Positions 1-60,854 of a stretch of 60,854 nucleotides of DNA are shown one piece after another. Every line of letters begins with the position of its first letter. Positions within the stretch are counted from its first letter, which is position 1. Below the pieces are notes generated by a model that did no database searches, was not told the origin of the DNA, and saw only the letters and a list, made by a program, of their open reading frames with translations. Position numbers and translations under genes: made by a program. The stretch lies in contig CANOCU010000016.1 in the NCBI GenBank assembly GCA_947564645.1, positions 1-60,854 on the forward strand, written 5' to 3'. This DNA is from an uncultured Lachnospiraceae bacterium (GTDB taxonomy: Bacteria > Bacillota > Clostridia > Lachnospirales > Lachnospiraceae).

Positions 1-121
1 TTTCACCACAGGTAATACATCCTGGCAAATCAGGGTAAGAAACCACAAAACCACCTTCATCCTTATCCTCCACAATCTCCATCCGATAAGACATTGCCAT
101 GTAATCATTCAGCGTTTTCAT
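1..121 (-). CDS. hicB: HicB-family antitoxin, N-terminal part (cut by window edge)
   Basis: Only the first 40 codons are inside the window; the gene runs off the left edge. The visible protein starts MKTLNDYMAMSYRMEI and continues through DEGGFVVSYPDLPGC, the classic HicB partial-RNase-H-fold opening in which an acidic DEGG turn is followed by a PxLPGC motif. HicB proteins bind and neutralise the HicA mRNA interferase and usually repress their own promoter. The ATG (119-121) lies inside the 3' end of hicA, a 17-bp overlap, which is the normal coupled hicA-hicB order. Whether the C-terminal DNA-binding domain (HTH or ribbon-helix-helix) is present cannot be seen. Family assignment is firm; completeness is unknown. 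Confidence 0.85.
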   Translation of the reverse strand, partial: MKTLNDYMAMSYRMEIVEDKDEGGFVVSYPDLPGCITCGE

Positions 122-362
122 CGTTTCTTTCCTCACTTTCTACAATATGCTTTACCATCTCAACATAAACTTTCTTAATTGGCTCATGCTTTGGTACTGT
201 TATTGGCTTACACCCTTCTTTTCTAAATATATAATGACTGCTTCCACCTCTTGGGGCATTCATCTCATATCCACAACTCTCTAACACCTTACGCAATTCA
301 TCGAACCGGATATCTTTTGATAAAGCATAAATACGTGCTAATAGTTTATCCCACTTTGACAT
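105..362 (-). CDS. hicA: HicA-family mRNA interferase toxin
   Basis: This 85-residue protein fits the size and pattern of HicA, a small double-stranded-RNA-binding-fold toxin that cleaves mRNA. The segment GGSSHYIFRK (about residues 39-48) contains the conserved G-S-H catalytic histidine context, preceded by the typical LRKVLESCGYE helix and followed by ITVPKHEPIKK, the usual HicA basic tail. The ATG is preceded by a perfect AGGAGG (371-376) with 8-nt spacing. It is the first gene of a hicA-hicB operon with a strong sigma-A promoter just upstream, and its 3' end overlaps hicB. HicA is somewhat longer here than the shortest members (about 60 residues). Toxicity itself is inferred from the family. 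Confidence 0.85.
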   Translation of the reverse strand: MSKWDKLLARIYALSKDIRFDELRKVLESCGYEMNAPRGGSSHYIFRKEGCKPITVPKHEPIKKVYVEMVKHIVESEERNDENAE

Positions 363-378
363 TCTGAATACCTCCTAT

Positions 379-537
379 CTATATAATATGTGGTGTCATA
401 TTTGGTGTCAATTGTTTTTTGTATAATTTTCTGGCAACAAAAACTCCACAAATAAGCCTAACTGAAATAATATCAAATATGGCAAGCAATCCAAGGACTG
501 CCTGCCAAATAGAATAATCTGACCATGCCTTAATCAT
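379..537 (-). CDS. Small hydrophobic protein coupled to RelB-like gene (52 aa)
   Basis: I do not recognise a family. The ATG (535-537) overlaps the stop codon of the RelB/DinJ-like gene by 8 nt, and a GGAG lies about 9 nt upstream inside that gene, so translation is plausibly coupled. The peptide has one predicted membrane segment (about residues 11-36, rich in L, I, V and F) followed by a basic tail ARKLYKKQ. A longer reading from 564 exists, but its start has less support. In place of this ORF a RelE/YafQ-type toxin would be expected next to a RelB-like antitoxin, and none is visible. It could be a membrane-acting toxin, a remnant, or a chance ORF; its end overlaps the hicA promoter. Confidence 0.35.
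   Translation of the reverse strand: MIKAWSDYSIWQAVLGLLAIFDIISVRLICGVFVARKLYKKQLTPNMTPHII
383..411 (-). promoter_or_regulatory. Sigma-A promoter of hicAB with repeated half-sites
   Basis: On the minus strand a perfect TTGACA (406-411) and TATTAT (383-388) are separated by exactly 17 nt, upstream of the AGGAGG site and ATG of hicA. The word TGACACCA occurs twice in this stretch, 11 nt apart, with one copy overlapping the -35 box. Such spaced repeats are what one expects of an autoregulatory HicB operator, though binding is inferred. The promoter lies over the 3' end of the small upstream ORF at 379-537. Confidence 0.7.
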
Positions 538-904
538 CAAAGTCCATCTCCTGCACCGTACCACCTGTGGCTTCCACTTGCGCTACAGGCTCCTTAAGCC
601 TGGTCATATTTTCCTTCGAATAAAAGGGATCGACAGATACTTCAAACGGTATCCTTTTTTCTCGTCCCAGTTCTTTTAGATAAATATTTAAAGCCGTAGA
701 TAAAGACATTCCAATATCAGCACAAGAAAACAGCCTATTATAGTCATCAATAGCGCTTTCCAAGAAATCCCATGAGCTTTGATCCAATCCGTCTGTATTC
801 TCGGAATTTTCGTCAACAACAAAATCATCATTCTCCGCCTCGTTGACACCATAACTGAATATCGTGGCAATCCGAATTCTATTCGTCTCTGGCAATTTCT
901 CCAT
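530..904 (-). CDS. RelB/DinJ-like antitoxin domain protein, possibly 5'-truncated
   Basis: The C-terminal half (about residues 65-100) reads like a RelB/DinJ ribbon-helix-helix antitoxin: IGMSLSTALNIYLKELGRE followed by KRIPFEVSVDPFYSKEN matches the family pattern of a helix with S-T-A-x-N, a basic R-E and the I-P-F motif. The N-terminal 60 residues are acidic and not part of the usual family, and I see no convincing Shine-Dalgarno before the ATG at 904. The reading frame stays open upstream (residues IFNVSVHEFKHQ) without a start codon before the end of gtrA, suggesting that the 5' end may have been lost when the glycan operon was placed here. No RelE/YafQ toxin follows. The domain call is reasonable; an intact functional antitoxin is uncertain. 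Confidence 0.5.
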   Translation of the reverse strand: MEKLPETNRIRIATIFSYGVNEAENDDFVVDENSENTDGLDQSSWDFLESAIDDYNRLFSCADIGMSLSTALNIYLKELGREKRIPFEVSVDPFYSKENMTRLKEPVAQVEATGGTVQEMDFDD

Positions 905-939
905 TTGGTGCTTAAATTCGTGTACTGAAACATTGAATA

Positions 940-1344
940 TTATTGCTCTTCTTTTTTAAAAACATAGACTTTGCCCAAAAGATAGTTCAGTACAGTGGTG
1001 ATCACAATCATAATGATCTTCCCAACCCTGTCGTCCATAGATAATACATTCACAAGAAAAATCAAACCCAGGAAATCAACTATTCCGGTAGTTCCTCTTC
1101 CCAAAATATACCGCATGATTTCACGGATCTGCTCTTTAAAATTTGTCGTCGTTTGAAAGACAAACTTTTTGTTCGTACAATATGCAAACACTTTTGTTAT
1201 CAGTATGCTGCATAAATTTGCAAACTGGTAGACGAGAAATTGCTTTAGCAAAAGATAACTGAAAAAATTGAGCAGGACTGTCATAATACCCCAAAACAAA
1301 TATCTGACGGCTTCCTTTTTTTCAAAAACAGTATCAATTTTCAC
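940..1344 (-). CDS. GtrA-family membrane protein
   Basis: This 134-residue protein has four predicted transmembrane helices (about 15-37, 41-63, 82-103 and 107-129) in the GtrA arrangement, including the N-K-K-F-V-F motif after helix 2 and the N-Y-x-L-x-K-x-Y-V-F motif at the C-terminus. GtrA proteins act as flippase-like partners that move polyprenyl-phosphate-linked sugars across the membrane for glycan side-chain addition. It is the last gene of an operon whose first genes are a GT-C-like membrane glycosyltransferase and a GtrB-like GT2, so a three-component Gtr-type modification system is likely. Its start overlaps the end of the upstream Fe-S protein by 11 bp. Family assignment is firm, the sugar unknown. 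Confidence 0.85.
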   Translation of the reverse strand: MKIDTVFEKKEAVRYLFWGIMTVLLNFFSYLLLKQFLVYQFANLCSILITKVFAYCTNKKFVFQTTTNFKEQIREIMRYILGRGTTGIVDFLGLIFLVNVLSMDDRVGKIIMIVITTVLNYLLGKVYVFKKEEQ

Positions 1345-2596
1345 TTTGTATCACTTCCTTCCCTTTTATTCTTTCACTAACTTTCACCAAAAGCCGAAAC
1401 GGAAGAATTCGTATCCCCAGTCTGCCAACCGGATTTTTAAAAAAAGATAATATCGTATATAATATCACGCCCTTGATTCGTATTTTCCCTTTGCACTGCT
1501 CAAAATCCACTCCATAATCAGGAAAAGGCTTCATCCTTTCCCGTCTGACAGCAATCTGTTGTTTTTTATAGGTTACTACCTTTTTCTGTGTTTTAACGAT
1601 CACGTCTTCCTTACATGGCTCTGTCTTCACTACTTCCCGGCTCTCAAGCATCTTTACGATTTCACTGCCGGTTTGCGTTCTGACTATGACTCTTGAAAAT
1701 CCACTCCCCTTCTCCCAGGCATCTCCTACTGAAAGATCCGCAAACTCTCCACTGTAATCATAGCACTGCCAGCACCGTTTTGGCGAAAAAAGCAAATTCA
1801 TAAAGGTATAGCCATGTTTATTGATAAAAAATTCCCTGTCATTTGTTCCCTTAATATAGAACCCCGTCTGTTTTCCTCTCCTATGCCGGTAACGCAGTAT
1901 TGCAATTTTCGATTTGGGAATCTTGCTTTTGGAGATCAGATATTCCGTCGCTTCTTCTTCCATATTGAAACCACAAAACAAAGAGATAAGAACCACAATC
2001 TGTTCTGCCAGCCATGCATTCTCCGCCATTGCCTTCCGCATTCCCTGAATCTGGCACGGCAGTCCCACATATGCTATTTTCTTTCCGCTTTCCTTAATTT
2101 CCCGAATCACCTGATTAACCGGAAGCACCACATATTTCGACTGCGCCGCTTTCCTAATCTGTTCCGTACTGGTTGCAATAAAAGGTACAAATCCGGAAGG
2201 ATCGTTCTCCTTCTCCCCGACAACCACAGCCCCCTCAATCTTATGCCACTCTAACAACGATAGCAGCATCTGCGTGACAATGCCTCCGGAAGAACCTTCT
2301 GCACGAACTGCAGCATCATGGGAGGATACCGTATAGATACCCTGATAAGATCCAAACAATCTGCCGGTATCATATGGCTTTTGGAATAATTTTTCCGACC
2401 ATTCATTCATCGGAAACTCTTTCCCGGGGCAAACTGCACTGCACATGCCGCATTGCACACACCCATGTCCGGCATCCACCACCCTGCCATCCTGACAGGC
2501 CAAAGTTTCTACAGGGCAGATGCCTACGCATGTCCCACAGCGAGTGCACAGATCACTCTCTATAACTTCTTTTTTTAATTTGTCAAATCCTTTCAT
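1334..2596 (-). CDS. Coenzyme F420 hydrogenase/dehydrogenase beta-subunit family Fe-S protein
   Basis: Two ferredoxin-type 4Fe-4S motifs open the protein: C17, C20, C23, C27-P and C46, C49, C52, C56-P. They are followed by the FrhB/FpoF-type N domain with the S-S-G-G segment near residue 95, and the C-terminal domain with KRCWQCYDYSGEFADLSVGD around 285. The family includes flavin/Fe-S oxidoreductases such as F420 hydrogenase beta subunits. Many stand-alone members occur in polysaccharide loci near pyruvyltransferases, where their reaction is not established. The organism need not contain F420. Here it sits between the toroid protein and gtrA with 0-11 bp junctions, so it is co-expressed with a Gtr-type glycan system. 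A redox tailoring step on a sugar or lipid-linked sugar is my inference. Confidence 0.8.
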   Translation of the reverse strand: MKGFDKLKKEVIESDLCTRCGTCVGICPVETLACQDGRVVDAGHGCVQCGMCSAVCPGKEFPMNEWSEKLFQKPYDTGRLFGSYQGIYTVSSHDAAVRAEGSSGGIVTQMLLSLLEWHKIEGAVVVGEKENDPSGFVPFIATSTEQIRKAAQSKYVVLPVNQVIREIKESGKKIAYVGLPCQIQGMRKAMAENAWLAEQIVVLISLFCGFNMEEEATEYLISKSKIPKSKIAILRYRHRRGKQTGFYIKGTNDREFFINKHGYTFMNLLFSPKRCWQCYDYSGEFADLSVGDAWEKGSGFSRVIVRTQTGSEIVKMLESREVVKTEPCKEDVIVKTQKKVVTYKKQQIAVRRERMKPFPDYGVDFEQCKGKIRIKGVILYTILSFFKNPVGRLGIRILPFRLLVKVSERIKGKEVIQSEN

Positions 2597-4204
2597 CTAA
2601 GCGATTACCTTTTCCTCTATCTGACCACTCTTTAAAAAGAATGTCCGCTGAATCTGGATATCCTCTACTCCCGCATAACGCAAGCGACTGTGTTTCCCCA
2701 GGTCAGCCAGTGCAAAAAATTTTCCTGAAGCTACATGCCGAAGGGAAAAGCTGTCTGCACATTCCAAATGAATCTTTTGGGGGCTTTGGATCAAATCATC
2801 TATTACAATTTTATCCTGATCTATGGAAATTGTTCTCTGAAATTTAATATCTGTCTTCTTATCTACCAGAATGATCAGTCTCTTAAGCATCCCAATGATT
2901 CTGTTGCCAACCACTGCCGATACAACACGTAATCCAAAGAGCATAACAGGTGTGGCAACTTTCTGTTTCACCAAATTCATATTGCCGGTAATTGTTACGC
3001 TGCCCTTCCTGTACTCTATTTCGTAATCCCTACTCTGCCAGTTGGTGGCGGCAACTTTTCCCTTTCCCAGCTCTACCCGATAGCCATAGTCACCGAAACA
3101 TTCCTCTTTCTTATAAAAAATTTTGCATACCCCTCCTTTAGAGGCTCCAATGATCGCATACATGTCACCCTGCGTAAGGCATAGCAGCCCAGCCTCTTTA
3201 AAATAACGTTCCTGATCATACTGAAAGGGCAGTTTATAATCCAAAATTCCCTGCTGCTGACAGGTATCCCTATTTGATTTTTCGATTGCACGAAGGAAGG
3301 AGTGGAGCAGATAATGCGAATAGTACCTGTCATCGACCGCATCCAAAAAGTAAAATGCTTTTTGAGAATCCTGATATAAAAGCCGCTTCATGGCTTCCGC
3401 CGCCTTATTCCCCAAATTGCTCATAACCTGCAGACCATTCGGTAAAAAATACACCGTATTTCTTGATGCATATTCCCCTCCCACAGACACATCCGGATGT
3501 ACAAAATATTGCAGGAAACCGACCATCCGATTCAACGGTTCAATCACCCGCTCATCCCTGCTCATCCAGTAATATTCTGACAGCATATCCAGAGATACAC
3601 TCAGATAGCCAATGTCTGCGCCGCCATACTCCGGAAGCCAGCCCTCCGCAGACTGCAATTTCAGGATCCTGTCCAGTTTGTGTTGCACAGCCTTCCTAAT
3701 CCAGTCTTCCTGAAGCACGGTATAAGCCGAATAGAGCGCCGTAATGGATGCCAGTTCCTGATTATAGGCTTTTTCTTCTATATGACCACCAAGATATCTG
3801 GCCGTCTTTCTGAAAGCATCTGTAATGCTTTCGTCCTCCATCTCCAGACGTTTATAGACCTCACACATTGCATAGAGAGAAAACGCCGTCGGCGGAAATC
3901 CATGTTCATTCGGATAGTACTCATTAAAGCTCCCGTCCCGCAGCTGAACAGACTTCCAATAATAAACGGTTCCTTCTGCCCATTCCCTGACTACCTCTTT
4001 CCGATAAAACAGATTGCCGGGAAAATCCACCTGATATAGCAGTGCAAGCGTAAGCCCGGTCTGTTGTAAGATAGCCGAAGAAAAATCCCGGATCTTTAAA
4101 TGCCAGTGGTTTCTGTCGCAGTCTCCGTAATTTTTAGAATGCTTGTCTCTGTCAACCTGTGATAATACTTTGGGCGCCATTTTCAATACGTATTCTGTAT
4201 ACAT
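2597..4204 (-). CDS. Alpha/alpha-toroid protein with C-terminal beta domain, unknown function
   Basis: The first about 320 residues look like a helical alpha/alpha toroid: paired helices are repeated with inner-helix motifs such as D-G-S-F-N-E-Y and P-P-T-A-F-S-L-Y-A, resembling squalene-cyclase or polysaccharide-lyase barrels. From about residue 370 onward the protein turns to beta-rich sequence containing two hydrophobic stretches. This toroid-plus-beta-sandwich order is the architecture of heparinase II/III and alginate-lyase-like enzymes, but I do not see decisive catalytic motifs. There is no signal peptide, so a cytoplasmic role is more likely than external degradation. It abuts the Fe-S protein (stop at 2597, next start at 2596) and overlaps the GT2 gene by one base at 4204. 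Function is unassigned. Confidence 0.6.
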   Translation of the reverse strand: MYTEYVLKMAPKVLSQVDRDKHSKNYGDCDRNHWHLKIRDFSSAILQQTGLTLALLYQVDFPGNLFYRKEVVREWAEGTVYYWKSVQLRDGSFNEYYPNEHGFPPTAFSLYAMCEVYKRLEMEDESITDAFRKTARYLGGHIEEKAYNQELASITALYSAYTVLQEDWIRKAVQHKLDRILKLQSAEGWLPEYGGADIGYLSVSLDMLSEYYWMSRDERVIEPLNRMVGFLQYFVHPDVSVGGEYASRNTVYFLPNGLQVMSNLGNKAAEAMKRLLYQDSQKAFYFLDAVDDRYYSHYLLHSFLRAIEKSNRDTCQQQGILDYKLPFQYDQERYFKEAGLLCLTQGDMYAIIGASKGGVCKIFYKKEECFGDYGYRVELGKGKVAATNWQSRDYEIEYRKGSVTITGNMNLVKQKVATPVMLFGLRVVSAVVGNRIIGMLKRLIILVDKKTDIKFQRTISIDQDKIVIDDLIQSPQKIHLECADSFSLRHVASGKFFALADLGKHSRLRYAGVEDIQIQRTFFLKSGQIEEKVIA

Positions 4205-5157
4205 TATTTCTTCTCCTGACCATCGTATTCCATCTTCTTCAAATGATATTTGATCTCCTCGATCATCTTACGATTAGCAGCCATAATATCCGCATGTAAT
4301 CCTACGACAAAAGTCTGCACGCCGATCAGCAGAAGTATCGCCGCCAGGATCAGTGACGGTACATGCCCGGTATGCGGATCAAACGCCAGATAAATCAAAT
4401 AACGAACTCCTAAAATAATACCAAGACTAAACGGAAACAATCCAATGATTCCAAAAAACTTTAATGGTTTATACATCATAAACGCTCTGATTATCGTCAA
4501 TGCCGATTTCTTGATATAAGAGCGCATACTGCTAAAAAGCCTGGATGGGCGAAGCTCTGCATTCGTACGGATCGGCACAGAAGTGATCGCTATCTTCTCT
4601 CTTCCCGCCTGTATGATCGTTTCCAAGGTATAAGTATACTCATTAATCACATGCAATCGCATGGCCGCGTCTCTGGAAATCGCCCGAAATCCACTGGGTG
4701 CATCCGGAATATTCGTATCAGAGGCAACTCTGACAAACCAGGAGCCCAAATGCTGCAGTTTCTTTTTCAAAAAGGAAAAGTGAGATATGGAATCGATCGG
4801 CCGCGCACCGACCACAATATCCGCCGTACCTTCCAATATTGGATGCACCAATTTCTCTATATCGTCTCCACAATACTGATTGTCCGCATCCGTATTGACA
4901 ATGATATCCGCCCCCTGCCTGAGCGCTTCCTCCAATCCGGCCATAAACCCATATGCCAGACCTTTGTTTCTCCTGAAATTTACAATATGATGGACACCCC
5001 ATTCCTCGGCTACCTTTACCGTCTTGTCTTTACTACCGTCATTTATGATCAGGTATTCAATTTCATCAATGCCGTCTATTTTTCCCGGAAGTGCATCTAA
5101 CGCAATATGCAGCGTCTCCTCCTCATTGTAGCATGGAATTTGAATTATCAGCTTCAT
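4204..5157 (-). CDS. GtrB/DPM1-like GT2 glycosyltransferase with two C-terminal membrane helices
   Basis: A GT-A-fold family 2 glycosyltransferase of 317 residues. It starts MKLIIQIPCYNEEETL and shows the nucleotide-binding IINDGSKDKT and the metal-binding NTDADNQY. The GARPID and SGFRA segments resemble polyprenyl-phosphate glycosyltransferases of the DPM1/GtrB group. Two C-terminal transmembrane hairpins follow (about 240-265 and 275-300). I chose the ATG at 5155-5157, because it begins the conserved strand and has GGAGGAG just upstream; the longer in-frame reading is unsupported. It would load a sugar onto undecaprenyl phosphate on the cytoplasmic face, for flipping by GtrA at 940-1344 and transfer by the GT-C protein encoded directly upstream. 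The donor sugar is unknown. Confidence 0.85.
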   Translation of the reverse strand: MKLIIQIPCYNEEETLHIALDALPGKIDGIDEIEYLIINDGSKDKTVKVAEEWGVHHIVNFRRNKGLAYGFMAGLEEALRQGADIIVNTDADNQYCGDDIEKLVHPILEGTADIVVGARPIDSISHFSFLKKKLQHLGSWFVRVASDTNIPDAPSGFRAISRDAAMRLHVINEYTYTLETIIQAGREKIAITSVPIRTNAELRPSRLFSSMRSYIKKSALTIIRAFMMYKPLKFFGIIGLFPFSLGIILGVRYLIYLAFDPHTGHVPSLILAAILLLIGVQTFVVGLHADIMAANRKMIEEIKYHLKKMEYDGQEKK

Positions 5158-5158
5158 C

Positions 5159-6925
5159 TTACTCCTCCATCTTCTGTATGATTCTATAGCCTTCTTTCTG
5201 CAGGCACTCATCATATTCCGCATCCACAAGATCGGCATATTCCTGTTCTGGCAGCACAATAAACCGACGATCGGCAGCCAGATCAAGCTGATCTGATGTA
5301 ATACAGATAACCGGTTTATTTACCAGTCTGGTCTGCAGATCATAGGCAAATTTTCCACTGGCAACTGCATAAACCGGTTCCCCTGCCTTCGTATTCTCGT
5401 TGAGAAAATCAAAAATCTCTGCGTATCGTTGTGTATTGGTATTCTCACCGTTAACCGAAAGACGCATACATTGTAATGCAGTAGCCAAAAATAAAAAGAC
5501 CAGAAACATACAAATCGCATAATTCCCTGCTTGCCATCTTATTTTTATCGAATGTATGATCACGCAAACAACACAAACTACAATAGCGATCAGCGTACAC
5601 TTCCAAACGGCAAAGCCGCCCATCCAATGAAACGTATGAATACTTACCGCGGATACAATATTCAAATAGACCTGCTCTACACCACTCAGACTACAATGTA
5701 CAACGATTGCCACAATCAGATAAACAAGACCCAGTCCTATGATATTTTTAACAAAACCTTTTATCTCCATACGGTTAACCAGGCATTCTAGAGCCATCAG
5801 CATCAAAATACCCGCAAATACGTCATTATATCTTCCATAAAATATCGTGTCTATTCTGACATTACTTCCACTGCGCAAAGCGCTGTAATCCTGGTCGATA
5901 AAAAATAATGACGTCATCATAATCGTAAAAAGGACAGACAATACAGGCATTAAATATAAACCGATCTGCCCGGATTGTTTGAAAGCCGCCTGCAATTTCT
6001 TCACGCAGAAAATCAGTCCTAATCCTGCTAAAAGATAAGTTGCCGATAATAACTGCCAAATCTGTCCTGCCAGATTAAGCAGAAAATTCTTTAGACCGGT
6101 CAGAGAAAATATCTCCAGAAATTTGCCTATCTGTTCAGATAATGTATTGGCTTTACTAAACCTGACATTCAGACCTATTTCCTGCAGCATTGCATTGTTC
6201 TCCACCAAATCCCTGAGGATCCCTTTCAGGAAAGCATCGATACAAACCACTACAACTAAGGACACCAAAAAGCATCCTAAATCTATCATGCGAATCTTCT
6301 TGAAAAGCAACAAAACTACAAGTGTTAAAAGCACGGCGGCAACGACAGCAAGCATTCTGTTATGAACCATATAACTATACCCAACCGTGCTTCCCAGCAA
6401 AACACTTTTCCAACATCTCGGAACGTCCTCTAAGAAAATGATCTCATATAAGATCAGCCAGATCAAAAAGGCTAAAAGCGTCTCACTCCATGCAATATAA
6501 GTGTGAAAAATATAAGCCGGATAAGAGGTTGCCGTAAAAGATAAAATTGCTGCCTTCAGTACACTCCCTGCGCTGGACTTCGTTTTCTGTATGATTCTGT
6601 AAACCAGCCAAAAACTTAATACACCCAAGACAGCATTTAAGATCACGGCTATACGGTACATCATGAGCATATTGGTCTGTAACAGAAATATTGGCATCAG
6701 TAAAAAACTATATCCACAGGCATACCACGGCATACCGTTCATAACACCTGCCCATGTATTGCCCGTCATATTCGCCGCATGCCCCCAATATCCCATCTCA
6801 TCTGCATACACGATTGGTCCATGCACTTTGCTCATATAGATGATCCGCAGCAAAAATACCGCAGCCAGAAATACGGCCAAAATAAATCTGTCCTTTTGTT
6901 TCTCAATAGTAGTGCTCACTGTCAA
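5159..6925 (-). CDS. Polytopic GT-C-like membrane glycosyltransferase
   Basis: A 588-residue protein with about eleven or twelve hydrophobic segments spread over residues 13-490 and a soluble C-terminal tail. The first periplasmic-type loop contains YADEMGYWGHAA, with an acidic pair typical of GT-C enzymes that use polyprenyl-phosphate sugars (ArnT/PMT-like). No closer family can be claimed by eye. The start is a TTG at 6923-6925 with AAGGCGG about 9 nt upstream; a GTG at 6919 is an alternative. It is the first gene of the operon with GT2 and GtrA, behind promoter 6958-6985. The combination suggests that it transfers the flipped sugar to a wall or surface polymer outside the cell. Confidence 0.7.
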   Translation of the reverse strand: MTVSTTIEKQKDRFILAVFLAAVFLLRIIYMSKVHGPIVYADEMGYWGHAANMTGNTWAGVMNGMPWYACGYSFLLMPIFLLQTNMLMMYRIAVILNAVLGVLSFWLVYRIIQKTKSSAGSVLKAAILSFTATSYPAYIFHTYIAWSETLLAFLIWLILYEIIFLEDVPRCWKSVLLGSTVGYSYMVHNRMLAVVAAVLLTLVVLLLFKKIRMIDLGCFLVSLVVVVCIDAFLKGILRDLVENNAMLQEIGLNVRFSKANTLSEQIGKFLEIFSLTGLKNFLLNLAGQIWQLLSATYLLAGLGLIFCVKKLQAAFKQSGQIGLYLMPVLSVLFTIMMTSLFFIDQDYSALRSGSNVRIDTIFYGRYNDVFAGILMLMALECLVNRMEIKGFVKNIIGLGLVYLIVAIVVHCSLSGVEQVYLNIVSAVSIHTFHWMGGFAVWKCTLIAIVVCVVCVIIHSIKIRWQAGNYAICMFLVFLFLATALQCMRLSVNGENTNTQRYAEIFDFLNENTKAGEPVYAVASGKFAYDLQTRLVNKPVICITSDQLDLAADRRFIVLPEQEYADLVDAEYDECLQKEGYRIIQKMEE

Positions 6926-6957
6926 TTGATCGATCCGCCTTTCCTCTTTCTACATAA

Positions 6958-6985
6958 ATAATATTGTAAAATAATTTGAATGCAA
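6958..6985 (-). promoter_or_regulatory. Predicted promoter of the Gtr-like operon
   Basis: Minus-strand TTGCAT (6980-6985) and TATTAT (6958-6963) are 16 nt apart, lying just after the terminator-like hairpin of the surface-protein gene and about 33 nt before the TTG start of the GT-C gene. The position makes the five-gene operon independently transcribed. The call is from pattern only. Confidence 0.5.
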
Positions 6986-7003
6986 AAGCAACCATGACAT
7001 AAC

Positions 7004-7035
7004 AAATGCAGCGGCAGAAACAAACCGCTGCATTT
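7004..7035 (-). terminator. Hairpin terminator after LRR surface protein
   Basis: A perfect 11-bp stem (AAATGCAGCGG at 7004-7014 against 7025-7035) with a 10-nt loop begins about 11 nt past the stop codon of the surface-protein gene. The trailing T run on the minus strand is short (ATTTGTT), so termination may be partial. The A/T-flanked stem could also work from the other strand, but no plus-strand gene is seen. Confidence 0.65.
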
Positions 7036-7046
7036 CTCTATTACGC

Positions 7047-10000
7047 TTACTTGTTGATCTTAACACTCATGTTGATGGCCGTCCCATTTGTCTTAACAGC
7101 CTGTCCTTCATAAGTAACATACATTGTCACCCTGCTCGTAGAGTTTCCGGCAAAGGATACCGTATCCTTTAATCTCACTGTAACCTTCAGGGATCCATCC
7201 GTCTGCGGCTCACTGGTAACATCGAAGGATTCCCTGGATTTGGTATCTTTCTCGCCAAATGCAATTTCTATTGGCTTACCAATAGTGCCTGTATTGGGCT
7301 TAACCGTAAAGGTTGCTGCATAAGACTTGTTAGACAGATACAGATCAAGGCTTGTCTTACTAACCGTCACCTTCGGTATACTCTGAACTGTCCGAACATT
7401 TATTTTGTTCGATGCCCACATACCACCGCCTATATTACCGCCATAATTTGCAAGCTTGACCCAAATTCTTACAGGATAATTTTTATTGTTCTCAATACTG
7501 ACACCTACTCTGGGTGCAACATAAATCTTGCCGTCTATGACTTCTGCGCTAAAATACTTGCTGTCATCATCAGATAACTGTGGTGCAACATTGGCATCAA
7601 AGATACGCGCTTCTACTACCTGATCTTTCAGATTCGAGAACGTCGGTGTATACATGATACTGTTCTTCAGCGTATACGCACCGCCGCGATCTAACAGATT
7701 CAACGAACCCTTGGCTGATAATTTCACACCAATTGTCCCTTTATACGCCTTAACATTAAACCTAACGGCTTTACCCACTACACGATTGCCGCTGTCATGA
7801 TTGACGTATTCTGGTGTCATTGTGAAGCTGTATGTCTTGGCTGCTACCGGACCTTTTAAAGAAATACAAAGCTTACTGTCCTTTATTTTCCAGTCAAATT
7901 TGCCTTTGCTGGCGCTCTCATTCTTCGTTGTACACAAAATACTGTATATCGTTCCCGCGGCATCCACCTCATAGCCTTCCGGCAGTTTGACATTCATCTG
8001 AATCTCTGCCGTCTCAGTATACGTGCCTCCTGTCTGGGCCGCCAGATTTAATGATGCCGCCCCTTTGAGTGTCATCGCCGGTACCGCATTGGTAATCTTC
8101 ACTGTCAGCACAACTGCATTATATATTTCTCCGGTACTGCTCTCTATGGCATCGGATTTAAATTTATAGGCGCCCGCCTTGATCGTCGGATCCTTAATCT
8201 CAATCCTTCCCTTACCATCGGAATACACTACACTCAGCTTATCATACTCGACCGCATTCTTCGCATTCGACTGAGGCGTAAAGTTCTGCGTATCCGCCAG
8301 AACCGTGTCAAACTGATTCGAGGATAATGCAAACTCACCGGGCTGATCCGGATACCTGCTGTTCAGGCTGACTGTTGCCGGCTTAAGTGCAATCTTTGGA
8401 TTCGCTGCCGTTGTCTTGACCGTATAGGTATATTCAAATTTCTGATTTGCCGCCCAAGCCTTATTTCTGACTTCCAGGACAACCCTGCCGGCACCCATAA
8501 CGGCATTTACTTTGAGTTCTATCTTACCGTCATCGTTAATGGATACACCGTCTCTGCTCACACTGTCAGCCGTGCTCTTCGATGACAACGCAACTGTCCA
8601 GTTCTCTTCATCCAATACTACCTGCTGTTTCGTCTTGTTATCCAGTAAGGTCAGAACCGCTGTCTTCTCAGAAGCTGTCATATTGTAGGTATCAGTCGTT
8701 TTATCCAGCTTATAAGAAGGCTTTATTGTCTGTGTAGGAATTGATATCTTGCATTTTTTAACCGAATTCTGCTTGAATCCCGCAAGATGCAATACCAAAT
8801 ATCCTGTCGTAACCAACTTACCCTTATCGTTATAGATCATATTCGCGTTCTTCTGTGTGATCGTTCCGGTAGCCGGATCAATCTGGAAGTTCTTTGTGAA
8901 GAACGCATCATTCGTCGAAGATGTCAAAGGCTCCAGTGAATAGCTTTCAATCGTCTCATTACCAAGATTTGAAACAATAGGCTTCACCTCTGTTCCGTCA
9001 TTGGCCAGGAACAGGTTAATCTTTGGCTGTTTCTTATCATAAGCAACCCTTGGATTAGGCATCGTAGAATTGACCGTAATCTTCAACGGTATCTTATAAT
9101 TCCTATTATTCAAAGCGACCTTTACGTTGTAAGTTCCTTTATCAATCCTACCGGATTTTGGATTGATCACATATCTGTAAATGCCTCCCGTGCTATTTGC
9201 TTCATCGTATATCGCTTCCAGTTCCGTAACCGGCACAGTATCATCCTTCGCATATACCAGTTCCAACGATTTCGGCTCAATCACACCTTCATAGGCACTG
9301 ATCACCTGCAATACCGCGCCCTCTTCCTTTTCAAGATTTACGGTAAGAGCCGATGCAGACAGTCTCGGCGTATAATCTCTGACCTGAATAATAAATTTCT
9401 GCGTAATAGTCTGCTTTTTGGAATTAGTCGCCGTTGCTGTAATTGTCGCCTCTCCTGTCGTTCCCTTAGGAATTGTGATCGTATTCTCCGGAATCGTAGC
9501 CGCGGAAGATGTCCGGGCCAGTTTAGCTACTTTAGCATCACTGGTTGACCACTTCAAGGCAACTGCCATGGCATCGCCATCTGCATCATAAGCCTTCGCC
9601 TTTAATTTCATAGTCACCTGCGCTTTATCCGGACTTACCGCAATTTTCTCAACCGAAGCCACCTGCACAGTATTTCCGCCTACCACCTTATCTGTGATCG
9701 TAAAAATCGTGCTGTTATAAGAATCCGGTATCAGCTGTAAAGAGACGGCATCCGTGCTTGCCACTTCGATCGCGACCGCCTTTTTGACCTTGCCGCCGCC
9801 CTTTGTTACCACTTCCACATTGATATTGACATGTCCCTCTTTCAACGCAGTGATAATTCCGGTGTTGGAAACACTGGCGATCGTCGGCTTCGCGGAGGTA
9901 AATTTAACCTTGGAAGTCGGTACGATATTATTATCTTCATCCAATACAAACAATCTGGTCGTCTGTCCAACTTTCAGTTTATCTCCATTAGACAACTCCC

Positions 10001-11912
10001 AATCTATATCCGTACCGTTAACACCGCCGTTATCCGCCGTGCTTTCGAATTCCGCCGTGATCATAGCTCCGCCTCTGGGCATCTCGAAAGTATAATATTT
10101 TCCTTCTTTTTTAATCGGTATTCCATTGCACTTCAAAGACTCGGCGATCAACTTATTGTTTTTCTCCGGACTTGCAAACACATATAGTTTTGTGCCAGCA
10201 GCCACTCCTTTAGGCCGTGCCACGCCGTTTTCGTCTTTGCCGTTATCTACATTATTCGGATCATCGTTTGGCGCCGTGGCCGATCTCGATACCTTGATGG
10301 AACCTGCCCCTGTTACTTCACACTCCCATTTATAATACTTATTTTCTTCTTTAATCGCGGTAATACTGCTGAAACGTATCTTACGATTCAGTGTATATTT
10401 CTCTGTGTCACTGCCCGGATACCCGATCAGGCACAGCGTATCCGTGTCCGGGAAAGCATCGTTTGCAAAGGTACAGAGGATCTGCGGAACCTCAACGCGC
10501 ACCAGTTTTGAACAGTTCTCAAACGCATAGGACGCAATCTTCTGTACATATGGCGAAAACTCTATGCTGCCAAGACTGTAACATCCTTTGAACGCCCAAG
10601 ACTCAATTCCCGTCGTCTGGTTGCCATCCCCGAACGATACCAACACAAGAGAACGGCATTCGGCAAAAGCATACTGTGGAATACTGCCAAGCTTCTTCGG
10701 CAGTGTCACTTCCGTCAAAGCACTGCAGCCTTCAAACGCATGCGCTCCCATAGACGTGATATTATCCGAAAAGACAATGGATTTAACGCCGCGACAATCC
10801 TTAAACGCCGCCTCTCCGATACTGGTCAGACCATTCGGAAACGTAAAGCTCGTATCGGAACAGAACTGTGTCAACGCGCCGCATCCATGAAACGCATAAG
10901 CTTCGATCGTCTGCAGTCTGCTGATATCAGCATTTCTCATATATACCATGAACAGCCTGCTGTCTCCGTAAAAGGCACGACTGCCAATGCTTGTGACCGT
11001 CGCCGGAAGTGCGAACTGCGTCAGGGAAGTACAGCCTTCAAATGCGCTGGCTTCGATGGACTCCACACCATTGGGCATGGTCATACCCTTTAATGCCGTA
11101 CAACCCTGGAATGCATTCGCTCCGATCGAAGTAACGCCCTTGGGCATACTGATATAGGTAAGCTTTGTATTGTTCGTAAAGACACCGGAGCCAATCTTAC
11201 TAATGCCCTGTCCTTCCTCCAGAACAATATTGCCTTCCAGAGGCTTACCATCCGCCCGCTCAAGTGCGGTCAATGTACCGCTCTCATCTTTGGTATAGAT
11301 ATACTCCGTAGCGGCATTATACGTAACGAGCATGCCCACTTCATCCGTGAAGGACATCATCATGATGCCCGCTTCTTCAGCTGATTCCTCTTCGTCCTCC
11401 TCAGACGTCTTCTCATCCTCGTCTACTGTATTCTCCGAAACGCTCTCGTCCTCTTCCGTCTCATCCGCATCCGGTGTCTCTTCCTCGTCCGGGTTCGTCT
11501 CGTCAGGCTTCTCCTTGTCCGGATCGGTCACCTCTTCACCGTCGGAAGGTTTCTCCTCATCCTTACCGGTCTCTCCGCCCGGATTCTGATCCCCAGATGT
11601 ATCCTGACCGCCGGACTCGCTGCCATTCCCGGAATTGTCGTCTCCGCCCGGATTGTCCGGATTCGTCGGTTTATCCGGATTTGTCGTATTATCCGCATTT
11701 CCCGGATTCGTCTCTCCTTCCGACTTATCATTCCCGCCTTCGTCCGTCGCTCCCTGAGAAGCACCTGCTCCTTCTGTGGGCACAGTACTCTCTTCCCCTG
11801 TCGTAACAGGCAGATCTGCACCGCCAGGCGCCGTAGCGAGAACCGTCATACCGTTCATCCCCACTGCCAGGCTGAGCGCCAACAACAACGCAAGTACTCT
11901 TCTTTTCTTCAT
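7047..11912 (-). CDS. Giant secreted BspA-type LRR protein with Ig-like repeats
   Basis: This 1621-residue protein has a clear signal peptide (KK-RR then a hydrophobic core, cleavage near residue 26 after V-L-A). Residues about 28-185 form a low-complexity linker rich in N, G, P, D and E. Roughly residues 240-515 contain ten BspA-type leucine-rich repeats, recognisable by repeated A-F-x-G-C-x-x-L units. A beta repeat (about 540-640) is followed by a BIG_2-like Ig domain (about 650-730) with the typical V-x-F-T-S-x-x-P-x-I-A-S-V pattern. Further Ig-like modules fill the C-terminal 900 residues. I see no LPXTG motif or S-layer-homology repeats, so the anchoring mode is unclear. BspA-like proteins commonly act in adhesion. 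It has its own promoter and terminator. Confidence 0.85.
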   Translation of the reverse strand: MKKRRVLALLLALSLAVGMNGMTVLATAPGGADLPVTTGEESTVPTEGAGASQGATDEGGNDKSEGETNPGNADNTTNPDKPTNPDNPGGDDNSGNGSESGGQDTSGDQNPGGETGKDEEKPSDGEEVTDPDKEKPDETNPDEEETPDADETEEDESVSENTVDEDEKTSEEDEEESAEEAGIMMMSFTDEVGMLVTYNAATEYIYTKDESGTLTALERADGKPLEGNIVLEEGQGISKIGSGVFTNNTKLTYISMPKGVTSIGANAFQGCTALKGMTMPNGVESIEASAFEGCTSLTQFALPATVTSIGSRAFYGDSRLFMVYMRNADISRLQTIEAYAFHGCGALTQFCSDTSFTFPNGLTSIGEAAFKDCRGVKSIVFSDNITSMGAHAFEGCSALTEVTLPKKLGSIPQYAFAECRSLVLVSFGDGNQTTGIESWAFKGCYSLGSIEFSPYVQKIASYAFENCSKLVRVEVPQILCTFANDAFPDTDTLCLIGYPGSDTEKYTLNRKIRFSSITAIKEENKYYKWECEVTGAGSIKVSRSATAPNDDPNNVDNGKDENGVARPKGVAAGTKLYVFASPEKNNKLIAESLKCNGIPIKKEGKYYTFEMPRGGAMITAEFESTADNGGVNGTDIDWELSNGDKLKVGQTTRLFVLDEDNNIVPTSKVKFTSAKPTIASVSNTGIITALKEGHVNINVEVVTKGGGKVKKAVAIEVASTDAVSLQLIPDSYNSTIFTITDKVVGGNTVQVASVEKIAVSPDKAQVTMKLKAKAYDADGDAMAVALKWSTSDAKVAKLARTSSAATIPENTITIPKGTTGEATITATATNSKKQTITQKFIIQVRDYTPRLSASALTVNLEKEEGAVLQVISAYEGVIEPKSLELVYAKDDTVPVTELEAIYDEANSTGGIYRYVINPKSGRIDKGTYNVKVALNNRNYKIPLKITVNSTMPNPRVAYDKKQPKINLFLANDGTEVKPIVSNLGNETIESYSLEPLTSSTNDAFFTKNFQIDPATGTITQKNANMIYNDKGKLVTTGYLVLHLAGFKQNSVKKCKISIPTQTIKPSYKLDKTTDTYNMTASEKTAVLTLLDNKTKQQVVLDEENWTVALSSKSTADSVSRDGVSINDDGKIELKVNAVMGAGRVVLEVRNKAWAANQKFEYTYTVKTTAANPKIALKPATVSLNSRYPDQPGEFALSSNQFDTVLADTQNFTPQSNAKNAVEYDKLSVVYSDGKGRIEIKDPTIKAGAYKFKSDAIESSTGEIYNAVVLTVKITNAVPAMTLKGAASLNLAAQTGGTYTETAEIQMNVKLPEGYEVDAAGTIYSILCTTKNESASKGKFDWKIKDSKLCISLKGPVAAKTYSFTMTPEYVNHDSGNRVVGKAVRFNVKAYKGTIGVKLSAKGSLNLLDRGGAYTLKNSIMYTPTFSNLKDQVVEARIFDANVAPQLSDDDSKYFSAEVIDGKIYVAPRVGVSIENNKNYPVRIWVKLANYGGNIGGGMWASNKINVRTVQSIPKVTVSKTSLDLYLSNKSYAATFTVKPNTGTIGKPIEIAFGEKDTKSRESFDVTSEPQTDGSLKVTVRLKDTVSFAGNSTSRVTMYVTYEGQAVKTNGTAINMSVKINK

Positions 11913-12073
11913 CTTCCTTACCTTCTCCCATTCGTACCTTCTTAAAATCTGATGTTACTGTCATTTTCTCAAACAACTGTCACTTCTGTTGAAATCCAAA
12001 TGACTTCTCTGGCGATTGCTTCGCATTTACTTCTCTAAAGACACTCTCTGCCAAACAATACCATATTTTAGTC

Positions 12074-12102
12074 AGTATACCATTTCTGATTGTGTGACAC
12101 AA
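12074..12102 (-). promoter_or_regulatory. Predicted promoter with palindrome upstream of the LRR gene
   Basis: Minus-strand TTGTGT (12097-12102) and TATACT (12074-12079) are 17 nt apart, giving a leader of roughly 155 nt before the LRR gene. The -35 box is half of a perfect 13-nt palindrome, TTGTG-T-x-ACACAA (12090-12102), a possible repressor or activator site. The rest of the 11913-12148 gap is AT-rich, and I see no clear terminator hairpin for the upstream gene. Confidence 0.5.
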
Positions 12103-12148
12103 GTGTCTTTGCTACAAGATATAGTGTTTTTAAGGAAAAATTAATCTT

Positions 12149-15100
12149 TTAAAACAGATTTTTCCACCATGCAAGCTTCTTAGTAGCAATTGTATAGGTT
12201 ATTTTCTTCTCGCCGCCGTAATTTCCCAGGCCGCGCAGTGTGACAGTTGCCTTACCCTTATTCACATTTTTCGTATAAGTGTTCTCGTCGATCGTATAGT
12301 CTATGCCATATTGCAGGGGTTCTGTATTGCCGCTTACCGTGATCTTTAAGTCATTTTCCGTCAGGGTCACCGGCTGTCCGTTGCGGTATTCCTTCGTCTG
12401 CACTGTAACTCTCGCCTTGGCAATGTCTGCCGCCACGATCCTGTAATCCGCCGAAATCTCCGCCGCTCCCGCTCCGGCATAGAAGCCTTTTCCCTGTGCT
12501 GTGACACGGATGACGGTTCCGGCCTCCGGAATATCATCTGCCGCCACGAAGTCACCGGCATTCCGTGATATAACATTACCGTCAGTATCAGTCCATTCCG
12601 TATCTTCCGCATACGTATATAGCAGGTTCTTCTCATAATCTCTTCCTGCCGCCAGTCTTGCACCGTTACAGTCCGTCAGAACAGGAACGCTCTTGTAGGC
12701 GTTTTTCCGTTTCTTATAGACCACATCCCTGACCGTCATCGTCAGTTTACCGTTGTCTGGTGACATCTGTCCGTCCGTGATCTCGAAATATCCGGTAATG
12801 CTCCCCCTGAAATTGCCTTTACCGGTGACTGTGATCTTCGGCCGCTTCTTTTCCGGCAGTTCTTCCTGCATCGCCTTCGTCGCCACCGTATTGTTATTCG
12901 CATATCTGATCGTATAGTCTTTGCCGGGTTCTAAATGGATGCCGTTAAAGGTCAGGAGTACTACCGGCTTGCTGCCGCCCTTCATATAAGGCGTTGTGAC
13001 TTGGGATAAGTCCGCAATCTCTTTCAAACTGTCCGGTTCGTCCTGTGTGTAATACTGCATGGTGATCGCAGGATTTGATCCGGATTCATCCGGGCCGATC
13101 TGATATCCCGTTATCTTATAGCTCTTCCTGATCTGCCCTGTATACTCGTTGATCCCCTTAAACAAGATCGTTGCCGTTCCCACTTTGGAGACATTCGTAT
13201 AAGACACCACATAATCGCCTGTTACGCCGTCATCCTGACTTTCCGTCAAAACATTGCCGTTCAGAGTCAATGTATAAGCGCCGGGAGCCTGTCTTGCATC
13301 TTCCTCGCTGCCCGTGTATTCTCTGTTCTCCAGCCCTTCCACTTTAGCCCTTCCAATGGCGGTTCCGACGATCTTATAAGTAATGCTCTTACTGCCCGCG
13401 AAGCCGCTTCCTTCCACCGCCGTGATCGTCGCCGTGGCCGTACCGACCGCAGTATTATTCTTGTAGGATACGGTATAGTCTCCTGTCAGGCCGCCGTCCG
13501 TACTCTCTGTGAGCGCCTCCTTCTTATAAGTCACCTTCAGCTCCGGCATGATACCGATGCCCTGCTCCTTATCGACCAGATCATTCCGGTAGGTCTGGTT
13601 GGGAATCTTCGCGATCGCCACCTTGCCAAGCAGCACCTTCTGTGTGATCGTCTCGTATACCGTGATCGTTCCGGTATAGCCGCCCTTCCCGGTGATCAGG
13701 ATCGGATATGTGCCTGCCGTCTGATAGGCTCCTGTACCGGTCTGCGGATACGTTACCGTATAATCCGTGTTTCGCGCCAGTTTCTTACCGCTACGCCAGA
13801 CTGTCGGCGCACTCTTAATCGTTCTACCCGTGTATGCCACCGTAATGTCATCCGCCGTGACATCCGTATCCGTCAGCGGTTTGGGCACAATATTAAAGGA
13901 TATCGATTCCGTTCCGGCATAATTACCCTTACCTTTGACCGTAATCGTCGGCGCCGCCTTCCCCTCAAGGTTTACTTTCTTATTATTTTTATAGGAAATC
14001 GTATAATCCTTATTCAGAACCAGTTCGATCCGTTCCCGGCTGCCATCCTCATACGTTATACTGTCAAACACTCTCACTTCCGGTTTGATGACATTTCCGG
14101 TATAAGTCTGATCCCCAACCGGAAGGATATAGAAACCCTTACCCTGTTCTTCGTAATGCGGATAAAGTACCGTCTCCTGACGATGGATCAGCGTGTTCTC
14201 ATCAAATCTGCTGCCCGTCCCGCCGATACCCGTATACCATCCGATAAAGATATCGTCTGCTGTCCCACTTTCCAGTTCCTCTTCAGTCGGAAACTCCTGT
14301 ACCGACAGCGCGTCTCCATAGCGGACTGTCTGCTTTTTCAGGACCGTACTGCTGTCTTTCCCCATAAAAGTGACATGACATTCCTCCACCATAATGGTAT
14401 GCTGTGCCGCATAGCCCTGCTCGCAGCCCGCCACCCTGGCCGTGATCACTGCCGTTCCGCCGGCAATCGCCACAACTTTGCCGTTTCTGACTGTGGCAAC
14501 CCGCTCATCAGAGCTGCTCCAGGCCACCTGGGTATCGGAAGTAGTATCCTTCGGCCAATATTCCGCCGCCAGATTCACACTCTGTCCGGCAAGCAAAGTC
14601 GTTGTTTCCACCTGATCCGCTTCCGCTACGTTGGGATTTGACAGCTCCACCTGATAGATTGGCGCACTCACCTTAACCTTACAGGACGCACTCTTCACAG
14701 GTGTACCGCCTGCCTTAGACGCCTTGGCCGTGATCACAGCCTCCCCCTTGCCCACTGCAGTCACCACTGCCCGGGGCGCATCTGCGGGCGCTGTCGGATC
14801 GGCGGCAACCTTCGCGACTCTGGTATTGGAGGAAGTCCAGACGATCGTCCTGTTTGCGGTAGTATCTGCCGGATCAAACGTTACCTGTAACGATACAGTG
14901 GCGGTATTCTCCCTGCGCTCTTCCTCACTCAGGCCGGTGATATCTTCCACAACTGTATCCGGTCTGCGAAGAGACACTTCATTTTGATCCAGAGAAATAC
15001 TCTGCAAGGTTGCCTGCACCGTAACTTTACAGGAAATTTCCGCCTTTTTATAAGAAACCGTAATGACAGCCTCTCCGGTCTTACCCCCTTCCACCGCTCT

Positions 15101-17281
15101 GACGGTGCCGTCTTCGACAGTCACGACCGATGTGTCGCTGCTGCTCCAAATCACCTCTTCATCGGGAAGATTTACGACTTTCCCATCGGCGTACAACTTC
15201 AGTGTCTGTCCGGTCGTGCAGTCCCTGGCGCTGCTTCTGTCCAACTTTAATGCTGTTTTGCTTAATTTCAATACCGGGATCTTCTCCGGTTCTTCCGGTA
15301 CAGGCGGCGCGATGCCGCTCTCATTCGGCATATTGTTATAGACCGGAATCTTGAATACAAAGGCTGAATTCAGCGAACCGGCATTGGCATACATCTTCTT
15401 CGTGGTCGAAGATTCACTGGCCGGCGCCTGGATATTCTGCATATATTGATGGTTATAGAGTCCGTAGGGACTGTTGCGGTCTACATTGAATTTCTCCAGA
15501 TAAAGGGTGTCCTGGTATTTCAGGATATAATTATTGCCGATCGTCGCCGCGCCGCCTTCCAGAGACTTATACCGCGTATTCCATCCCTTACTCTTCGCAT
15601 AGGTCAGTCCCTTTACGATCTTCTCGGTTGTGGAAGAACCGTTAACTCCCACATTAAAGAAATTATAATAATTCTCATAGCCCGGATAGGTACCGGAAAT
15701 CAGCCCCGACGTACCCTTCCCCTGTTCCTGATATACACGGGACGCCAGATGGATCGGACTTAATCGCCTGTTTTTTCCAATTTCAAAGAAGGCCTGCGCA
15801 TAGGTACGCTTCGCGGTATCATCCGGTAAAACGCCTTTCATAAAGGTTGTATTCAGAAATGTCTGAACCGCAGACTGCGTATGATAAGACGCATTAAAAG
15901 TCAGCTGCTCAAACTGGAAAATGTAGGTCTCCGTCAGGAAATTACGTGGATCCATATAGTATTCCACTGCCGGTCTGGTTGCATAGTACCAGCCGCTCTC
16001 ACTGGGACAGGCATTCCCTACCCAGCCCTTGGAAGCATTGCTTGTCGTCTTCTGAATCAGACTCTTGTCCCCCATCTCCTTCGAGACAGACGCAGCAAAA
16101 TCCAACCCTGTCTTCATTGGCACAAAAGTCCAGTTCGGATGTGCATTCTTCAAATCTCTGAGAGCGCTCTGATAAGAACCCGGAAAGGCGGTAATATCCG
16201 AAGTATTCATGGCATAAGGCATCATGGAACCAGCTGCCATTCCAAAAGCTGTGATTCCGTATGTATCACCGATTTCCAGAATCGGTAACAGGTACTCGTT
16301 CTCCCAGGCGATCCAGTCCTCGTCAGAATAGGCCAGATAGTAACTCTGCACATATCCCGTGCCCTCCGCACCGTCTATATAGAACTGCACCGCATACCAC
16401 ACATCACTGTCCGTGATCGTGACCCCTTTGATATACAAGGTCTGTCCGATTTCCAATGTCGCCGTAGTCTCACTGTTCTCGTACGGCCAAAGCCTTGCAC
16501 TATAAGTATCCGTGTGATAGAGCAGCGCCATCAGATCCTTCTGTGCAAGCAGTTTCGTGAATGCCTCCCCGGCAGCTTTGATCATAGCCTGACGATCTTC
16601 CTCCAGACTGTTTTCAGAGACAGAGGAAAGGTCGTTCTCAGAAACGGATGACAGATCGTTCTCGGAGACGGAGGATAAGTCATTGTCGGAGATGCTGCCG
16701 GAGTCACTGTCCGGAGTGTCTGCCGGCGGGTTCACATCATCCGGGACATCCGGAACAATGCCAGAATCTGTATCTCCGGAGCCATTATTGTCCGAACCAT
16801 CATTCTCCGAATCATTGTTGTCTGAACCATTGCTATCTGAATTGCTATTATCCGAGCCACTGCTATCCGAATCGCTATTATCCGATCCATTGCCATCCGA
16901 ATCGCTGCTGTCTGCGTCACCGTTCTCTGAATCGGTGCTGCCTGTGTCAGTATGATCAGAGCCGTAATCACCTGTACCATCATCACTGCCACCCGGAGCA
17001 TCCTGATTCGATCCGGCATTCCCTGCATTGTCACTACCCGGACCATTCTGACCGGCATGATCCTGATCGGTCGTCTGATCGGCCGTCTCCCCGGTATTCT
17101 CTTCGTTACGTGCACCGGAACTACCGGCGGAATCCCCTGCCGTAGCGATATCCACCTGCATTCCCACCGTATCTTCTACCGCCAGAACCTGCACCGGGCT
17201 ACTCTCCAAACATAAAGCCAGGCATAGGGCTATGGCACAGTATCGGTATTTTCTGGAATATTTTCTCTGCATCGTTTTCAA
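12149..17281 (-). CDS. Giant secreted glucosaminidase with SH3-like, BIG2 and beta repeats
   Basis: The 1710-residue protein opens with a basic n-region and hydrophobic core (signal peptide, cleavage near residue 35). Next come a Ser/Asp/Gly/Asn-rich linker (about 45-205) and four 8-residue S-V-S-E-N-D-L-S repeats. An SH3b-like domain follows (about 235-330), then an endo-beta-N-acetylglucosaminidase domain (about 370-665). The last shows ASRVYQEQGKGTSGLISGTY and YNFFNVG, the conserved glutamate and aromatic segments of LytD/Auto-type peptidoglycan hydrolases. Three BIG_2-like domains (about 690-1000), an InlB-type repeat (about 1010-1075) and many Y-T-G repeat modules complete it. It likely cuts cell-wall glycan outside the cell. 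No LPXTG is visible. It sits directly downstream of the three-gene PRTase cassette but behind that cassette's terminator. Confidence 0.88.
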   Translation of the reverse strand: MKTMQRKYSRKYRYCAIALCLALCLESSPVQVLAVEDTVGMQVDIATAGDSAGSSGARNEENTGETADQTTDQDHAGQNGPGSDNAGNAGSNQDAPGGSDDGTGDYGSDHTDTGSTDSENGDADSSDSDGNGSDNSDSDSSGSDNSNSDSNGSDNNDSENDGSDNNGSGDTDSGIVPDVPDDVNPPADTPDSDSGSISDNDLSSVSENDLSSVSENDLSSVSENSLEEDRQAMIKAAGEAFTKLLAQKDLMALLYHTDTYSARLWPYENSETTATLEIGQTLYIKGVTITDSDVWYAVQFYIDGAEGTGYVQSYYLAYSDEDWIAWENEYLLPILEIGDTYGITAFGMAAGSMMPYAMNTSDITAFPGSYQSALRDLKNAHPNWTFVPMKTGLDFAASVSKEMGDKSLIQKTTSNASKGWVGNACPSESGWYYATRPAVEYYMDPRNFLTETYIFQFEQLTFNASYHTQSAVQTFLNTTFMKGVLPDDTAKRTYAQAFFEIGKNRRLSPIHLASRVYQEQGKGTSGLISGTYPGYENYYNFFNVGVNGSSTTEKIVKGLTYAKSKGWNTRYKSLEGGAATIGNNYILKYQDTLYLEKFNVDRNSPYGLYNHQYMQNIQAPASESSTTKKMYANAGSLNSAFVFKIPVYNNMPNESGIAPPVPEEPEKIPVLKLSKTALKLDRSSARDCTTGQTLKLYADGKVVNLPDEEVIWSSSDTSVVTVEDGTVRAVEGGKTGEAVITVSYKKAEISCKVTVQATLQSISLDQNEVSLRRPDTVVEDITGLSEEERRENTATVSLQVTFDPADTTANRTIVWTSSNTRVAKVAADPTAPADAPRAVVTAVGKGEAVITAKASKAGGTPVKSASCKVKVSAPIYQVELSNPNVAEADQVETTTLLAGQSVNLAAEYWPKDTTSDTQVAWSSSDERVATVRNGKVVAIAGGTAVITARVAGCEQGYAAQHTIMVEECHVTFMGKDSSTVLKKQTVRYGDALSVQEFPTEEELESGTADDIFIGWYTGIGGTGSRFDENTLIHRQETVLYPHYEEQGKGFYILPVGDQTYTGNVIKPEVRVFDSITYEDGSRERIELVLNKDYTISYKNNKKVNLEGKAAPTITVKGKGNYAGTESISFNIVPKPLTDTDVTADDITVAYTGRTIKSAPTVWRSGKKLARNTDYTVTYPQTGTGAYQTAGTYPILITGKGGYTGTITVYETITQKVLLGKVAIAKIPNQTYRNDLVDKEQGIGIMPELKVTYKKEALTESTDGGLTGDYTVSYKNNTAVGTATATITAVEGSGFAGSKSITYKIVGTAIGRAKVEGLENREYTGSEEDARQAPGAYTLTLNGNVLTESQDDGVTGDYVVSYTNVSKVGTATILFKGINEYTGQIRKSYKITGYQIGPDESGSNPAITMQYYTQDEPDSLKEIADLSQVTTPYMKGGSKPVVLLTFNGIHLEPGKDYTIRYANNNTVATKAMQEELPEKKRPKITVTGKGNFRGSITGYFEITDGQMSPDNGKLTMTVRDVVYKKRKNAYKSVPVLTDCNGARLAAGRDYEKNLLYTYAEDTEWTDTDGNVISRNAGDFVAADDIPEAGTVIRVTAQGKGFYAGAGAAEISADYRIVAADIAKARVTVQTKEYRNGQPVTLTENDLKITVSGNTEPLQYGIDYTIDENTYTKNVNKGKATVTLRGLGNYGGEKKITYTIATKKLAWWKNLF
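16601..16696 (-). repeat. Four 24-bp coding repeats (S-V-S-E-N-D-L-S)
   Basis: Exactly 96 bp encode four consecutive 8-residue units, SISDNDLS, SVSENDLS (twice) and SVSENSLE, between the Ser/Asp linker and the SH3-like domain of the glucosaminidase. The bases have diverged between units, so the repeat is conserved mainly at protein level. Such a linker motif may be cleaved, modified or simply spacing. Confidence 0.85.
16756..17010 (-). repeat. Ser/Asp/Asn/Gly-rich low-complexity coding repeat
   Basis: Within the glucosaminidase gene this stretch encodes irregular units such as GSDNSDSDSS and GSDNNDSEND, made of tcc-gaa/gat-type repeated codons (read on the opposite strand). It resembles the Sdr-type stalks of Gram-positive surface proteins. 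The irregular period and open frame exclude a CRISPR array. Boundaries are approximate. Confidence 0.75.
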
Positions 17282-17423
17282 ATCCCTTCAACATTTCAAT
17301 GTTATGTCTACCTGCTCTATTATCATATCATGTTTCTGGGATATTTCCAGTACAAAGTTATGTAAATCATTTCCAAATTTATAGTTAACGACATTAGAAA
17401 TGTCACTTACTATAAATATAAAA

Positions 17424-17461
17424 AATCTCCCCATGGTCAAAACCAGACCATTGAGGAGATT
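17424..17461 (-). terminator. Rho-independent terminator of the three-gene cassette
   Basis: On the minus strand, GGAGATT-type outer arms (17424-17430 with 17455-17461) and inner TGGTC/GACCA arms (17434-17438 with 17446-17450) form a stem with one bulge and a short loop. It is followed directly by TTTTTTATATTT. It begins only about 4 nt past the stop of the gene at 17465, closing the operon and isolating it from the glucosaminidase gene. The remaining gap to 17282 is AT-rich. It holds a small inverted repeat, GACATT-AGA-AATGTC (17390-17404), and a weak TATGAT box, with no convincing -35. Confidence 0.8.
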
Positions 17462-17464
17462 CAC

Positions 17465-18466
17465 TTACGTAATGCATTCAAACATCACCCCGCCGCTATA
17501 CTTTACCGGATCTCTCAGATAATCCTTAATCAAGTTTGCATTTGCTGTTTTTGCTTTCGATGAATGCAGGCTGATTTTTCCTAATCTCTTTACCTCTTCA
17601 ATCTGTAGCTCCTGCACTTCATATTTCTGAAGACACTCCAATAATGCTCCTGCGTCTTCTCGAGCGTATGCCTTTAAAAAGGCCGCCAGAACAGTAGCGC
17701 ACTCTCTGAAACGATCCTGATCAGACTTATCTGTTAAAAGAAAAGACAAGAGATTCCCAACTGCCTTCTTCTCATATAACTTTTTCTTAATCTCGCCTGA
17801 CAAATATCTCAGATCATGGGAGTAACTTCCAACCTCTTCCATACCAGCCATGATTCCATTCATATAGCTCTCAACCTGATTCAGAAGTTCTTCCCTCTCC
17901 GCGTATAGAAGTTCCCAATTCCGTAATAATTCCGTTATCCTGCCAACAACTTGAATCTCCCTGTCGCCAGAAGTAACTGTCTGCAAAAAGCACTGAAACA
18001 AACTCCGAAAATGGGTCAGCAGCGACCGCTCATCAAAAATATCATAAAAATCTATCAAAGGTATATGTTGACCGCCTTCACATTCTCTCAAAACCAACGT
18101 TTTCTCAATCGCAACATCTCTGATCGACTGTGCCAGAAGACTGTCCAAATCCTTTATCAGTTTGTCGCACTCCGGTTGCGTACAACCAGACTGTAAAACC
18201 ATTTCCACCCGCTCTTCCGTCGTATATTTCTGGCAGATCGGTACTGTTTCCTCCAAAGAAAAAACTTCCTCTCCCGTCTGTCTTTTTATCTGTATCCTAT
18301 TCTTACCAGCGGCATTGCCAAATCTACAGCCCTTTTCAAATACTTTCGTACAATATACAAAACATTCATAATTTTTCCTGCCCGGACATAAATGTATTCC
18401 TCTCGAACTATCACAAGACAGTCTCATCCCCAAATTATATAAAATCTTATGCTGTTCTGTCGTCAT
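17465..18466 (-). CDS. Unknown protein with Cys-rich N-terminus, third gene of PRTase cassette
   Basis: I do not recognise a family for this 333-residue soluble protein. Five cysteines fall in the first 47 residues (C18, C27, C35, C39, C47), spaced as if they could bind a metal or Fe-S cluster. Additional cysteines lie near residues 78, 95 and 100. The middle and C-terminal parts are predicted helical and charged. No signal peptide or membrane segment is present. It starts 17 nt after the PRTase-like gene ends, and the terminator follows its stop, so it is the last gene of a three-gene transcription unit. Possible roles are sensor, regulator or effector partner of the PRTase-like protein; all are inference. 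Confidence 0.7.
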   Translation of the reverse strand: MTTEQHKILYNLGMRLSCDSSRGIHLCPGRKNYECFVYCTKVFEKGCRFGNAAGKNRIQIKRQTGEEVFSLEETVPICQKYTTEERVEMVLQSGCTQPECDKLIKDLDSLLAQSIRDVAIEKTLVLRECEGGQHIPLIDFYDIFDERSLLTHFRSLFQCFLQTVTSGDREIQVVGRITELLRNWELLYAEREELLNQVESYMNGIMAGMEEVGSYSHDLRYLSGEIKKKLYEKKAVGNLLSFLLTDKSDQDRFRECATVLAAFLKAYAREDAGALLECLQKYEVQELQIEEVKRLGKISLHSSKAKTANANLIKDYLRDPVKYSGGVMFECIT

Positions 18467-18483
18467 CCTTCGTGCCCTTCGTT

Positions 18484-20199
18484 CTATCCAAATTCGTAGC
18501 CTTTTTCAATCCTCATCCCACGCTGCACTTCCGGTCTCTCCCTGAACATGGAATATTTATCAAAATAATACGACGAATACTCTCGTTCAAAAGATTCCTT
18601 TTTCAACTCTTCTATTTCCTGCGCGCTGATCCGCTCACGCAAACCGGGATTCTGACCCATGATATCCTCAATAATCTGACATTTCATATCTGCCTTTTTT
18701 GATCCCGAAACCTCTTTTTCTTTACAGTACATTTCATACTGCAACAACGGATACACAAGCTCTGCCAGATTTTCTTCATTGCATGCGTGATTCTGTTCTC
18801 CTGCATACAGCAACGAATCTACATATGTCGTCCCATTTATGATGTTAAAAGCAATTGCAATCGTTCCCCGTCCTGTATCAATTACCTCCTGTATCTTTTC
18901 CCATGCTGCATTTCGATTTGGCGCATATTGATAAACCCGTTCCACCTCGATCCCACGCATCCGCTCTTTATTCTGCTCTGCAAGCTGCTCATCACGTTTA
19001 CTGCTCAGTTTCAAATAGTGATCCAGAAAATAATCCACATCCTTTTCTTGCTGCATTACTGACTGGCTTCTTCCCTGTAGCAAGGAATCAATCACCTCGT
19101 TTATATCACTATTTTCCTCCAACGAATAAGTACCCTCTCCTATTGTACTGATTCTGTTAAGTCCCGCAACAATCCTGCCTTCAGCATCTTCACTCAAGAC
19201 AATATCACATCCCAGACTGGTCGTTTCAACTATAGTGTTTCTTTCCCAGTCCTCCATTCCATGTTGGCGCAAAAAACTATTCCCCGCCAGCAAGCTAGTC
19301 ACGTATGTCAGCAATGAATAGGCATATTGTGCCTTCAATTTATTTTCTTTCAATGCCTCAGCATCCTGAACAAAATCGCCATTCCCATGAAAGCAAATTA
19401 CATCTTCCTTGACAAGAAACTGAAAACTGTCAGCAATCTGAGAGTAAGTCAAAGGCTTTAGGTAAGCATATGGCAGCACAAGCAGCCTATCCGCTCGCTC
19501 ATATTCATAAATACGAATCAAAATTTCCCGGCACAATCCCAGATTGTTCGCATCATGATATAAGTAAGAGGAGATCCCATGCCTTTTCTGTGTCTTAATC
19601 GCATGATCCTGAAGATGCTGATCCTGCAAAAAACTTGATATTGTATCATCCTCTGCCGAATGTAGTTCCGTCTCATAATAAGGGAGATAAAACATATATG
19701 GCCAGCCTGACTCCATAAAAGCATCTACAATCTTACTCGAAGCAAACCTCCACATATCTGTATTTTCTTTTCTTTTGAAATCGGTTAATTCCATCAGTGA
19801 CTGATCAATAATATTCGCATCCGTGTTTCGTAAATAAATTTTAACACGAATATTTTCCTTCCTGCATCCGCATTCCATCAGATCAGTTACAATCTTCTTG
19901 ATTGCACGTCCATGAAGCAGCGTATCGTCCACAATTAAAATGCGCTTATCTTTGAAGTCATGCAAAGCAATCGACAGGTTCGTAACAAAACACCCCGATA
20001 CTTTTAGTTCGTTCTTGTAACTTGAGAGAGCAATCGGCAAAAGCCCTGTATGCAGTACAAAAAAACGCCGTCCCATTAAAATCTTGTAATTGAACTGGCT
20101 CTCCGATATCTCCATATCGAAATCAACCAGATCTGCAAATAAGGCCGACCCCATTTCCCTTGCCAAATTTTCAATTTCCCTGTCCATCTGTTGTTTCAT
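18484..20199 (-). CDS. Phosphoribosyltransferase-like multidomain protein
   Basis: The 571-residue protein carries a phosphoribosyltransferase signature at about residues 86-99: ILIVDDTLLHGRAI, that is, four hydrophobic residues, two acidic residues and a small/Gly turn, as in the PRPP loop of type I PRTases. The upstream beta strands (FFVLHTGLLPIALSS) and downstream KKIVTDLMECG helix fit the same Rossmann-like fold. The remaining about 400 residues are mostly helical and unassigned, so this is not a simple salvage enzyme, and no purine or pyrimidine pathway genes are nearby. The ATG overlaps the upstream membrane-protein gene by 29 bp, indicating tight coupling. PRTase-like domains are known as effectors in bacterial conflict systems; that role here is a hypothesis. 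Confidence 0.7.
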   Translation of the reverse strand: MKQQMDREIENLAREMGSALFADLVDFDMEISESQFNYKILMGRRFFVLHTGLLPIALSSYKNELKVSGCFVTNLSIALHDFKDKRILIVDDTLLHGRAIKKIVTDLMECGCRKENIRVKIYLRNTDANIIDQSLMELTDFKRKENTDMWRFASSKIVDAFMESGWPYMFYLPYYETELHSAEDDTISSFLQDQHLQDHAIKTQKRHGISSYLYHDANNLGLCREILIRIYEYERADRLLVLPYAYLKPLTYSQIADSFQFLVKEDVICFHGNGDFVQDAEALKENKLKAQYAYSLLTYVTSLLAGNSFLRQHGMEDWERNTIVETTSLGCDIVLSEDAEGRIVAGLNRISTIGEGTYSLEENSDINEVIDSLLQGRSQSVMQQEKDVDYFLDHYLKLSSKRDEQLAEQNKERMRGIEVERVYQYAPNRNAAWEKIQEVIDTGRGTIAIAFNIINGTTYVDSLLYAGEQNHACNEENLAELVYPLLQYEMYCKEKEVSGSKKADMKCQIIEDIMGQNPGLRERISAQEIEELKKESFEREYSSYYFDKYSMFRERPEVQRGMRIEKGYEFG

Positions 20200-21175
20200 T
20201 TTTGTCTTCTTTCTCTATAATTGTTACGTTTGGGTGCTCTAAATATAACCGCTCTGCCTCTTTATTGCTCTGGAGAAAATAATTTAGCCGGTAATCCCTG
20301 GTCTTTCCAATCTGATTCATAAATTCCACTTCAATCGTCAACTGGCTCTGCGAAAAATTGCTTTTACCCATTGTATAATTTTCCTGATGTGTCATCATGG
20401 CATCAATAAATTCCGTCCCGCAGTTTCCTTCCCGGCCTGCTCTTTTAATCACGTCGCCGTCATCAATTAGTATTTGCAGTTCCTCGTTTAATTCCGCATA
20501 CTTTTCTTTTTTCAAATTAATTCCATATAACCTTGCAGCAATCCGCCATTCAATCTTTTTAATATGGATCTGCTCTATCGGAACAAGTCCTTTTTCCCGA
20601 AAAGCAATCTTTATATAGACAAAATCTGACCGCTTATCGGAAGGAACTATTCCATGCATACTAAGATAAATCGAAGTATAGTTCATCTCATTGATATTCT
20701 GTTTCTGATCACCCGCATATACTTTCACTTCTCCGCTTTTAATACTGACGGCCGGTTTGATCTGGTATGCTGCTACCTGTGCCTGCAGATCTCTTATCTC
20801 ACGGTTTTGAATCTCAATACTTTCTTTTTGCTTCTCAATCTCCTGATCCTGCTTTCGATTGACTCCTGTCTGCCAGTAAGCAAGCGCGCCCATTATGATT
20901 GTTCCAACAACCCCCAGATAGCTGCCCAGAAAATCCATCCATTCTTTAGCATCCCTTGATGATTCTATTGGAATCGCTATATACCATTTATGCAGGATAA
21001 GCTGATCCAGACAGAATGGAAAAGCTATGATCAGAATGATGCCAAGAAGCAATGCCCACCCGCCTTTTCCGTGTTGAAGAAGGCGAAAGATCTGCCACAA
21101 TCCCACACCAAATAGAATTACTGCAGCTACTATCATAATGCATATAATCACTGTTCCTATTTCGCTCATTTGCAA
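20171..21175 (-). CDS. Three-helix membrane protein with coiled coil, first gene of PRTase cassette
   Basis: A 334-residue protein with predicted transmembrane helices at about 8-32, 40-61 and 83-102. A charged coiled coil follows (about 107-137, K-Q-D-Q-E-I-E-K-Q repeats), then a soluble domain (140-334). The third helix is preceded by E-W-M-D-F-L-G-S-Y-L-G, a pattern I associate with putative abortive-infection and other uncharacterised membrane proteins containing W-x-x-F-L-G-x-x-x-G before a helix. No enzymatic motif is visible in the C-terminal domain. It is the promoter-proximal gene, and its end overlaps the PRTase-like gene. A membrane-tethered sensor or scaffold passing a signal to the PRTase-like protein would fit. 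The function is unproven. Confidence 0.7.
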   Translation of the reverse strand: MQMSEIGTVIICIMIVAAVILFGVGLWQIFRLLQHGKGGWALLLGIILIIAFPFCLDQLILHKWYIAIPIESSRDAKEWMDFLGSYLGVVGTIIMGALAYWQTGVNRKQDQEIEKQKESIEIQNREIRDLQAQVAAYQIKPAVSIKSGEVKVYAGDQKQNINEMNYTSIYLSMHGIVPSDKRSDFVYIKIAFREKGLVPIEQIHIKKIEWRIAARLYGINLKKEKYAELNEELQILIDDGDVIKRAGREGNCGTEFIDAMMTHQENYTMGKSNFSQSQLTIEVEFMNQIGKTRDYRLNYFLQSNKEAERLYLEHPNVTIIEKEDKNETTDGQGN

Positions 21176-21213
21176 TTTTTCTCAAATACCGTCTTTGCTT
21201 CCACAAATATTAC

Positions 21214-21242
21214 AGTGTACAACAGTTCTTTTGAAAAGTCAA
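21214..21242 (-). promoter_or_regulatory. Promoter of the three-gene PRTase cassette
   Basis: Minus-strand TTGACT (21237-21242) and TACACT (21214-21219, preceded by TG two bases before) are 17 nt apart, about 39 nt before the ATG at 21175. Together with the terminator at 17424-17461 this makes the cassette a self-contained unit, independent of the long glycan operon that ends at 21426. Confidence 0.65.
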
Positions 21243-21253
21243 TTCTTGACTTT
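21235..21253. promoter_or_regulatory. Inverted repeat over the -35 box (candidate operator)
   Basis: AAAGTCAA-TTC-TTGACTTT is a perfect 8-bp inverted repeat with a 3-nt centre, and one arm contains the -35 hexamer of the cassette promoter. A dimeric regulator bound here would block RNA polymerase. No regulator gene with a helix-turn-helix is seen nearby, so its ligand is unknown. The rest of the 21254-21425 gap is very AT-rich; I found no clear terminator for the long upstream operon. Confidence 0.5.
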
Positions 21254-21425
21254 CCAATTTTAACTGTTATTATACACAATTTTTCTCTTTAAATGAAGTC
21301 TTGCATTCTATTAAAAAATTAATTATAATGAAAAGAACGTCTATATAGAATAATATATTCGGCTTTTCTATTTTATTGCCTGTCACATTTTAAGGTGCCC
21401 GTGTCGAATTTTAATTTGCACATTT

Positions 21426-21806
21426 TCATCGCTTCTCCAGATATTCATATATATCATCAATCGTAATAAAATCAATCAACTCATTGTTATGATCGATCAC
21501 CGGAAGCAGGCTGATTCTTTTCTTCTTAAAAATTGGATATGCCTTTTCCATGTTCTTCTCATACAGATGCAGAAAAGAGCTCCTGATAATCTGATTCACC
21601 GGTGTATATAAATTTTGTCCTGCGGACAATGCGCGTAGAATATCCCCCTGACTTACAACGCCAATCACTTTATTGGAATCGTTTGTCACAATAGCTACCC
21701 TGTTATTATAGCTTTCAAACTGCTCCAAGACTTCTTTGATCGTATAAGATTCTTTCACACAGTAACGTTTCAGATCCATTGATTTCGCCAACACCTTTCC
21801 AATCAT
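21426..21806 (-). CDS. Stand-alone tandem CBS-domain protein
   Basis: The 126-residue protein consists almost entirely of two CBS motifs. The first includes V-I-G-V-V-S-Q-G-D-I-L-R-A-L (about residues 47-60); the second contains I-S-L-L-P-V-I-D-H-N-N-E and a terminal T-I-D-D-I. CBS pairs bind adenine nucleotides and regulate a partner. The arrangement closely parallels the N-terminal CBS pair of the LegX/PtmE-like nucleotidyltransferase at 30403-31470 (V-V-T-D-G-D-I-R-R-Y-I-L-G), though here no catalytic domain follows. It is the last gene of the nonulosonate operon, 65 nt after NeuC. It may regulate a sugar nucleotidyltransferase, or be a domain left by a duplication. Confidence 0.8.
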   Translation of the reverse strand: MIGKVLAKSMDLKRYCVKESYTIKEVLEQFESYNNRVAIVTNDSNKVIGVVSQGDILRALSAGQNLYTPVNQIIRSSFLHLYEKNMEKAYPIFKKKRISLLPVIDHNNELIDFITIDDIYEYLEKR

Positions 21807-21871
21807 ACTGTTTTCTGCTTTAAATATCTGTCTTCACTTCAGTCATGAGTTCCCAGAACGACAATACCAGT

Positions 21872-23014
21872 TTAATATGTCAACTGCTTCACCAATAATC
21901 GCTGATCTATAGGTGTATTTACCAGTAAATCCAGTATTCTCTCCGAAGAATGACCATCGCCGTAAGGATTTACACACTCCTGCTCAAGATAACCTCTAAA
22001 TTCTCTGCTTATTGCCTTTCTGACTGCCGCCGTCACCTTCTCTAACTCAAAAGGGACATCAATCACATTTATTCCCCGGAAACGCAGATTCTGTCTTCTG
22101 CCAATATTGACTGCAGGAACCTTAAAGGTCGGCGCCTCAAGCAATCCGGAGCTGGAATTTCCCACAATGCATTCTGCATTCCGCAAAAGCCCAAGATAAT
22201 CTTCCCTCTTCAGGTTTGCATACATATAGTACTCGCCTTCCCGATATTCCTGAATCGCCCGCTTTACTCCGTTGGATCCGGCATCGTTATTGGGAAGTAT
22301 GATAACCTTAGGAACTGCAAACTGATTCAGTGCCTTGACAAAGATCTCCGCCTGCATCTCCGCCTTATCGGCTTCTTCCGTAACCGGATGCATCACGCCC
22401 AGAAGGTATCCATCCCTTAGATGCACACATAGCTTTTCTTCAATTTCAGGCAGCTCCGTATACTGGGCCGACACCATCTCATCAATCTGCGGCGCTCCCA
22501 CATTGTGTACACGAAAAGATTCTTCGCCCAGTTTGATCAGTCTTTCGGCCGCATCCTTGTTCGATGCAAAATGCATATGAACCAGCTTACCGATCGCATG
22601 GCGGGTCATGTTATCAATATTGCCGGAAACCTCGCCAGCCTGAATATGCGCTACCGGCGTATAAGTATAAGCAGCCGCAATGGCTCCCATAAGCTGCTCT
22701 CCCCGGTCTCCTGCCAGAAGAACCCAGTCAGGTTTCTCATTCGCAATAATATCCGGCAGTGAAGTAAGAAAAATCCCCAATGATTTTGCCTGTGTCACAT
22801 GACTATACCCATCCAAAGACATATGCACTTTATAGTCGATATGAAAACCGTCATTTTCGATCTCTTTGTAAGAATTTCCATAGGCCGGAAGTAAATGCAT
22901 ATTGGTCACTACCAAGACAGCTTTTACATCATCGCGCTTCTCTATCAAACGCAAAATCGGACGAATATACCCCCACTCTCCTCTGGAGCCGGTTATGATC
23001 ATAATTTTTTTCAT
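21872..23014 (-). CDS. neuC: NeuC-family hydrolysing sugar-nucleotide 2-epimerase, copy 1
   Basis: GT-B-fold enzyme of the UDP-GlcNAc 2-epimerase family. It begins MKKIMIITGSRGEWGYIRP, equivalent to the T-x-T-R-A-E-x-G opening of NeuC, and contains LLAGDRGEQL, HIQAGEVSG, the R-H-A-I-G-K-L histidine segment and the nucleotide-site NSSSGLLEAP. NeuC/LegG-type enzymes hydrolyse the nucleotide while epimerising C2, giving a ManNAc-like hexosamine for NeuB. I placed the start at the ATG 23012-23014, where family homology begins. An ATG at 23044 or TTG at 23056 is possible, and none has an ideal ribosome site. NeuB1 and NeuA1 lie upstream, forming one nonulosonate set. The exact substrate (UDP- or GDP-linked) cannot be read. 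Confidence 0.85.
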   Translation of the reverse strand: MKKIMIITGSRGEWGYIRPILRLIEKRDDVKAVLVVTNMHLLPAYGNSYKEIENDGFHIDYKVHMSLDGYSHVTQAKSLGIFLTSLPDIIANEKPDWVLLAGDRGEQLMGAIAAAYTYTPVAHIQAGEVSGNIDNMTRHAIGKLVHMHFASNKDAAERLIKLGEESFRVHNVGAPQIDEMVSAQYTELPEIEEKLCVHLRDGYLLGVMHPVTEEADKAEMQAEIFVKALNQFAVPKVIILPNNDAGSNGVKRAIQEYREGEYYMYANLKREDYLGLLRNAECIVGNSSSGLLEAPTFKVPAVNIGRRQNLRFRGINVIDVPFELEKVTAAVRKAISREFRGYLEQECVNPYGDGHSSERILDLLVNTPIDQRLLVKQLTY

Positions 23015-23133
23015 ACTCTGTCTGCCATCGCGTACGCCATTCATCCTCTCAAACAACGTGCCGGTTAATCAACCGTATCTGCACAAATATTGGAATCCTC
23101 ATTCTGGCTTCTACGCTTCCTCTCAAATATAGT

Positions 23134-24165
23134 CTATGCTTCTAAATCTTCCCATTTCAGAAGCACATTCTCCTTAATGTCCCTCACTGCCTTTTTACCA
23201 AGCACTTCTTCCATGCGATGAGAGGGAATTCCTGTGCCGGGTCTTTTCGACCAGATCATTTCCTGTGTGATCACTTCTCCGGCCTTAATTTCACGTAAAG
23301 ATACAATACTCCTGAAGGCCCAGGAACGAATCGCATCCTCATCCCGATGCACACATTTCTCGCTTCCGGACGCCAGTTCAATCTTTCTAATGCCGTCTAC
23401 CAGACGATACAGATCCTCAAAGTCAATGGAAACTGTCTGATCCGGTCCCGGCGTCTGTTTGCTTAAGATAACATGCTTCTCTATAATACTGGCTCCCAGC
23501 GCTGCCGCCGCATAACAAGTATATAAATCCGGCGTATGATCAGAGTGGCCGATAACGGCTTTGGGAAAAGCCTCTTTCATCTTAGCGATCACACCGAGAT
23601 TCACGTCCTCGTACTTTGGCGGATACTCTGACAGACAATTGGTAAAAGCAAACTCTACTTTGGTCTCTGCCAGGGCATCATAAGTCCGTTTAATCTCGTC
23701 CATGGTACACATGCCGGTAGATACGATCATCGGTTTTCCCAGGCGCGCAATTGCCTGCAAAGTAGGAATATCCGTCATCTCTCCCGAGCCGATCTTAAAT
23801 GCGGATACCCCGATTTCATTCAGTTCATATGCTGCCTTCAGGCTAAAAGGGGTACACAGGTACATAATGCCAATTTCTTTACAATAATTCATCAGTTCCA
23901 CATGCTGATCCAATGTCAATGCGTGCAGTTTCAAAAAGTCATACAATGGAATGTCAAAATTAGAGGACATCGGAACATCCTTTAACATTTCTTCATCAGG
24001 AAGATGATGTTGGAATTTAATACAGTCTGCCCCTGCCAGTTTCGCCTGACGGCACATCTCTTTGGCCGCATCCATATTTCCCATATGATTATCACAGCCT
24101 TCTGCAATAATAAACACCGGCTGTCCCTCACCGATCACTCTGTTATCAATCTGAATTGTCCTCAT
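23134..24165 (-). CDS. neuB: NeuB-family nonulosonate synthase, copy 1
   Basis: This 343-residue TIM-barrel enzyme condenses phosphoenolpyruvate with a ManNAc-type sugar to form a nine-carbon acid. Visible motifs are IIAEGCDNHMGNMDAAK, GADCIKFQ, the ST-G-M-C-T segment near 150 and GHSDHTPD near 213, followed by ASIIEKHV, all characteristic of NeuB/LegI/PseI synthases. The C-terminal about 60 residues form the SAF (antifreeze-like) domain with IVSLREIKAGEVITQEM and RPGTGIP. It lies 16 nt downstream of NeuA1 and 119 nt upstream of NeuC1. It is clearly divergent from the second synthase at 45005-46006 (EGCDNH here, EAGVNH there), so the two probably make different acids. Product identity is not determined. 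Confidence 0.9.
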   Translation of the reverse strand: MRTIQIDNRVIGEGQPVFIIAEGCDNHMGNMDAAKEMCRQAKLAGADCIKFQHHLPDEEMLKDVPMSSNFDIPLYDFLKLHALTLDQHVELMNYCKEIGIMYLCTPFSLKAAYELNEIGVSAFKIGSGEMTDIPTLQAIARLGKPMIVSTGMCTMDEIKRTYDALAETKVEFAFTNCLSEYPPKYEDVNLGVIAKMKEAFPKAVIGHSDHTPDLYTCYAAAALGASIIEKHVILSKQTPGPDQTVSIDFEDLYRLVDGIRKIELASGSEKCVHRDEDAIRSWAFRSIVSLREIKAGEVITQEMIWSKRPGTGIPSHRMEEVLGKKAVRDIKENVLLKWEDLEA

Positions 24166-24181
24166 TCTTTCCCTTCCTTTC

Positions 24182-24862
24182 TCACTCTGTCTTTAAAAGT
24201 TCTTCTGCCAGCAGAATATCAATTGGCTCGTTAATGTCTACTCCTTCTCTCTCCGGAATAACATAGCCATTCACCTGATGCCCCAGCACGGAATTCGTTT
24301 CCAGAAGAGACTGTCTGTCCGTAATATACACTGCACTGTTCTCGATATAGATCGGGTCTCTGTCCTGCCTTCTTCTCGGTGCATCCGGATAGAGTCTGTG
24401 GTAATGATCCGCCCCTTCTTTGATCCAATAATCGGTTCTGGTCTCCGTAAGTGTCAGCAGCGCATCATATTTCTCACGATCCTCCTCATATTTTTCCAGA
24501 CATGCCTTAACCGTCTTTGCCTGTCTAAGCGGCGATGTGGCCTGCAAGGTTACTACCGCATCATAAGTACAGCCCTTTTTGCTCTCCATTGTCTTAAGAG
24601 CATGGATCAAGGCCGCCTCCGTGCTCGCCCGGTCTCCGGAAATGTCTTCCGGTCTGTCCACTACTTCTATACCCGGTATCTGCAGCGCAACCTCCTTTAT
24701 CCTTTCAGAATCAGTACTGACCACTACATCCCCCTCAAAGGTTACCTGCTGCATCATCTCCAATGAATATGTCAGAAGCGGCTTTCCATTTAACGGATAG
24801 ATGTTTTTCATCGGAATGCCCTTAGAGCCGCCTCTCGCAGGTATCACTACCAAAAACCTCAT
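24182..24862 (-). CDS. neuA: NeuA-type CMP-nonulosonate cytidylyltransferase, copy 1
   Basis: A 226-residue cytidylyltransferase that activates a nonulosonic acid with CTP. The N-terminal VIPARGGSKGIPMKNIYPL is the nucleotide-binding signature, and LQATSPLR and GVDINEPID near the end are the conserved substrate and metal segments. I chose the ATG at 24860-24862 because it begins the conserved strand and is preceded by GGGGAGGAAACAT; the in-frame extension to 24895 is unsupported. It lies directly upstream of NeuB1 and NeuC1, so the three form an NCA set. Length is typical for bacterial NeuA/LegF. Confidence 0.88.
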   Translation of the reverse strand: MRFLVVIPARGGSKGIPMKNIYPLNGKPLLTYSLEMMQQVTFEGDVVVSTDSERIKEVALQIPGIEVVDRPEDISGDRASTEAALIHALKTMESKKGCTYDAVVTLQATSPLRQAKTVKACLEKYEEDREKYDALLTLTETRTDYWIKEGADHYHRLYPDAPRRRQDRDPIYIENSAVYITDRQSLLETNSVLGHQVNGYVIPEREGVDINEPIDILLAEELLKTE

Positions 24863-24930
24863 ATGTTTCCTCCCCTTTCTCATATCATATATCATTTACC
24901 GTACCTTTTCATCAACATCTACACCCCAAT

Positions 24931-26037
24931 CTACGGCAAAATATGATGAAGCCAGGTTCTCATTCCTGTCTGATAACAATTCCTGATAACACGAAATATT
25001 TCATTGTAGTCTATCCTGTTCTGTTCCCTCATCTGATCTGTCAAAGCAGCAAGCTGTGTTATTAAATAAGGATTTGCCATAAAATTATCCGGTTTACTGT
25101 GTTCAGCATAGGCTGTAATATGCGGCAGGTGCAATGTCTCATTCATTCCGAATCCCCTGATATCTTCCTCGATCAGCAGACTTGGAATCATTTTGCTGAT
25201 ACAGTAAATATGTGTATGCACACGAAAACCTACGTGAAGATCAACTACGTCAAGTGCCCTGAATTTAGCCGCATCGTTTGACAGATCCACACATTCCACG
25301 CCACACCCCTCTGCCCATTCCTGCAGCGACAGATTGTAATACTTAGAATATTTCGTTATATATCCGTCATTAAAAGTAAGCATAATCTTAACCTCAGGAA
25401 ATTTCTCCTGTAAAAAAAGGATGACTTCTTTCATTTGAGAAAGCTTCTTCTCATGATCCTGCGCATTCTTCGTGAGACCATGGTTAGAGACTGCTACTGT
25501 CCTGATCTGCTTATCTGCAAAAGATTCCTGAAATATCTTATCCTTCTCCGGCCGCTCTAGCATCTCTCTGTCATACCAGGCTGGACAGCCCGCCATAACC
25601 GCTCCCCGGATACCACTATTTCGAAATATTGTATCCACAATCCAGTCCCTGGTCGCAAGCTGTCCGCCACGTTCGATCACCTGGTTAAAATAGGTAATCA
25701 TTTTCTCCGAATAAGGATACTCATAAAGTGTGCTGTTCTCTCCGTTTGCCCCATACAATCCTGTACCCATATAATGAATCGGCACCTTAATCTCATCGAA
25801 ATGCTGATAAAAAAAACTGGTCTTCACATACGGCTCTGCATACTGCGCACCGCCTCCTCCTGTTACAACCGCATCATACTCATTCATTTCATCAATGGCA
25901 AATTGCGCATCATTTTTCAGATTTAAATCTATTTCAGCTTTGGGATATACCGCTTTTAATAGTTCCATAATCCTTTTGTAAATCAGAAAATCTCCGCCAT
26001 TGCTGAAGGGTCTTCCAACCACTAATATTTTTCTCAT
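24931..26037 (-). CDS. Polysaccharide pyruvyltransferase-family protein
   Basis: The 368-residue protein matches the CsaB/WcaK family that adds ketal pyruvate to sugars, or in other members acts as a glycan-tailoring enzyme. Visible features are the opening RPFSNGGDFLIYKRI, the VTGGGGAQYAEP glycine turn around residue 60, and VDLHVGFRVHTHIY near 268, which corresponds to the conserved R-x-H-x-x-x-x motif. It is cytosolic, has no signal peptide, and overlaps the KpsS-like gene by 4 bp (ATGA-type coupling). It may pyruvylate the repeat unit built in this operon. The Fe-S protein at 1334-2596 belongs to a family often found next to such enzymes, but is in a different operon here. Confidence 0.8.
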   Translation of the reverse strand: MRKILVVGRPFSNGGDFLIYKRIMELLKAVYPKAEIDLNLKNDAQFAIDEMNEYDAVVTGGGGAQYAEPYVKTSFFYQHFDEIKVPIHYMGTGLYGANGENSTLYEYPYSEKMITYFNQVIERGGQLATRDWIVDTIFRNSGIRGAVMAGCPAWYDREMLERPEKDKIFQESFADKQIRTVAVSNHGLTKNAQDHEKKLSQMKEVILFLQEKFPEVKIMLTFNDGYITKYSKYYNLSLQEWAEGCGVECVDLSNDAAKFRALDVVDLHVGFRVHTHIYCISKMIPSLLIEEDIRGFGMNETLHLPHITAYAEHSKPDNFMANPYLITQLAALTDQMREQNRIDYNEIFRVIRNCYQTGMRTWLHHILP

Positions 26038-27584
26038 CTTCCATTTTCCTTTTCATTATCAGTTCTTTCGTCAAACGCCGATGCCCTGTCTTTCCCTATG
26101 AATTCAGTAATAACCCTTGTAAGTCCCTTCTCCATATCCTGCACCTCAAAGGAGACATTATGCAGTGCCTTCGTATAGATCTTCAGCTCCTTTATGACAT
26201 CTTTTCGCGGCATTAACGCAATCTTTCTCAAAGCCTCTTTACATTCTTCCACTGTACGAACATGATAAGTCAGGGGTGCAAGATTCTTTACAGAATATCC
26301 AAATGCCAACGCCGACACTCCAAAAAACTGACATTCCCAGAGCGCCGTACCCGTCAGAGAGGCAACCGCAACCGCATTTTTCATCAGTTCATAGGTACTC
26401 GTCTCTATCTTCATCAGTCTTACTTTCGGAATCCTCGCTATCTCATCATAATAGTCCTGCGTCCGCATCAAAGACAACTGCTCCGGATGAGTCTTAACAT
26501 AAATCTTCATATCTGCCGGCAACGATTTGCTGAGAATATTAAGCGGAATGGTCTGATCAGCATACATGCCTCCTCCCATCGGATTCGAAGTGGCCTCCGG
26601 CTGATACTGCAAAGGGAAATAAATATACTGCTCTCCATGCACTGGCTCCACCGCCAGTGACTGATAATATTCTCTGAACTTAACGCTCAGTTTCTTCACC
26701 GGCCTGACGAATCGCCAACGTCTCCAGGCTATCGGAATCATTCGCAACAGCTGCGGTGTCTTCTGAATTGATATTTTAAAGAATGCAGAACTAACTCCAT
26801 GCTCAGCATAAGCCTCTCCCAATATTCCCTTCCAAATCCTGATAAGATTCGTCTCATAAAACCTTTGCCGCAGTCTTCTGATAAATGGGTCAACCCGCAT
26901 ATACCATGGTTTCATCTGGTCCGGTTGCAAAGACGACCACCGCTTAAACACTTCCGCCGTCTTCCCTTCTAGCGGAATCTCTTCAATATTAGTATGTTCA
27001 TATTGCTTCAATAATCTACCATATTCTGCTTTCAATGTCGGTTCATCCACCTTAAAATCATTGAGCGGATAACGCCGGTATGGAATAAAACAGCTGTGTA
27101 CAAGTTGTACCGAAATGTTCAAATATTTGCATAAATAATAGATAATACAATCATATCCTTCATGCGGTATCGCAGAAATGAACACGTGTGTAATATATTT
27201 CTGCTTCAAATAATTATACCAGAAAAAAAGATTATGCATATACACCGTATAATGATTGTTCCAATCCGACTCAATCTGAAAATCCGGATACAGTTCAAAT
27301 CTTCTCTGCTGATGCATAATCTCCATACTGTACTGGTTCATATATTGTATAATATCATCTTCCAGTGGGATATTATCTTCCGGATTCAGCTGCCTTTCAT
27401 CATAGATGCCCCGTGCTGCGTTTTCCCGCAAAATGCACTCTCCGTATGTCTCGAATATCGGCAGTTCCTCTGACTTACCTACCACCATATACAGCTCATC
27501 AACCCCTGCTGCTTTTCTGATATTCTCTATTACCCGGCTGCTCAATCCTCCTTCCACCGCCAGGCACAGCAACAAATTAACCAT
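26034..27584 (-). CDS. GT-B-like capsule polysaccharide protein (KpsS/KpsC-like resemblance)
   Basis: A 516-residue cytosolic protein. Its C-terminal part contains YIYFPLQYQPEATSNP, IYVKTHPEQ and VASLTGTALWECQFFGVSAL. These correspond to the F-x-P-L-Q-x-x-P-E, K-x-H-P and T-G-T/S-x-x-x-E-x-x-x-x-G-x-P positions of KpsC/KpsS-type capsule proteins and related CMP-sugar-dependent glycosyltransferases. The N-terminal half is not recognised. I start at the ATG 27582-27584, which has a G-rich site upstream; a longer reading to 27647 overlaps the ABC gene heavily. With CMP-nonulosonate enzymes in the same operon, a nonulosonate transferase is a reasonable hypothesis. The general GT-B call is more secure than the donor. 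Confidence 0.65.
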   Translation of the reverse strand: MVNLLLCLAVEGGLSSRVIENIRKAAGVDELYMVVGKSEELPIFETYGECILRENAARGIYDERQLNPEDNIPLEDDIIQYMNQYSMEIMHQQRRFELYPDFQIESDWNNHYTVYMHNLFFWYNYLKQKYITHVFISAIPHEGYDCIIYYLCKYLNISVQLVHSCFIPYRRYPLNDFKVDEPTLKAEYGRLLKQYEHTNIEEIPLEGKTAEVFKRWSSLQPDQMKPWYMRVDPFIRRLRQRFYETNLIRIWKGILGEAYAEHGVSSAFFKISIQKTPQLLRMIPIAWRRWRFVRPVKKLSVKFREYYQSLAVEPVHGEQYIYFPLQYQPEATSNPMGGGMYADQTIPLNILSKSLPADMKIYVKTHPEQLSLMRTQDYYDEIARIPKVRLMKIETSTYELMKNAVAVASLTGTALWECQFFGVSALAFGYSVKNLAPLTYHVRTVEECKEALRKIALMPRKDVIKELKIYTKALHNVSFEVQDMEKGLTRVITEFIGKDRASAFDERTDNEKENGR

Positions 27585-29382
27585 GCTCAGCCCCCCTGTT
27601 CTCCTGCAGAACTGCCTTGCCATTCGCAATCTCATATACCGCATCACAGCTCCTGATCGTTGTCAGTCTGTGTGCTACGATAATCAAGGTCTTATGCCCT
27701 TGAAGCGATTCTATTGCTTCCATCACTGCAGATTCCGTTTCATTGTCAAGAGCTGACGTAGCTTCATCCAACACGATAATATCCGGATCATAATAGAGCG
27801 CTCTGGCAATCGCCACTCTCTGCCTCTGGCCTCCTGAAAACTTCACGCCACGTTCTCCTACAATCGTATCCAATCCAACGGGCAATCCTTCTATGAATTT
27901 CTTAAGCTGCGCCTGCTCCAAAGCATTCCATACAGCCTTATCATCAATACCTTGAGCGTCAATGCCAAACGCTACGTTATTACGTATCGTATCATCTGTC
28001 AGATAAACACTCTGCGGCACATAACCAATCGTTCTGTTCCATGTTTCCGGTATCTTACGGATATCCATTCCGTCCATATAGATTGTCCCTGTCTGCGTAG
28101 GCAGAAGGCCAAGGATCATGTCTGCCAGTGTTGTTTTCCCGGCTCCGGAAGCCCCAATAAAACCGACTGCCTGTCCTTTCGGTATTCTCATATCCAGATC
28201 CCTGATAATATACTGCTCCGTATTCGGATATTTCCAGCTGACATGTTCTAACGTAAGCTCCTGCTGAAACTTCTGACCTGATTCCTCCCTGTTTTCTGGC
28301 ATCAACCGCCCGCTTCTCTCCATTTCACTGGATGCCGCCTGTACTTCACAGATGTTCTTATATACATCGTTCATAGTAGCCCTGTAGTAAACAATAATAT
28401 TATAATTATTTGTGATCTTACCAATTGACGGCAAGATCCGAAAAGCCGCCATCGCGAAAGCTGCCGCCTGGGAAACAAACTCTGTTCCGTTCTGTCCTGT
28501 CAGGGATTTTACACACAGCATGGCAATAAAAACGACTATGCAGATTCCCTCGATTACATAAGCCGGACTCTCTGAAGCAAAATTTTTGATCGCGTTCGCC
28601 CTGTTCTTCCCCGTCACCGCTTCTTCATAACTGCGTGCAAAATAAGACTGTCTTCCAGTTACCAACACATCCTTGATCCCATTGAACGCCTCGTTAACGG
28701 CCTTAATGCACTTCTGATGGTAGACCAAAGAATTCTGTCCCTGACGTCGCATAGTCTTATGAAAAACCACAATGATGATGACCAACGCAAATGCCGCAGA
28801 AATTCCCAACGTAACTGCCATCACATAATCTGTAACAAACAGCACGATGATAATCATCACCGTCGACATACACTCCATAATAATGGTAAATACGCTTGTA
28901 AGCGTGGAAGAAATCCCTGTAATATCATATATGATACTCCGAAGCAGTACCGTACTGTTTGTATTAATGTGGAATGTATACTCTCTGCTCAGATAAGAAT
29001 TCATCAATCGCATGGAAGTTTCCTGATCCACTCTTCTAAAAAATCGATTCTTATAGTAAGACAGAAACGACATATAAACATTCTTAAAAAGATAAATGGC
29101 AATCGTGCCACCTGAAACCAGTAAGACAAGCCGTGCGGTACTGTCAATATGCAAACTTGTCCACACCCACTGCAGATCCTGATCATATAACAGTTCCGAT
29201 GGAGACAGAATTACCTGCACCATCGGCACCAACACGGAAACACCTAACATTTCCAAAAAGGAACCAATAAACATCATAAGAAAAATGACTATACTTCCCC
29301 GTCTCTGCTCCCGTGTAAAAATCTCATAAAATTGTTTGTAAATACCTTTGACCTGTTTCAATATTTTCATATATTGTAGCAA
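27577..29382 (-). CDS. PglK/MsbA-like ABC exporter, copy 1
   Basis: A 601-residue half-transporter with an N-terminal six-helix permease (about 25-320) and a C-terminal ATPase. Walker A is GASGAGKTTL (near 407), the ABC signature FSGGQRQR and Walker B DIIVLDEATSALD, followed by the switch histidine in IVAHR. The C-terminal ATPase and sequence feel are those of PglK-type flippases for lipid-linked oligosaccharides. It overlaps LegB by 16 bp upstream and the KpsS-like gene by 8 bp downstream. A paralogue lies at 55793-57571 with the same GSFLE-LGV opening, so two exports may operate in this locus. Confidence 0.88.
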   Translation of the reverse strand: MLQYMKILKQVKGIYKQFYEIFTREQRRGSIVIFLMMFIGSFLEMLGVSVLVPMVQVILSPSELLYDQDLQWVWTSLHIDSTARLVLLVSGGTIAIYLFKNVYMSFLSYYKNRFFRRVDQETSMRLMNSYLSREYTFHINTNSTVLLRSIIYDITGISSTLTSVFTIIMECMSTVMIIIVLFVTDYVMAVTLGISAAFALVIIIVVFHKTMRRQGQNSLVYHQKCIKAVNEAFNGIKDVLVTGRQSYFARSYEEAVTGKNRANAIKNFASESPAYVIEGICIVVFIAMLCVKSLTGQNGTEFVSQAAAFAMAAFRILPSIGKITNNYNIIVYYRATMNDVYKNICEVQAASSEMERSGRLMPENREESGQKFQQELTLEHVSWKYPNTEQYIIRDLDMRIPKGQAVGFIGASGAGKTTLADMILGLLPTQTGTIYMDGMDIRKIPETWNRTIGYVPQSVYLTDDTIRNNVAFGIDAQGIDDKAVWNALEQAQLKKFIEGLPVGLDTIVGERGVKFSGGQRQRVAIARALYYDPDIIVLDEATSALDNETESAVMEAIESLQGHKTLIIVAHRLTTIRSCDAVYEIANGKAVLQENRGAEHG

Positions 29383-30350
29383 TCCACCTTATACTGATCC
29401 ATATGTTCCCTGATCCATGTGATCGTCTCCGCGATGCCCTCTTCAAACGTATACCGCATCTGCCAATCTGTCAACTGCATTATCTTCGTGTTATCTCCCA
29501 AAAGCCTGTTTACCTCGCTCTTCTCCGGACGAAGTCTTTCTTCATCACAGACGATCTGTGCCGCCGGATTGATCTGCGAGATGATCTCCGCTGCCAGATC
29601 ACCGATGGAAATCTCCCGTTTCGTTGCAATATTGATCTCCTGACCAATCGTCCGGTCAGATTCCGCAATCGCAATAAAACCGTCTGCAGTATCCTTCACA
29701 TAATTGAAATCTCTCGTTGGCGTCAGGGAACCAAGCTTGATCTCCTGTTTTCCGGCAAGCAGCTGTGTAATGATCGTCGGGATCACGGCTCTGGCGGATT
29801 GTCTTGGCCCATACGTATTAAAAGGCCTCACAATGGAAACCGGGAGATTAAAGCTTCGGTAAAAACTTTCCGCCAAACGGTCCGCGCCTATCTTGGTAGC
29901 TGAGTATGGCGACTGCCCCTGATAAGGATGTTTCTCATCGATCGGCACATATTGTGCCGTTCCGTATACCTCCGAGGTGGACGTAATCAGAACCCGGGAA
30001 GTTTCCAGATCTCTGGCTGCCTGCAGGACATTCAAAGTTCCCTTAATATTCGTGTCCACATAGGAATCAGGAGAATGATAACTGAACGGGATCGCGATCA
30101 ACGCTGCCAGATGAAACACCTCTTCCGTTCCTTTCAATGCTGTACGCACGCCATTCGGATCTCTGATATCGCCGCTAAAGATCTCCACATGCTTCATAAT
30201 GTCTTCCAGCATTGTATCCAGCCATCCCCACGTATTAAAGGAATTGTAATAGACAAACGCCCTGACATCATATCCTCTCTTCACCAGTGTTTCTGTCAAG
30301 TGACTGCCGATAAATCCGTCTGCACCTGTAACAAGTACCTTCTTTCCCAT
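29367..30350 (-). CDS. legB: LegB-like NAD-dependent sugar-nucleotide 4,6-dehydratase
   Basis: A 327-residue short-chain dehydrogenase/reductase. VTGADGFIGSH (residues 7-17) binds NAD, and the catalytic Y-x-x-x-K is in SPYSATKIGADRLAES. The segment VRAFVYYNSFNTWGWLD is strongly reminiscent of LegB, which converts GDP-GlcNAc to its 4-keto-6-deoxy form in legionaminic acid synthesis. It lies next to the LegX/PtmE-like nucleotidyltransferase, which would supply the GDP-sugar, supporting that assignment. The expected aminotransferase (LegC) and acetyltransferase (LegH) are not adjacent and are not recognised as such in the window. Confidence in the fold is high and in LegB specificity moderate. 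Confidence 0.82.
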   Translation of the reverse strand: MGKKVLVTGADGFIGSHLTETLVKRGYDVRAFVYYNSFNTWGWLDTMLEDIMKHVEIFSGDIRDPNGVRTALKGTEEVFHLAALIAIPFSYHSPDSYVDTNIKGTLNVLQAARDLETSRVLITSTSEVYGTAQYVPIDEKHPYQGQSPYSATKIGADRLAESFYRSFNLPVSIVRPFNTYGPRQSARAVIPTIITQLLAGKQEIKLGSLTPTRDFNYVKDTADGFIAIAESDRTIGQEINIATKREISIGDLAAEIISQINPAAQIVCDEERLRPEKSEVNRLLGDNTKIMQLTDWQMRYTFEEGIAETITWIREHMDQYKVDCYNI

Positions 30351-30402
30351 CTTGCTCCCTCTGCCTCCTCCACCTGATCAACTTCATCGAAACATCCAGG
30401 TC

Positions 30403-31470
30403 CTAAAGACTGCCCAGCCGTTCCTTCATTTTCTCCAATTCATCAAACTGTCCCATATCCATCCAGGCTTCATCCGGGATCAGGTAACTGCCTACCCTTT
30501 CTCCTTGTGCAACGCATCTCTCAATTACATCGGTGATATGGATAAATGTATTGCAGGGGATTTTCGTCAAAAACGAAGGTTCGATCACGTAAAATCCCGT
30601 ATTTACATGGTAATGAAAATGCGGTTTTTCCTTCAGTTGTATGACCTGACCATTTTGATCGGTTTGAATCGTTCCATAGGGCACTTCAAACCGCTTCTCT
30701 GCACATACCACTGTAATCATATTGCCACTCTGCTTATGATAATCCAGAATATCGGCATAATCCGCATCAACCAGAATATCACAGTTGGACATGAAAAAGG
30801 TTCCCTGCATTTTACCCATCAACAGTCCAAGCCCGCCTCCCGTTCCCAGATAGGTACTTTCTTCTACAAAAACAATCTCTCTTGATATCTCATTATCCGT
30901 ATAGTATGCCTTGATAAAATCTTTCTTATAATTAACGATCATCATGACCTGTGTGCATCCATACTCGGCAAACCGGTCCATGATATGTTCGGTTATCGTC
31001 TTATCCCCCACCGGGATCAGCGGTTTCGGAAGTATATCCGTATAGGGTCTTAATCTTGTTCCCTTACCACCTGCCATGATCACAAGCGGCAGACCCAGAT
31101 AACGTTTCGGCTTAACCTCTATGTTGTGCAGTTCTTCTTTGATAAAACGGATCCGTAAGATCTCTCCCGCTTCGCTAACGATCGGAACTGCCGTAATGGA
31201 ATGCCTCCGCATCACTTCCCCTGCCTGTTCTTCCTGCTGCTTTGTAAGACAGATCGGCATCTTATGAGCAATCTCATACACAGGACGATCCAGACTGCCT
31301 CCGCCCAGAATATACCTCCTGATATCTCCGTCAGTCACCACCGCGCGCAGTTTTAGTCCGTTGCACACGAAAGCAATCCCGCGCGCTCCAATATCTATTT
31401 TTTTCATCGTGTCAAAAACACTTATATCCTCTTCCACAATGTAACTGCGAATATCCATATTGTTATCCAT
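30403..31470 (-). CDS. LegX/PtmE-like CBS plus nucleotidyltransferase
   Basis: The 355-residue protein joins a tandem CBS pair (about 8-115, including VVTDGDIRRYILGG) to a sugar-1-phosphate nucleotidyltransferase. The catalytic signature IMAGGKGTRLRPYTDILPKPL runs from about 131, with lysine in K-P-L near 149, and the metal site N-C-D-I-L-V-D near 236. This two-part architecture is that of PtmE/LegX, which forms GDP-glucosamine from glucosamine-1-phosphate for legionaminic acid in Campylobacter and Legionella. It is 52 nt upstream of LegB. The CBS part probably senses nucleotides; a separate CBS protein in the same operon (21426-21806) is similar in layout. Confidence 0.85.
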   Translation of the reverse strand: MDNNMDIRSYIVEEDISVFDTMKKIDIGARGIAFVCNGLKLRAVVTDGDIRRYILGGGSLDRPVYEIAHKMPICLTKQQEEQAGEVMRRHSITAVPIVSEAGEILRIRFIKEELHNIEVKPKRYLGLPLVIMAGGKGTRLRPYTDILPKPLIPVGDKTITEHIMDRFAEYGCTQVMMIVNYKKDFIKAYYTDNEISREIVFVEESTYLGTGGGLGLLMGKMQGTFFMSNCDILVDADYADILDYHKQSGNMITVVCAEKRFEVPYGTIQTDQNGQVIQLKEKPHFHYHVNTGFYVIEPSFLTKIPCNTFIHITDVIERCVAQGERVGSYLIPDEAWMDMGQFDELEKMKERLGSL

Positions 31471-31522
31471 CCTGCACCAAATCCCGCACCTCTGCCGCCT
31501 CGAAAGCGTTAGCAGTTCGTGA

Positions 31523-32641
31523 TCACATCATACGCAATGTGTCGATAATCCTCTCCTGGTCCTCTGAAGTCAGATACGCTGAAAACGGAACCGAGAATGT
31601 TCTGTCTGCATAGGATATCGTATTTTCAAACGACTCACCGCCTGTAAAACAGTGGGCAAACACTTTCATGTTATGCATGGGATTCGGATAATAAACAATG
31701 GTCGGAATTCCTTTTTCCTGCAATTTCGCACGTATCTCATCCCGCTGTCCGGCATTTTCCGCAAGCAGTGCATACTGTGCATAGGAAGATACGGATCCTT
31801 CCTGGATAAAAGGAATCTCAAACTTATCCTTCAGCGCCTCGTTGTACCTTGCGGCAATTTCCTGCCTTCGCATAATCTCGTTATCCAAACAGGCCAGTTT
31901 CGGCAACATGACTGCCGCCTGTATAGTATCCAGTCTGGCATTCATACCGACTCTGATATTATCATATTTGCTGCTGCCCTTGCCATGAACACGCAAAGAT
32001 CTAAGCAGATCTCTCATTTCTGCACTTTCTGTCAGAACTGCTCCTCCGTCCCCATAACAGCCAAGCGGTTTGGACGGAAAGAAGGAAGTCGCGGCGATAT
32101 CACCGAATGTACCGCATTTCTTCCCCTTATAAGATGCCCCGATCCCCTGCGCCGCATCCTCTATCAGTAACAGATCATATTGCTTTGCAATTCTGCCAAG
32201 TGCATCATAGTCCGCCGGGTTGCCGATAAAATCAACAGCCACGATCGCTTTCGGCTTCCGTTTCCCCTGTGCCATTACTGCTTTGATCTGCCGCTCCAGG
32301 CTATCCGTACTGATATTATAAGTGCGGCTGTCTATATCGCAGAAAACGGGCTCTGCTCCCAACATAAAGGCAGGCTCCACGGAGGCCACGAAAGTCATAT
32401 CCGGACAGAAAACCGCATCTCCCTCCCCGATTCCATATGCCATATAGATCAACTGCAGAGCGTCCGTTCCGCTGGAACACCCTACAGCATATGGTATTCC
32501 CAGGTACTCGGCAAGCCTGTCCTCAAACTCCGCCACCTGTTTTCCCATGATAAAATCCGTCTCTTCCAATACCTGTCTGATGTTTCTGTCAATTTCTTCT
32601 TTTAATGCACAGTATTGTGCCCCCAGATCAATAAATTCCAT
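31523..32641 (-). CDS. WbpE-like DegT-family aminotransferase
   Basis: A 372-residue PLP aminotransferase of the DegT/DnrJ/EryC1 group. The start MEFIDLGAQYCALKEEI resembles WbpE. CSSGTDALQL holds the phosphate, D162 of IEDAAQ pairs with PLP nitrogen, and K191 in SFFPSKPLGCYGDGG is the Schiff-base lysine. WbpE adds the 3-amino group to UDP-GlcNAc-3-keto-glucuronate. I chose the ATG at 32639-32641, since the conserved protein begins there; a 48-residue extension only overlaps the neighbouring gene. It overlaps the WbpD-like acetyltransferase by 14 bp, and a WbpB-like dehydrogenase follows upstream, completing a B-D-E trio. It is not LegC-like by its opening. Confidence 0.85.
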   Translation of the reverse strand: MEFIDLGAQYCALKEEIDRNIRQVLEETDFIMGKQVAEFEDRLAEYLGIPYAVGCSSGTDALQLIYMAYGIGEGDAVFCPDMTFVASVEPAFMLGAEPVFCDIDSRTYNISTDSLERQIKAVMAQGKRKPKAIVAVDFIGNPADYDALGRIAKQYDLLLIEDAAQGIGASYKGKKCGTFGDIAATSFFPSKPLGCYGDGGAVLTESAEMRDLLRSLRVHGKGSSKYDNIRVGMNARLDTIQAAVMLPKLACLDNEIMRRQEIAARYNEALKDKFEIPFIQEGSVSSYAQYALLAENAGQRDEIRAKLQEKGIPTIVYYPNPMHNMKVFAHCFTGGESFENTISYADRTFSVPFSAYLTSEDQERIIDTLRMM

Positions 32642-33221
32642 CCTGTGTTTCCTCTTCCATCTCTTCACTGTCGTCTCGTCTGTATCGTCTGCCACACCCT
32701 CTGCACTGCCAGATCCCGCCCTCCTGCTGCAGCTTTTCACCGCACACGCAGACATAGCCTGCCACTCTCCCGGGATTACCGACAATCAGCTGATAGTCCC
32801 CGACATCATGCGTCACTACCGCTCCGGCTCCGATCATCGCATATCTGCCTATCGTGTTACCGCATATGATTGTGGCATTCGCCCCTATCGTGGCTCCCTT
32901 CTTAACGACAGTCTGCCTGAATTCTTTCTTTCGCTCAATAAAGCTGCGCGGATTGATCACATTGGTAAACACACAGTTAGGGCCGAGGAATACATCGTCT
33001 TCACAGACTACCCCCTGGTACAGCGCAACATTATTCTTGATCTTTACCCGGTCTCCTACATGCACACCGCTCTCAATGAATACGTTCTGTCCGATATTGC
33101 AATTCTCGCCGATCACTGCGTCCGCCATGATATTGCAAAACTGCCAGATCCTTGTTCCCCTGCCGATCCGGGCCTGCTCACTGATCAGACTGGTCGCATC
33201 CGCCTGATACTCTCTCTTCAT
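32628..33221 (-). CDS. WbpD/WlbB-like left-handed beta-helix N-acetyltransferase with zinc ribbon
   Basis: The 197-residue protein is built of hexapeptide repeats, for example I-G-R-G-T-R, I-G-E-N-C-N and I-G-A-N-A-T, forming a left-handed beta helix. VFTNVINPRSFIERKKEF (about 105-122) is the WbpD/WlbB hallmark loop. The C-terminus has CVCGEKL...CRGCGRRY, a four-cysteine zinc-ribbon often found in this group. The family acetylates the 3-amino group of UDP-2-acetamido-3-amino-glucuronate. Its start overlaps the WbpB-like gene by 4 bp and its end overlaps WbpE. The acidic tail after the ribbon is probably disordered. Confidence 0.85.
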   Translation of the reverse strand: MKREYQADATSLISEQARIGRGTRIWQFCNIMADAVIGENCNIGQNVFIESGVHVGDRVKIKNNVALYQGVVCEDDVFLGPNCVFTNVINPRSFIERKKEFRQTVVKKGATIGANATIICGNTIGRYAMIGAGAVVTHDVGDYQLIVGNPGRVAGYVCVCGEKLQQEGGIWQCRGCGRRYRRDDSEEMEEETQDGIY

Positions 33222-34312
33222 TCCTTATCCTCAAATCTGCCCGCGAAATCCAGTGTACTGCAATCCTTAAGCGGAAACTTGACGCGTTCTCCCGTGCTCG
33301 CCGCCTGATAAATCGCCAATACCAGTTCAAGCGCCCGGCGTCCTGCTTCACCATCCACATAAGGCTTCCTGTTCTGCCGGATTGCCTCTACCACATCAGC
33401 ATACAGCTTGGAATGTCCGAAACCATAGACATTCGGCGGATTCTCGTGACATTCCTTCTTCACTTCCTCCGGATCATCCAGATAATCCGAGAAACGCCAT
33501 TCCTCAATGATATTGACGGCTTCTCCACCTGCCTTGACCGTTCCCTTCTCGCCGAAAATATACAAAGTCTCTTCCAGATTCCTGGGATAGATATTCGTCG
33601 TTCCCTCCACAATGCCGTAACTGCCGTTCTTGAACCTGATCAGCGCCAACCCCAGATCTTCCGCCTCGATATATTCATGCTTCAACCGATCTGTGAATCC
33701 TACTACCTCCTCGATCTCGTCTCCCATCATCCACCGCAGAAGATCGATATCGTGGATACACTGATTCATCAAGGCTCCCCCGTCCTGTTCCCAGGTACCA
33801 CGCCACTTTGCACGGGCATAGTACTCATAATCCCTGGCCCATCTGATATGTGCCGTACCATAATACAATCTTCCGAAACGCTGCATTTCGATCGCTTCCC
33901 TGATCTTCCGAACTGATTTGTTAAACCGGTTCTGGTGACATGCACAGACTTTCACACCCTTCTCCTGTGCCCGTATGATAATCTCATCGGCATCCTTAAG
34001 CGACAGTGCAATCGGTTTCTCAATGATAATATTACACCCTGCATCAATACAATCCAGTGCAATCTGCGCATGTTTGCCACTCTCCGTAGCGATCGCAGCC
34101 AATTCCGGCTTCTCCTTTGACAGCATTTCCCGATAATCCGTATATTGCGCTACACTGTCCGGTAATTTATGCTTCAGCATTTTATCTTTCATGTGATCCG
34201 GTACAATATCACATATCGCTGCTATTTCCAACTGATTATTAAGCGCTGCCACAATATGGTTTGGCGATATCCTGCCGCAGCCGATCAATGCATATCTCAT
34301 ACTTGTACTCAT
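33218..34312 (-). CDS. WbpB-like Gfo/Idh/MocA dehydrogenase
   Basis: A 364-residue NAD(P)-dependent oxidoreductase. YALIGCGRISPNHIVAA is the Rossmann opening, IIEKPIALSLKDADE the conserved E-K-P motif, and MNQCIHDIDLLRWMMGD provides the H-D-I-D substrate site. With WbpD and WbpE next to it, oxidation of C3 of UDP-GlcNAc-uronate is the likely reaction. The C6 dehydrogenase (WbpA) needed before it is not in the window. The first ATG is used; an internal ATG five codons later (M-R-Y-A) could also serve. It ends in a 4-bp overlap with the acetyltransferase gene. Confidence 0.84.
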   Translation of the reverse strand: MSTSMRYALIGCGRISPNHIVAALNNQLEIAAICDIVPDHMKDKMLKHKLPDSVAQYTDYREMLSKEKPELAAIATESGKHAQIALDCIDAGCNIIIEKPIALSLKDADEIIIRAQEKGVKVCACHQNRFNKSVRKIREAIEMQRFGRLYYGTAHIRWARDYEYYARAKWRGTWEQDGGALMNQCIHDIDLLRWMMGDEIEEVVGFTDRLKHEYIEAEDLGLALIRFKNGSYGIVEGTTNIYPRNLEETLYIFGEKGTVKAGGEAVNIIEEWRFSDYLDDPEEVKKECHENPPNVYGFGHSKLYADVVEAIRQNRKPYVDGEAGRRALELVLAIYQAASTGERVKFPLKDCSTLDFAGRFEDKE

Positions 34313-35442
34313 GCCTCCTTTTGATCCGACACAACCCGGTCTATAAACCCGTTATATTGTTCCATATAGCCCTCTATATTACTTCTAAATTCTCTGTCTG
34401 ACTGTTTCCGATAAGAACACTGATCGATCATCTCCGTAAGGGATTCTTCACTCTCCGGTTCATAGAAAAAGATCCTCTCCTGCAGTTCTTCTCCTGCCTG
34501 CATTTTCACGATATCGCTTTGGCGGCCCGGAATGATCACACCCGCCCCCGAGAAAAGACCCTCATAGATCGTTCTTCCGATGCAGAATTGGGGTTCTCCG
34601 CGGATGATATAATCACTGATACGGTACACGCTTCCTGTATTTTTTAATTCTCCACAGTAAATGATACGCCTGTCCTTCTTTGTCATCTTCTCGCATTCCC
34701 GGCCATATGCATGATCATGATTGCCGACGATCAGCAGCCTGCTGTTCGGATTCTTATGCTTCATAAAAGCCTGGAGTACAAATTTGGATCCTTTATTATC
34801 CCCCACCTGTCCAAGCATTGCAAAAATCGTATTCTCTAACGATACACCGCATTGCCTCAGGCTGTCTTCATAATCAACCTGTGCAATCTGTGTCATATCA
34901 AACGGATTGTTCAGTACCAGCGTCCTGTTTCCACGCATCAGCTTCTCGATCGGCAGTTTCGTAGCCTCATCAATATAGATAATGCCGGCTGCTGCCTGCA
35001 AAGCCCTGACAAACTGATCAATCCTTCTGTATTGGGGATTGATGATCTCCCTGGCGTGGATCACGTACCTGGCATGATCATCGATGACAGGATAGAGCAC
35101 CAGTGAATTCAAATGCACATAGTCATATCCGCCTGCTTTGATCAGACGTCTTCTTCTGCCTGCCGCAAAGAAGGCCAAAATATTATTGACGATATGAGAA
35201 CACTCCCGAAACACACTTACTTTATCATAGTATTGACAACGGTATCTGGGCATCCATACTTCATAGATATTTCCCAGGTGCCTGCCCATTAATTCTCTTA
35301 ACGCAGCCTTGTCCACCCTCTTGGTAAAGCTTCGGCAGATCATCAGATCATAATCATAGGTCAGGTTCTGCAGCACCCCTGTAATGCTTCTGTTCGCTCC
35401 GTATATAAAAATACCTTCATGCAGTATAAATAATGCTTTCAT
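34309..35442 (-). CDS. GT-B glycosyltransferase, GT4-like
   Basis: A 377-residue cytosolic protein that begins MKALFILHEGIFIYGANRS, the G-A-x-R-S loop of many GT4 enzymes. The C-terminal domain contains FAMLGQVGDNKGSKFVLQAF and RLLIVGNHD, nucleotide-sugar-binding strands of the second Rossmann domain, and a late acidic region C-I-G-R-T-I-Y-E-G at the position of the E-x-x-E donor motif. The ATG at 35440-35442 is preceded by AGAGG with 5-nt spacing; a longer reading from 35475 is less likely. It overlaps the WbpB gene by 4 bp, and may transfer the di-amino-uronic sugar made by that set. Acceptor and donor are unknown. Confidence 0.8.
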   Translation of the reverse strand: MKALFILHEGIFIYGANRSITGVLQNLTYDYDLMICRSFTKRVDKAALRELMGRHLGNIYEVWMPRYRCQYYDKVSVFRECSHIVNNILAFFAAGRRRRLIKAGGYDYVHLNSLVLYPVIDDHARYVIHAREIINPQYRRIDQFVRALQAAAGIIYIDEATKLPIEKLMRGNRTLVLNNPFDMTQIAQVDYEDSLRQCGVSLENTIFAMLGQVGDNKGSKFVLQAFMKHKNPNSRLLIVGNHDHAYGRECEKMTKKDRRIIYCGELKNTGSVYRISDYIIRGEPQFCIGRTIYEGLFSGAGVIIPGRQSDIVKMQAGEELQERIFFYEPESEESLTEMIDQCSYRKQSDREFRSNIEGYMEQYNGFIDRVVSDQKEA

Positions 35443-35543
35443 CTCCACCTCTGGATGCGCGTGAACTCTATCCACGGAAGAGTCGCCCCTTCCTTAAAGA
35501 ATTTTACCATATACTGGCTTCTTTGAATAGTATTGTTATCCAT
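35439..35543 (-). CDS. Candidate 34-residue small ORF filling a gap between glycosyltransferases
   Basis: Between the stop at 35550 and the next ATG at 35442 lies an ORF with paired ATGs at 35541-35546, 1-5 nt after the upstream stop, ending in a TGA that overlaps the GT4 ATG (ATGA coupling). The product has 34 residues, is basic at its end (I-Q-R-W-R) and has no membrane segment. Exact tiling suggests that it is translated, perhaps only to pass ribosomes on; a decay remnant of a larger gene is equally possible. I recognise no family. Confidence 0.3.
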   Translation of the reverse strand: MDNNTIQRSQYMVKFFKEGATLPWIEFTRIQRWR

Positions 35544-35547
35544 CATC

Positions 35548-36990
35548 TCATTGATGCTGTCCCTTCATGATGGCATCAATCTCCCGTTTCATATTCTCCA
35601 ATGCATCCGGCCGCCAGAAATTAACCGAAAAAACTTCCCCCTCCGGCTCCTCTGACAGCAGCTGATACAAGTCTTGTGCACTGTCAAAAAACTTCGCCAG
35701 CCCTTTCTCACACAATGCTCTGACTGCCGGATATGCACCCTTCCGCATAATATAGGTCTTCAGGTCAAATTCCAGTCCCTCAAAGGTAGCCGTAGAACTG
35801 TAACCGCCTATCTGATACGTCGATGCTGCAAAAAGTTCATATAAATCTACCTTATTATTGTCGATCACTTCAATACCGGACGCTGCCAAACGCAAATACC
35901 GCTCGCGCCACCTCTCATACTCTCCCGGATGAAGCTTGAATACAATATGATATTGACTGGCATCAATCAATTCATGCAAATCCACTGCGATCTCTGACAG
36001 TACTTCCCCAATTTTGGGCTGCGATATGAAGATGATCTGCCGTGGAAATTTCTTTGTCACTTTCTTCCTGGCCTTCCTGGCTGCCTCATCTAAATGAGGA
36101 AAGCCAATCTCCTTCAGCCTGTCTTCTCTAACAGGATAACGCGCCGTATCGATCCAAAAACGTGAAAAAGCAAAAAAATACTGTGGAAACTGTGCAACAT
36201 AGGTGCCCGGATAATAATTATAGGCAGCATGCGTTTCGCCGGTCACCCCATGCTGCAGTTCAATCGTCGGAATATGTCGTTCTGCCGCCAGTTCATTGAT
36301 GATCATACAGTCAATATTATATCCCACTACTTCCAGTATGACCTTTGGATTTACACGATCCAGTATCTTGCCAAATGCTTTCCTTTTTACCTGATATACA
36401 TAATAACCGCACAATATACTGTTCAGGATCCGTTCAAGATCGCATTCAACCTGATAAACCCTGCTAATTTCCTCCATCGGTTTACGGATCCTTTGGTATA
36501 AGAACTTTCTGATCTTTTCAACCTGGCGTTTATGCACCGTCTGTTGAAAATACCAGTTCACCATCGTCCTGATTTCCACACGGTCTGTATAGATAAGATT
36601 CTTAGTTTTTACCGGCCTGAAGTGTTTTTGAAAATAAGGCCGTTCTAAAACCAGACTATCCTGATATCTTGAGGCAATGTTATCCGTATAGATGCATTCA
36701 TAACAGTTCCCTGACCAGACTCTGCGCTCTGCATTCAGGATTAACAGATCATGACTCTCCTTAGGCACTTTGCCAAAGCGCATGGCATATTGAATCGTTC
36801 CGATCCTTGCTTTCATCTGCTGCCATTTAGAACGCTTCGGATACACATAGGGTTCTCCCCCTGCATCCATTTTGATCATGACCTCTCCTGCTATATCATG
36901 TCTGAAATAAGTCCAATAGGCAAAACCGTCAATACGATCTTCAATCAATCCATATCTATGTTCTATCTCCAAAAAAGGGGTTAAATCCAT
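35548..36990 (-). CDS. GT-B-like glycosyltransferase, QHG-type capsule family
   Basis: A 480-residue cytosolic protein whose centre contains IPTIELQHGVTGETHAAYN, the Q-H-G motif shared by CDP-glycerol transferases, KpsS-like and sialyltransferase-like capsule enzymes. FKLHPGEYERW and IGGYSSTATFEGLEF mark the second domain, equivalent to the H-P-E and S-S-T-x-x-x-E positions. The start is the ATG at 36988-36990 with GTGGAG 9 nt upstream. It lies 27 nt after NeuA2, so its donor may be the CMP-nonulosonate produced by that enzyme. Family membership is fairly secure, donor inferred from neighbourhood. Confidence 0.7.
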   Translation of the reverse strand: MDLTPFLEIEHRYGLIEDRIDGFAYWTYFRHDIAGEVMIKMDAGGEPYVYPKRSKWQQMKARIGTIQYAMRFGKVPKESHDLLILNAERRVWSGNCYECIYTDNIASRYQDSLVLERPYFQKHFRPVKTKNLIYTDRVEIRTMVNWYFQQTVHKRQVEKIRKFLYQRIRKPMEEISRVYQVECDLERILNSILCGYYVYQVKRKAFGKILDRVNPKVILEVVGYNIDCMIINELAAERHIPTIELQHGVTGETHAAYNYYPGTYVAQFPQYFFAFSRFWIDTARYPVREDRLKEIGFPHLDEAARKARKKVTKKFPRQIIFISQPKIGEVLSEIAVDLHELIDASQYHIVFKLHPGEYERWRERYLRLAASGIEVIDNNKVDLYELFAASTYQIGGYSSTATFEGLEFDLKTYIMRKGAYPAVRALCEKGLAKFFDSAQDLYQLLSEEPEGEVFSVNFWRPDALENMKREIDAIMKGQHQ

Positions 36991-37017
36991 CGTCAAACAC
37001 TCCACATAGTTTGCTTT

Positions 37018-37806
37018 TTAAAGCAGCTTCGCTGCTTCCTCCTTAATCTCCCTGTATGCCGGATCGTTTTGATAAAAGTAACCGGCGACCACTTCCATCA
37101 GCTCAAGATCTTCTTCACTGTCGATGTCAAGTATCCCTGTATCTTTCATCTGCCAGATAACATCTCTTCTCGGCCTTCCCTGATCCGCTGTCATATATTC
37201 TCTTCGATAAGCATAAATCGAGGCATTCATATCAAAGCACTGTGGACACTGCTGTCTGGTTGTAAACTTTGTCCCAATTACAGTGCTGTAATATCCGTCC
37301 TTCTCCATTACCATGTTGAAGTATGGTGATCGGCGGGAAGAAGTCACGCTGTATGCAATATCTGCGTTTTCGTTCTCTTCCAATGCTTTCAACGTTCCCC
37401 GAATATCATCAACTGTGCGCAAAGGAGACGTCAGATCCAAATCCATTACCACATCATAGCGCACGCCCGTTCTTTGCTCACATTTGATCATTGTATCCTT
37501 TATCACTTCTTTCTTAGCCACAACATCCCCTGCCAGCGCATCCGTCCTGGGCACATAAAGATACTCTGTCCTCATACGGTCAATTTGCTGAATTAACATG
37601 TCACTGTCCGTATTAAGCGCCAGTGTTACCTGTCCAAACTCCTTCTCATACCTTGCCTTGAACAAGCTGAATGCTGCTACCGTATACGCTGCCAGCGGCA
37701 TCTTACAGAATTCTCTCACATTCTTTCCCTGTACCCCCTTAGAACCCGCTCTTGCACATATGGTAAATAAAAGATTCAGGCGATTTTTCTCATTCCTGTT
37801 CAACAC
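37018..37806 (-). CDS. neuA: NeuA/LegF-type CMP-nonulosonate cytidylyltransferase, copy 2
   Basis: A 262-residue cytidylyltransferase. FTICARAGSKGVQGKNVREF (about 14-33) is the CTP-binding loop; DLDLTSPLRTVDDI and DIDSEEDLELME near the end are the typical metal and sugar segments. It is longer and clearly different from copy 1 at 24182-24862, consistent with activating a different nine-carbon acid, such as a legionaminic derivative (PtmB/LegF). The start overlaps the adjacent Gfo/Idh/MocA gene by 17 bp, indicating that the two are translated together. Confidence 0.85.
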   Translation of the reverse strand: MLNRNEKNRLNLLFTICARAGSKGVQGKNVREFCKMPLAAYTVAAFSLFKARYEKEFGQVTLALNTDSDMLIQQIDRMRTEYLYVPRTDALAGDVVAKKEVIKDTMIKCEQRTGVRYDVVMDLDLTSPLRTVDDIRGTLKALEENENADIAYSVTSSRRSPYFNMVMEKDGYYSTVIGTKFTTRQQCPQCFDMNASIYAYRREYMTADQGRPRRDVIWQMKDTGILDIDSEEDLELMEVVAGYFYQNDPAYREIKEEAAKLL

Positions 37807-38779
37807 AATAACCTCCTCTCAGGCTGTCTTTCAAACCTACAGATTTCCCCCTTGCAATCTGTAATGTGCTCATCGCATTACTTATATCATTATCATTTGC
37901 GCATACGCCATGCAGTATATCAAAAAAATGAGCGATCTCTCTCTGCTGATACATATCCCTGTCTTCAAACAACAAAAGATCCTCCTGCTTCCTGCCAAAG
38001 TGGATAATCCCCTTACGCAGATCCACCGTGAGTGTTTCTGTAGGAAGATAAATTTCCAACATCCTTCTTTCTTCTCTCCCAAAATAATCCAGATGTAATT
38101 CATAAACCCGCTTCTCTGTATTTCCTATATACACTGCGATATCCTTACTGTCTATCTCCAATTCCGATATTTTGCGGTTAATGCAGCTTACCTGATCCGG
38201 CCTGCCAAACAACCATACCAGATAATCCCATTCATGGATCAGATCGATCTCCACCCCTCCGCCCATAGCCTCGTGAGCGCTGTACGATTTCCTGTAATCC
38301 TCACCCGGATGCCAGTCAGGAAGATAGGTTGAGCAGATCGCACGTACCGAATATGCCTCGTCGCAGTCAATATGCTGTTTGACATATTGTAAGATCTTCA
38401 TGTATCGCATTGGACATGCGACATAACAGATCAGATTTTTCGGAAGATCAGAAAACTCATACTTCTCGTTATCAACTACCGGTTTTTCGATAAACATGCT
38501 TTTCGTACAGTCCTGATACCGCCTGATGGTTTCTCCATGCAGGGAAGTTGGATTGGTGATAAAAATAATATCATAGTCCTGCGGAATCTCATCACGATAC
38601 GAATACTGTGCTGTAATATATTTCGCCAACTCTCTGTCCGGTTCCGCCCCGGCGCCGCTCCTGACCGCATCGATCTGAAAGCTGCATTGATGATCCCGGA
38701 GGTACTGCACCGTATCTTTCAAATGTCGTCTGCCAATAGATCCCAGACCGCAGAACGCTATTTTATAATGCTCTTTCAT
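37790..38779 (-). CDS. Gfo/Idh/MocA-family oxidoreductase A
   Basis: A 329-residue NAD(P)-dependent oxidoreductase with Rossmann start IAFCGLGSIGRRHLKD, FITNPTSLHGETIRR and the E-K-P motif in MFIEKPVVDNEKYE. GGGVEIDLIHEWDYLVWLFG (about 175-194) holds the conserved D and H used as substrate contacts. Members of this family in nonulosonate clusters (for example PtmF-like genes) are thought to tailor the sugar or a precursor, but the reaction is not known. It is adjacent to oxidoreductase B with a 3-nt gap and is coupled to NeuA2. The two are of similar length and share WHP-x-E-x-Y in the same region, so they probably arose by duplication. Confidence 0.78.
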   Translation of the reverse strand: MKEHYKIAFCGLGSIGRRHLKDTVQYLRDHQCSFQIDAVRSGAGAEPDRELAKYITAQYSYRDEIPQDYDIIFITNPTSLHGETIRRYQDCTKSMFIEKPVVDNEKYEFSDLPKNLICYVACPMRYMKILQYVKQHIDCDEAYSVRAICSTYLPDWHPGEDYRKSYSAHEAMGGGVEIDLIHEWDYLVWLFGRPDQVSCINRKISELEIDSKDIAVYIGNTEKRVYELHLDYFGREERRMLEIYLPTETLTVDLRKGIIHFGRKQEDLLLFEDRDMYQQREIAHFFDILHGVCANDNDISNAMSTLQIARGKSVGLKDSLRGGYCVEQE

Positions 38780-38782
38780 ATG

Positions 38783-39757
38783 CTACCCTTCGATCCTGTC
38801 AATCAACGCCAATGTTGCCTTGTCCTTCTGAAAATTATAGACCGGCGTTACCCCATCCTTAACCTGCGCAAAAAATGCCTCTATCTCATGCAGATAACCA
38901 TTTTCTACCACAAACTTATCATATCCTTCTCTTCGCTCAACTGTATCATACAAAACGACCGGAACCTCTTTCTTCTGTTCGTAGTCGTAATAGCACAGTC
39001 CCTCCGGCGAGCCATTCCAGGAAAGATACAAATCTTCCGAAAAAATCTCCAGATTTCTTACTGCTTTTCTTGACACCACATCGACCGCCAAAGAACCGCA
39101 AATACCTTTCTCATGTTCCAACATGACGTGATAACTGTCCGGATAGTCTATCGACAGCTTTGTATTCCGCCTCTTTAATACATGTACCTCCTTTACTGCT
39201 CCAAAGGTACTAAGAAGCCACGGCAGTTCAATTGCAAAAATCTCTCTGCAGCCATTTGTCCGTTTGTCGCCCACAAAGTAGTCCTGATAGTTTTCCCATG
39301 GATGCCAGTCGGGCAGATATTGTCCAATATGATAAAGATAACTGACCTTGCCTTTACTCCTTTGCACCATGTCCTTGATATAATCGATTTCTTTACGATA
39401 CAAAAAGGTAGAAGAAAGGAAGAGAACTTTTCCCCTCCTGGCGGCAAGTTCCATATTCTCCTCATAACCGTCAGCGACCAGATTAATCTCCGTGAATACA
39501 TGCAGATTCAAACATAAACATTTATGGATCAGCTTATTATGAGATAATGGCGAAGTAGAAATAAATGCACAGTCATATGCATTCTCCTGCACATTCTCCA
39601 GGCTTTCCAACGTTTGTATGGCGTACTCCTTCTCTGTCTGCTCTCTTCTTTCCTTCGAAATATCAACTCCATGTATTTCAATCGACGGATCATACTGCCT
39701 GATCAGGCGGATCCTGCGCTTTCCCATAGAACCCAGACCAATAACGATCACTCTCAT
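38783..39757 (-). CDS. Gfo/Idh/MocA-family oxidoreductase B
   Basis: A 324-residue relative of oxidoreductase A. VIGLGSMGKRRIRLI forms the dinucleotide loop, AFISTSPLSHNKLIHK the second strand, and LPDWHPWENYQDYFVG parallels LPDWHPGEDYRKSYSA in A. Unlike A, the canonical E-K-P lysine region reads FTEINLVADG, so catalysis may differ or be lost. It lies between the acyl-carrier-protein gene (38 nt upstream) and oxidoreductase A. The pair may oxidise and reduce the same intermediate or act as a heterodimer, which is inference. Confidence 0.75.
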   Translation of the reverse strand: MRVIVIGLGSMGKRRIRLIRQYDPSIEIHGVDISKERREQTEKEYAIQTLESLENVQENAYDCAFISTSPLSHNKLIHKCLCLNLHVFTEINLVADGYEENMELAARRGKVLFLSSTFLYRKEIDYIKDMVQRSKGKVSYLYHIGQYLPDWHPWENYQDYFVGDKRTNGCREIFAIELPWLLSTFGAVKEVHVLKRRNTKLSIDYPDSYHVMLEHEKGICGSLAVDVVSRKAVRNLEIFSEDLYLSWNGSPEGLCYYDYEQKKEVPVVLYDTVERREGYDKFVVENGYLHEIEAFFAQVKDGVTPVYNFQKDKATLALIDRIEG

Positions 39758-39794
39758 AACTTGCTGTCCTTTCTTCTTAATAATACCTCTGTCG

Positions 39795-40037
39795 TTATTT
39801 CCCTTTCTCTTCCATTAATCTGATCATGCCATTGATCGTAAAAATAGCGTCATCAGCAAAATCATCATCCTGAAACGTAATTCCAAAGTTTTCTTCACAC
39901 GCACCGATCAGGCCAAGAAAACCAAAGGAATCAATCATTCCCGCCTCAAGGTAATTCTCATCCATACTTTCCTTTATCTGTTCCCCTGACAATGTCCCAT
40001 GTTCAACAAACCAATCAATTATGAAATCTCTTATCAT
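39795..40037 (-). CDS. Acyl carrier protein
   Basis: An acidic 80-residue protein with the carrier-protein helix pattern. The prosthetic-group attachment motif is G-M-I-D-S-F-G-F with serine 37, matching the D-S-L/F consensus for 4'-phosphopantetheine. The gene overlaps the cyclase gene by 4 bp. No fatty-acid or polyketide synthase genes accompany it, so it probably carries a special acyl group activated by the AMP-ligase at 42370-43836. A phosphopantetheinyl transferase is not in the window and would be supplied elsewhere. Confidence 0.85.
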   Translation of the reverse strand: MIRDFIIDWFVEHGTLSGEQIKESMDENYLEAGMIDSFGFLGLIGACEENFGITFQDDDFADDAIFTINGMIRLMEEKGK

Positions 40038-40699
40038 GATACCGTAACCTCCCTGATCAAAACTCTCGCCGGACTCCCATCCGAACCTTTTACTTTCATA
40101 GGCAGTGCGACAATCTCATACTGTTTTTCTGCGTCGAGTACATCTGTATTATTCAGATACTCAACCATCACAATCTTCTCTTCCAGCAGGATTTTATGGT
40201 TAGGAGAATCCTCGCCGTCCTTTATACTGATCGCACTTCCGTCATCCGGTGACGGCGTATCCATTGCCATAAACCTCATTCCCCCGGCTATAAGATACTT
40301 GACAGCTTCCACGCTGAAATAAGGAAAACCCGCATAATATTTCTCAGTCTTCCAATGATGATACCATCCAAATGCAAACAGCATCCTTTCCGCCACGCCA
40401 ACCCGCTTGATATCCTCTACCGTAACAACATCGCCCTGCCTTTTATCCCTGAAGTCTATCACTTTCACAGGTCCCCACATATAGTTGATAGCAAGAGATT
40501 CTATGGTTGTCCCTTCCGGAATAAAATGGTAAGGCGCGTCCATATGGGTTCCGGAATGAGATCCTAACACAATCCTCTGTGTATTCCTTCCAACTTCATC
40601 AATTGTACCCATAGAGGTAATCTGAACTGTTTGATGCCATGCTGTCCCACATGTTGGCATCCCTGTCTCAATCTCAAATGTCAGATCATATAGATTCAT
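40034..40699 (-). CDS. Metal-dependent cyclase/hydrolase, kynurenine-formamidase-like family
   Basis: The 221-residue protein contains H48-S-G-T-H52-x-D54-x-P-x-H58, the exact H-x-G-T-H-x-D-x-P-x-H metal motif of the cyclase family (Pfam-type cyclase, including bacterial kynurenine formamidase KynB). MDTPSPDDG (about 147-155) provides the second conserved segment. No other tryptophan-catabolism genes are present, so the substrate is probably an acyl intermediate or lactone/amide in the ACP module. Its neighbours overlap by 4 bp on both sides (ACP and VOC-like gene), meaning stoichiometric co-expression. Confidence 0.82.
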   Translation of the reverse strand: MNLYDLTFEIETGMPTCGTAWHQTVQITSMGTIDEVGRNTQRIVLGSHSGTHMDAPYHFIPEGTTIESLAINYMWGPVKVIDFRDKRQGDVVTVEDIKRVGVAERMLFAFGWYHHWKTEKYYAGFPYFSVEAVKYLIAGGMRFMAMDTPSPDDGSAISIKDGEDSPNHKILLEEKIVMVEYLNNTDVLDAEKQYEIVALPMKVKGSDGSPARVLIREVTVS

Positions 40700-41307
40700 T
40701 TGCCGCTCTCCTGTTCTACCATAACGATTTCAAAGATCACATCCACCGAATCGGACCTTGTAAAGCAAATATCCAATAACTTATTGTTAACGCATAACGT
40801 ATCATGCGCCGTACATTCCCCATCATAAGGCACTATATGAAACGGTACATTCGTTATGACAGCGATTGTCCCATACCCCTTCCCGTCTAAAAAGGGAGAT
40901 AATTTACAATCACCCGGCCTTAATTCCAACCAATAATCTTTCCGGTCCAGAATCCCCTTCATGTTACATCTGATCACTTCATCCAGGCTTTCAACTTTCC
41001 TGCCAAAAATCCCTGTCAGGAAGTCAATCGCTCCTTCTTTATCAAAATAACTGCCGTGAACAATCCCATCCCTGATTGATACAGACGTTTCTTTTCCCAC
41101 ACGATCATAGAAAATATACTCTGTGGGAATCACATCATCATAAAAATACAGATCATGCCCTTCCTGAGGATATTGCATTAAAGCTGCTTTAATATCGAGG
41201 TTTGCCAGATCATTCTCCTGAAACATAAGCCCCTTTCTGGAAGCAGTCAATGTTTCCCTCTGTTCTCTTGATGCCACATATGTTATGTGGTCGAACTTAA
41301 TTATCAC
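40696..41307 (-). CDS. VOC/glyoxalase-like protein of the acyl module
   Basis: A 203-residue protein beginning IIKFDHITYVASREQRET, like the first strand-helix of vicinal-oxygen-chelate enzymes, where the D-H-I-x-Y-V histidine often binds metal. A second candidate module starts near residue 145 (KGYGTIAVITNVPFH). I cannot confirm the second metal ligand set, so the family call is tentative. Its stop overlaps the cyclase ATG by 4 bp, and the aldolase ends 14 nt upstream. Such enzymes include epimerases and dioxygenases; it could isomerise an alpha-keto or hydroxy acyl intermediate. Confidence 0.5.
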   Translation of the reverse strand: MIIKFDHITYVASREQRETLTASRKGLMFQENDLANLDIKAALMQYPQEGHDLYFYDDVIPTEYIFYDRVGKETSVSIRDGIVHGSYFDKEGAIDFLTGIFGRKVESLDEVIRCNMKGILDRKDYWLELRPGDCKLSPFLDGKGYGTIAVITNVPFHIVPYDGECTAHDTLCVNNKLLDICFTRSDSVDVIFEIVMVEQESGK

Positions 41308-41321
41308 GATTCTCTCTCCTG

Positions 41322-42377
41322 TTAATTTCTTTGCTCATTTCCGATATATTCGTTAAATCCAAAATCAGTCAATATACAATCTTCCTCTTTATTCATTGAT
41401 GCGGCAATCTCTTCCAGCTTCTTCTCATCCAGATTAACCTTGTCGTAACGGCTGTACAAAAGAATCAGATCCAATGGATTTACCCTGTATTTCGCGGCAT
41501 ATTTGTGAATAAACTTCATGTAACTCGTATGAAATTCAGCGATCCCACAATATAGATCCAGTGCATTGGCGTTATGTTTCCAAAGCGGCCTGACAAACTT
41601 CTCAGAGCAATCCAGAATTTCCTTCAAATTATACCCTGTCTCATCAAAATTGCGCATAAGATTTCCTATGTATAACTCCAATGCTGCATTTCCGGCGCTT
41701 CTGCCCATTCCCAGAATAGACGCGTCTATAAAATCAAATCCCAGATCGGAAGCAAACAGGGAATTCGACACTGCCAGTCCCAGATTATTATGACCATGAA
41801 AGCCAATCTTAATGTTGCTTGCTTTCCGAATCGCATCATAATACCTTTCAATCTCATCTCTGCACATGCTTCCCGCCGAGTCAACAATATAAACCACATC
41901 TGCGCCATAGCTCTCCGACTTTTTTACATTTTCCGCAAATACTGCAGGCGACACCACATAGGACTTCATATAGTTTGCCATGACCTCCAGGCCTGCCTTT
42001 TTGGCCTCCTGAATATAGGATGCCGTACTCTCAACTTCGGTTACATTAGATCCGACCCGAACAAAAGAAGCCCCCATTTCCTTCATTTTCCTGATAGAAT
42101 CCAGTTTTGCATAGGTCGGAATACAGAACATACCATATCTGGCTTCAGGCACACTCTTTCTCGCTGCCATAAGGTACTCTTCATCTGTACAAAGTGCTTC
42201 TCCATTCATCGGAGAACTGGCATCCAATCCCATGCCATGTCCGATTTCAATATACTTTATCCCTGCTCTGTATAACTTTTTACAAATCTCCTCTGTCTCA
42301 TACTGAGAAAACTGAAAATTGATAGCATAGCTTCCGTCCCGAAGAGTAACATCCATAATATGCGTATTATCAGCCAT
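41322..42377 (-). CDS. DRE-TIM-type pyruvate aldolase (4-hydroxy-2-oxovalerate aldolase-like)
   Basis: The 351-residue TIM barrel shows D9-V-T-L-R-D14-G-S, the catalytic signature of the HMGL/DRE-TIM superfamily, and I-G-F-H194-G-H196-N-N-L-G, its divalent metal site. EIGHGMGLDASS is close to the same region of BphI/MhpE aldolases, which cleave or form 4-hydroxy-2-oxo acids using pyruvate. The usual aldehyde dehydrogenase partner (BphJ/MhpF) is absent; instead it overlaps the AMP-ligase by 8 bp. It may build a chain-extended acyl acid for loading onto the ACP. The specific aldehyde is unknown. Confidence 0.82.
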   Translation of the reverse strand: MADNTHIMDVTLRDGSYAINFQFSQYETEEICKKLYRAGIKYIEIGHGMGLDASSPMNGEALCTDEEYLMAARKSVPEARYGMFCIPTYAKLDSIRKMKEMGASFVRVGSNVTEVESTASYIQEAKKAGLEVMANYMKSYVVSPAVFAENVKKSESYGADVVYIVDSAGSMCRDEIERYYDAIRKASNIKIGFHGHNNLGLAVSNSLFASDLGFDFIDASILGMGRSAGNAALELYIGNLMRNFDETGYNLKEILDCSEKFVRPLWKHNANALDLYCGIAEFHTSYMKFIHKYAAKYRVNPLDLILLYSRYDKVNLDEKKLEEIAASMNKEEDCILTDFGFNEYIGNEQRN

Positions 42378-43836
42378 TATTATTTACCTCCCATTGCCGT
42401 CTCAATTCATTTTTGTCAATCTTCCCGTTGATATTTCTGGGGATATTATCTACTCTCCATAAATAATCGATCGCATAATTTTTCCCCAGCTTCTCCAGTA
42501 CGCTCTTCTTTATCTCTGATTCCAATGTCAGGATATCCTTACCCTCTGCATCTTCTTTATAAACGCAGCATACCTTCTCTTCTCCGCTATGGTCATGTAC
42601 CCCTATGACAACATTCTCCTGTATCCTGCCATCCTGACCGACCACATTTTCGATCAATGCAGGGCTGATATTCATGCCGCCTTTGATGATCAGATCCTTG
42701 CTTCTCCCAGTAATGTATAAACAATCCCTGTCTATTCTGACCAAATCACCGGATTTATAAAATTCCCCTTCAAAATAATCATTCGTATTTTCGTTTGTAT
42801 ATCCTAAGTACATCCACGGAACCTTAATATACAGTTCACCTGACTGTGTAATCTTACACACGACGCCTTCCAACAGTTCACCCACACAATTCACATCTGA
42901 CCGACTCAGCGATGCATCATTTTCCACAGAAACAAAAAGCGTCTCGGAAAGACCGTAACTGGCATATACACTCACCTGATATCTTTTATTAAATTTCTGC
43001 CGCAGTTCATTCGACAATGGCGCCGTACCTACCAGGAAAGTAAGATCATGTCTCTGGCAGTATTTCTCTCCGATGTCTCCACGATCCAACTGATCTATCA
43101 TCATAAGCATAGATGGTGACAGCCAAAACAGATTTACTTCATAATCCTGAACGGTCTTCCAGAAATTTCTCGCTGACATGATCGAAAATCGGTGTGTGAT
43201 GACCACGGACGCCCCGGCAATGAAGGGATAAAACAAAGAATTAAGAATGCCGGCCATATAAGTCATGGGCATGACATGAAGCAGTCTGCTGTCAGAAGCA
43301 GTCCCCACCTTATTGTGCAAAGCGATCGCAGTCAGGATAAGATTATTCAGGGAATGTTTTACCCCCTTAGTATTCCCACTCGTTCCCGAGGTGAACGTAA
43401 TAAGAAACAATGAATCAAAATTCCTTCTTTCGATCCCCTGAATCACCCTTTCTCTTATTCCGTCTCTATCCGGTTGCTTTTCCACATCTAATTCATCGTC
43501 AGGCATCCACTCTTTATTTCCTGCTACATAGGGAGATTCTAACTGTGCAATGATCTTATCTGTCTCGTCCTTCCCCTTCTGCGGATCTATGACAGTGATA
43601 TGTCTCTCTGTGAACATCATTGCAAAATAGAGTGATGCCAGTTGAAAGGAGTTCTCCATTACTGCGACTATTTGCTGCTCATTTCCGATATCATTTAACA
43701 TATCAGCCATTCTCAGGCATCTTCTGAAAAAAGCTTCATAAGAATACGCCTGACCATTTAAGGCATCAATCATAAAAATCTGATCAAAATCCTTTTTCCT
43801 TAACATGTCAATCATATATCTTTTTGCAATATCCAT
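42370..43836 (-). CDS. AMP-forming acyl ligase (ANL superfamily)
   Basis: A 488-residue adenylating enzyme. TSGTSGNTKG (about 149-158) is the ATP phosphate loop; YGLSET, YKSGDL, GRSKDLIIKGG and NGKIDKNEL (lysine near the C-terminus) are the A5, A7, A8 and A10 motifs. It should activate a carboxylic acid as an acyl-AMP and transfer it to the phosphopantetheine arm of the ACP encoded nearby or to CoA. It follows NeuC2 by 14 nt and precedes the aldolase. In this setting the likely purpose is to make an acyl group for N- or O-acylation of a nonulosonic acid. The acid is not predicted. Confidence 0.88.
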   Translation of the reverse strand: MDIAKRYMIDMLRKKDFDQIFMIDALNGQAYSYEAFFRRCLRMADMLNDIGNEQQIVAVMENSFQLASLYFAMMFTERHITVIDPQKGKDETDKIIAQLESPYVAGNKEWMPDDELDVEKQPDRDGIRERVIQGIERRNFDSLFLITFTSGTSGNTKGVKHSLNNLILTAIALHNKVGTASDSRLLHVMPMTYMAGILNSLFYPFIAGASVVITHRFSIMSARNFWKTVQDYEVNLFWLSPSMLMMIDQLDRGDIGEKYCQRHDLTFLVGTAPLSNELRQKFNKRYQVSVYASYGLSETLFVSVENDASLSRSDVNCVGELLEGVVCKITQSGELYIKVPWMYLGYTNENTNDYFEGEFYKSGDLVRIDRDCLYITGRSKDLIIKGGMNISPALIENVVGQDGRIQENVVIGVHDHSGEEKVCCVYKEDAEGKDILTLESEIKKSVLEKLGKNYAIDYLWRVDNIPRNINGKIDKNELRRQWEVNNNG

Positions 43837-43850
43837 TAAAATAGCCCGCC

Positions 43851-45008
43851 TTATAGATCATAAAATTTTTTCTTGATATTGGTATGTCCGTCTTCCATGA
43901 AGTTTTCGATAATGTCTGCGATCCGTCCTGATGCCTCTCCCTTACCATAGGGATTCTTTGCTGTATCAATCTCACTTCTGAACTTCGGATCTCTTGCCTT
44001 CGCAATCGCTGCCATAATGGACTTTTGATCCGGCGCACAACAGATTACTGACTGCGCCATGATTCTGCCTTTCTGCCTGTCACCAATATTAACCGTTGGA
44101 ATCCCAAAGGCCGGAACTTCTCCCACACCGCTGGAGGAATTGCCGATTACAAATGATGCATGCCGAACCGCATTCATATATCTTCTCATTCCCAGGGAGC
44201 TGACCAGCCTGATATTCGGTATCTGCGTCAACGCTTCCTCTATCGTGGCATTAATGATCCTTCCATCTGCATCGGCATTCGCTTTTGTAAAAAGAAATGT
44301 GATGTCAGGATACTCTTTTACCGCACTCAGCAATTCGTCAATCTGATCCTTTGCTGTGTTATTCTCCAACGTCACCGGATGAAAGGTTGCCACTGCATAC
44401 TCATTCCCCAAAGAAAATCCTATCTCTCTTTCCAACTCATCTTTTGACAGCTTTGTGACCTTCTGCGCATTTTCCACCCCGGTGGATCCCACCCAGAACA
44501 CCCTGTCCGGATGTTCTCCGAGCTGAATGACGCGATTCCTGTACTTTTCCGTTGTCGTAAAATGCAGATAACTCATCTTCGTGATCGAGTGTCTGACAGC
44601 CTCATCCACCGCACCCTCTGTAGTCTCGCCGCCGCACATATGCAAAATCGGTATCCGCTCATTCATCGCTGCACAGCAAACGGCAAGAACCTCATACCTG
44701 TCTCCCAACACCAGAAGAGCATCCGGCCTCGCTTCAGCAAAATAATCTGCGAAGCTGATCAGGGCAAGTCCCATTGTCTTAGAAATCGCACTGGGTGTGT
44801 CCGCACTGAGTAAAATTTCTATTTTCTTATCGATGAAAATCCCGTCTGCTTCTATCTCATGAACGGTCATACCGAATTCCGGAGCCAAATGTGATCCCGT
44901 TACTGCCACCTTGACCTGAATGTCCTTACGTCTCTGCAGTTCCTTTATAACCGGTAATAACAAGCCGTACTCGGCTCTCGTCGCCGTCAACACACATATT
45001 GTTTTCAT
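43851..45008 (-). CDS. neuC: NeuC/LegG-type hydrolysing sugar-nucleotide 2-epimerase, copy 2
   Basis: This 385-residue GT-B-fold enzyme begins TICVLTATRAEYGLLLPVI, the canonical NeuC/LegG opening, with VLGDRYEVLA, the H-M-C-G-G-E-T-T segment and GNSSSGVGEVPAFGIP near residue 285. It is clearly different from copy 1 (G-D-R-G-E-Q there, G-D-R-Y-E-V here). The gene overlaps NeuB2 by 4 bp, so the pair acts sequentially on the same intermediate. UDP- or GDP-linked substrate is not resolvable by eye; a GDP-sugar is possible given LegB and LegX in the same operon. Confidence 0.9.
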   Translation of the reverse strand: MKTICVLTATRAEYGLLLPVIKELQRRKDIQVKVAVTGSHLAPEFGMTVHEIEADGIFIDKKIEILLSADTPSAISKTMGLALISFADYFAEARPDALLVLGDRYEVLAVCCAAMNERIPILHMCGGETTEGAVDEAVRHSITKMSYLHFTTTEKYRNRVIQLGEHPDRVFWVGSTGVENAQKVTKLSKDELEREIGFSLGNEYAVATFHPVTLENNTAKDQIDELLSAVKEYPDITFLFTKANADADGRIINATIEEALTQIPNIRLVSSLGMRRYMNAVRHASFVIGNSSSGVGEVPAFGIPTVNIGDRQKGRIMAQSVICCAPDQKSIMAAIAKARDPKFRSEIDTAKNPYGKGEASGRIADIIENFMEDGHTNIKKKFYDL

Positions 45009-46006
45009 AGTTCTATCAATTCATCCTCTTTGAAATCTCTAACGGCTTTTGCCCCCAGCAGGGACTCCCATCTCATCGGAGAAATTCCATTACCCGGCCT
45101 CTTCGTTGTAAGATTATTCTCTGTGAAGATCTCGCCTGCTTTTATATCACACTTTGCTACAATGCTCTTTCGAGCGACTACAATATTAGGAATCTCAGAA
45201 GAGCATGGCTTCTTCTCCCCATTCCCCAATGCCTGCTCTATGTTTCTGATCGATCTGATCATGCGCTTTAATTCATCCGGCTCCAGACTTGCTTTATGAT
45301 CCGGACCGGGCATATTCCTGTCCAGAGTAAAATGCTTCTCTATGATCTGTGCCCCCATTGCAACAGCCGCAATAGGAACTTCAACCCCCAATGTATGATC
45401 CGAATACCCTGTCTCCATTCCAAATTCTTCACGCAGCGATAACATCGCCTTCAGATTCACATCGGCATAATCCGTTGGATAATCTGTCGTACAATGAAGA
45501 AGAGAAATCTTCCCGGCGCCGTTGTCCTGCAGCACCCTGACCGCCTCTCTTACCTCCTGCATGGTACACATTCCTGTAGACATGATGACCGGCTGATGAT
45601 AATGCGCTATATGTCTTAAATAAGGAAAATTCGTAATCTCTCCCGATGGAATCTTCCACAGACCGACGCCGATCCCATGCAGGTAATCTGCGCTTTCAAT
45701 ATCGAACGGCGTAGATAAGAACTTAATCCCCGTTTCTTCGGCATACCGTTTCAAGATACCAAATGACTCATATTCCATGGCAAAACTTTGAGCCATTTCC
45801 AACTGACTTTCATCCTCGTTTCCGGTATTCTCTATCTGGTATTCTGCCTTGGGCGCATATTTTGAAATCACATTCCCAGGCAGTCCTGTCTGAAATTTGA
45901 TAATATCCGCGCCCGCGGCATGCGCAGCATCAATCAGCGCCCTTGCTGTTTCCATGCTTCCATTATGATTGACACCTGCTTCCGCTATGATCATAACACC
46001 GTTCAT
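45005..46006 (-). CDS. neuB: NeuB/LegI-type nonulosonate synthase, copy 2
   Basis: A 333-residue synthase. MIIAEAGVNHNGSMETARAL and ADIIKFQTGLPGNVISKYAPKAEYQ are the standard N-terminal PEP/sugar motifs; STGMCTMQEV, YSDHTLGVE and IIEKHFTLDR follow. The SAF domain ends in K-R-P-G-N-G-I-S-P-M. The K-A-x-Y-Q region near 55 is as in legionaminic and neuraminic synthases. It is 2 nt from NeuD and overlaps NeuC2, forming a D-B-C set. Product cannot be called with certainty, but legionaminic-type is the leading possibility. Confidence 0.9.
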   Translation of the reverse strand: MNGVMIIAEAGVNHNGSMETARALIDAAHAAGADIIKFQTGLPGNVISKYAPKAEYQIENTGNEDESQLEMAQSFAMEYESFGILKRYAEETGIKFLSTPFDIESADYLHGIGVGLWKIPSGEITNFPYLRHIAHYHQPVIMSTGMCTMQEVREAVRVLQDNGAGKISLLHCTTDYPTDYADVNLKAMLSLREEFGMETGYSDHTLGVEVPIAAVAMGAQIIEKHFTLDRNMPGPDHKASLEPDELKRMIRSIRNIEQALGNGEKKPCSSEIPNIVVARKSIVAKCDIKAGEIFTENNLTTKRPGNGISPMRWESLLGAKAVRDFKEDELIEL

Positions 46007-46008
46007 TA

Positions 46009-46683
46009 TTATTTCCTCATATTTAATCTGAATGCACTCTTCAAATAATTCTTAGAAACGATCTCCATCGGATTTCCTCTGGCGATCACTCCGGAATCAA
46101 TGTTGCGATTGACTACGGTTCCCATGGATACGATCGTATCATTACCGATCGTCACAAGTTCTTTTACCATACAGCCCAAAGCAATATAAGTATTATCTCC
46201 CACGATCACAGCGCCTGCCAAAACAGACTGTGCCGATACGATCGAGTTCTTCCCTACCCTGACATCATGTCCTATCACCGCACCCGGTTGAATCATGGAG
46301 TTACTTTCCAGCACTGCATCAACTGATAGATAACAATGATCTCTTATGATCACGCCATCCCCAACTGATGTCGAGCCAGGAACATGAACTCCCGGCGCGA
46401 TCAAAGTTGTAAGCTTATATCCGGCAGTAACAATCTGCTCATATATTTTCTGCCGCAGATACACATCACCTACAGAAATAATAAACTCTACCACATCCGG
46501 TCCATAGATCTTCGTAATCTGCTCAAACGTATATACGGGATATCCTCTGAACTGCTTATCCGCTTCCTCAACCGTCTTATCACAGAAAACAATGTTTTCC
46601 CAACAACCCTCTCGGACTCTTTCCACTAAATCCAGTACTTCCTTGCCGGCTCCGCCCAATCCGCATATCGCTATCGTTCCCAT
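46009..46683 (-). CDS. neuD: NeuD/PglD-like sugar O/N-acetyltransferase
   Basis: A 224-residue protein with an N-terminal Rossmann-like PglD_N domain (GLGGAGKEVLDLV near residues 6-18) and a C-terminal left-handed beta helix of hexapeptide repeats (V-G-D-G-V-I, V-G-K-N-S-I, I-G-N-D-T-I). PglD and NeuD acetylate amino-sugar or sialic acid derivatives. The start is the ATG at 46681-46683 with GGAG 9 nt upstream; a longer in-frame reading to 46749 has no support. As the first gene of the long operon it could serve as the missing LegH-type acetyltransferase or as an O-acetylase of the product. Confidence 0.82.
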   Translation of the reverse strand: MGTIAICGLGGAGKEVLDLVERVREGCWENIVFCDKTVEEADKQFRGYPVYTFEQITKIYGPDVVEFIISVGDVYLRQKIYEQIVTAGYKLTTLIAPGVHVPGSTSVGDGVIIRDHCYLSVDAVLESNSMIQPGAVIGHDVRVGKNSIVSAQSVLAGAVIVGDNTYIALGCMVKELVTIGNDTIVSMGTVVNRNIDSGVIARGNPMEIVSKNYLKSAFRLNMRK

Positions 46684-46893
46684 GATCTTAATCTCCACAT
46701 TAACGTTACGCCAATATAAAATCAGCATATACCAAGAAACACTTCGCATATGCTGATAAAAATTATAATTGATAATTCACTTGCCCATTATATCGTTCAC
46801 TTATAAAATATAACATAGTACCATCTATTATCAAATCCATATAACTTTACCAATCATACATCCATACAATTCCCTTATATATAACTCTTATTT
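46684..46893 (-). promoter_or_regulatory. Long AT-rich leader of the nonulosonate operon
   Basis: From the predicted start near 46887 to the neuD ATG there are about 200 untranslated nucleotides, rich in A and T, with no recognised riboswitch and no convincing leader peptide or terminator. It may hold a control structure. The space from 46923 to 46971 follows the upstream SGNH gene and also shows no clear terminator. Confidence 0.3.
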
Positions 46894-46922
46894 ATTTTAG
46901 CGTATCATAATGTATTTGTAAA
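46894..46922 (-). promoter_or_regulatory. Predicted promoter of the long nonulosonate operon
   Basis: Minus-strand TTTACA (46917-46922) and TAAAAT (46894-46899) are exactly 17 nt apart in the largest gap of the window. This would start transcription of about 20 genes, from neuD to the CBS gene. No other good promoter is obvious in that stretch, though internal ones cannot be excluded. Confidence 0.55.
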
Positions 46923-46971
46923 GAAATAATTCCTCCGAATCTATGCGGGCCTCTGCACTTCATAGCATATA

Positions 46972-48393
46972 TCAAAACTCAACTTCGGCCCAATTTGTTG
47001 TTACTGACGAACTTTTCAGCTTTGCCTCTGCATACAGAGTGCCATTTTCCTGCCGCAAAAAGGCCACGTATGTGTCTATACCTTCTCTGTACAGAACAGC
47101 CTTAACTTCTGACTCTGCAGCATCATCTCTCGTAACTCGAATACTGACTTCCACCTTTTCTATTCCCACATTCGTCACCGGGCGAACCTTATAGATTACG
47201 TACTCGTCTTTCTCCTCTTCGGAAATCCCCGGTATACAGCGTTCATAATCCGAAAATTTTGTAATCTCCAGGCCATATATTGCTTCCTGAGAATCACGGA
47301 TCTTCTCCTTATAGCTATCGTAAAAACATTCCCGGTAAGTATCCTCACCCGCCTCTTCAGCCAATAAAAAGTCTCCCAGAAATTGTGTAAAAACATCCGC
47401 ACCTTCTGTATTCAAATGCCCCATATCCGCCCAATATTCTTTCCTCGACAGATCCAGATATTCACGTCTGCACAAATTGAAATCATAATAAGGAATATCA
47501 TACTCTTTGGCAAGCTCTGAAACCTGTCTGACAAAATTGTCATACGCCCCGTTACGCACCAATTGATAATCAGAAATGGGACACCCGATCCACGTCAATG
47601 CAATCTCATGCTCCTTACAATATTCCACTATCTTCTGAAGATACTCCAACGATTCCGGTGTGATAGGATTCTCACTAAGCGGCGCCTCTTGATCAGTCCT
47701 GTAAAAACCGCCATATTCAGGTGTTCCGTGGTAAATACGAAATCCCTTTTCCCCGTTTTGCATCACATATTCTCTGTCATCCACCCGGGCCACATGCCTG
47801 TATTCATAGTTCTTCCATATTTCAGATTGCTTGGCATTCACCACAGTACTTACATAATCCAAATCAAAAAGCTTCTCCTTATACCGTGTAAAAGCCAAAA
47901 ATGTCAAATAATAATACTCTGGGTTGCTCAAATTAAGCATGTAGGATAGTTTATTTATTGACGGTTTCATCTGATGCAGTACAATCCAACTATAGGGAAT
48001 CGACTGATAATCATGCAAATTACCCAAACCGGCAGCCGTGCAATTATAATACAGATCCAGATATACTCTGTCAATTTCATGCTTTTTATCTGCCTCTTTC
48101 AAAAGATAATATGAAGTGATCAACTGTTGTGTGCCCGTTGATAAATTAAAATTATTCTCTCCATTAATATGATCCAGGATCAAAGGATCGATGCCGCAAA
48201 ACACATGGGATGATCCCAGATAAAGCCTGTCTATATTATCATCCTCCTCATATAATTCATGCAGCATATATCTGGCAAATTCATCCGTATCATCCACATA
48301 CAGATAATTCATCGTTTCTATCACAACAGCCACTACAGTCACAAACAGCGCCGCCCTCTTAAAAAGCGAAATAAATGAATGTACCCACATCAT
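46972..48393 (-). CDS. Membrane-anchored SGNH-hydrolase-like protein paired with MBOAT
   Basis: A 473-residue protein with one N-terminal transmembrane helix (about 10-28) and an extracytoplasmic domain. YLGSSHVFCGIDP (about 58-70) is the G-x-S motif of SGNH-like proteins, and YWADMGHLNTEGADVF supplies the D-x-x-H element. The pattern resembles DltD/AlgX/AlgJ partners that work with MBOAT acyltransferases. It overlaps the MBOAT gene by 35 bp and is the last gene of its operon. It most likely takes part in O-acetylating an exported glycan. The acceptor is unknown. Confidence 0.75.
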   Translation of the reverse strand: MMWVHSFISLFKRAALFVTVVAVVIETMNYLYVDDTDEFARYMLHELYEEDDNIDRLYLGSSHVFCGIDPLILDHINGENNFNLSTGTQQLITSYYLLKEADKKHEIDRVYLDLYYNCTAAGLGNLHDYQSIPYSWIVLHQMKPSINKLSYMLNLSNPEYYYLTFLAFTRYKEKLFDLDYVSTVVNAKQSEIWKNYEYRHVARVDDREYVMQNGEKGFRIYHGTPEYGGFYRTDQEAPLSENPITPESLEYLQKIVEYCKEHEIALTWIGCPISDYQLVRNGAYDNFVRQVSELAKEYDIPYYDFNLCRREYLDLSRKEYWADMGHLNTEGADVFTQFLGDFLLAEEAGEDTYRECFYDSYKEKIRDSQEAIYGLEITKFSDYERCIPGISEEEKDEYVIYKVRPVTNVGIEKVEVSIRVTRDDAAESEVKAVLYREGIDTYVAFLRQENGTLYAEAKLKSSSVTTNWAEVEF

Positions 48394-49780
48394 AGTTTAC
48401 CCCATATACTCCAAAGATAATAACTGACATCAACATACACGCACACAGACAGGTTCTGACTGTCCAATGCCAGTTCTTCATCAGATCAAGCACATACCGT
48501 CTATGATAATGCAAATAGTCTACCACTGCAAGCAGCACAATTGCCAACAAGAGAAATATAAACTCTGTCTGTCCAATTCCAAATGTATACAGGGAACCAT
48601 CCCACAACACAGAAATCCTGAATTCCGTGATCATCCCTCTAATCATCCGCAGAGCTCTTCCCGTACTCTCTGCACGAAAAAAAATCCAGGTAATATCTAT
48701 CAGGACAAAAGTAGCCACTATCTGAAGCACTCTATGCACTTTTCCTATTCTATCCATTCCAAATCCTCTGGCAAGTTTCTTTCTCAAGGGCATAAGCACA
48801 TCCCCTGCCATCTGATAAAACCCATTGAGGCCACCCCAAATCAGATATTTCCATCCGTCACCATGCCAGATACCGCTGATCAGAAATACGATCATAATAT
48901 TCATATACTTTCTGATCTTTCCCTTGCGATTACCACCCAAGGGAATATAAATATAGTCCCGAAACCACCCGGTCAGGGATCTGTGCCATCTGCGCCAGAA
49001 TTCGCTGACCGTAGGCGCCAGATACGGGGCATCAAAATTCTCCGTCAATGAATATCCCAATACCTTGCCGGCTCCCATGGCAAGTGTGGAATATCCCGCA
49101 AAATCACAATAAATCTGAACTGCATAGAGCATGGTCGCTACAATCGCATACAAACCACCTCTGTTCTGATCATACACTGCATTGACAAAAATCGCTATCC
49201 GCTCCGCAAGAACCAGTTTCAGGAAATAGCCCCACAGCATCATGCACAGCCCCTGTTTGACATTCTCCATCCGAAAAGCAGTCCGTTCCTTATATCTAAA
49301 CTGCCTAAGCAGTGTAGTAGATCTCTCGATCGGCCCCGACACCACCGTCGGGAAGAATGACAGAAACAGCGCATACCGCAGGAAATTTCTCTCCGCCTGT
49401 GCTTTTCCATGATACACATCCATGATATATCCAAAGGATTGCAATGTATAGAAAGAGATTCCTGCCACAAACACAATATATTTACAACAAAACAGTGCTC
49501 CAAATACTGCCGCACCAAGCGCCGCAACGCAGAGCTTTTTCAGACTGTCTCTTCGCCTATCTTCCGTAACATGCCCGTCAAGCCATTCCATTAGAATTGC
49601 CCCGGACCAGGTCACTGTGGTAACTGCCAGTAGCACCAGTCCATATTTTACATCCCAACTCATATAGAAATAATAGCTCGCCACCAGAAGCCATATCTGT
49701 CTGTAACGCTTCGGAATGATATAATACGCCAAAACCACGATCGGGAAAAAAATCAAAAATTTAAAAGAAGTAGTTGTCAT
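48359..49780 (-). CDS. MBOAT O-acyltransferase (AlgI/DltB-like)
   Basis: A 473-residue polytopic membrane protein with many hydrophobic helices. WHRSLTGWFRDYIYIPLGGN and GIWHGDGWKYLIWGGLNG are the hallmark MBOAT segments, the latter containing the catalytic histidine. These enzymes transport acyl groups across the membrane to an extracytoplasmic acceptor with a DltD/AlgX-like partner, which is present immediately downstream. The ATG at 49778-49780 has AAGGA about 8 nt upstream. Together with the acyltransferase-3 and LbH proteins nearby, several acylations of the glycan are possible. Confidence 0.9.
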   Translation of the reverse strand: MTTTSFKFLIFFPIVVLAYYIIPKRYRQIWLLVASYYFYMSWDVKYGLVLLAVTTVTWSGAILMEWLDGHVTEDRRRDSLKKLCVAALGAAVFGALFCCKYIVFVAGISFYTLQSFGYIMDVYHGKAQAERNFLRYALFLSFFPTVVSGPIERSTTLLRQFRYKERTAFRMENVKQGLCMMLWGYFLKLVLAERIAIFVNAVYDQNRGGLYAIVATMLYAVQIYCDFAGYSTLAMGAGKVLGYSLTENFDAPYLAPTVSEFWRRWHRSLTGWFRDYIYIPLGGNRKGKIRKYMNIMIVFLISGIWHGDGWKYLIWGGLNGFYQMAGDVLMPLRKKLARGFGMDRIGKVHRVLQIVATFVLIDITWIFFRAESTGRALRMIRGMITEFRISVLWDGSLYTFGIGQTEFIFLLLAIVLLAVVDYLHYHRRYVLDLMKNWHWTVRTCLCACMLMSVIIFGVYGVNYDVGTFIYFAF

Positions 49781-49801
49781 CCTTGTTGTCCTTCTACACA
49801 C

Positions 49802-50734
49802 TCATCTGTAATACTCTGCCCTGCCGAATTTCTTCCTGCGATAATCCAAAATCCCCCTGTAAGTCGCCTGCACAAGCGTTTTCTTTCCCTGAATCATCCA
49901 TATCACACAGCAGACCAGTCTGTTAATCCCATAATACCCCAGGAAGAGGGGAAATCTCCTGCCCAAATGTATCCGATTACAAAGCAGCCAGTTACGGGCT
50001 ATATAGTAAGCGCACAGAGGACTGTCCGCCCCTTTGGAACTTGCCCCCACCTTATGATACAGTCTCGCTGCAGGACAATAATATATCTTAATCCCCAGTT
50101 TCTGCAGGCGGAAACTATATTCCGTATCTTCATAATAAAGAAAGAACCGTTCGTCAAGTGTCCCTGCTCTCTCAATCACCCGTCGCGGCAGAAGCAGACA
50201 GCATCCGGTCGCAAATCCGATCTGCCGTTCCTCATCATACTGTCCTCTGTCCTCCTGATCCAATCCGATATGGCGTATCTTCTTAATCCAATGGGAGACC
50301 TCACCGCCTGCCGACCAGATCACATTCCTGTGATCGCTGTAGCAGATCTTGGGAACGATCATACAGTCCGAATGCCTTGCTGCACAGTCCATAAGCCGTG
50401 TAAACAGATCCGACTCTGCCTCCGTATCATTATTGAGAAGCAGAATATGATCTGCCTCCCATTCCCCTGCCCGGCGGATTCCCACATTGTTTGCATAAGA
50501 AAATCCGTAGTTATCGTCTAACAGGATCGTCTCGATCTTCGGATCTGTCCCATAGCGCTCCCGTAAGATCTGCATGGAATCATCCCGGGAAGCGTTATCC
50601 ACTACAATGATCTTCACTTCATAGCCACCCTGCTGTGCAAAAAGGGACTCAATGCAGGCTGTATTATACTGTCTGCCGTTATAATTCACCAGAATAACCG
50701 CAATCTTTGTGTTATCATTCATTCCTGCTCCCAA
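49802..50734 (-). CDS. GT2 glycosyltransferase, rhamnosyltransferase-like
   Basis: A 310-residue family 2 enzyme with AVILVNYNGRQYNTACIESL, VVDNASRDDS and the metal-binding LLLNNDTEAE, and later FFLYYEDTEYSFRLQKLG, the E-D-x-E-x-x-x-R motif characteristic of WbbL-type rhamnosyltransferases and relatives. There is no clear multi-helix membrane domain. It starts at GTG/ATG near 50734 (a second ATG, M-N-D-N-T, lies four codons inside). It lies in the operon between the GT4 gene and MBOAT. Confidence 0.85.
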   Translation of the reverse strand: MGAGMNDNTKIAVILVNYNGRQYNTACIESLFAQQGGYEVKIIVVDNASRDDSMQILRERYGTDPKIETILLDDNYGFSYANNVGIRRAGEWEADHILLLNNDTEAESDLFTRLMDCAARHSDCMIVPKICYSDHRNVIWSAGGEVSHWIKKIRHIGLDQEDRGQYDEERQIGFATGCCLLLPRRVIERAGTLDERFFLYYEDTEYSFRLQKLGIKIYYCPAARLYHKVGASSKGADSPLCAYYIARNWLLCNRIHLGRRFPLFLGYYGINRLVCCVIWMIQGKKTLVQATYRGILDYRRKKFGRAEYYR

Positions 50735-50809
50735 TACCTGTTCGGTACTGCCTCCGGCATCTCCACTCTCTATCTTCCATAAGCGTGCTCACGCAATTCT
50801 CCAACCGCC

Positions 50810-51967
50810 TTATCGCACAGCATCGTCTGTTTTATCTTCCATAGCAGACCCAAATATCTCCGTCAGCAACTCATAATACCGTCTTGTCAGCTTCTGCTGA
50901 TCATATGCCATAAAATCCATCTCAGCAATCCTGTTTTCCGGATTCCTCATGACCCTGATCCATTCCTGCATGTCATAGGGGTCCTTCACATAATTGGCCT
51001 TGCCCTGTGTCACTTCCGGAATACAGGTTCTGTCCGTAGTAATCACCACCGTGCCAAAGAGCATCGCTTCGATGGGCGGCATACCAAATCCCTCAAATAC
51101 ACTCGGAAACAGGAAGGCCCTGCAATATTGATACAACGCGTTCCTCTCCGCGCTGTCCACGAAGCCGGTTAAGGTCACCTCCTGCTCCAGGCCTTTCTCT
51201 GCGATCTGTCTCTCCAGTTTCTCCCTGCTCTCACCGTTAACACCGGAGATTAACAACCTGCAGGGCAAATCTATCTTCTGCTCTTTGATCTGCCTCATAA
51301 CCTCGATAATCGTGTCCAGATTCTTATGCGGGATCAGTTGGGATACCGTATAGTAATACCCCTTCTCTTCTATCTGGTATTTGGCCGTCAGTCCCGACAA
51401 GGCGGCAGCCTCCCCCGGATCTATCGTGATCGGATTATAAATGGTAGTAATCTTCTCCGGCTTCACATGATACCTGGTAAGAATATCCTGCCGTACCCAG
51501 TCTGAGATCGCCACGATATGCCTGGAAAAGTGGACGTCCAGCCACCAGCAAAGTCTCGAATAGGCAATCTCATGGAAAGGATGGTATTCCGGATAATGCG
51601 CGGCCTGCAGATCATGGATCACATTCACATAGGTTATGCCTCCGTTTAGAAGCGGCCTGCAGTATACCGGAATAAAACATTTCCTGATATGATGCCTGCG
51701 AAGCAGCCTGTTCTGACAGAAGAACTGCCATAGAATCCGTCCCGCGATATTGGCAGACTCTACCTCTGCCACCAACAGGGAAATCCTTTCATCCTCGGCA
51801 TAGTGCGCAAGCGAAGCCTGATTATCCCTTGACACCAATAGAATAAAGTGAAACTCTTCATCTAACTGCAGGAAGCCGTCCAGCAGATTTCTGATATAAA
51901 ATTCCGTTCCGCCGACTTGTTTGGGCCTCAGCCATAACAGGTCGATCGCCAGTTCCAAAGCGGCCAT
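50810..51967 (-). CDS. GT4 glycosyltransferase
   Basis: A 385-residue GT-B enzyme. PKQVGGTEFYIRNLLD is the N-terminal glycine loop, YTVSQLIPHKNLDTIIE and LLISGVNGE the start of the second domain, and FPSVFEGFGMPPIEAMLFGT the E-x-x-x-x-x-x-x-E donor motif of GT4 mannosyl/rhamnosyl-type transferases. The ATG at 51965-51967 sits 5 nt behind GGAGGTGA, so I prefer it to the upstream ATG at 51979 that lies within the ribosome site. Donor not known. Confidence 0.87.
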   Translation of the reverse strand: MAALELAIDLLWLRPKQVGGTEFYIRNLLDGFLQLDEEFHFILLVSRDNQASLAHYAEDERISLLVAEVESANIAGRILWQFFCQNRLLRRHHIRKCFIPVYCRPLLNGGITYVNVIHDLQAAHYPEYHPFHEIAYSRLCWWLDVHFSRHIVAISDWVRQDILTRYHVKPEKITTIYNPITIDPGEAAALSGLTAKYQIEEKGYYYTVSQLIPHKNLDTIIEVMRQIKEQKIDLPCRLLISGVNGESREKLERQIAEKGLEQEVTLTGFVDSAERNALYQYCRAFLFPSVFEGFGMPPIEAMLFGTVVITTDRTCIPEVTQGKANYVKDPYDMQEWIRVMRNPENRIAEMDFMAYDQQKLTRRYYELLTEIFGSAMEDKTDDAVR

Positions 51968-52001
51968 TTTCACCTCCATGCCGGAGCAGTTTTTCAACCT
52001 T

Positions 52002-52370
52002 TTACTCTTCTTCCCTGCTTTGCTTCTCCAGTTCCCGAATCCGCTTGTCCAGAATACCGATCTCCTGAATGAGCGACCTGATCTTACTGTTCTGCCGGGA
52101 GGCGATAGAGGTCAGCGCCATCAGGATCATCAACATAAACCCGATGCAGATAATGAACAGACCGTTCATATTATCCGTAATGCCAAGGATCCGTATGATA
52201 CGCACTAGCATCTCGGGAAACACGACGAGCAGTCCCATGACCACGCCTGCCAACAGCCACAGCAGGGTATATTTCAGGTTTAACGCCTTGTTTTTCAGAA
52301 AATACAGTATAATAACGAAATAACATACGACTGCAATGATCAATGTCACTCTCAGTGTAGACGGAATCAT
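52002..52370 (-). CDS. DUF2304 small membrane protein
   Basis: A 122-residue protein with three hydrophobic segments (about 6-26, 34-54, 70-90) followed by a charged coiled coil (Q-E-I-G-I-L-D-K-R-I-R-E-L). This layout is the DUF2304 family, regularly adjacent to GT2 polyprenyl-phosphate glycosyltransferases in Gram-positive rhamnose-containing glycan loci. The gene overlaps the GT2 gene by 4 bp. It probably partners that enzyme, as GtrA does in other loci. Function is inferred from context. Confidence 0.8.
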   Translation of the reverse strand: MIPSTLRVTLIIAVVCYFVIILYFLKNKALNLKYTLLWLLAGVVMGLLVVFPEMLVRIIRILGITDNMNGLFIICIGFMLMILMALTSIASRQNSKIRSLIQEIGILDKRIRELEKQSREEE

Positions 52371-53110
52371 CTTTTCGCCCTCCTGAACCCATAGCTCAGC
52401 CGGCAGACAAGAATGGCCAGCGTCACCTTAATCATATAATAGACCGACTTACCCAACGTGATGGAACTCGTACCGCCCTCTCTGGCCTTCATCCTGACCG
52501 GCACTTCCACAACCCTGCCTCTGTGCATGACCGCCGTGACGATCGCCTCCGGCTCCGGATAGTCTGTGGGATAATCTTTGGCATAAATATCAATGAACAT
52601 CCTGTTCACCGCACGAAAACCGCTAGTCACATCCATGACCCGTTTGCCGGTAGTCAGCCGGATCAGCATACTTAAGATCCCGATCCCGATGCGCCTTGAC
52701 TGAGAAGACTGGTATCCTTCCTTCTTCAGGAAACGGGAACCGATCACGATGTCCGCCTCTCCCGCCAGGATCGGTTTCAACATTTCTTCCAGATAAGCGA
52801 TATCATGCTGACCGTCCCCATCCATCTGCACGGCAATATCATAGTCATTCTTGTGCGCATAGACATATCCTGCCTGCACTGCACCGCCTATCCCCAGGTT
52901 GATCGGCAGATCCAGATAACTGAACCGCTCCCGTTCACAAATGGTTAACGTGTCATCCGTCGAACCATCGTTGACGATCAGATAATCATACTGCGGCGCC
53001 TGGCTAATCAGATGCTTCATCACCTTCTCAATGTTTTCCGACTCATTGTAAGCCGGAATGATGATCAGGACTTTCGGTTTCCCGCCATTTCTATTCTTTG
53101 TCTTTTCCAT
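52367..53110 (-). CDS. DPM1-like GT2 glycosyltransferase
   Basis: A 247-residue GT-A enzyme with VLIIIPAYNESENIEKVM, LIVNDGSTDDTL, the D-x-D in VQMDGDGQHD, GSRFLKKEGY and TSGFRAVNR, all close to polyprenyl-phosphate mannosyl/glucosyltransferases. One hydrophobic segment at the C-terminus may associate it with the membrane. It overlaps DUF2304 by 4 bp, and the GT-C-like membrane protein is encoded 57 nt upstream. These three resemble a GT2/DUF2304/GT-C side-chain addition unit similar in logic to the 940-6925 operon. Confidence 0.88.
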   Translation of the reverse strand: MEKTKNRNGGKPKVLIIIPAYNESENIEKVMKHLISQAPQYDYLIVNDGSTDDTLTICERERFSYLDLPINLGIGGAVQAGYVYAHKNDYDIAVQMDGDGQHDIAYLEEMLKPILAGEADIVIGSRFLKKEGYQSSQSRRIGIGILSMLIRLTTGKRVMDVTSGFRAVNRMFIDIYAKDYPTDYPEPEAIVTAVMHRGRVVEVPVRMKAREGGTSSITLGKSVYYMIKVTLAILVCRLSYGFRRAKR

Positions 53111-53167
53111 AAAACCCCTTTATTCTTGCTTAACCTGCGAATTTGGGCGCAAGTCCATTTCATTTTC

Positions 53168-54751
53168 TCAGTGCTCGTCTCTTCGATGTCCTCTGACAAA
53201 ATCCCATACTTTAAGCATAAGATCATGCCCATATACCTTCCACAGCTGCAAAAACAGCAGGAAACCGGCAATGTAGAAAATACCAAAATTATACACCAGA
53301 TACCTCTGCTGTCCAAAAAATACCAGGGAAATCACGAAGACCATAACCAAATTGGTGCCAAGAACCGTACCCATAAACTCACCATAAGCTCTTCCTGCCT
53401 TTTTGTCCTTGTATGCCCAGACTGTCAAAACTGCCGCCGAAAGATAGAGAAACAATGTGACTAGGTGGCACAACAGGTAGATCTGCTCTATCTGAAAGAA
53501 AACGGTACAGATGAATGCCTGTGGGAGCAGCATTGCCGTATGATACAGAAAACGTCCAAAATGTGCCCTGATCAGCGTCAGCCCGATCTTGATCTGATTA
53601 TGATTCCTGACCGTCGAATACCTATCACTATAGACTAAATCCGGATAATTTTCCTGATAAAATTCGTTCTGAATATAGAGACATTTTACCCCGACCGAAC
53701 CAATTCCGCCTACAATATCTTTCCACATCCACAATCCGGGAGTGGCATAAGCATATCTGCACTGTGCCTGATCTACCTGCGGATATATCGTAAGATATAA
53801 GTCCCGCACCTGCCCTTCCGCAAAAAGCCGGTAATCTTCGGCATCCGCCTCATACATTCCCCTGGAAAAAATCAGGGAAACATATTGACTGGTCTGCAGC
53901 TTAGGCTTCTTCTTTTCAATCTTATCTTCGTCCTGATCCGCTGTATCCAGACGCTCCTGTTCCTTTGGCTGTTCCTGCGCTTCCTGACGTTTTGCAAGCT
54001 CCTGCTGCTCCCTGCGTCCCTCTTCCTTGAACTGCTGATAGACACTGCTGATCTTTCCCACACTTGCCACACCTGCCAGGCTGATGATAATGCATCCTGC
54101 CAAACCGCACAGAATACGCCGAATATATTTTTTCTTCCCGATATTCAGCTTACGAAGCACAACAATATAGATCCAGATTACACCGCATACTCCGAACAGG
54201 ATCTGAAGCTGCGAACGGATCAGCGACAGAATCAGTGCCACCAGGCAGGAAATACCAAACCACTTTATACTTTTGTCCCAAACTGCGCACATGAGCGCCG
54301 TCATAAAGAGATAGAACACGGCATAAGCAAGCCCCTCTGTCAGAATCTCATGGGTGGTCATCGCCTCCGGCATATTTGTTGTAAAAGGTATCAGCGTAAA
54401 TGCATAGCAGACGTAAGCTTCCCAGTATTTCAGACAAAATCTCTTCTTAATGACACCGGTAAATACGATCACACAGATCGATGCAATCGCCGCCTGCTCC
54501 ACAACGACCGCATATAAATATCTTTCCTCGCCAAACAGCAGTTTATTTCCATGCAGGAAAAAAGGATAGATTGGCATTACCCCTTCCATATTGGCATAGA
54601 AATTCATATAAGACGGGCTGTCGTCAAAAAGAACATATCCTGTATCCCCCAGAAATAGAAATACGATCACAGACAGCATTGCCAGAGACACATAAAGCAG
54701 CCATTCCGTCTGTCCTTTGTGTAATCTCAAAGATATCCTATCTTTTACCAT
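53168..54751 (-). CDS. GT-C-like membrane protein with a charged Gln/Glu-rich loop
   Basis: A 527-residue polytopic protein with about ten to eleven helices. LFDDSPSYMNFYAN in the first outer loop is a GT-C-like acidic motif. Around residues 240-290 a highly charged stretch (E-E-G-R-R-E-Q-Q-E and D-Q-D-E-D-K-I-E-K-K-K) forms a large soluble loop, unusual within the family. The ATG (54749-54751) with AGGAG six nt upstream is preferred to the longer reading from 54790. Its start overlaps the restored end of the acyltransferase-3 gene by 14 bp, showing translational coupling. It probably transfers a lipid-linked sugar. Confidence 0.7.
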   Translation of the reverse strand: MVKDRISLRLHKGQTEWLLYVSLAMLSVIVFLFLGDTGYVLFDDSPSYMNFYANMEGVMPIYPFFLHGNKLLFGEERYLYAVVVEQAAIASICVIVFTGVIKKRFCLKYWEAYVCYAFTLIPFTTNMPEAMTTHEILTEGLAYAVFYLFMTALMCAVWDKSIKWFGISCLVALILSLIRSQLQILFGVCGVIWIYIVVLRKLNIGKKKYIRRILCGLAGCIIISLAGVASVGKISSVYQQFKEEGRREQQELAKRQEAQEQPKEQERLDTADQDEDKIEKKKPKLQTSQYVSLIFSRGMYEADAEDYRLFAEGQVRDLYLTIYPQVDQAQCRYAYATPGLWMWKDIVGGIGSVGVKCLYIQNEFYQENYPDLVYSDRYSTVRNHNQIKIGLTLIRAHFGRFLYHTAMLLPQAFICTVFFQIEQIYLLCHLVTLFLYLSAAVLTVWAYKDKKAGRAYGEFMGTVLGTNLVMVFVISLVFFGQQRYLVYNFGIFYIAGFLLFLQLWKVYGHDLMLKVWDFVRGHRRDEH

Positions 54752-55812
54752 ATCCGGCTCCTCTTTTTCCCAACAACATGATTCGTACAAACGGGATCCG
54801 CCACAGCGCAGCCGCCAGAATGCCGCAGATCAGGCAGACTATAGCACTGGCCACACAGTACCAGACTGTCGTGCTTATTTTATCTGGAAGCTGTATCTCC
54901 AACAATCGTAAACTACTCATAACCTGTATATGCAAAATATAGATCAACAACGAATAACGCCCCCCAGAAAGATAAAGGCCTTATCACCAACCCGGGGATC
55001 GGCAATTTTACAAACATTTGAAAGAATACCACTATCGCACACATACCCAGAATCATTCGCAGTAATGAAGTTGTGACGGCTATCGTGTCAAAATCAAACC
55101 TGCCGATCAGCAATCCATAAACGACCAGCGCCGCCACAAGCGATCCCTTTCGATATACCAATCTATGAATCCATTCGTGTTCCATATACATAACGGCCCC
55201 GAAAAACGGAATTGCAAATCCAACGATATCTCTGAAAAGCTGATATCCGGTAAGCAGCATAAGCGCCGCTATACTTCCCACAACAAGCACACAACTAAGG
55301 CTGTCCGGCAAAAATCCGGCCCTTTCATCCTCTCTGAATCCCGGCAGCTTACTTCGAAGCCAGTTTCTGCACCTTTGCCAGCAAAGATAGACGACAATCA
55401 ATCCATACAGCACAGGCAAGAACCAGAACATACGATTCGTCACAAAAGTTTTCTGCAAAACAGCATTCCAATTTACCTTGCTTAAGGATCCTGCCGACAA
55501 AAGCGGCAGCAAAAATGCCCATATCAAATAAGGCAACATGATATTGACAAATCTTTTTCCCAAATATGCCGCATCACTTCCCTCATTGCGGCGATAAGAC
55601 AGCACAACGGTACAACCGGAAAGAAACATAAAAAGAGGCATATGAAACGAGTAGATCACGTTATAAAGCCTGTGGAATTCTGTATCATATGTCACAATAT
55701 GCCCTAATACCACCAGGAAAGCCGCCAACCCTTTCAACGCATCAAGTGTAACATCTCTTCCGGATGCTGTGCTTTCATTTTCTGACCATTTACTATTCCC
55801 CAAACACCTCAT
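54738..55812 (-). pseudogene. Acyltransferase-3 family protein split by a frameshift at a C6 tract
   Basis: The first part (from 55812) reads TLDALKGLAAFLVVLGHIVTY and FHMPLFMFLSGCTV, the conserved opening with the H and F-x-S-G motifs of acyltransferase family 3, and continues with about eight helices. At a run of six C (54960-54965 on the plus strand, GGGGGG in the coding strand) the frame changes, ending 24 bases later. Removing one base gives FWGRYSLLIYILHIQ, the normal continuation, and the frame stays open to 54738 with another membrane helix. The joined protein would have about 357 residues, normal for the family. The break may be a sequencing error, a slippage mutation, or phase variation. 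It overlaps ABC copy 2 by 20 bp and the GT-C-like gene by 14 bp. Confidence 0.8.
54960..54965. repeat. Homopolymeric C6/G6 tract at the frameshift
   Basis: Six C in the plus strand (six G in the coding strand) at the precise place where the acyltransferase-3 frame is lost. Five would keep the frame open. Homopolymer tracts are common sites of sequencing error and of strand slippage; both would explain the break. Confidence 0.8.
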
Positions 55813-57571
55813 CCTTACTCTTCGGACTCACTCTGCCGCCCTCCACTTCATAAATCAGATCCACATTACGGATCGTCGTCAGTCTGTGGGCGATGATGAT
55901 CATCGTCTTCGTTCCCTGCAGATTCTCAACCGCCTCCATGACCGCTGCCTCGGTATCGTTATCCAGCGCGGATGTAGCTTCATCCAGCACCAGAATCTCG
56001 GGATCATGGTAAAGCGCTCTGGCGATACCGATCCGCTGCCGCTGCCCGCCGGACAGCCTGACCCCCCTGTCTCCGACGATCGTGTCGAGGCCATGCGGCA
56101 GACTGTTTACAAATTCCGTCAGCTGCGCCTTCTCCATCGCCCGCTGTACTGCCTGCTCATCGATGTCCGTCTTTCTAATGCCAAAGGCAATGTTATTTCG
56201 GATCGTGTCGTCCGACAGATAGATCACCTGCGGAATATAACCGATCTGTGCGTGGAATGTCTTGGGCTTCTCATGCACGTTGATGTGATCTGCCATGACG
56301 ACGCCTTCCTGCGGTGTCAGAAGTCCCAGGATAATATCCACCATCGTAGTCTTCCCGGCGCCGGATGCCCCGATAAAGGCTACGGTCTTTCCTTTCTGTA
56401 TCGTCAGACTGGCGTCTTCGATCACTGGTTCTTCCGTATCCGGATAATAATAGGTCACATGCTCCACTGCAATGCCTTCCTGCAGATTCCATGGTTCCCT
56501 GACTTCACTGTCCTGTTTCTCGATATAGTCTTCTATCTCCACCAGATCATGATAGACCAGATCCACCGACGGCAGAGCATACAGCGTATTGGTAGCATGT
56601 TCATTGATGCGTCCCACGCTAGGCATCAGGCGGAAGGCAGCCACCGCAAAGACGGTCAGCTGCGGAATATAGTAGATCATATCCGCTTCCCCCAGCAGCA
56701 GCTTGATAATGATCCCTACCAAAAGGCCGGAGATCGCCACAGCCTCCACCGCATACTTGGGCAGGATGGAGATTGTTCTCGCTATTCTAAGCCCCCTGGC
56801 AAATTTCTCATAATATTTGCGATACTCGTCTGTAAAGAAAGATTCCCGCTCCAGGATCTTGATCTCCTTGATGCCTCCCAACGCCTGATTCATCCACTGG
56901 TAGATCTTGCCCTGGTATCCCTGGTTATCCTGCCCAAGCTTCCGGCTGTATTTTCTCGTCAGAAGCAGGAACGACCCCACACATACCATTAGCAACCCCA
57001 GAACGATGATGGTAATGGATTTGCTGACAAACAACAGATAGACAACCAGCACGAAACAAACTGCCAGTTCCGCCACCAACTCCAGAGAGTATAAGACCAC
57101 CTGCATAAATTTAGAGGTATCTTCCTGTAAGCTTCGCTGCAGCGTGGCAATATTCTTATTCAGATGAAACGTATAGGGCTCTTTCATATAAGTGCCAAGC
57201 AGCCGCGTAGACAGTCTCATCTGTGTATTATAGGAAAAGCGGTAGATATAGCTTTTCTCCACGATCAGATACACATTCTTCACAAGATAGACCACAATAA
57301 TAGCCACCGACAGCGCCGCTAAGAAGCTCTTGGGCGACTGAAAATGAAACAGCTCATAGAAGAATCTCAGATACCATTTCCGTTGGATCTCTCTTGGTTC
57401 CTGAATGATATTAATAAAGGGCATGAAGATCGTCACGCCTAAGAGTTCCAGAAAACTCCCGATCACCACTGCGACTAACAGCATACCGATCTTCCACTTG
57501 TCTCTCTTATCGAAAATATATCCAAGCTTCTTCAGCATTCCTGCCCGCGTATTCTCTCCGGATCTGTTCAT
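55793..57571 (-). CDS. PglK/MsbA-like ABC exporter, copy 2
   Basis: A 592-residue half-transporter with a six-helix permease (about 30-320) and a C-terminal ATPase: Walker A GASGAGKTTM, signature LSGGQRQRIGIARAL, Walker B EILVLDEATSALD and the switch IIAHRLTT. It is paralogous to copy 1 at 27577-29382, sharing GSFLE-LGV near the N-terminus and nearly the same ATPase motifs. It lies among glycosyltransferase and acyltransferase genes, so flipping of a lipid-linked glycan is the natural role. Spacing is 34 nt from the LbH acetyltransferase gene and it overlaps acyltransferase-3. Confidence 0.88.
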   Translation of the reverse strand: MNRSGENTRAGMLKKLGYIFDKRDKWKIGMLLVAVVIGSFLELLGVTIFMPFINIIQEPREIQRKWYLRFFYELFHFQSPKSFLAALSVAIIVVYLVKNVYLIVEKSYIYRFSYNTQMRLSTRLLGTYMKEPYTFHLNKNIATLQRSLQEDTSKFMQVVLYSLELVAELAVCFVLVVYLLFVSKSITIIVLGLLMVCVGSFLLLTRKYSRKLGQDNQGYQGKIYQWMNQALGGIKEIKILERESFFTDEYRKYYEKFARGLRIARTISILPKYAVEAVAISGLLVGIIIKLLLGEADMIYYIPQLTVFAVAAFRLMPSVGRINEHATNTLYALPSVDLVYHDLVEIEDYIEKQDSEVREPWNLQEGIAVEHVTYYYPDTEEPVIEDASLTIQKGKTVAFIGASGAGKTTMVDIILGLLTPQEGVVMADHINVHEKPKTFHAQIGYIPQVIYLSDDTIRNNIAFGIRKTDIDEQAVQRAMEKAQLTEFVNSLPHGLDTIVGDRGVRLSGGQRQRIGIARALYHDPEILVLDEATSALDNDTEAAVMEAVENLQGTKTMIIIAHRLTTIRNVDLIYEVEGGRVSPKSKDEVFGE

Positions 57572-57605
57572 CTGTGATCACTCCATTTCCTCATCAAGGG
57601 TTACC

Positions 57606-58181
57606 CTAATCAAAAAGCGCACCGCATAAGTTACTGTGCGAATCTTTATCACTGATCTTCTTAGCCGGTACGCCGCCCCAGGTAGTACCCGGTTCCAGGA
57701 TATCGCCTGTCACCACTGCTCCAGCCCCCACCGCTACGTCATCGGCTATCGTAACCGCACCGATCACCTTCGCGCCGCTCCCGAAATAACAGTTGTTACC
57801 TATGATTGCCGCCTCATGGCTCCCGTCCGTGGCTCCTATGGTAACGCCCTCTTGCAGCCTGCAGTTTTTGCCGATCCTGGCGTTTCCATGGACGACAATC
57901 GTTCCGTAATGCGGAATGGAAAGCCCTTCTGCAAATACATTGACCGGAATCGTAAACCCGAGCTTCACGCTCAAACGGTGAAAGCGGAAGCCATGGTATT
58001 TCCTGATCAGTTTCGCAGTCAATCCTTTTCTGCAGTTGGTATCATACTCCAGTTTGCGCAGCAGAATCTCAAATTTCCATATTTCGTCCTTCCATAATCC
58101 CGGACGTTTATCCTGTTGCCTGTTTAACGCCAGGCGGTCCTGCGCCAAATATTGTCGTAACGTTTCCTTACTGTCGATCAT
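57606..58181 (-). CDS. Serine-acetyltransferase-like LbH protein
   Basis: A 191-residue protein with a helical N-terminus and a left-handed beta helix. IPHYGTIVVHGNARIGKNCR, VTIGATDGSHEAAIIGNNCYFG and VAVGAGAVVTGDILEPGTTWGGVPAK are hexapeptide repeats of the CysE/LacA class. In polysaccharide loci such proteins usually acetylate a sugar rather than serine. I start at ATG 58179-58181 with GAGGGAG shortly upstream; an ATG at 58211 has no ribosome site. It is 34 nt from the ABC gene. Confidence 0.78.
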   Translation of the reverse strand: MIDSKETLRQYLAQDRLALNRQQDKRPGLWKDEIWKFEILLRKLEYDTNCRKGLTAKLIRKYHGFRFHRLSVKLGFTIPVNVFAEGLSIPHYGTIVVHGNARIGKNCRLQEGVTIGATDGSHEAAIIGNNCYFGSGAKVIGAVTIADDVAVGAGAVVTGDILEPGTTWGGVPAKKISDKDSHSNLCGALFD

Positions 58182-58265
58182 AGACTCCCTCTGCACATGT
58201 GCTCTCTGCATGCCAATCACTGCAAGATGCTGCTTACCATAATACTCTCTCTACCCAAATACCCG

Positions 58266-59144
58266 CTACAGCCAGCATTTCACCTGCTCCAAATATTTGC
58301 CGTATGCCGCATCCTGCCGCGCCGCTTCCCTGTTGGCCGCCTCTCCGGTGATCTCATGCTTCTCAAGCGGCATCTTGTCCGGCGCCTGTCTGACATACCA
58401 CTCATATTCCAGATCCATGTTCCCGATATCCAGTACCCGATACCCTTCCCGGAACAGGTTCAATGCAAGGAACTTGGCTGCCACACCGATCGAAAGCAGA
58501 AACAACCTGTCCTTTCCATAGCGCAGACAGGCCTTTGTAATCTCAGGCAGCGCTCCGTAAGCATCCCTGGGCGGACAGATGATCCGCTCGACCGAGCGGG
58601 CACTGTCAAACAGATCATTCCCGACGCCGTTATGGGTTCTCGTCCCCTCCACAATAACAACGTCTCTATTTTCCCATATTTTCCTTATTTTTGCAAACCA
58701 TCTGTCACAATTACTGTGATCGCTGCCGTAATAATAACAGCGTGACACGAAAGTCGAGTAATAAACCCTATTGGGATCACAGTACTTTTCATAGGTCTTT
58801 CGGCAAAAGAGCAAGTGATCTCTCCAGAACTGCCTGCTCGCCTTCCGGTGGTCTGACAAGGTGTCGAAGATCCCCGGGATCGTCACTATCAGGTTGTCAT
58901 CCGGATAAGCCAGTATCCGGGTGAGACCTTCTGCAATCTCCGGCGCCGCCTTCTGCAGCATCAGATCGACCCCTTTGATCATCACGATCTCCCCATCCCC
59001 GAAGCGGACCATACTCTTATCGGTATGCAGGAGCGCATCGATCGTCTCATCTATCGTGTGAACCTTTATTCTGTTATGCAGGATGCCCTTTTCGTATAGA
59101 AAATAGACGATCGCTGCCAGGATATCTTTTATCTTGCGCTTCAT
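58266..59144 (-). CDS. GT-D (DUF1792-like) glycosyltransferase
   Basis: A 292-residue protein matching the GT-D family first defined by SP_1767/DGT1 in pneumococcal serine-rich-repeat glycosylation. MVRFGDGEIVMIKG (about 45-58) contains the D-G-E metal motif; IVTIPGIFD, VVIVEGTRTHNGVGNDLF and LDIGNMDLEYEWYVR are additional conserved segments. These enzymes use UDP-sugars in the cytoplasm. Its position between a GT4 gene and the acetyltransferase gene fits assembly of an oligosaccharide. Spacing to the GT4 gene is 16 nt. Confidence 0.82.
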   Translation of the reverse strand: MKRKIKDILAAIVYFLYEKGILHNRIKVHTIDETIDALLHTDKSMVRFGDGEIVMIKGVDLMLQKAAPEIAEGLTRILAYPDDNLIVTIPGIFDTLSDHRKASRQFWRDHLLFCRKTYEKYCDPNRVYYSTFVSRCYYYGSDHSNCDRWFAKIRKIWENRDVVIVEGTRTHNGVGNDLFDSARSVERIICPPRDAYGALPEITKACLRYGKDRLFLLSIGVAAKFLALNLFREGYRVLDIGNMDLEYEWYVRQAPDKMPLEKHEITGEAANREAARQDAAYGKYLEQVKCWL

Positions 59145-59160
59145 CTTAGCCCCTTTTTCC

Positions 59161-60312
59161 TTATATACAACGTATTTTCTGAAGCATCACCTGTATTGTC
59201 TCAAAATAGGTCCTGAAATTATATTTCTCCGTCAACGCCAGATATCCTGCCGCTCCCATCCGCTTCATCCGCTCTCTGTCGGACAGCATCCCCCGCAGCT
59301 TGTCCGTCAGGTCTTCCGGATCACAGTCCCGGAATAAATATCCGGTCTCCTGGTCCTCCACATAGCAGGCCGTGCCATTGGTATCACTGCAGATCACGGG
59401 CAGAGAATAGCTCATCGCCTCCAGCTGGGATACCGACGCCATCTCACGGGTACTGGGAATCACATAGACATCCGCCGCCAGATATTCCTCTTCCATTCTG
59501 TCCCGCGGCACATTCGTCTTCACGGTAACGATGTTTTCCATATGATGCTCCGTCACATAGCATCTGACCTGTTCACAGTACTCCTTCTGGAAATGGCCGG
59601 TCGCCTCTCCCACCAGTGTTACCTGTATTCCATCGTTATCTTGGCTCTCCTTAAGCAGCGTCTCCACCGCTCCCAATAATAACAGGTGGTGTTTTCTGAT
59701 CTCATACTTGCCGATACAGAGGATATGTACCTTGCCGTCCGCAAAGTAATCCCGCTCCTTAGGCGCTCTCCGGGGTTCTATCACAAAGGGCACGAAGTAG
59801 TCGTTCTCCTTAATGGACGTGCCCGGCCCTTTCCTTCCAATAACAGGTGTCATCCTTAACTGTGGCGTCATTCTGCTCACCAGGCGGTGCGCCAGATCCC
59901 GCTTCTCCGGCTCCGACCACAGAGGATTCTGATTATAAAGGATACACGGATATCCTTTTCTTCTACAGATCCGGTAAGCCGCCATCGAATAGACGGACCG
60001 CTCCCGCAGAATCACCACATCGGGCGCAAAACCGCAGATCAGCTTCTTCAACCGGCGCATCGGCGGAAACCCGTGCTGGATCTTGAAGACGATGGCCTCC
60101 GGATCCTCCCTGTGGATCACCTTTACATACAGGTAGTCAATCAGCCTGTACAGCGCGGAATAGCCAAGCACAATCGGCGTCACATAAGAATAGTCCTCGA
60201 TAATAGCGGCATAATGGCTGATAAAACACACTTCATGCCCATGTTCTATCAGCCCCTTCATAATATCCGTCTGGTTGGTATGATAACGCGGAGCCACATA
60301 CAGGAATCTCAT
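59161..60312 (-). CDS. GT4 glycosyltransferase
   Basis: A 383-residue GT-B enzyme. ILCIGKYEIRKHHLLLLGAVE begins the C-terminal domain, VTLVGEAT continues it, and VYVIPSTREMASVSQLEAMSYSLPVICSD is the donor E-x-x-E region of GT4. The N-terminus MRFLYVAPRYHTNQTDIMKGL fits the first Rossmann domain. It overlaps the radical SAM gene by 4 bp. The sugar is unknown. Confidence 0.85.
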   Translation of the reverse strand: MRFLYVAPRYHTNQTDIMKGLIEHGHEVCFISHYAAIIEDYSYVTPIVLGYSALYRLIDYLYVKVIHREDPEAIVFKIQHGFPPMRRLKKLICGFAPDVVILRERSVYSMAAYRICRRKGYPCILYNQNPLWSEPEKRDLAHRLVSRMTPQLRMTPVIGRKGPGTSIKENDYFVPFVIEPRRAPKERDYFADGKVHILCIGKYEIRKHHLLLLGAVETLLKESQDNDGIQVTLVGEATGHFQKEYCEQVRCYVTEHHMENIVTVKTNVPRDRMEEEYLAADVYVIPSTREMASVSQLEAMSYSLPVICSDTNGTACYVEDQETGYLFRDCDPEDLTDKLRGMLSDRERMKRMGAAGYLALTEKYNFRTYFETIQVMLQKIRCI

Positions 60313-60854
60313 ATAAACTTATTCTCCTTCAAACTGTACTTGCCGCCTTTTAAGAACTTATGCCTGATCACCCACCAGCCGGGCACCCAGATATATTTAT
60401 GCATTGCCGGTGACGCGGAACCGATCATCCAGCAGTTTCTGTCGCATTTCTTCGTACATTCCCTGACTTCCTTAGCCTGTGTGCTGTTCCACAGCTCGTC
60501 CCAGTCCTGCTTACGCAGGTTCCCCATGACCGCCTTCTTCTCCATGCCGTTGCAGGGGATCACATCACAGAAAGGATCGATAAAGAAAGCATTCCTGGAC
60601 ATATCGCAGGGCAGGAGTCTCTTGTTGCCGTAGATATAATTGATCAGGCCGTGATTGAAGTAGGCCCGGAACCATTTCTTCGGCGACTTGCTCTTTAACA
60701 GCTCGTTGATCAGCTTCTCGAAATTCTGTGCCACCTTATACTTATCGTCGATCTTATTATCGGTCTTCCGGAAATAGAAGGAGTTGTGCAGCGTAGCCGT
60801 GGCAAACTCCATCCCCATATCGTTGGCGATATTGTAGAGCGGCACCAGATCCTC
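60309..60854 (-). CDS. Radical SAM/SPASM protein, C-terminal part (cut by window edge)
   Basis: Only the C-terminal 180 residues lie in the window; the frame stays open to the right edge, so no start is called. LPCDMSRNAFFIDPFCDVIPC and the later KEVRECTKKCDRNCWMIG are the cysteine clusters of a SPASM auxiliary Fe-S domain, with GNLRKQDWDELWNSTQA as the usual linker. The core CxxxCxxC radical SAM motif would be outside the window. Such proteins in glycan loci can modify sugars or a peptide. The gene ends in a 4-bp overlap with the GT4 gene. Confidence 0.8.
   Translation of the reverse strand, partial: EDLVPLYNIANDMGMEFATATLHNSFYFRKTDNKIDDKYKVAQNFEKLINELLKSKSPKKWFRAYFNHGLINYIYGNKRLLPCDMSRNAFFIDPFCDVIPCNGMEKKAVMGNLRKQDWDELWNSTQAKEVRECTKKCDRNCWMIGSASPAMHKYIWVPGWWVIRHKFLKGGKYSLKENKFI

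Follow-up and report, generated by a model that had tools for sequence, protein, structure and literature searches.

Type III retrons carry a phosphoribosyltransferase (PRTase) as putative effector, in the portion of the description available here (PMC12548924), and in the DprA-PRTase system ShosTA a PRTase is coupled to a second protein and protection against phage was shown, the mode of action of the PRTases in retrons being stated as unknown in the accessible part of the same report (PMC9122126). The PRTases found within polyvalent proteins of phages and plasmids have a DD motif and a conserved Arg-containing loop, according to the available excerpt (PMC5512222). RADAR is described, in the sections of the account at hand, with two genes only, and distinct RADAR systems are 24-28% identical, a divergence that is called typical of immune proteins (PMC9994260). 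A figure legend of the DefensePredictor study mentions a PRTase in a figure of validated systems, and an overlap with the cassette described below is possible (PMC13092281, figure legend). In the partly accessible texts of the open-access literature, neither a three-gene system of membrane, PRTase and Cys-rich proteins nor a PRTase in RADAR was found.

The window, a stretch of 60,854 nucleotides from an uncultured Lachnospiraceae bacterium, contains a three-gene cassette, A-B-C, with all genes on the minus strand, encoding a membrane protein (A), a PRTase-like protein (B) and a Cys-rich protein (C). The cassette is like type III retrons in having a PRTase as putative effector (PMC12548924, available portion), but the partners of B are membrane and Cys-rich proteins and not a winged-helix protein; no reverse transcriptase was found with Pfam among A, B, C and 20 other proteins of the window, and the window gave no Rfam match, ncRNAs included, and no tRNA. 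As in ShosTA, a PRTase is paired with another protein (PMC9122126, accessible part), but neither A nor C matches the DprA family in Pfam and B has no ShosT match. The DD motif and Arg-containing loop of the polyvalent-protein PRTases are present in B (PMC5512222, excerpt), but those proteins are parts of mobile elements whereas A-B-C is a chromosomal operon and the C-terminal 400 residues of B match no known family. RADAR is linked to the cassette in two genomes, as a homologue of B is the first gene of the RADAR operon of G332 and RADAR fills the window's slot in G373, but PADLOC detects no RdrA or RdrB in the cassette itself. PADLOC at E 1 returned zero families for A, B and C, and given the absence of a reverse transcriptase, DprA, RdrA/B and any PADLOC match, the cassette is filed under none of retron, DprA-PRTase or RADAR. 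From its predicted proteins, it fits best as a new variant of PRTase-based conflict systems, and A-B-C is probably an undescribed system of this type that acts against phage.

Organization of the cassette

The original prediction placed three genes here, joined by an overlap and a short gap, and the three reading frames were found at the coordinates claimed, with an A/B overlap of 29 bp and a B/C gap of 17 nt (Table 1). Given the recurrence of all three in order and dN/dS values of 0.15-0.30, these are considered genuine genes. In the two closest cassette pairs, B has dN/dS values of 0.15 and 0.18 and C of 0.20 and 0.26, whereas for A one pair gives 0.30 and the other is saturated. All of these values are rough, as dS is 2-3 in one of the two pairs. 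The cassette is under purifying selection.

Three signals had been proposed to bound the unit. The terminator downstream of C is convincing, both in its stem and in its T-run. The promoter claim stands in so far as the hexamers are present, but promoter-like sites number 17 in the region against a shuffle mean of 13.9 (sd 3.8), which is within chance. The palindrome over the -35-like hexamer, AAAGTCAA-GAA-TTGACTTT, is perfect and unique within the window as described, but an inverted repeat of equal or greater length was obtained in 162 of 2000 shuffles (about 8%) of the 261-nt upstream stretch, and the palindrome was not found upstream of five other cassettes. Its reading as a conserved operator is unsupported.

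Table 1. Features of the cassette and its surroundings (window positions)
Feature	Position	Strand	Remarks
Wall-protein gene	12149..17281	-	Big_2, 1710 aa; anchors slot; outside cassette
Edge of variable slot	17379..17380	.	homology to the DNA of G371 and G373, upstream of wall gene, ends here
Intrinsic terminator after C	17412..17458	-	-18 kcal/mol stem and T-run
Gene C	17465..18466	-	Cys-rich, 333 aa, 13 Cys; N-terminal Cys cluster
Gene B	18484..20199	-	PRTase-like, 571 aa; R44 loop, VDDTLLHG, D441-x-G443, AGE 466-468
Gene A	20171..21175	-	membrane protein, 334 aa; TTG start at 21175 or in-frame ATG at 21169, two codons in
Promoter-like hexamers TTGACT-17-TACACT	21214..21242	-	not above chance for region
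Inverted repeat 8-3-8 over -35-like hexamer	21235..21253	-	perfect; possible operator

Recurrence and spread

A search with the single sequence of B in 77 genomes of the genus at E 0.001 gave seven matches (window, G356, G372, G300, G302, G357 and G358); those in G357 and G358, and a second place in G300, are 47-residue matches to PRTase loops and were dropped. A four-sequence profile of B matched 7 of the 77 genomes (window, G300, G315, G356, G372, G350 and G332), and a profile scan of genome_contigs returned five loci, namely those of G356, G372, G300 and G315 and one new locus in a MAG labelled Hungatella sp. The whole cassette is present in five of the 77 genomes, the window's own included, and in the Hungatella MAG, and it is truncated by a contig end in two more, G350 retaining A and the 68 N-terminal residues of B at the contig end and G314 the last 223 residues of C at the contig start. 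In all six whole copies the order A-B-C is kept on a single strand, and the spacing ranges from -29 to +15 nt between A and B and from 17 to 28 nt between B and C.

In samples of family (397), class (391) and phylum (199) genomes the window itself was the sole true match, and since searches beyond the genus score few candidates per genome, absence there is weak evidence. Four family matches to B outside its own genome, by eye three PurF proteins and one permease, were dropped, as was a PurF place that was matched again in the family profile search. Scans with the single sequence of B gave nothing in genome_contigs or viral_contigs, and A and C as single sequences and the profiles A4 and A10 gave nothing in viral_contigs. 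Nor was anything returned by tblastn of B against plasmids and phages, of the G332 relative and the G300 copy of B against plasmids, or of the Hungatella copy of B against phages.

In the alignment, the B protein of the window shows 19-22% identity to its five relatives, and three pairwise comparisons put it at 22-25%, a divergence that resembles the one between distinct RADAR systems as given in the available sections of that account (PMC9994260). The adjoining wall-protein segment of the window is 76% identical to that of G372 and 77% identical to that of G300, two genomes that hold whole cassettes elsewhere. Given 19-22% identity in B and 76-77% in the wall protein, the cassette was not simply inherited with the genome.

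The neighbourhoods of the copies differ. In the window, genes for NeuB, Epimerase_2, a cytidylyltransferase and a CBS protein lie on one side and the Ig-like wall protein on the other; further off, the window encodes five large proteins that have no Pfam match at E 1e-5 (2597-4204, 5159-6925, 26034-27647, 34309-35475 and 35548-37005). By eye from the translations, the G356 copy is next to nucleotide-sugar and other glycan genes, and, likewise by eye, the G300 copy is next to a ManC-like gene and a giant surface protein, the G350 fragment next to ManC, the Hungatella copy next to flagellin and glycosyltransferase genes, the G372 copy next to an AgrA/AgrC-like pair and a LysM protein, and the G315 copy next to a lipid-kinase-like gene. 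An HTH_3 (Xre-type) regulator overlaps A in G372. Downstream of the G315 copy (L025, C9, 8845-11439) an 864-aa protein combines HD-CE and HATPase (HSP90-like ATPase) domains, and PADLOC gave no match for it. Thus the genes do travel together through differing neighbourhoods, as had been proposed, with a constant order in the six whole copies and changing flanks. Homologues found only singly or in fixed housekeeping positions, which would have spoken against a self-contained unit, are not the picture for the cassette, single relatives of B being seen in G332 and G302.

Glycan genes lie near four of the six whole copies, which raises the possibility of a role in surface-glycan or wall biogenesis, in which a membrane-anchored PRTase-like enzyme would make or sense a nucleotide-linked precursor and the genes would ride with variable glycan islands. 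The glycan-type genes that adjoin the window copy and, by eye, the G356, G300 and Hungatella copies agree with such a role. On the other hand, none were seen in the stretches read around the G315 and G372 copies, and occurrence in 7 of 77 genomes is patchy. A second possibility is a toxin-antitoxin-like or stress module not aimed at phage, in which B would be toxic or produce a nucleotide signal, C or A would be its inhibitor and the whole would be kept through addiction or a Ter-like part in stress. A compact operon with overlapping genes and a patchy spread would suit such a module, as would the Xre regulator at the G372 copy and the possible operator palindrome of the window. This scenario is unlikely: searches of plasmids and phages did not find the cassette, and a simple toxin-antitoxin pair would not usually comprise three large genes, one of them for a membrane protein.

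The slot beside the wall-protein gene

The wall gene that anchors the slot was detected in 62 of the 77 genomes of the genus at E 1e-40, the most similar being that of G371 (91% identity). DNA homology spans the wall-gene promoter and ends at window position 17379 in the comparison with G371 and at 17380 in that with G373. Beyond this edge the window has C-B-A, G371 has an HNH protein and an ATPase, and G373 has matches to RdrB and RdrA. With PADLOC, the G371 slot matches PDC-M62B (1.5e-60) and PDC-M62A (1.2e-81) and, more weakly, PtuB and PtuA, and the G373 slot matches RdrB (2.1e-38) and RdrA (3.8e-7). The cassette therefore stands in the place of the RADAR and PDC-M62 systems of two sister genomes, a location expected of a defence system. 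The PDC-M62-type HNH and ATPase pair occupies 9316-12727 of its stretch (G371, L081, C14:72000-85663) and RADAR 6455-13180 (G373, L082, C4:8000-27900); upstream of the latter, the reading frame of a 441-aa protein, which gave weak TPR matches, shares 44 bp with rdrA.

The survey of the slot covered 45 of the 61 further genomes that carry the wall gene, two of the 45 having almost no upstream sequence. G371 and G373 apart, 41 slots contained one or more ORFs of 200 aa no further than 4 kb away. Among the Pfam matches listed for the 80 nearest ORFs (1e-5) were 12 to response-regulator/LytTR domains, 11 to DUF4956 and eight to epimerase/dehydratase (nucleotide-sugar) families, other families having few members each, and PADLOC at 1e-5 matched the same ORFs to mad3 (two, best 3.4e-31), PDC-M60C (two, best 4.2e-7), mad8 (one) and PDC-M60B (one). 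Clear PADLOC systems are present in 2 of the 43 other slots, or 3 of 44 if the window is counted as one, in a comparison where slots are possibly not orthologous if the wall gene beside them is a more distant one, at about 50% identity. At this frequency the slot is taken to be the variable end of a surface locus with occasional defence modules and not a dedicated island; the wall-protein-adjacent slot of the genus would then be a site where defence modules land from time to time. The unit had been described as an island in the usual setting of defence cassettes, and the glycan and wall genes that flank it are indeed there, but a dedicated defence island is not. Nearness to known defence genes, which had been put forward as a check, is seen in the slot shared with the RADAR and PDC-M62 systems of the two sisters, clear systems being confined to these two of the 43 other slots.

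A homologue of B at the head of a RADAR operon

In G332 (L026, C29:1-8508) a RADAR operon at 535-8005 is headed by a 611-aa homologue of B, followed after 15 nt by a match to RdrA (1.1e-13) and then by one to RdrB (2.3e-29), an arrangement seen at one locus only. Alignment of the 611-aa protein to the B profile is end-to-end and takes in 417 columns at an hhalign probability of 97.3, and its HMMER match to the profile, a weaker one with an E value of 1.1e-4, covers profile positions 22-120. It shares R44, D91, D92, H96, G97, R151, R229, P243, E404, D441, G443 and A466-G467-E468 with B. Searched alone, the protein found 0 of 250 family genomes, in a search without a positive control, and its PDB search was empty at E 1. 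A further relative of B, in G302 (L015, C31:186000-205900), is a 1088-aa protein at 7326-10592 whose first 300 or so residues are related to B; it has a weak ShosT match (E 0.0029) and lies, by eye, near a CMP-sugar-type gene. In the stretches read, A and C are not beside the B relatives of G332 and G302.

Given that the slot is shared with RADAR and PDC-M62 in sister genomes and that one RADAR operon begins with a homologue of B, a defence reading is favoured, and a role of the cassette in conflict or defence is judged quite likely from its gene content and locations. The same two observations weigh against the surface-related role, to which the CMP-sugar-type gene near the G302 protein lends some weight; with glycan genes beside four of the six whole copies it stays the main rival of the defence reading, although an unlikely one. 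If the defence reading is correct, a portable, PRTase-centred three-gene system with a RADAR-wired homologue would be a tractable place in which to study PRPP chemistry in immunity.

Protein B

Pfam family PF00156 matches B over residues 78-113 with an E value of 2.2e-4 and 21 bits against a gathering cut-off of 26.3; it matches three of the six members of the B family at E 0.1 and neither of the B relatives of G332 and G302. The original prediction of a PRTase-like protein is thus right about the motif VDDTLLHG, but the score lies under the Pfam cut-off. The acidic pair in ILIVDDTLLHG follows a hydrophobic strand, as in the PRPP loop of type I phosphoribosyltransferases. None of R44, D91, D92, H96 and G97 varies among seven proteins, the RADAR-linked relative of G332 included, and at the level of motifs B keeps the basic loop and the DD..HG residues expected of a PRPP site. 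The PRTase assignment is a weak one on these Pfam scores and on a PDB search with the B profile, in which HDAC6 was best (0.027) and purine PRTases followed from 0.07, all at the loop and none of them significant. The 400 or so residues that were predicted to follow the PRTase-like region of this 571-residue protein are borne out and are conserved too (D441, G443 and AGE), and they have no known relative in Pfam or PDB profile searches.

Classic PRTase enzymes have TG where B has HG, and they have a flexible catalytic loop, for which the R44-D91 stretch leaves little room at a spacing of only about 47 residues. Within a defence role, it is therefore conceivable that B is a sensor or scaffold with a PRTase fold that binds PRPP or a nucleotide and that the effector is its C-terminal domain or another protein, and the conservation of the C-terminal 400 residues fits this as well. 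It is somewhat unlikely, given that R44, D91, D92, H96 and G97 do not vary, as would be the case for an active site in use. That B uses PRPP is, if the cassette has a conflict or defence role, the moderately favoured reading of its motifs. It is tentatively suggested, and with considerable doubt, that B founds a family of immune PRTases, defined by DD..HG and the C-terminal domain with AGE, that is plugged into either A-B-C or RADAR. In that event unrelated defence outputs would lie downstream of one common chemistry that depends on PRPP and may act on purine nucleotides.

Proteins A and C and a proposed mechanism

The N-terminal third of protein A is hydrophobic and is followed by a coiled-coil-like stretch and a soluble part. 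It had been described as a three-helix membrane protein, and three hydrophobic stretches are present in the window copy (6-24, about 32-60 and 82-100), but the five relatives have just two. BLAST of A against the G356 copy gave an E value of 9e-4 across 25 residues, and homologues of A adjoin B in every whole copy of the cassette. No SLATT model of Pfam, NCBIfam or PADLOC matched A at E 1, and a PDB search with the A profile was empty at E 1. The Cys-rich character claimed for C is evident in its composition (Table 1), and C27, C35 and C39 are aligned across the six copies, in an N-terminal cluster with the potential to bind metal. Searches with the C profile gave matches in 6 of the 77 genomes, five beside B and the sixth in G314, and none in the PDB at E 1. 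BLAST of the window C against those of G356 or G300 found no significant similarity, and the homology of C rests on its position, on the Cys cluster and on the profile, whose alignment contained the G356 and G300 copies.

For a defence cassette, it is suggested that A would hold the complex at the membrane and register there a disturbance brought on by infection, and that C would restrain or license B through a metal- or Fe-S-binding Cys cluster. B would be the enzyme and, once released, would draw on PRPP to deplete or modify nucleotides, or a target that carries a base, and so stop phage growth or the cell. The roles given to A and C are speculative and more doubtful than not, and this wiring from sensor to effector is far less secure than the conflict-cassette reading itself. 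Taken as a whole, a conflict cassette that moves horizontally and is most likely directed against phage is a reasonably probable account of the sequences.

The A profile matched 10 of the 77 genomes, six of them beside B. The other four matches are weak and were dropped; the two that were read are to a shorter membrane protein beside a 345-aa protein. In these two genomes, G307 and G341 (L045 and L046), the protein has two transmembrane stretches, with an SYxGxxxxFLGTxxLGAL stretch that resembles A, and PADLOC on one such pair matched neither protein. The remaining weak matches are in G340 and G308 (L047 and L048). The anchor helix of A is of a generic type, being present also in this unrelated two-gene pair.
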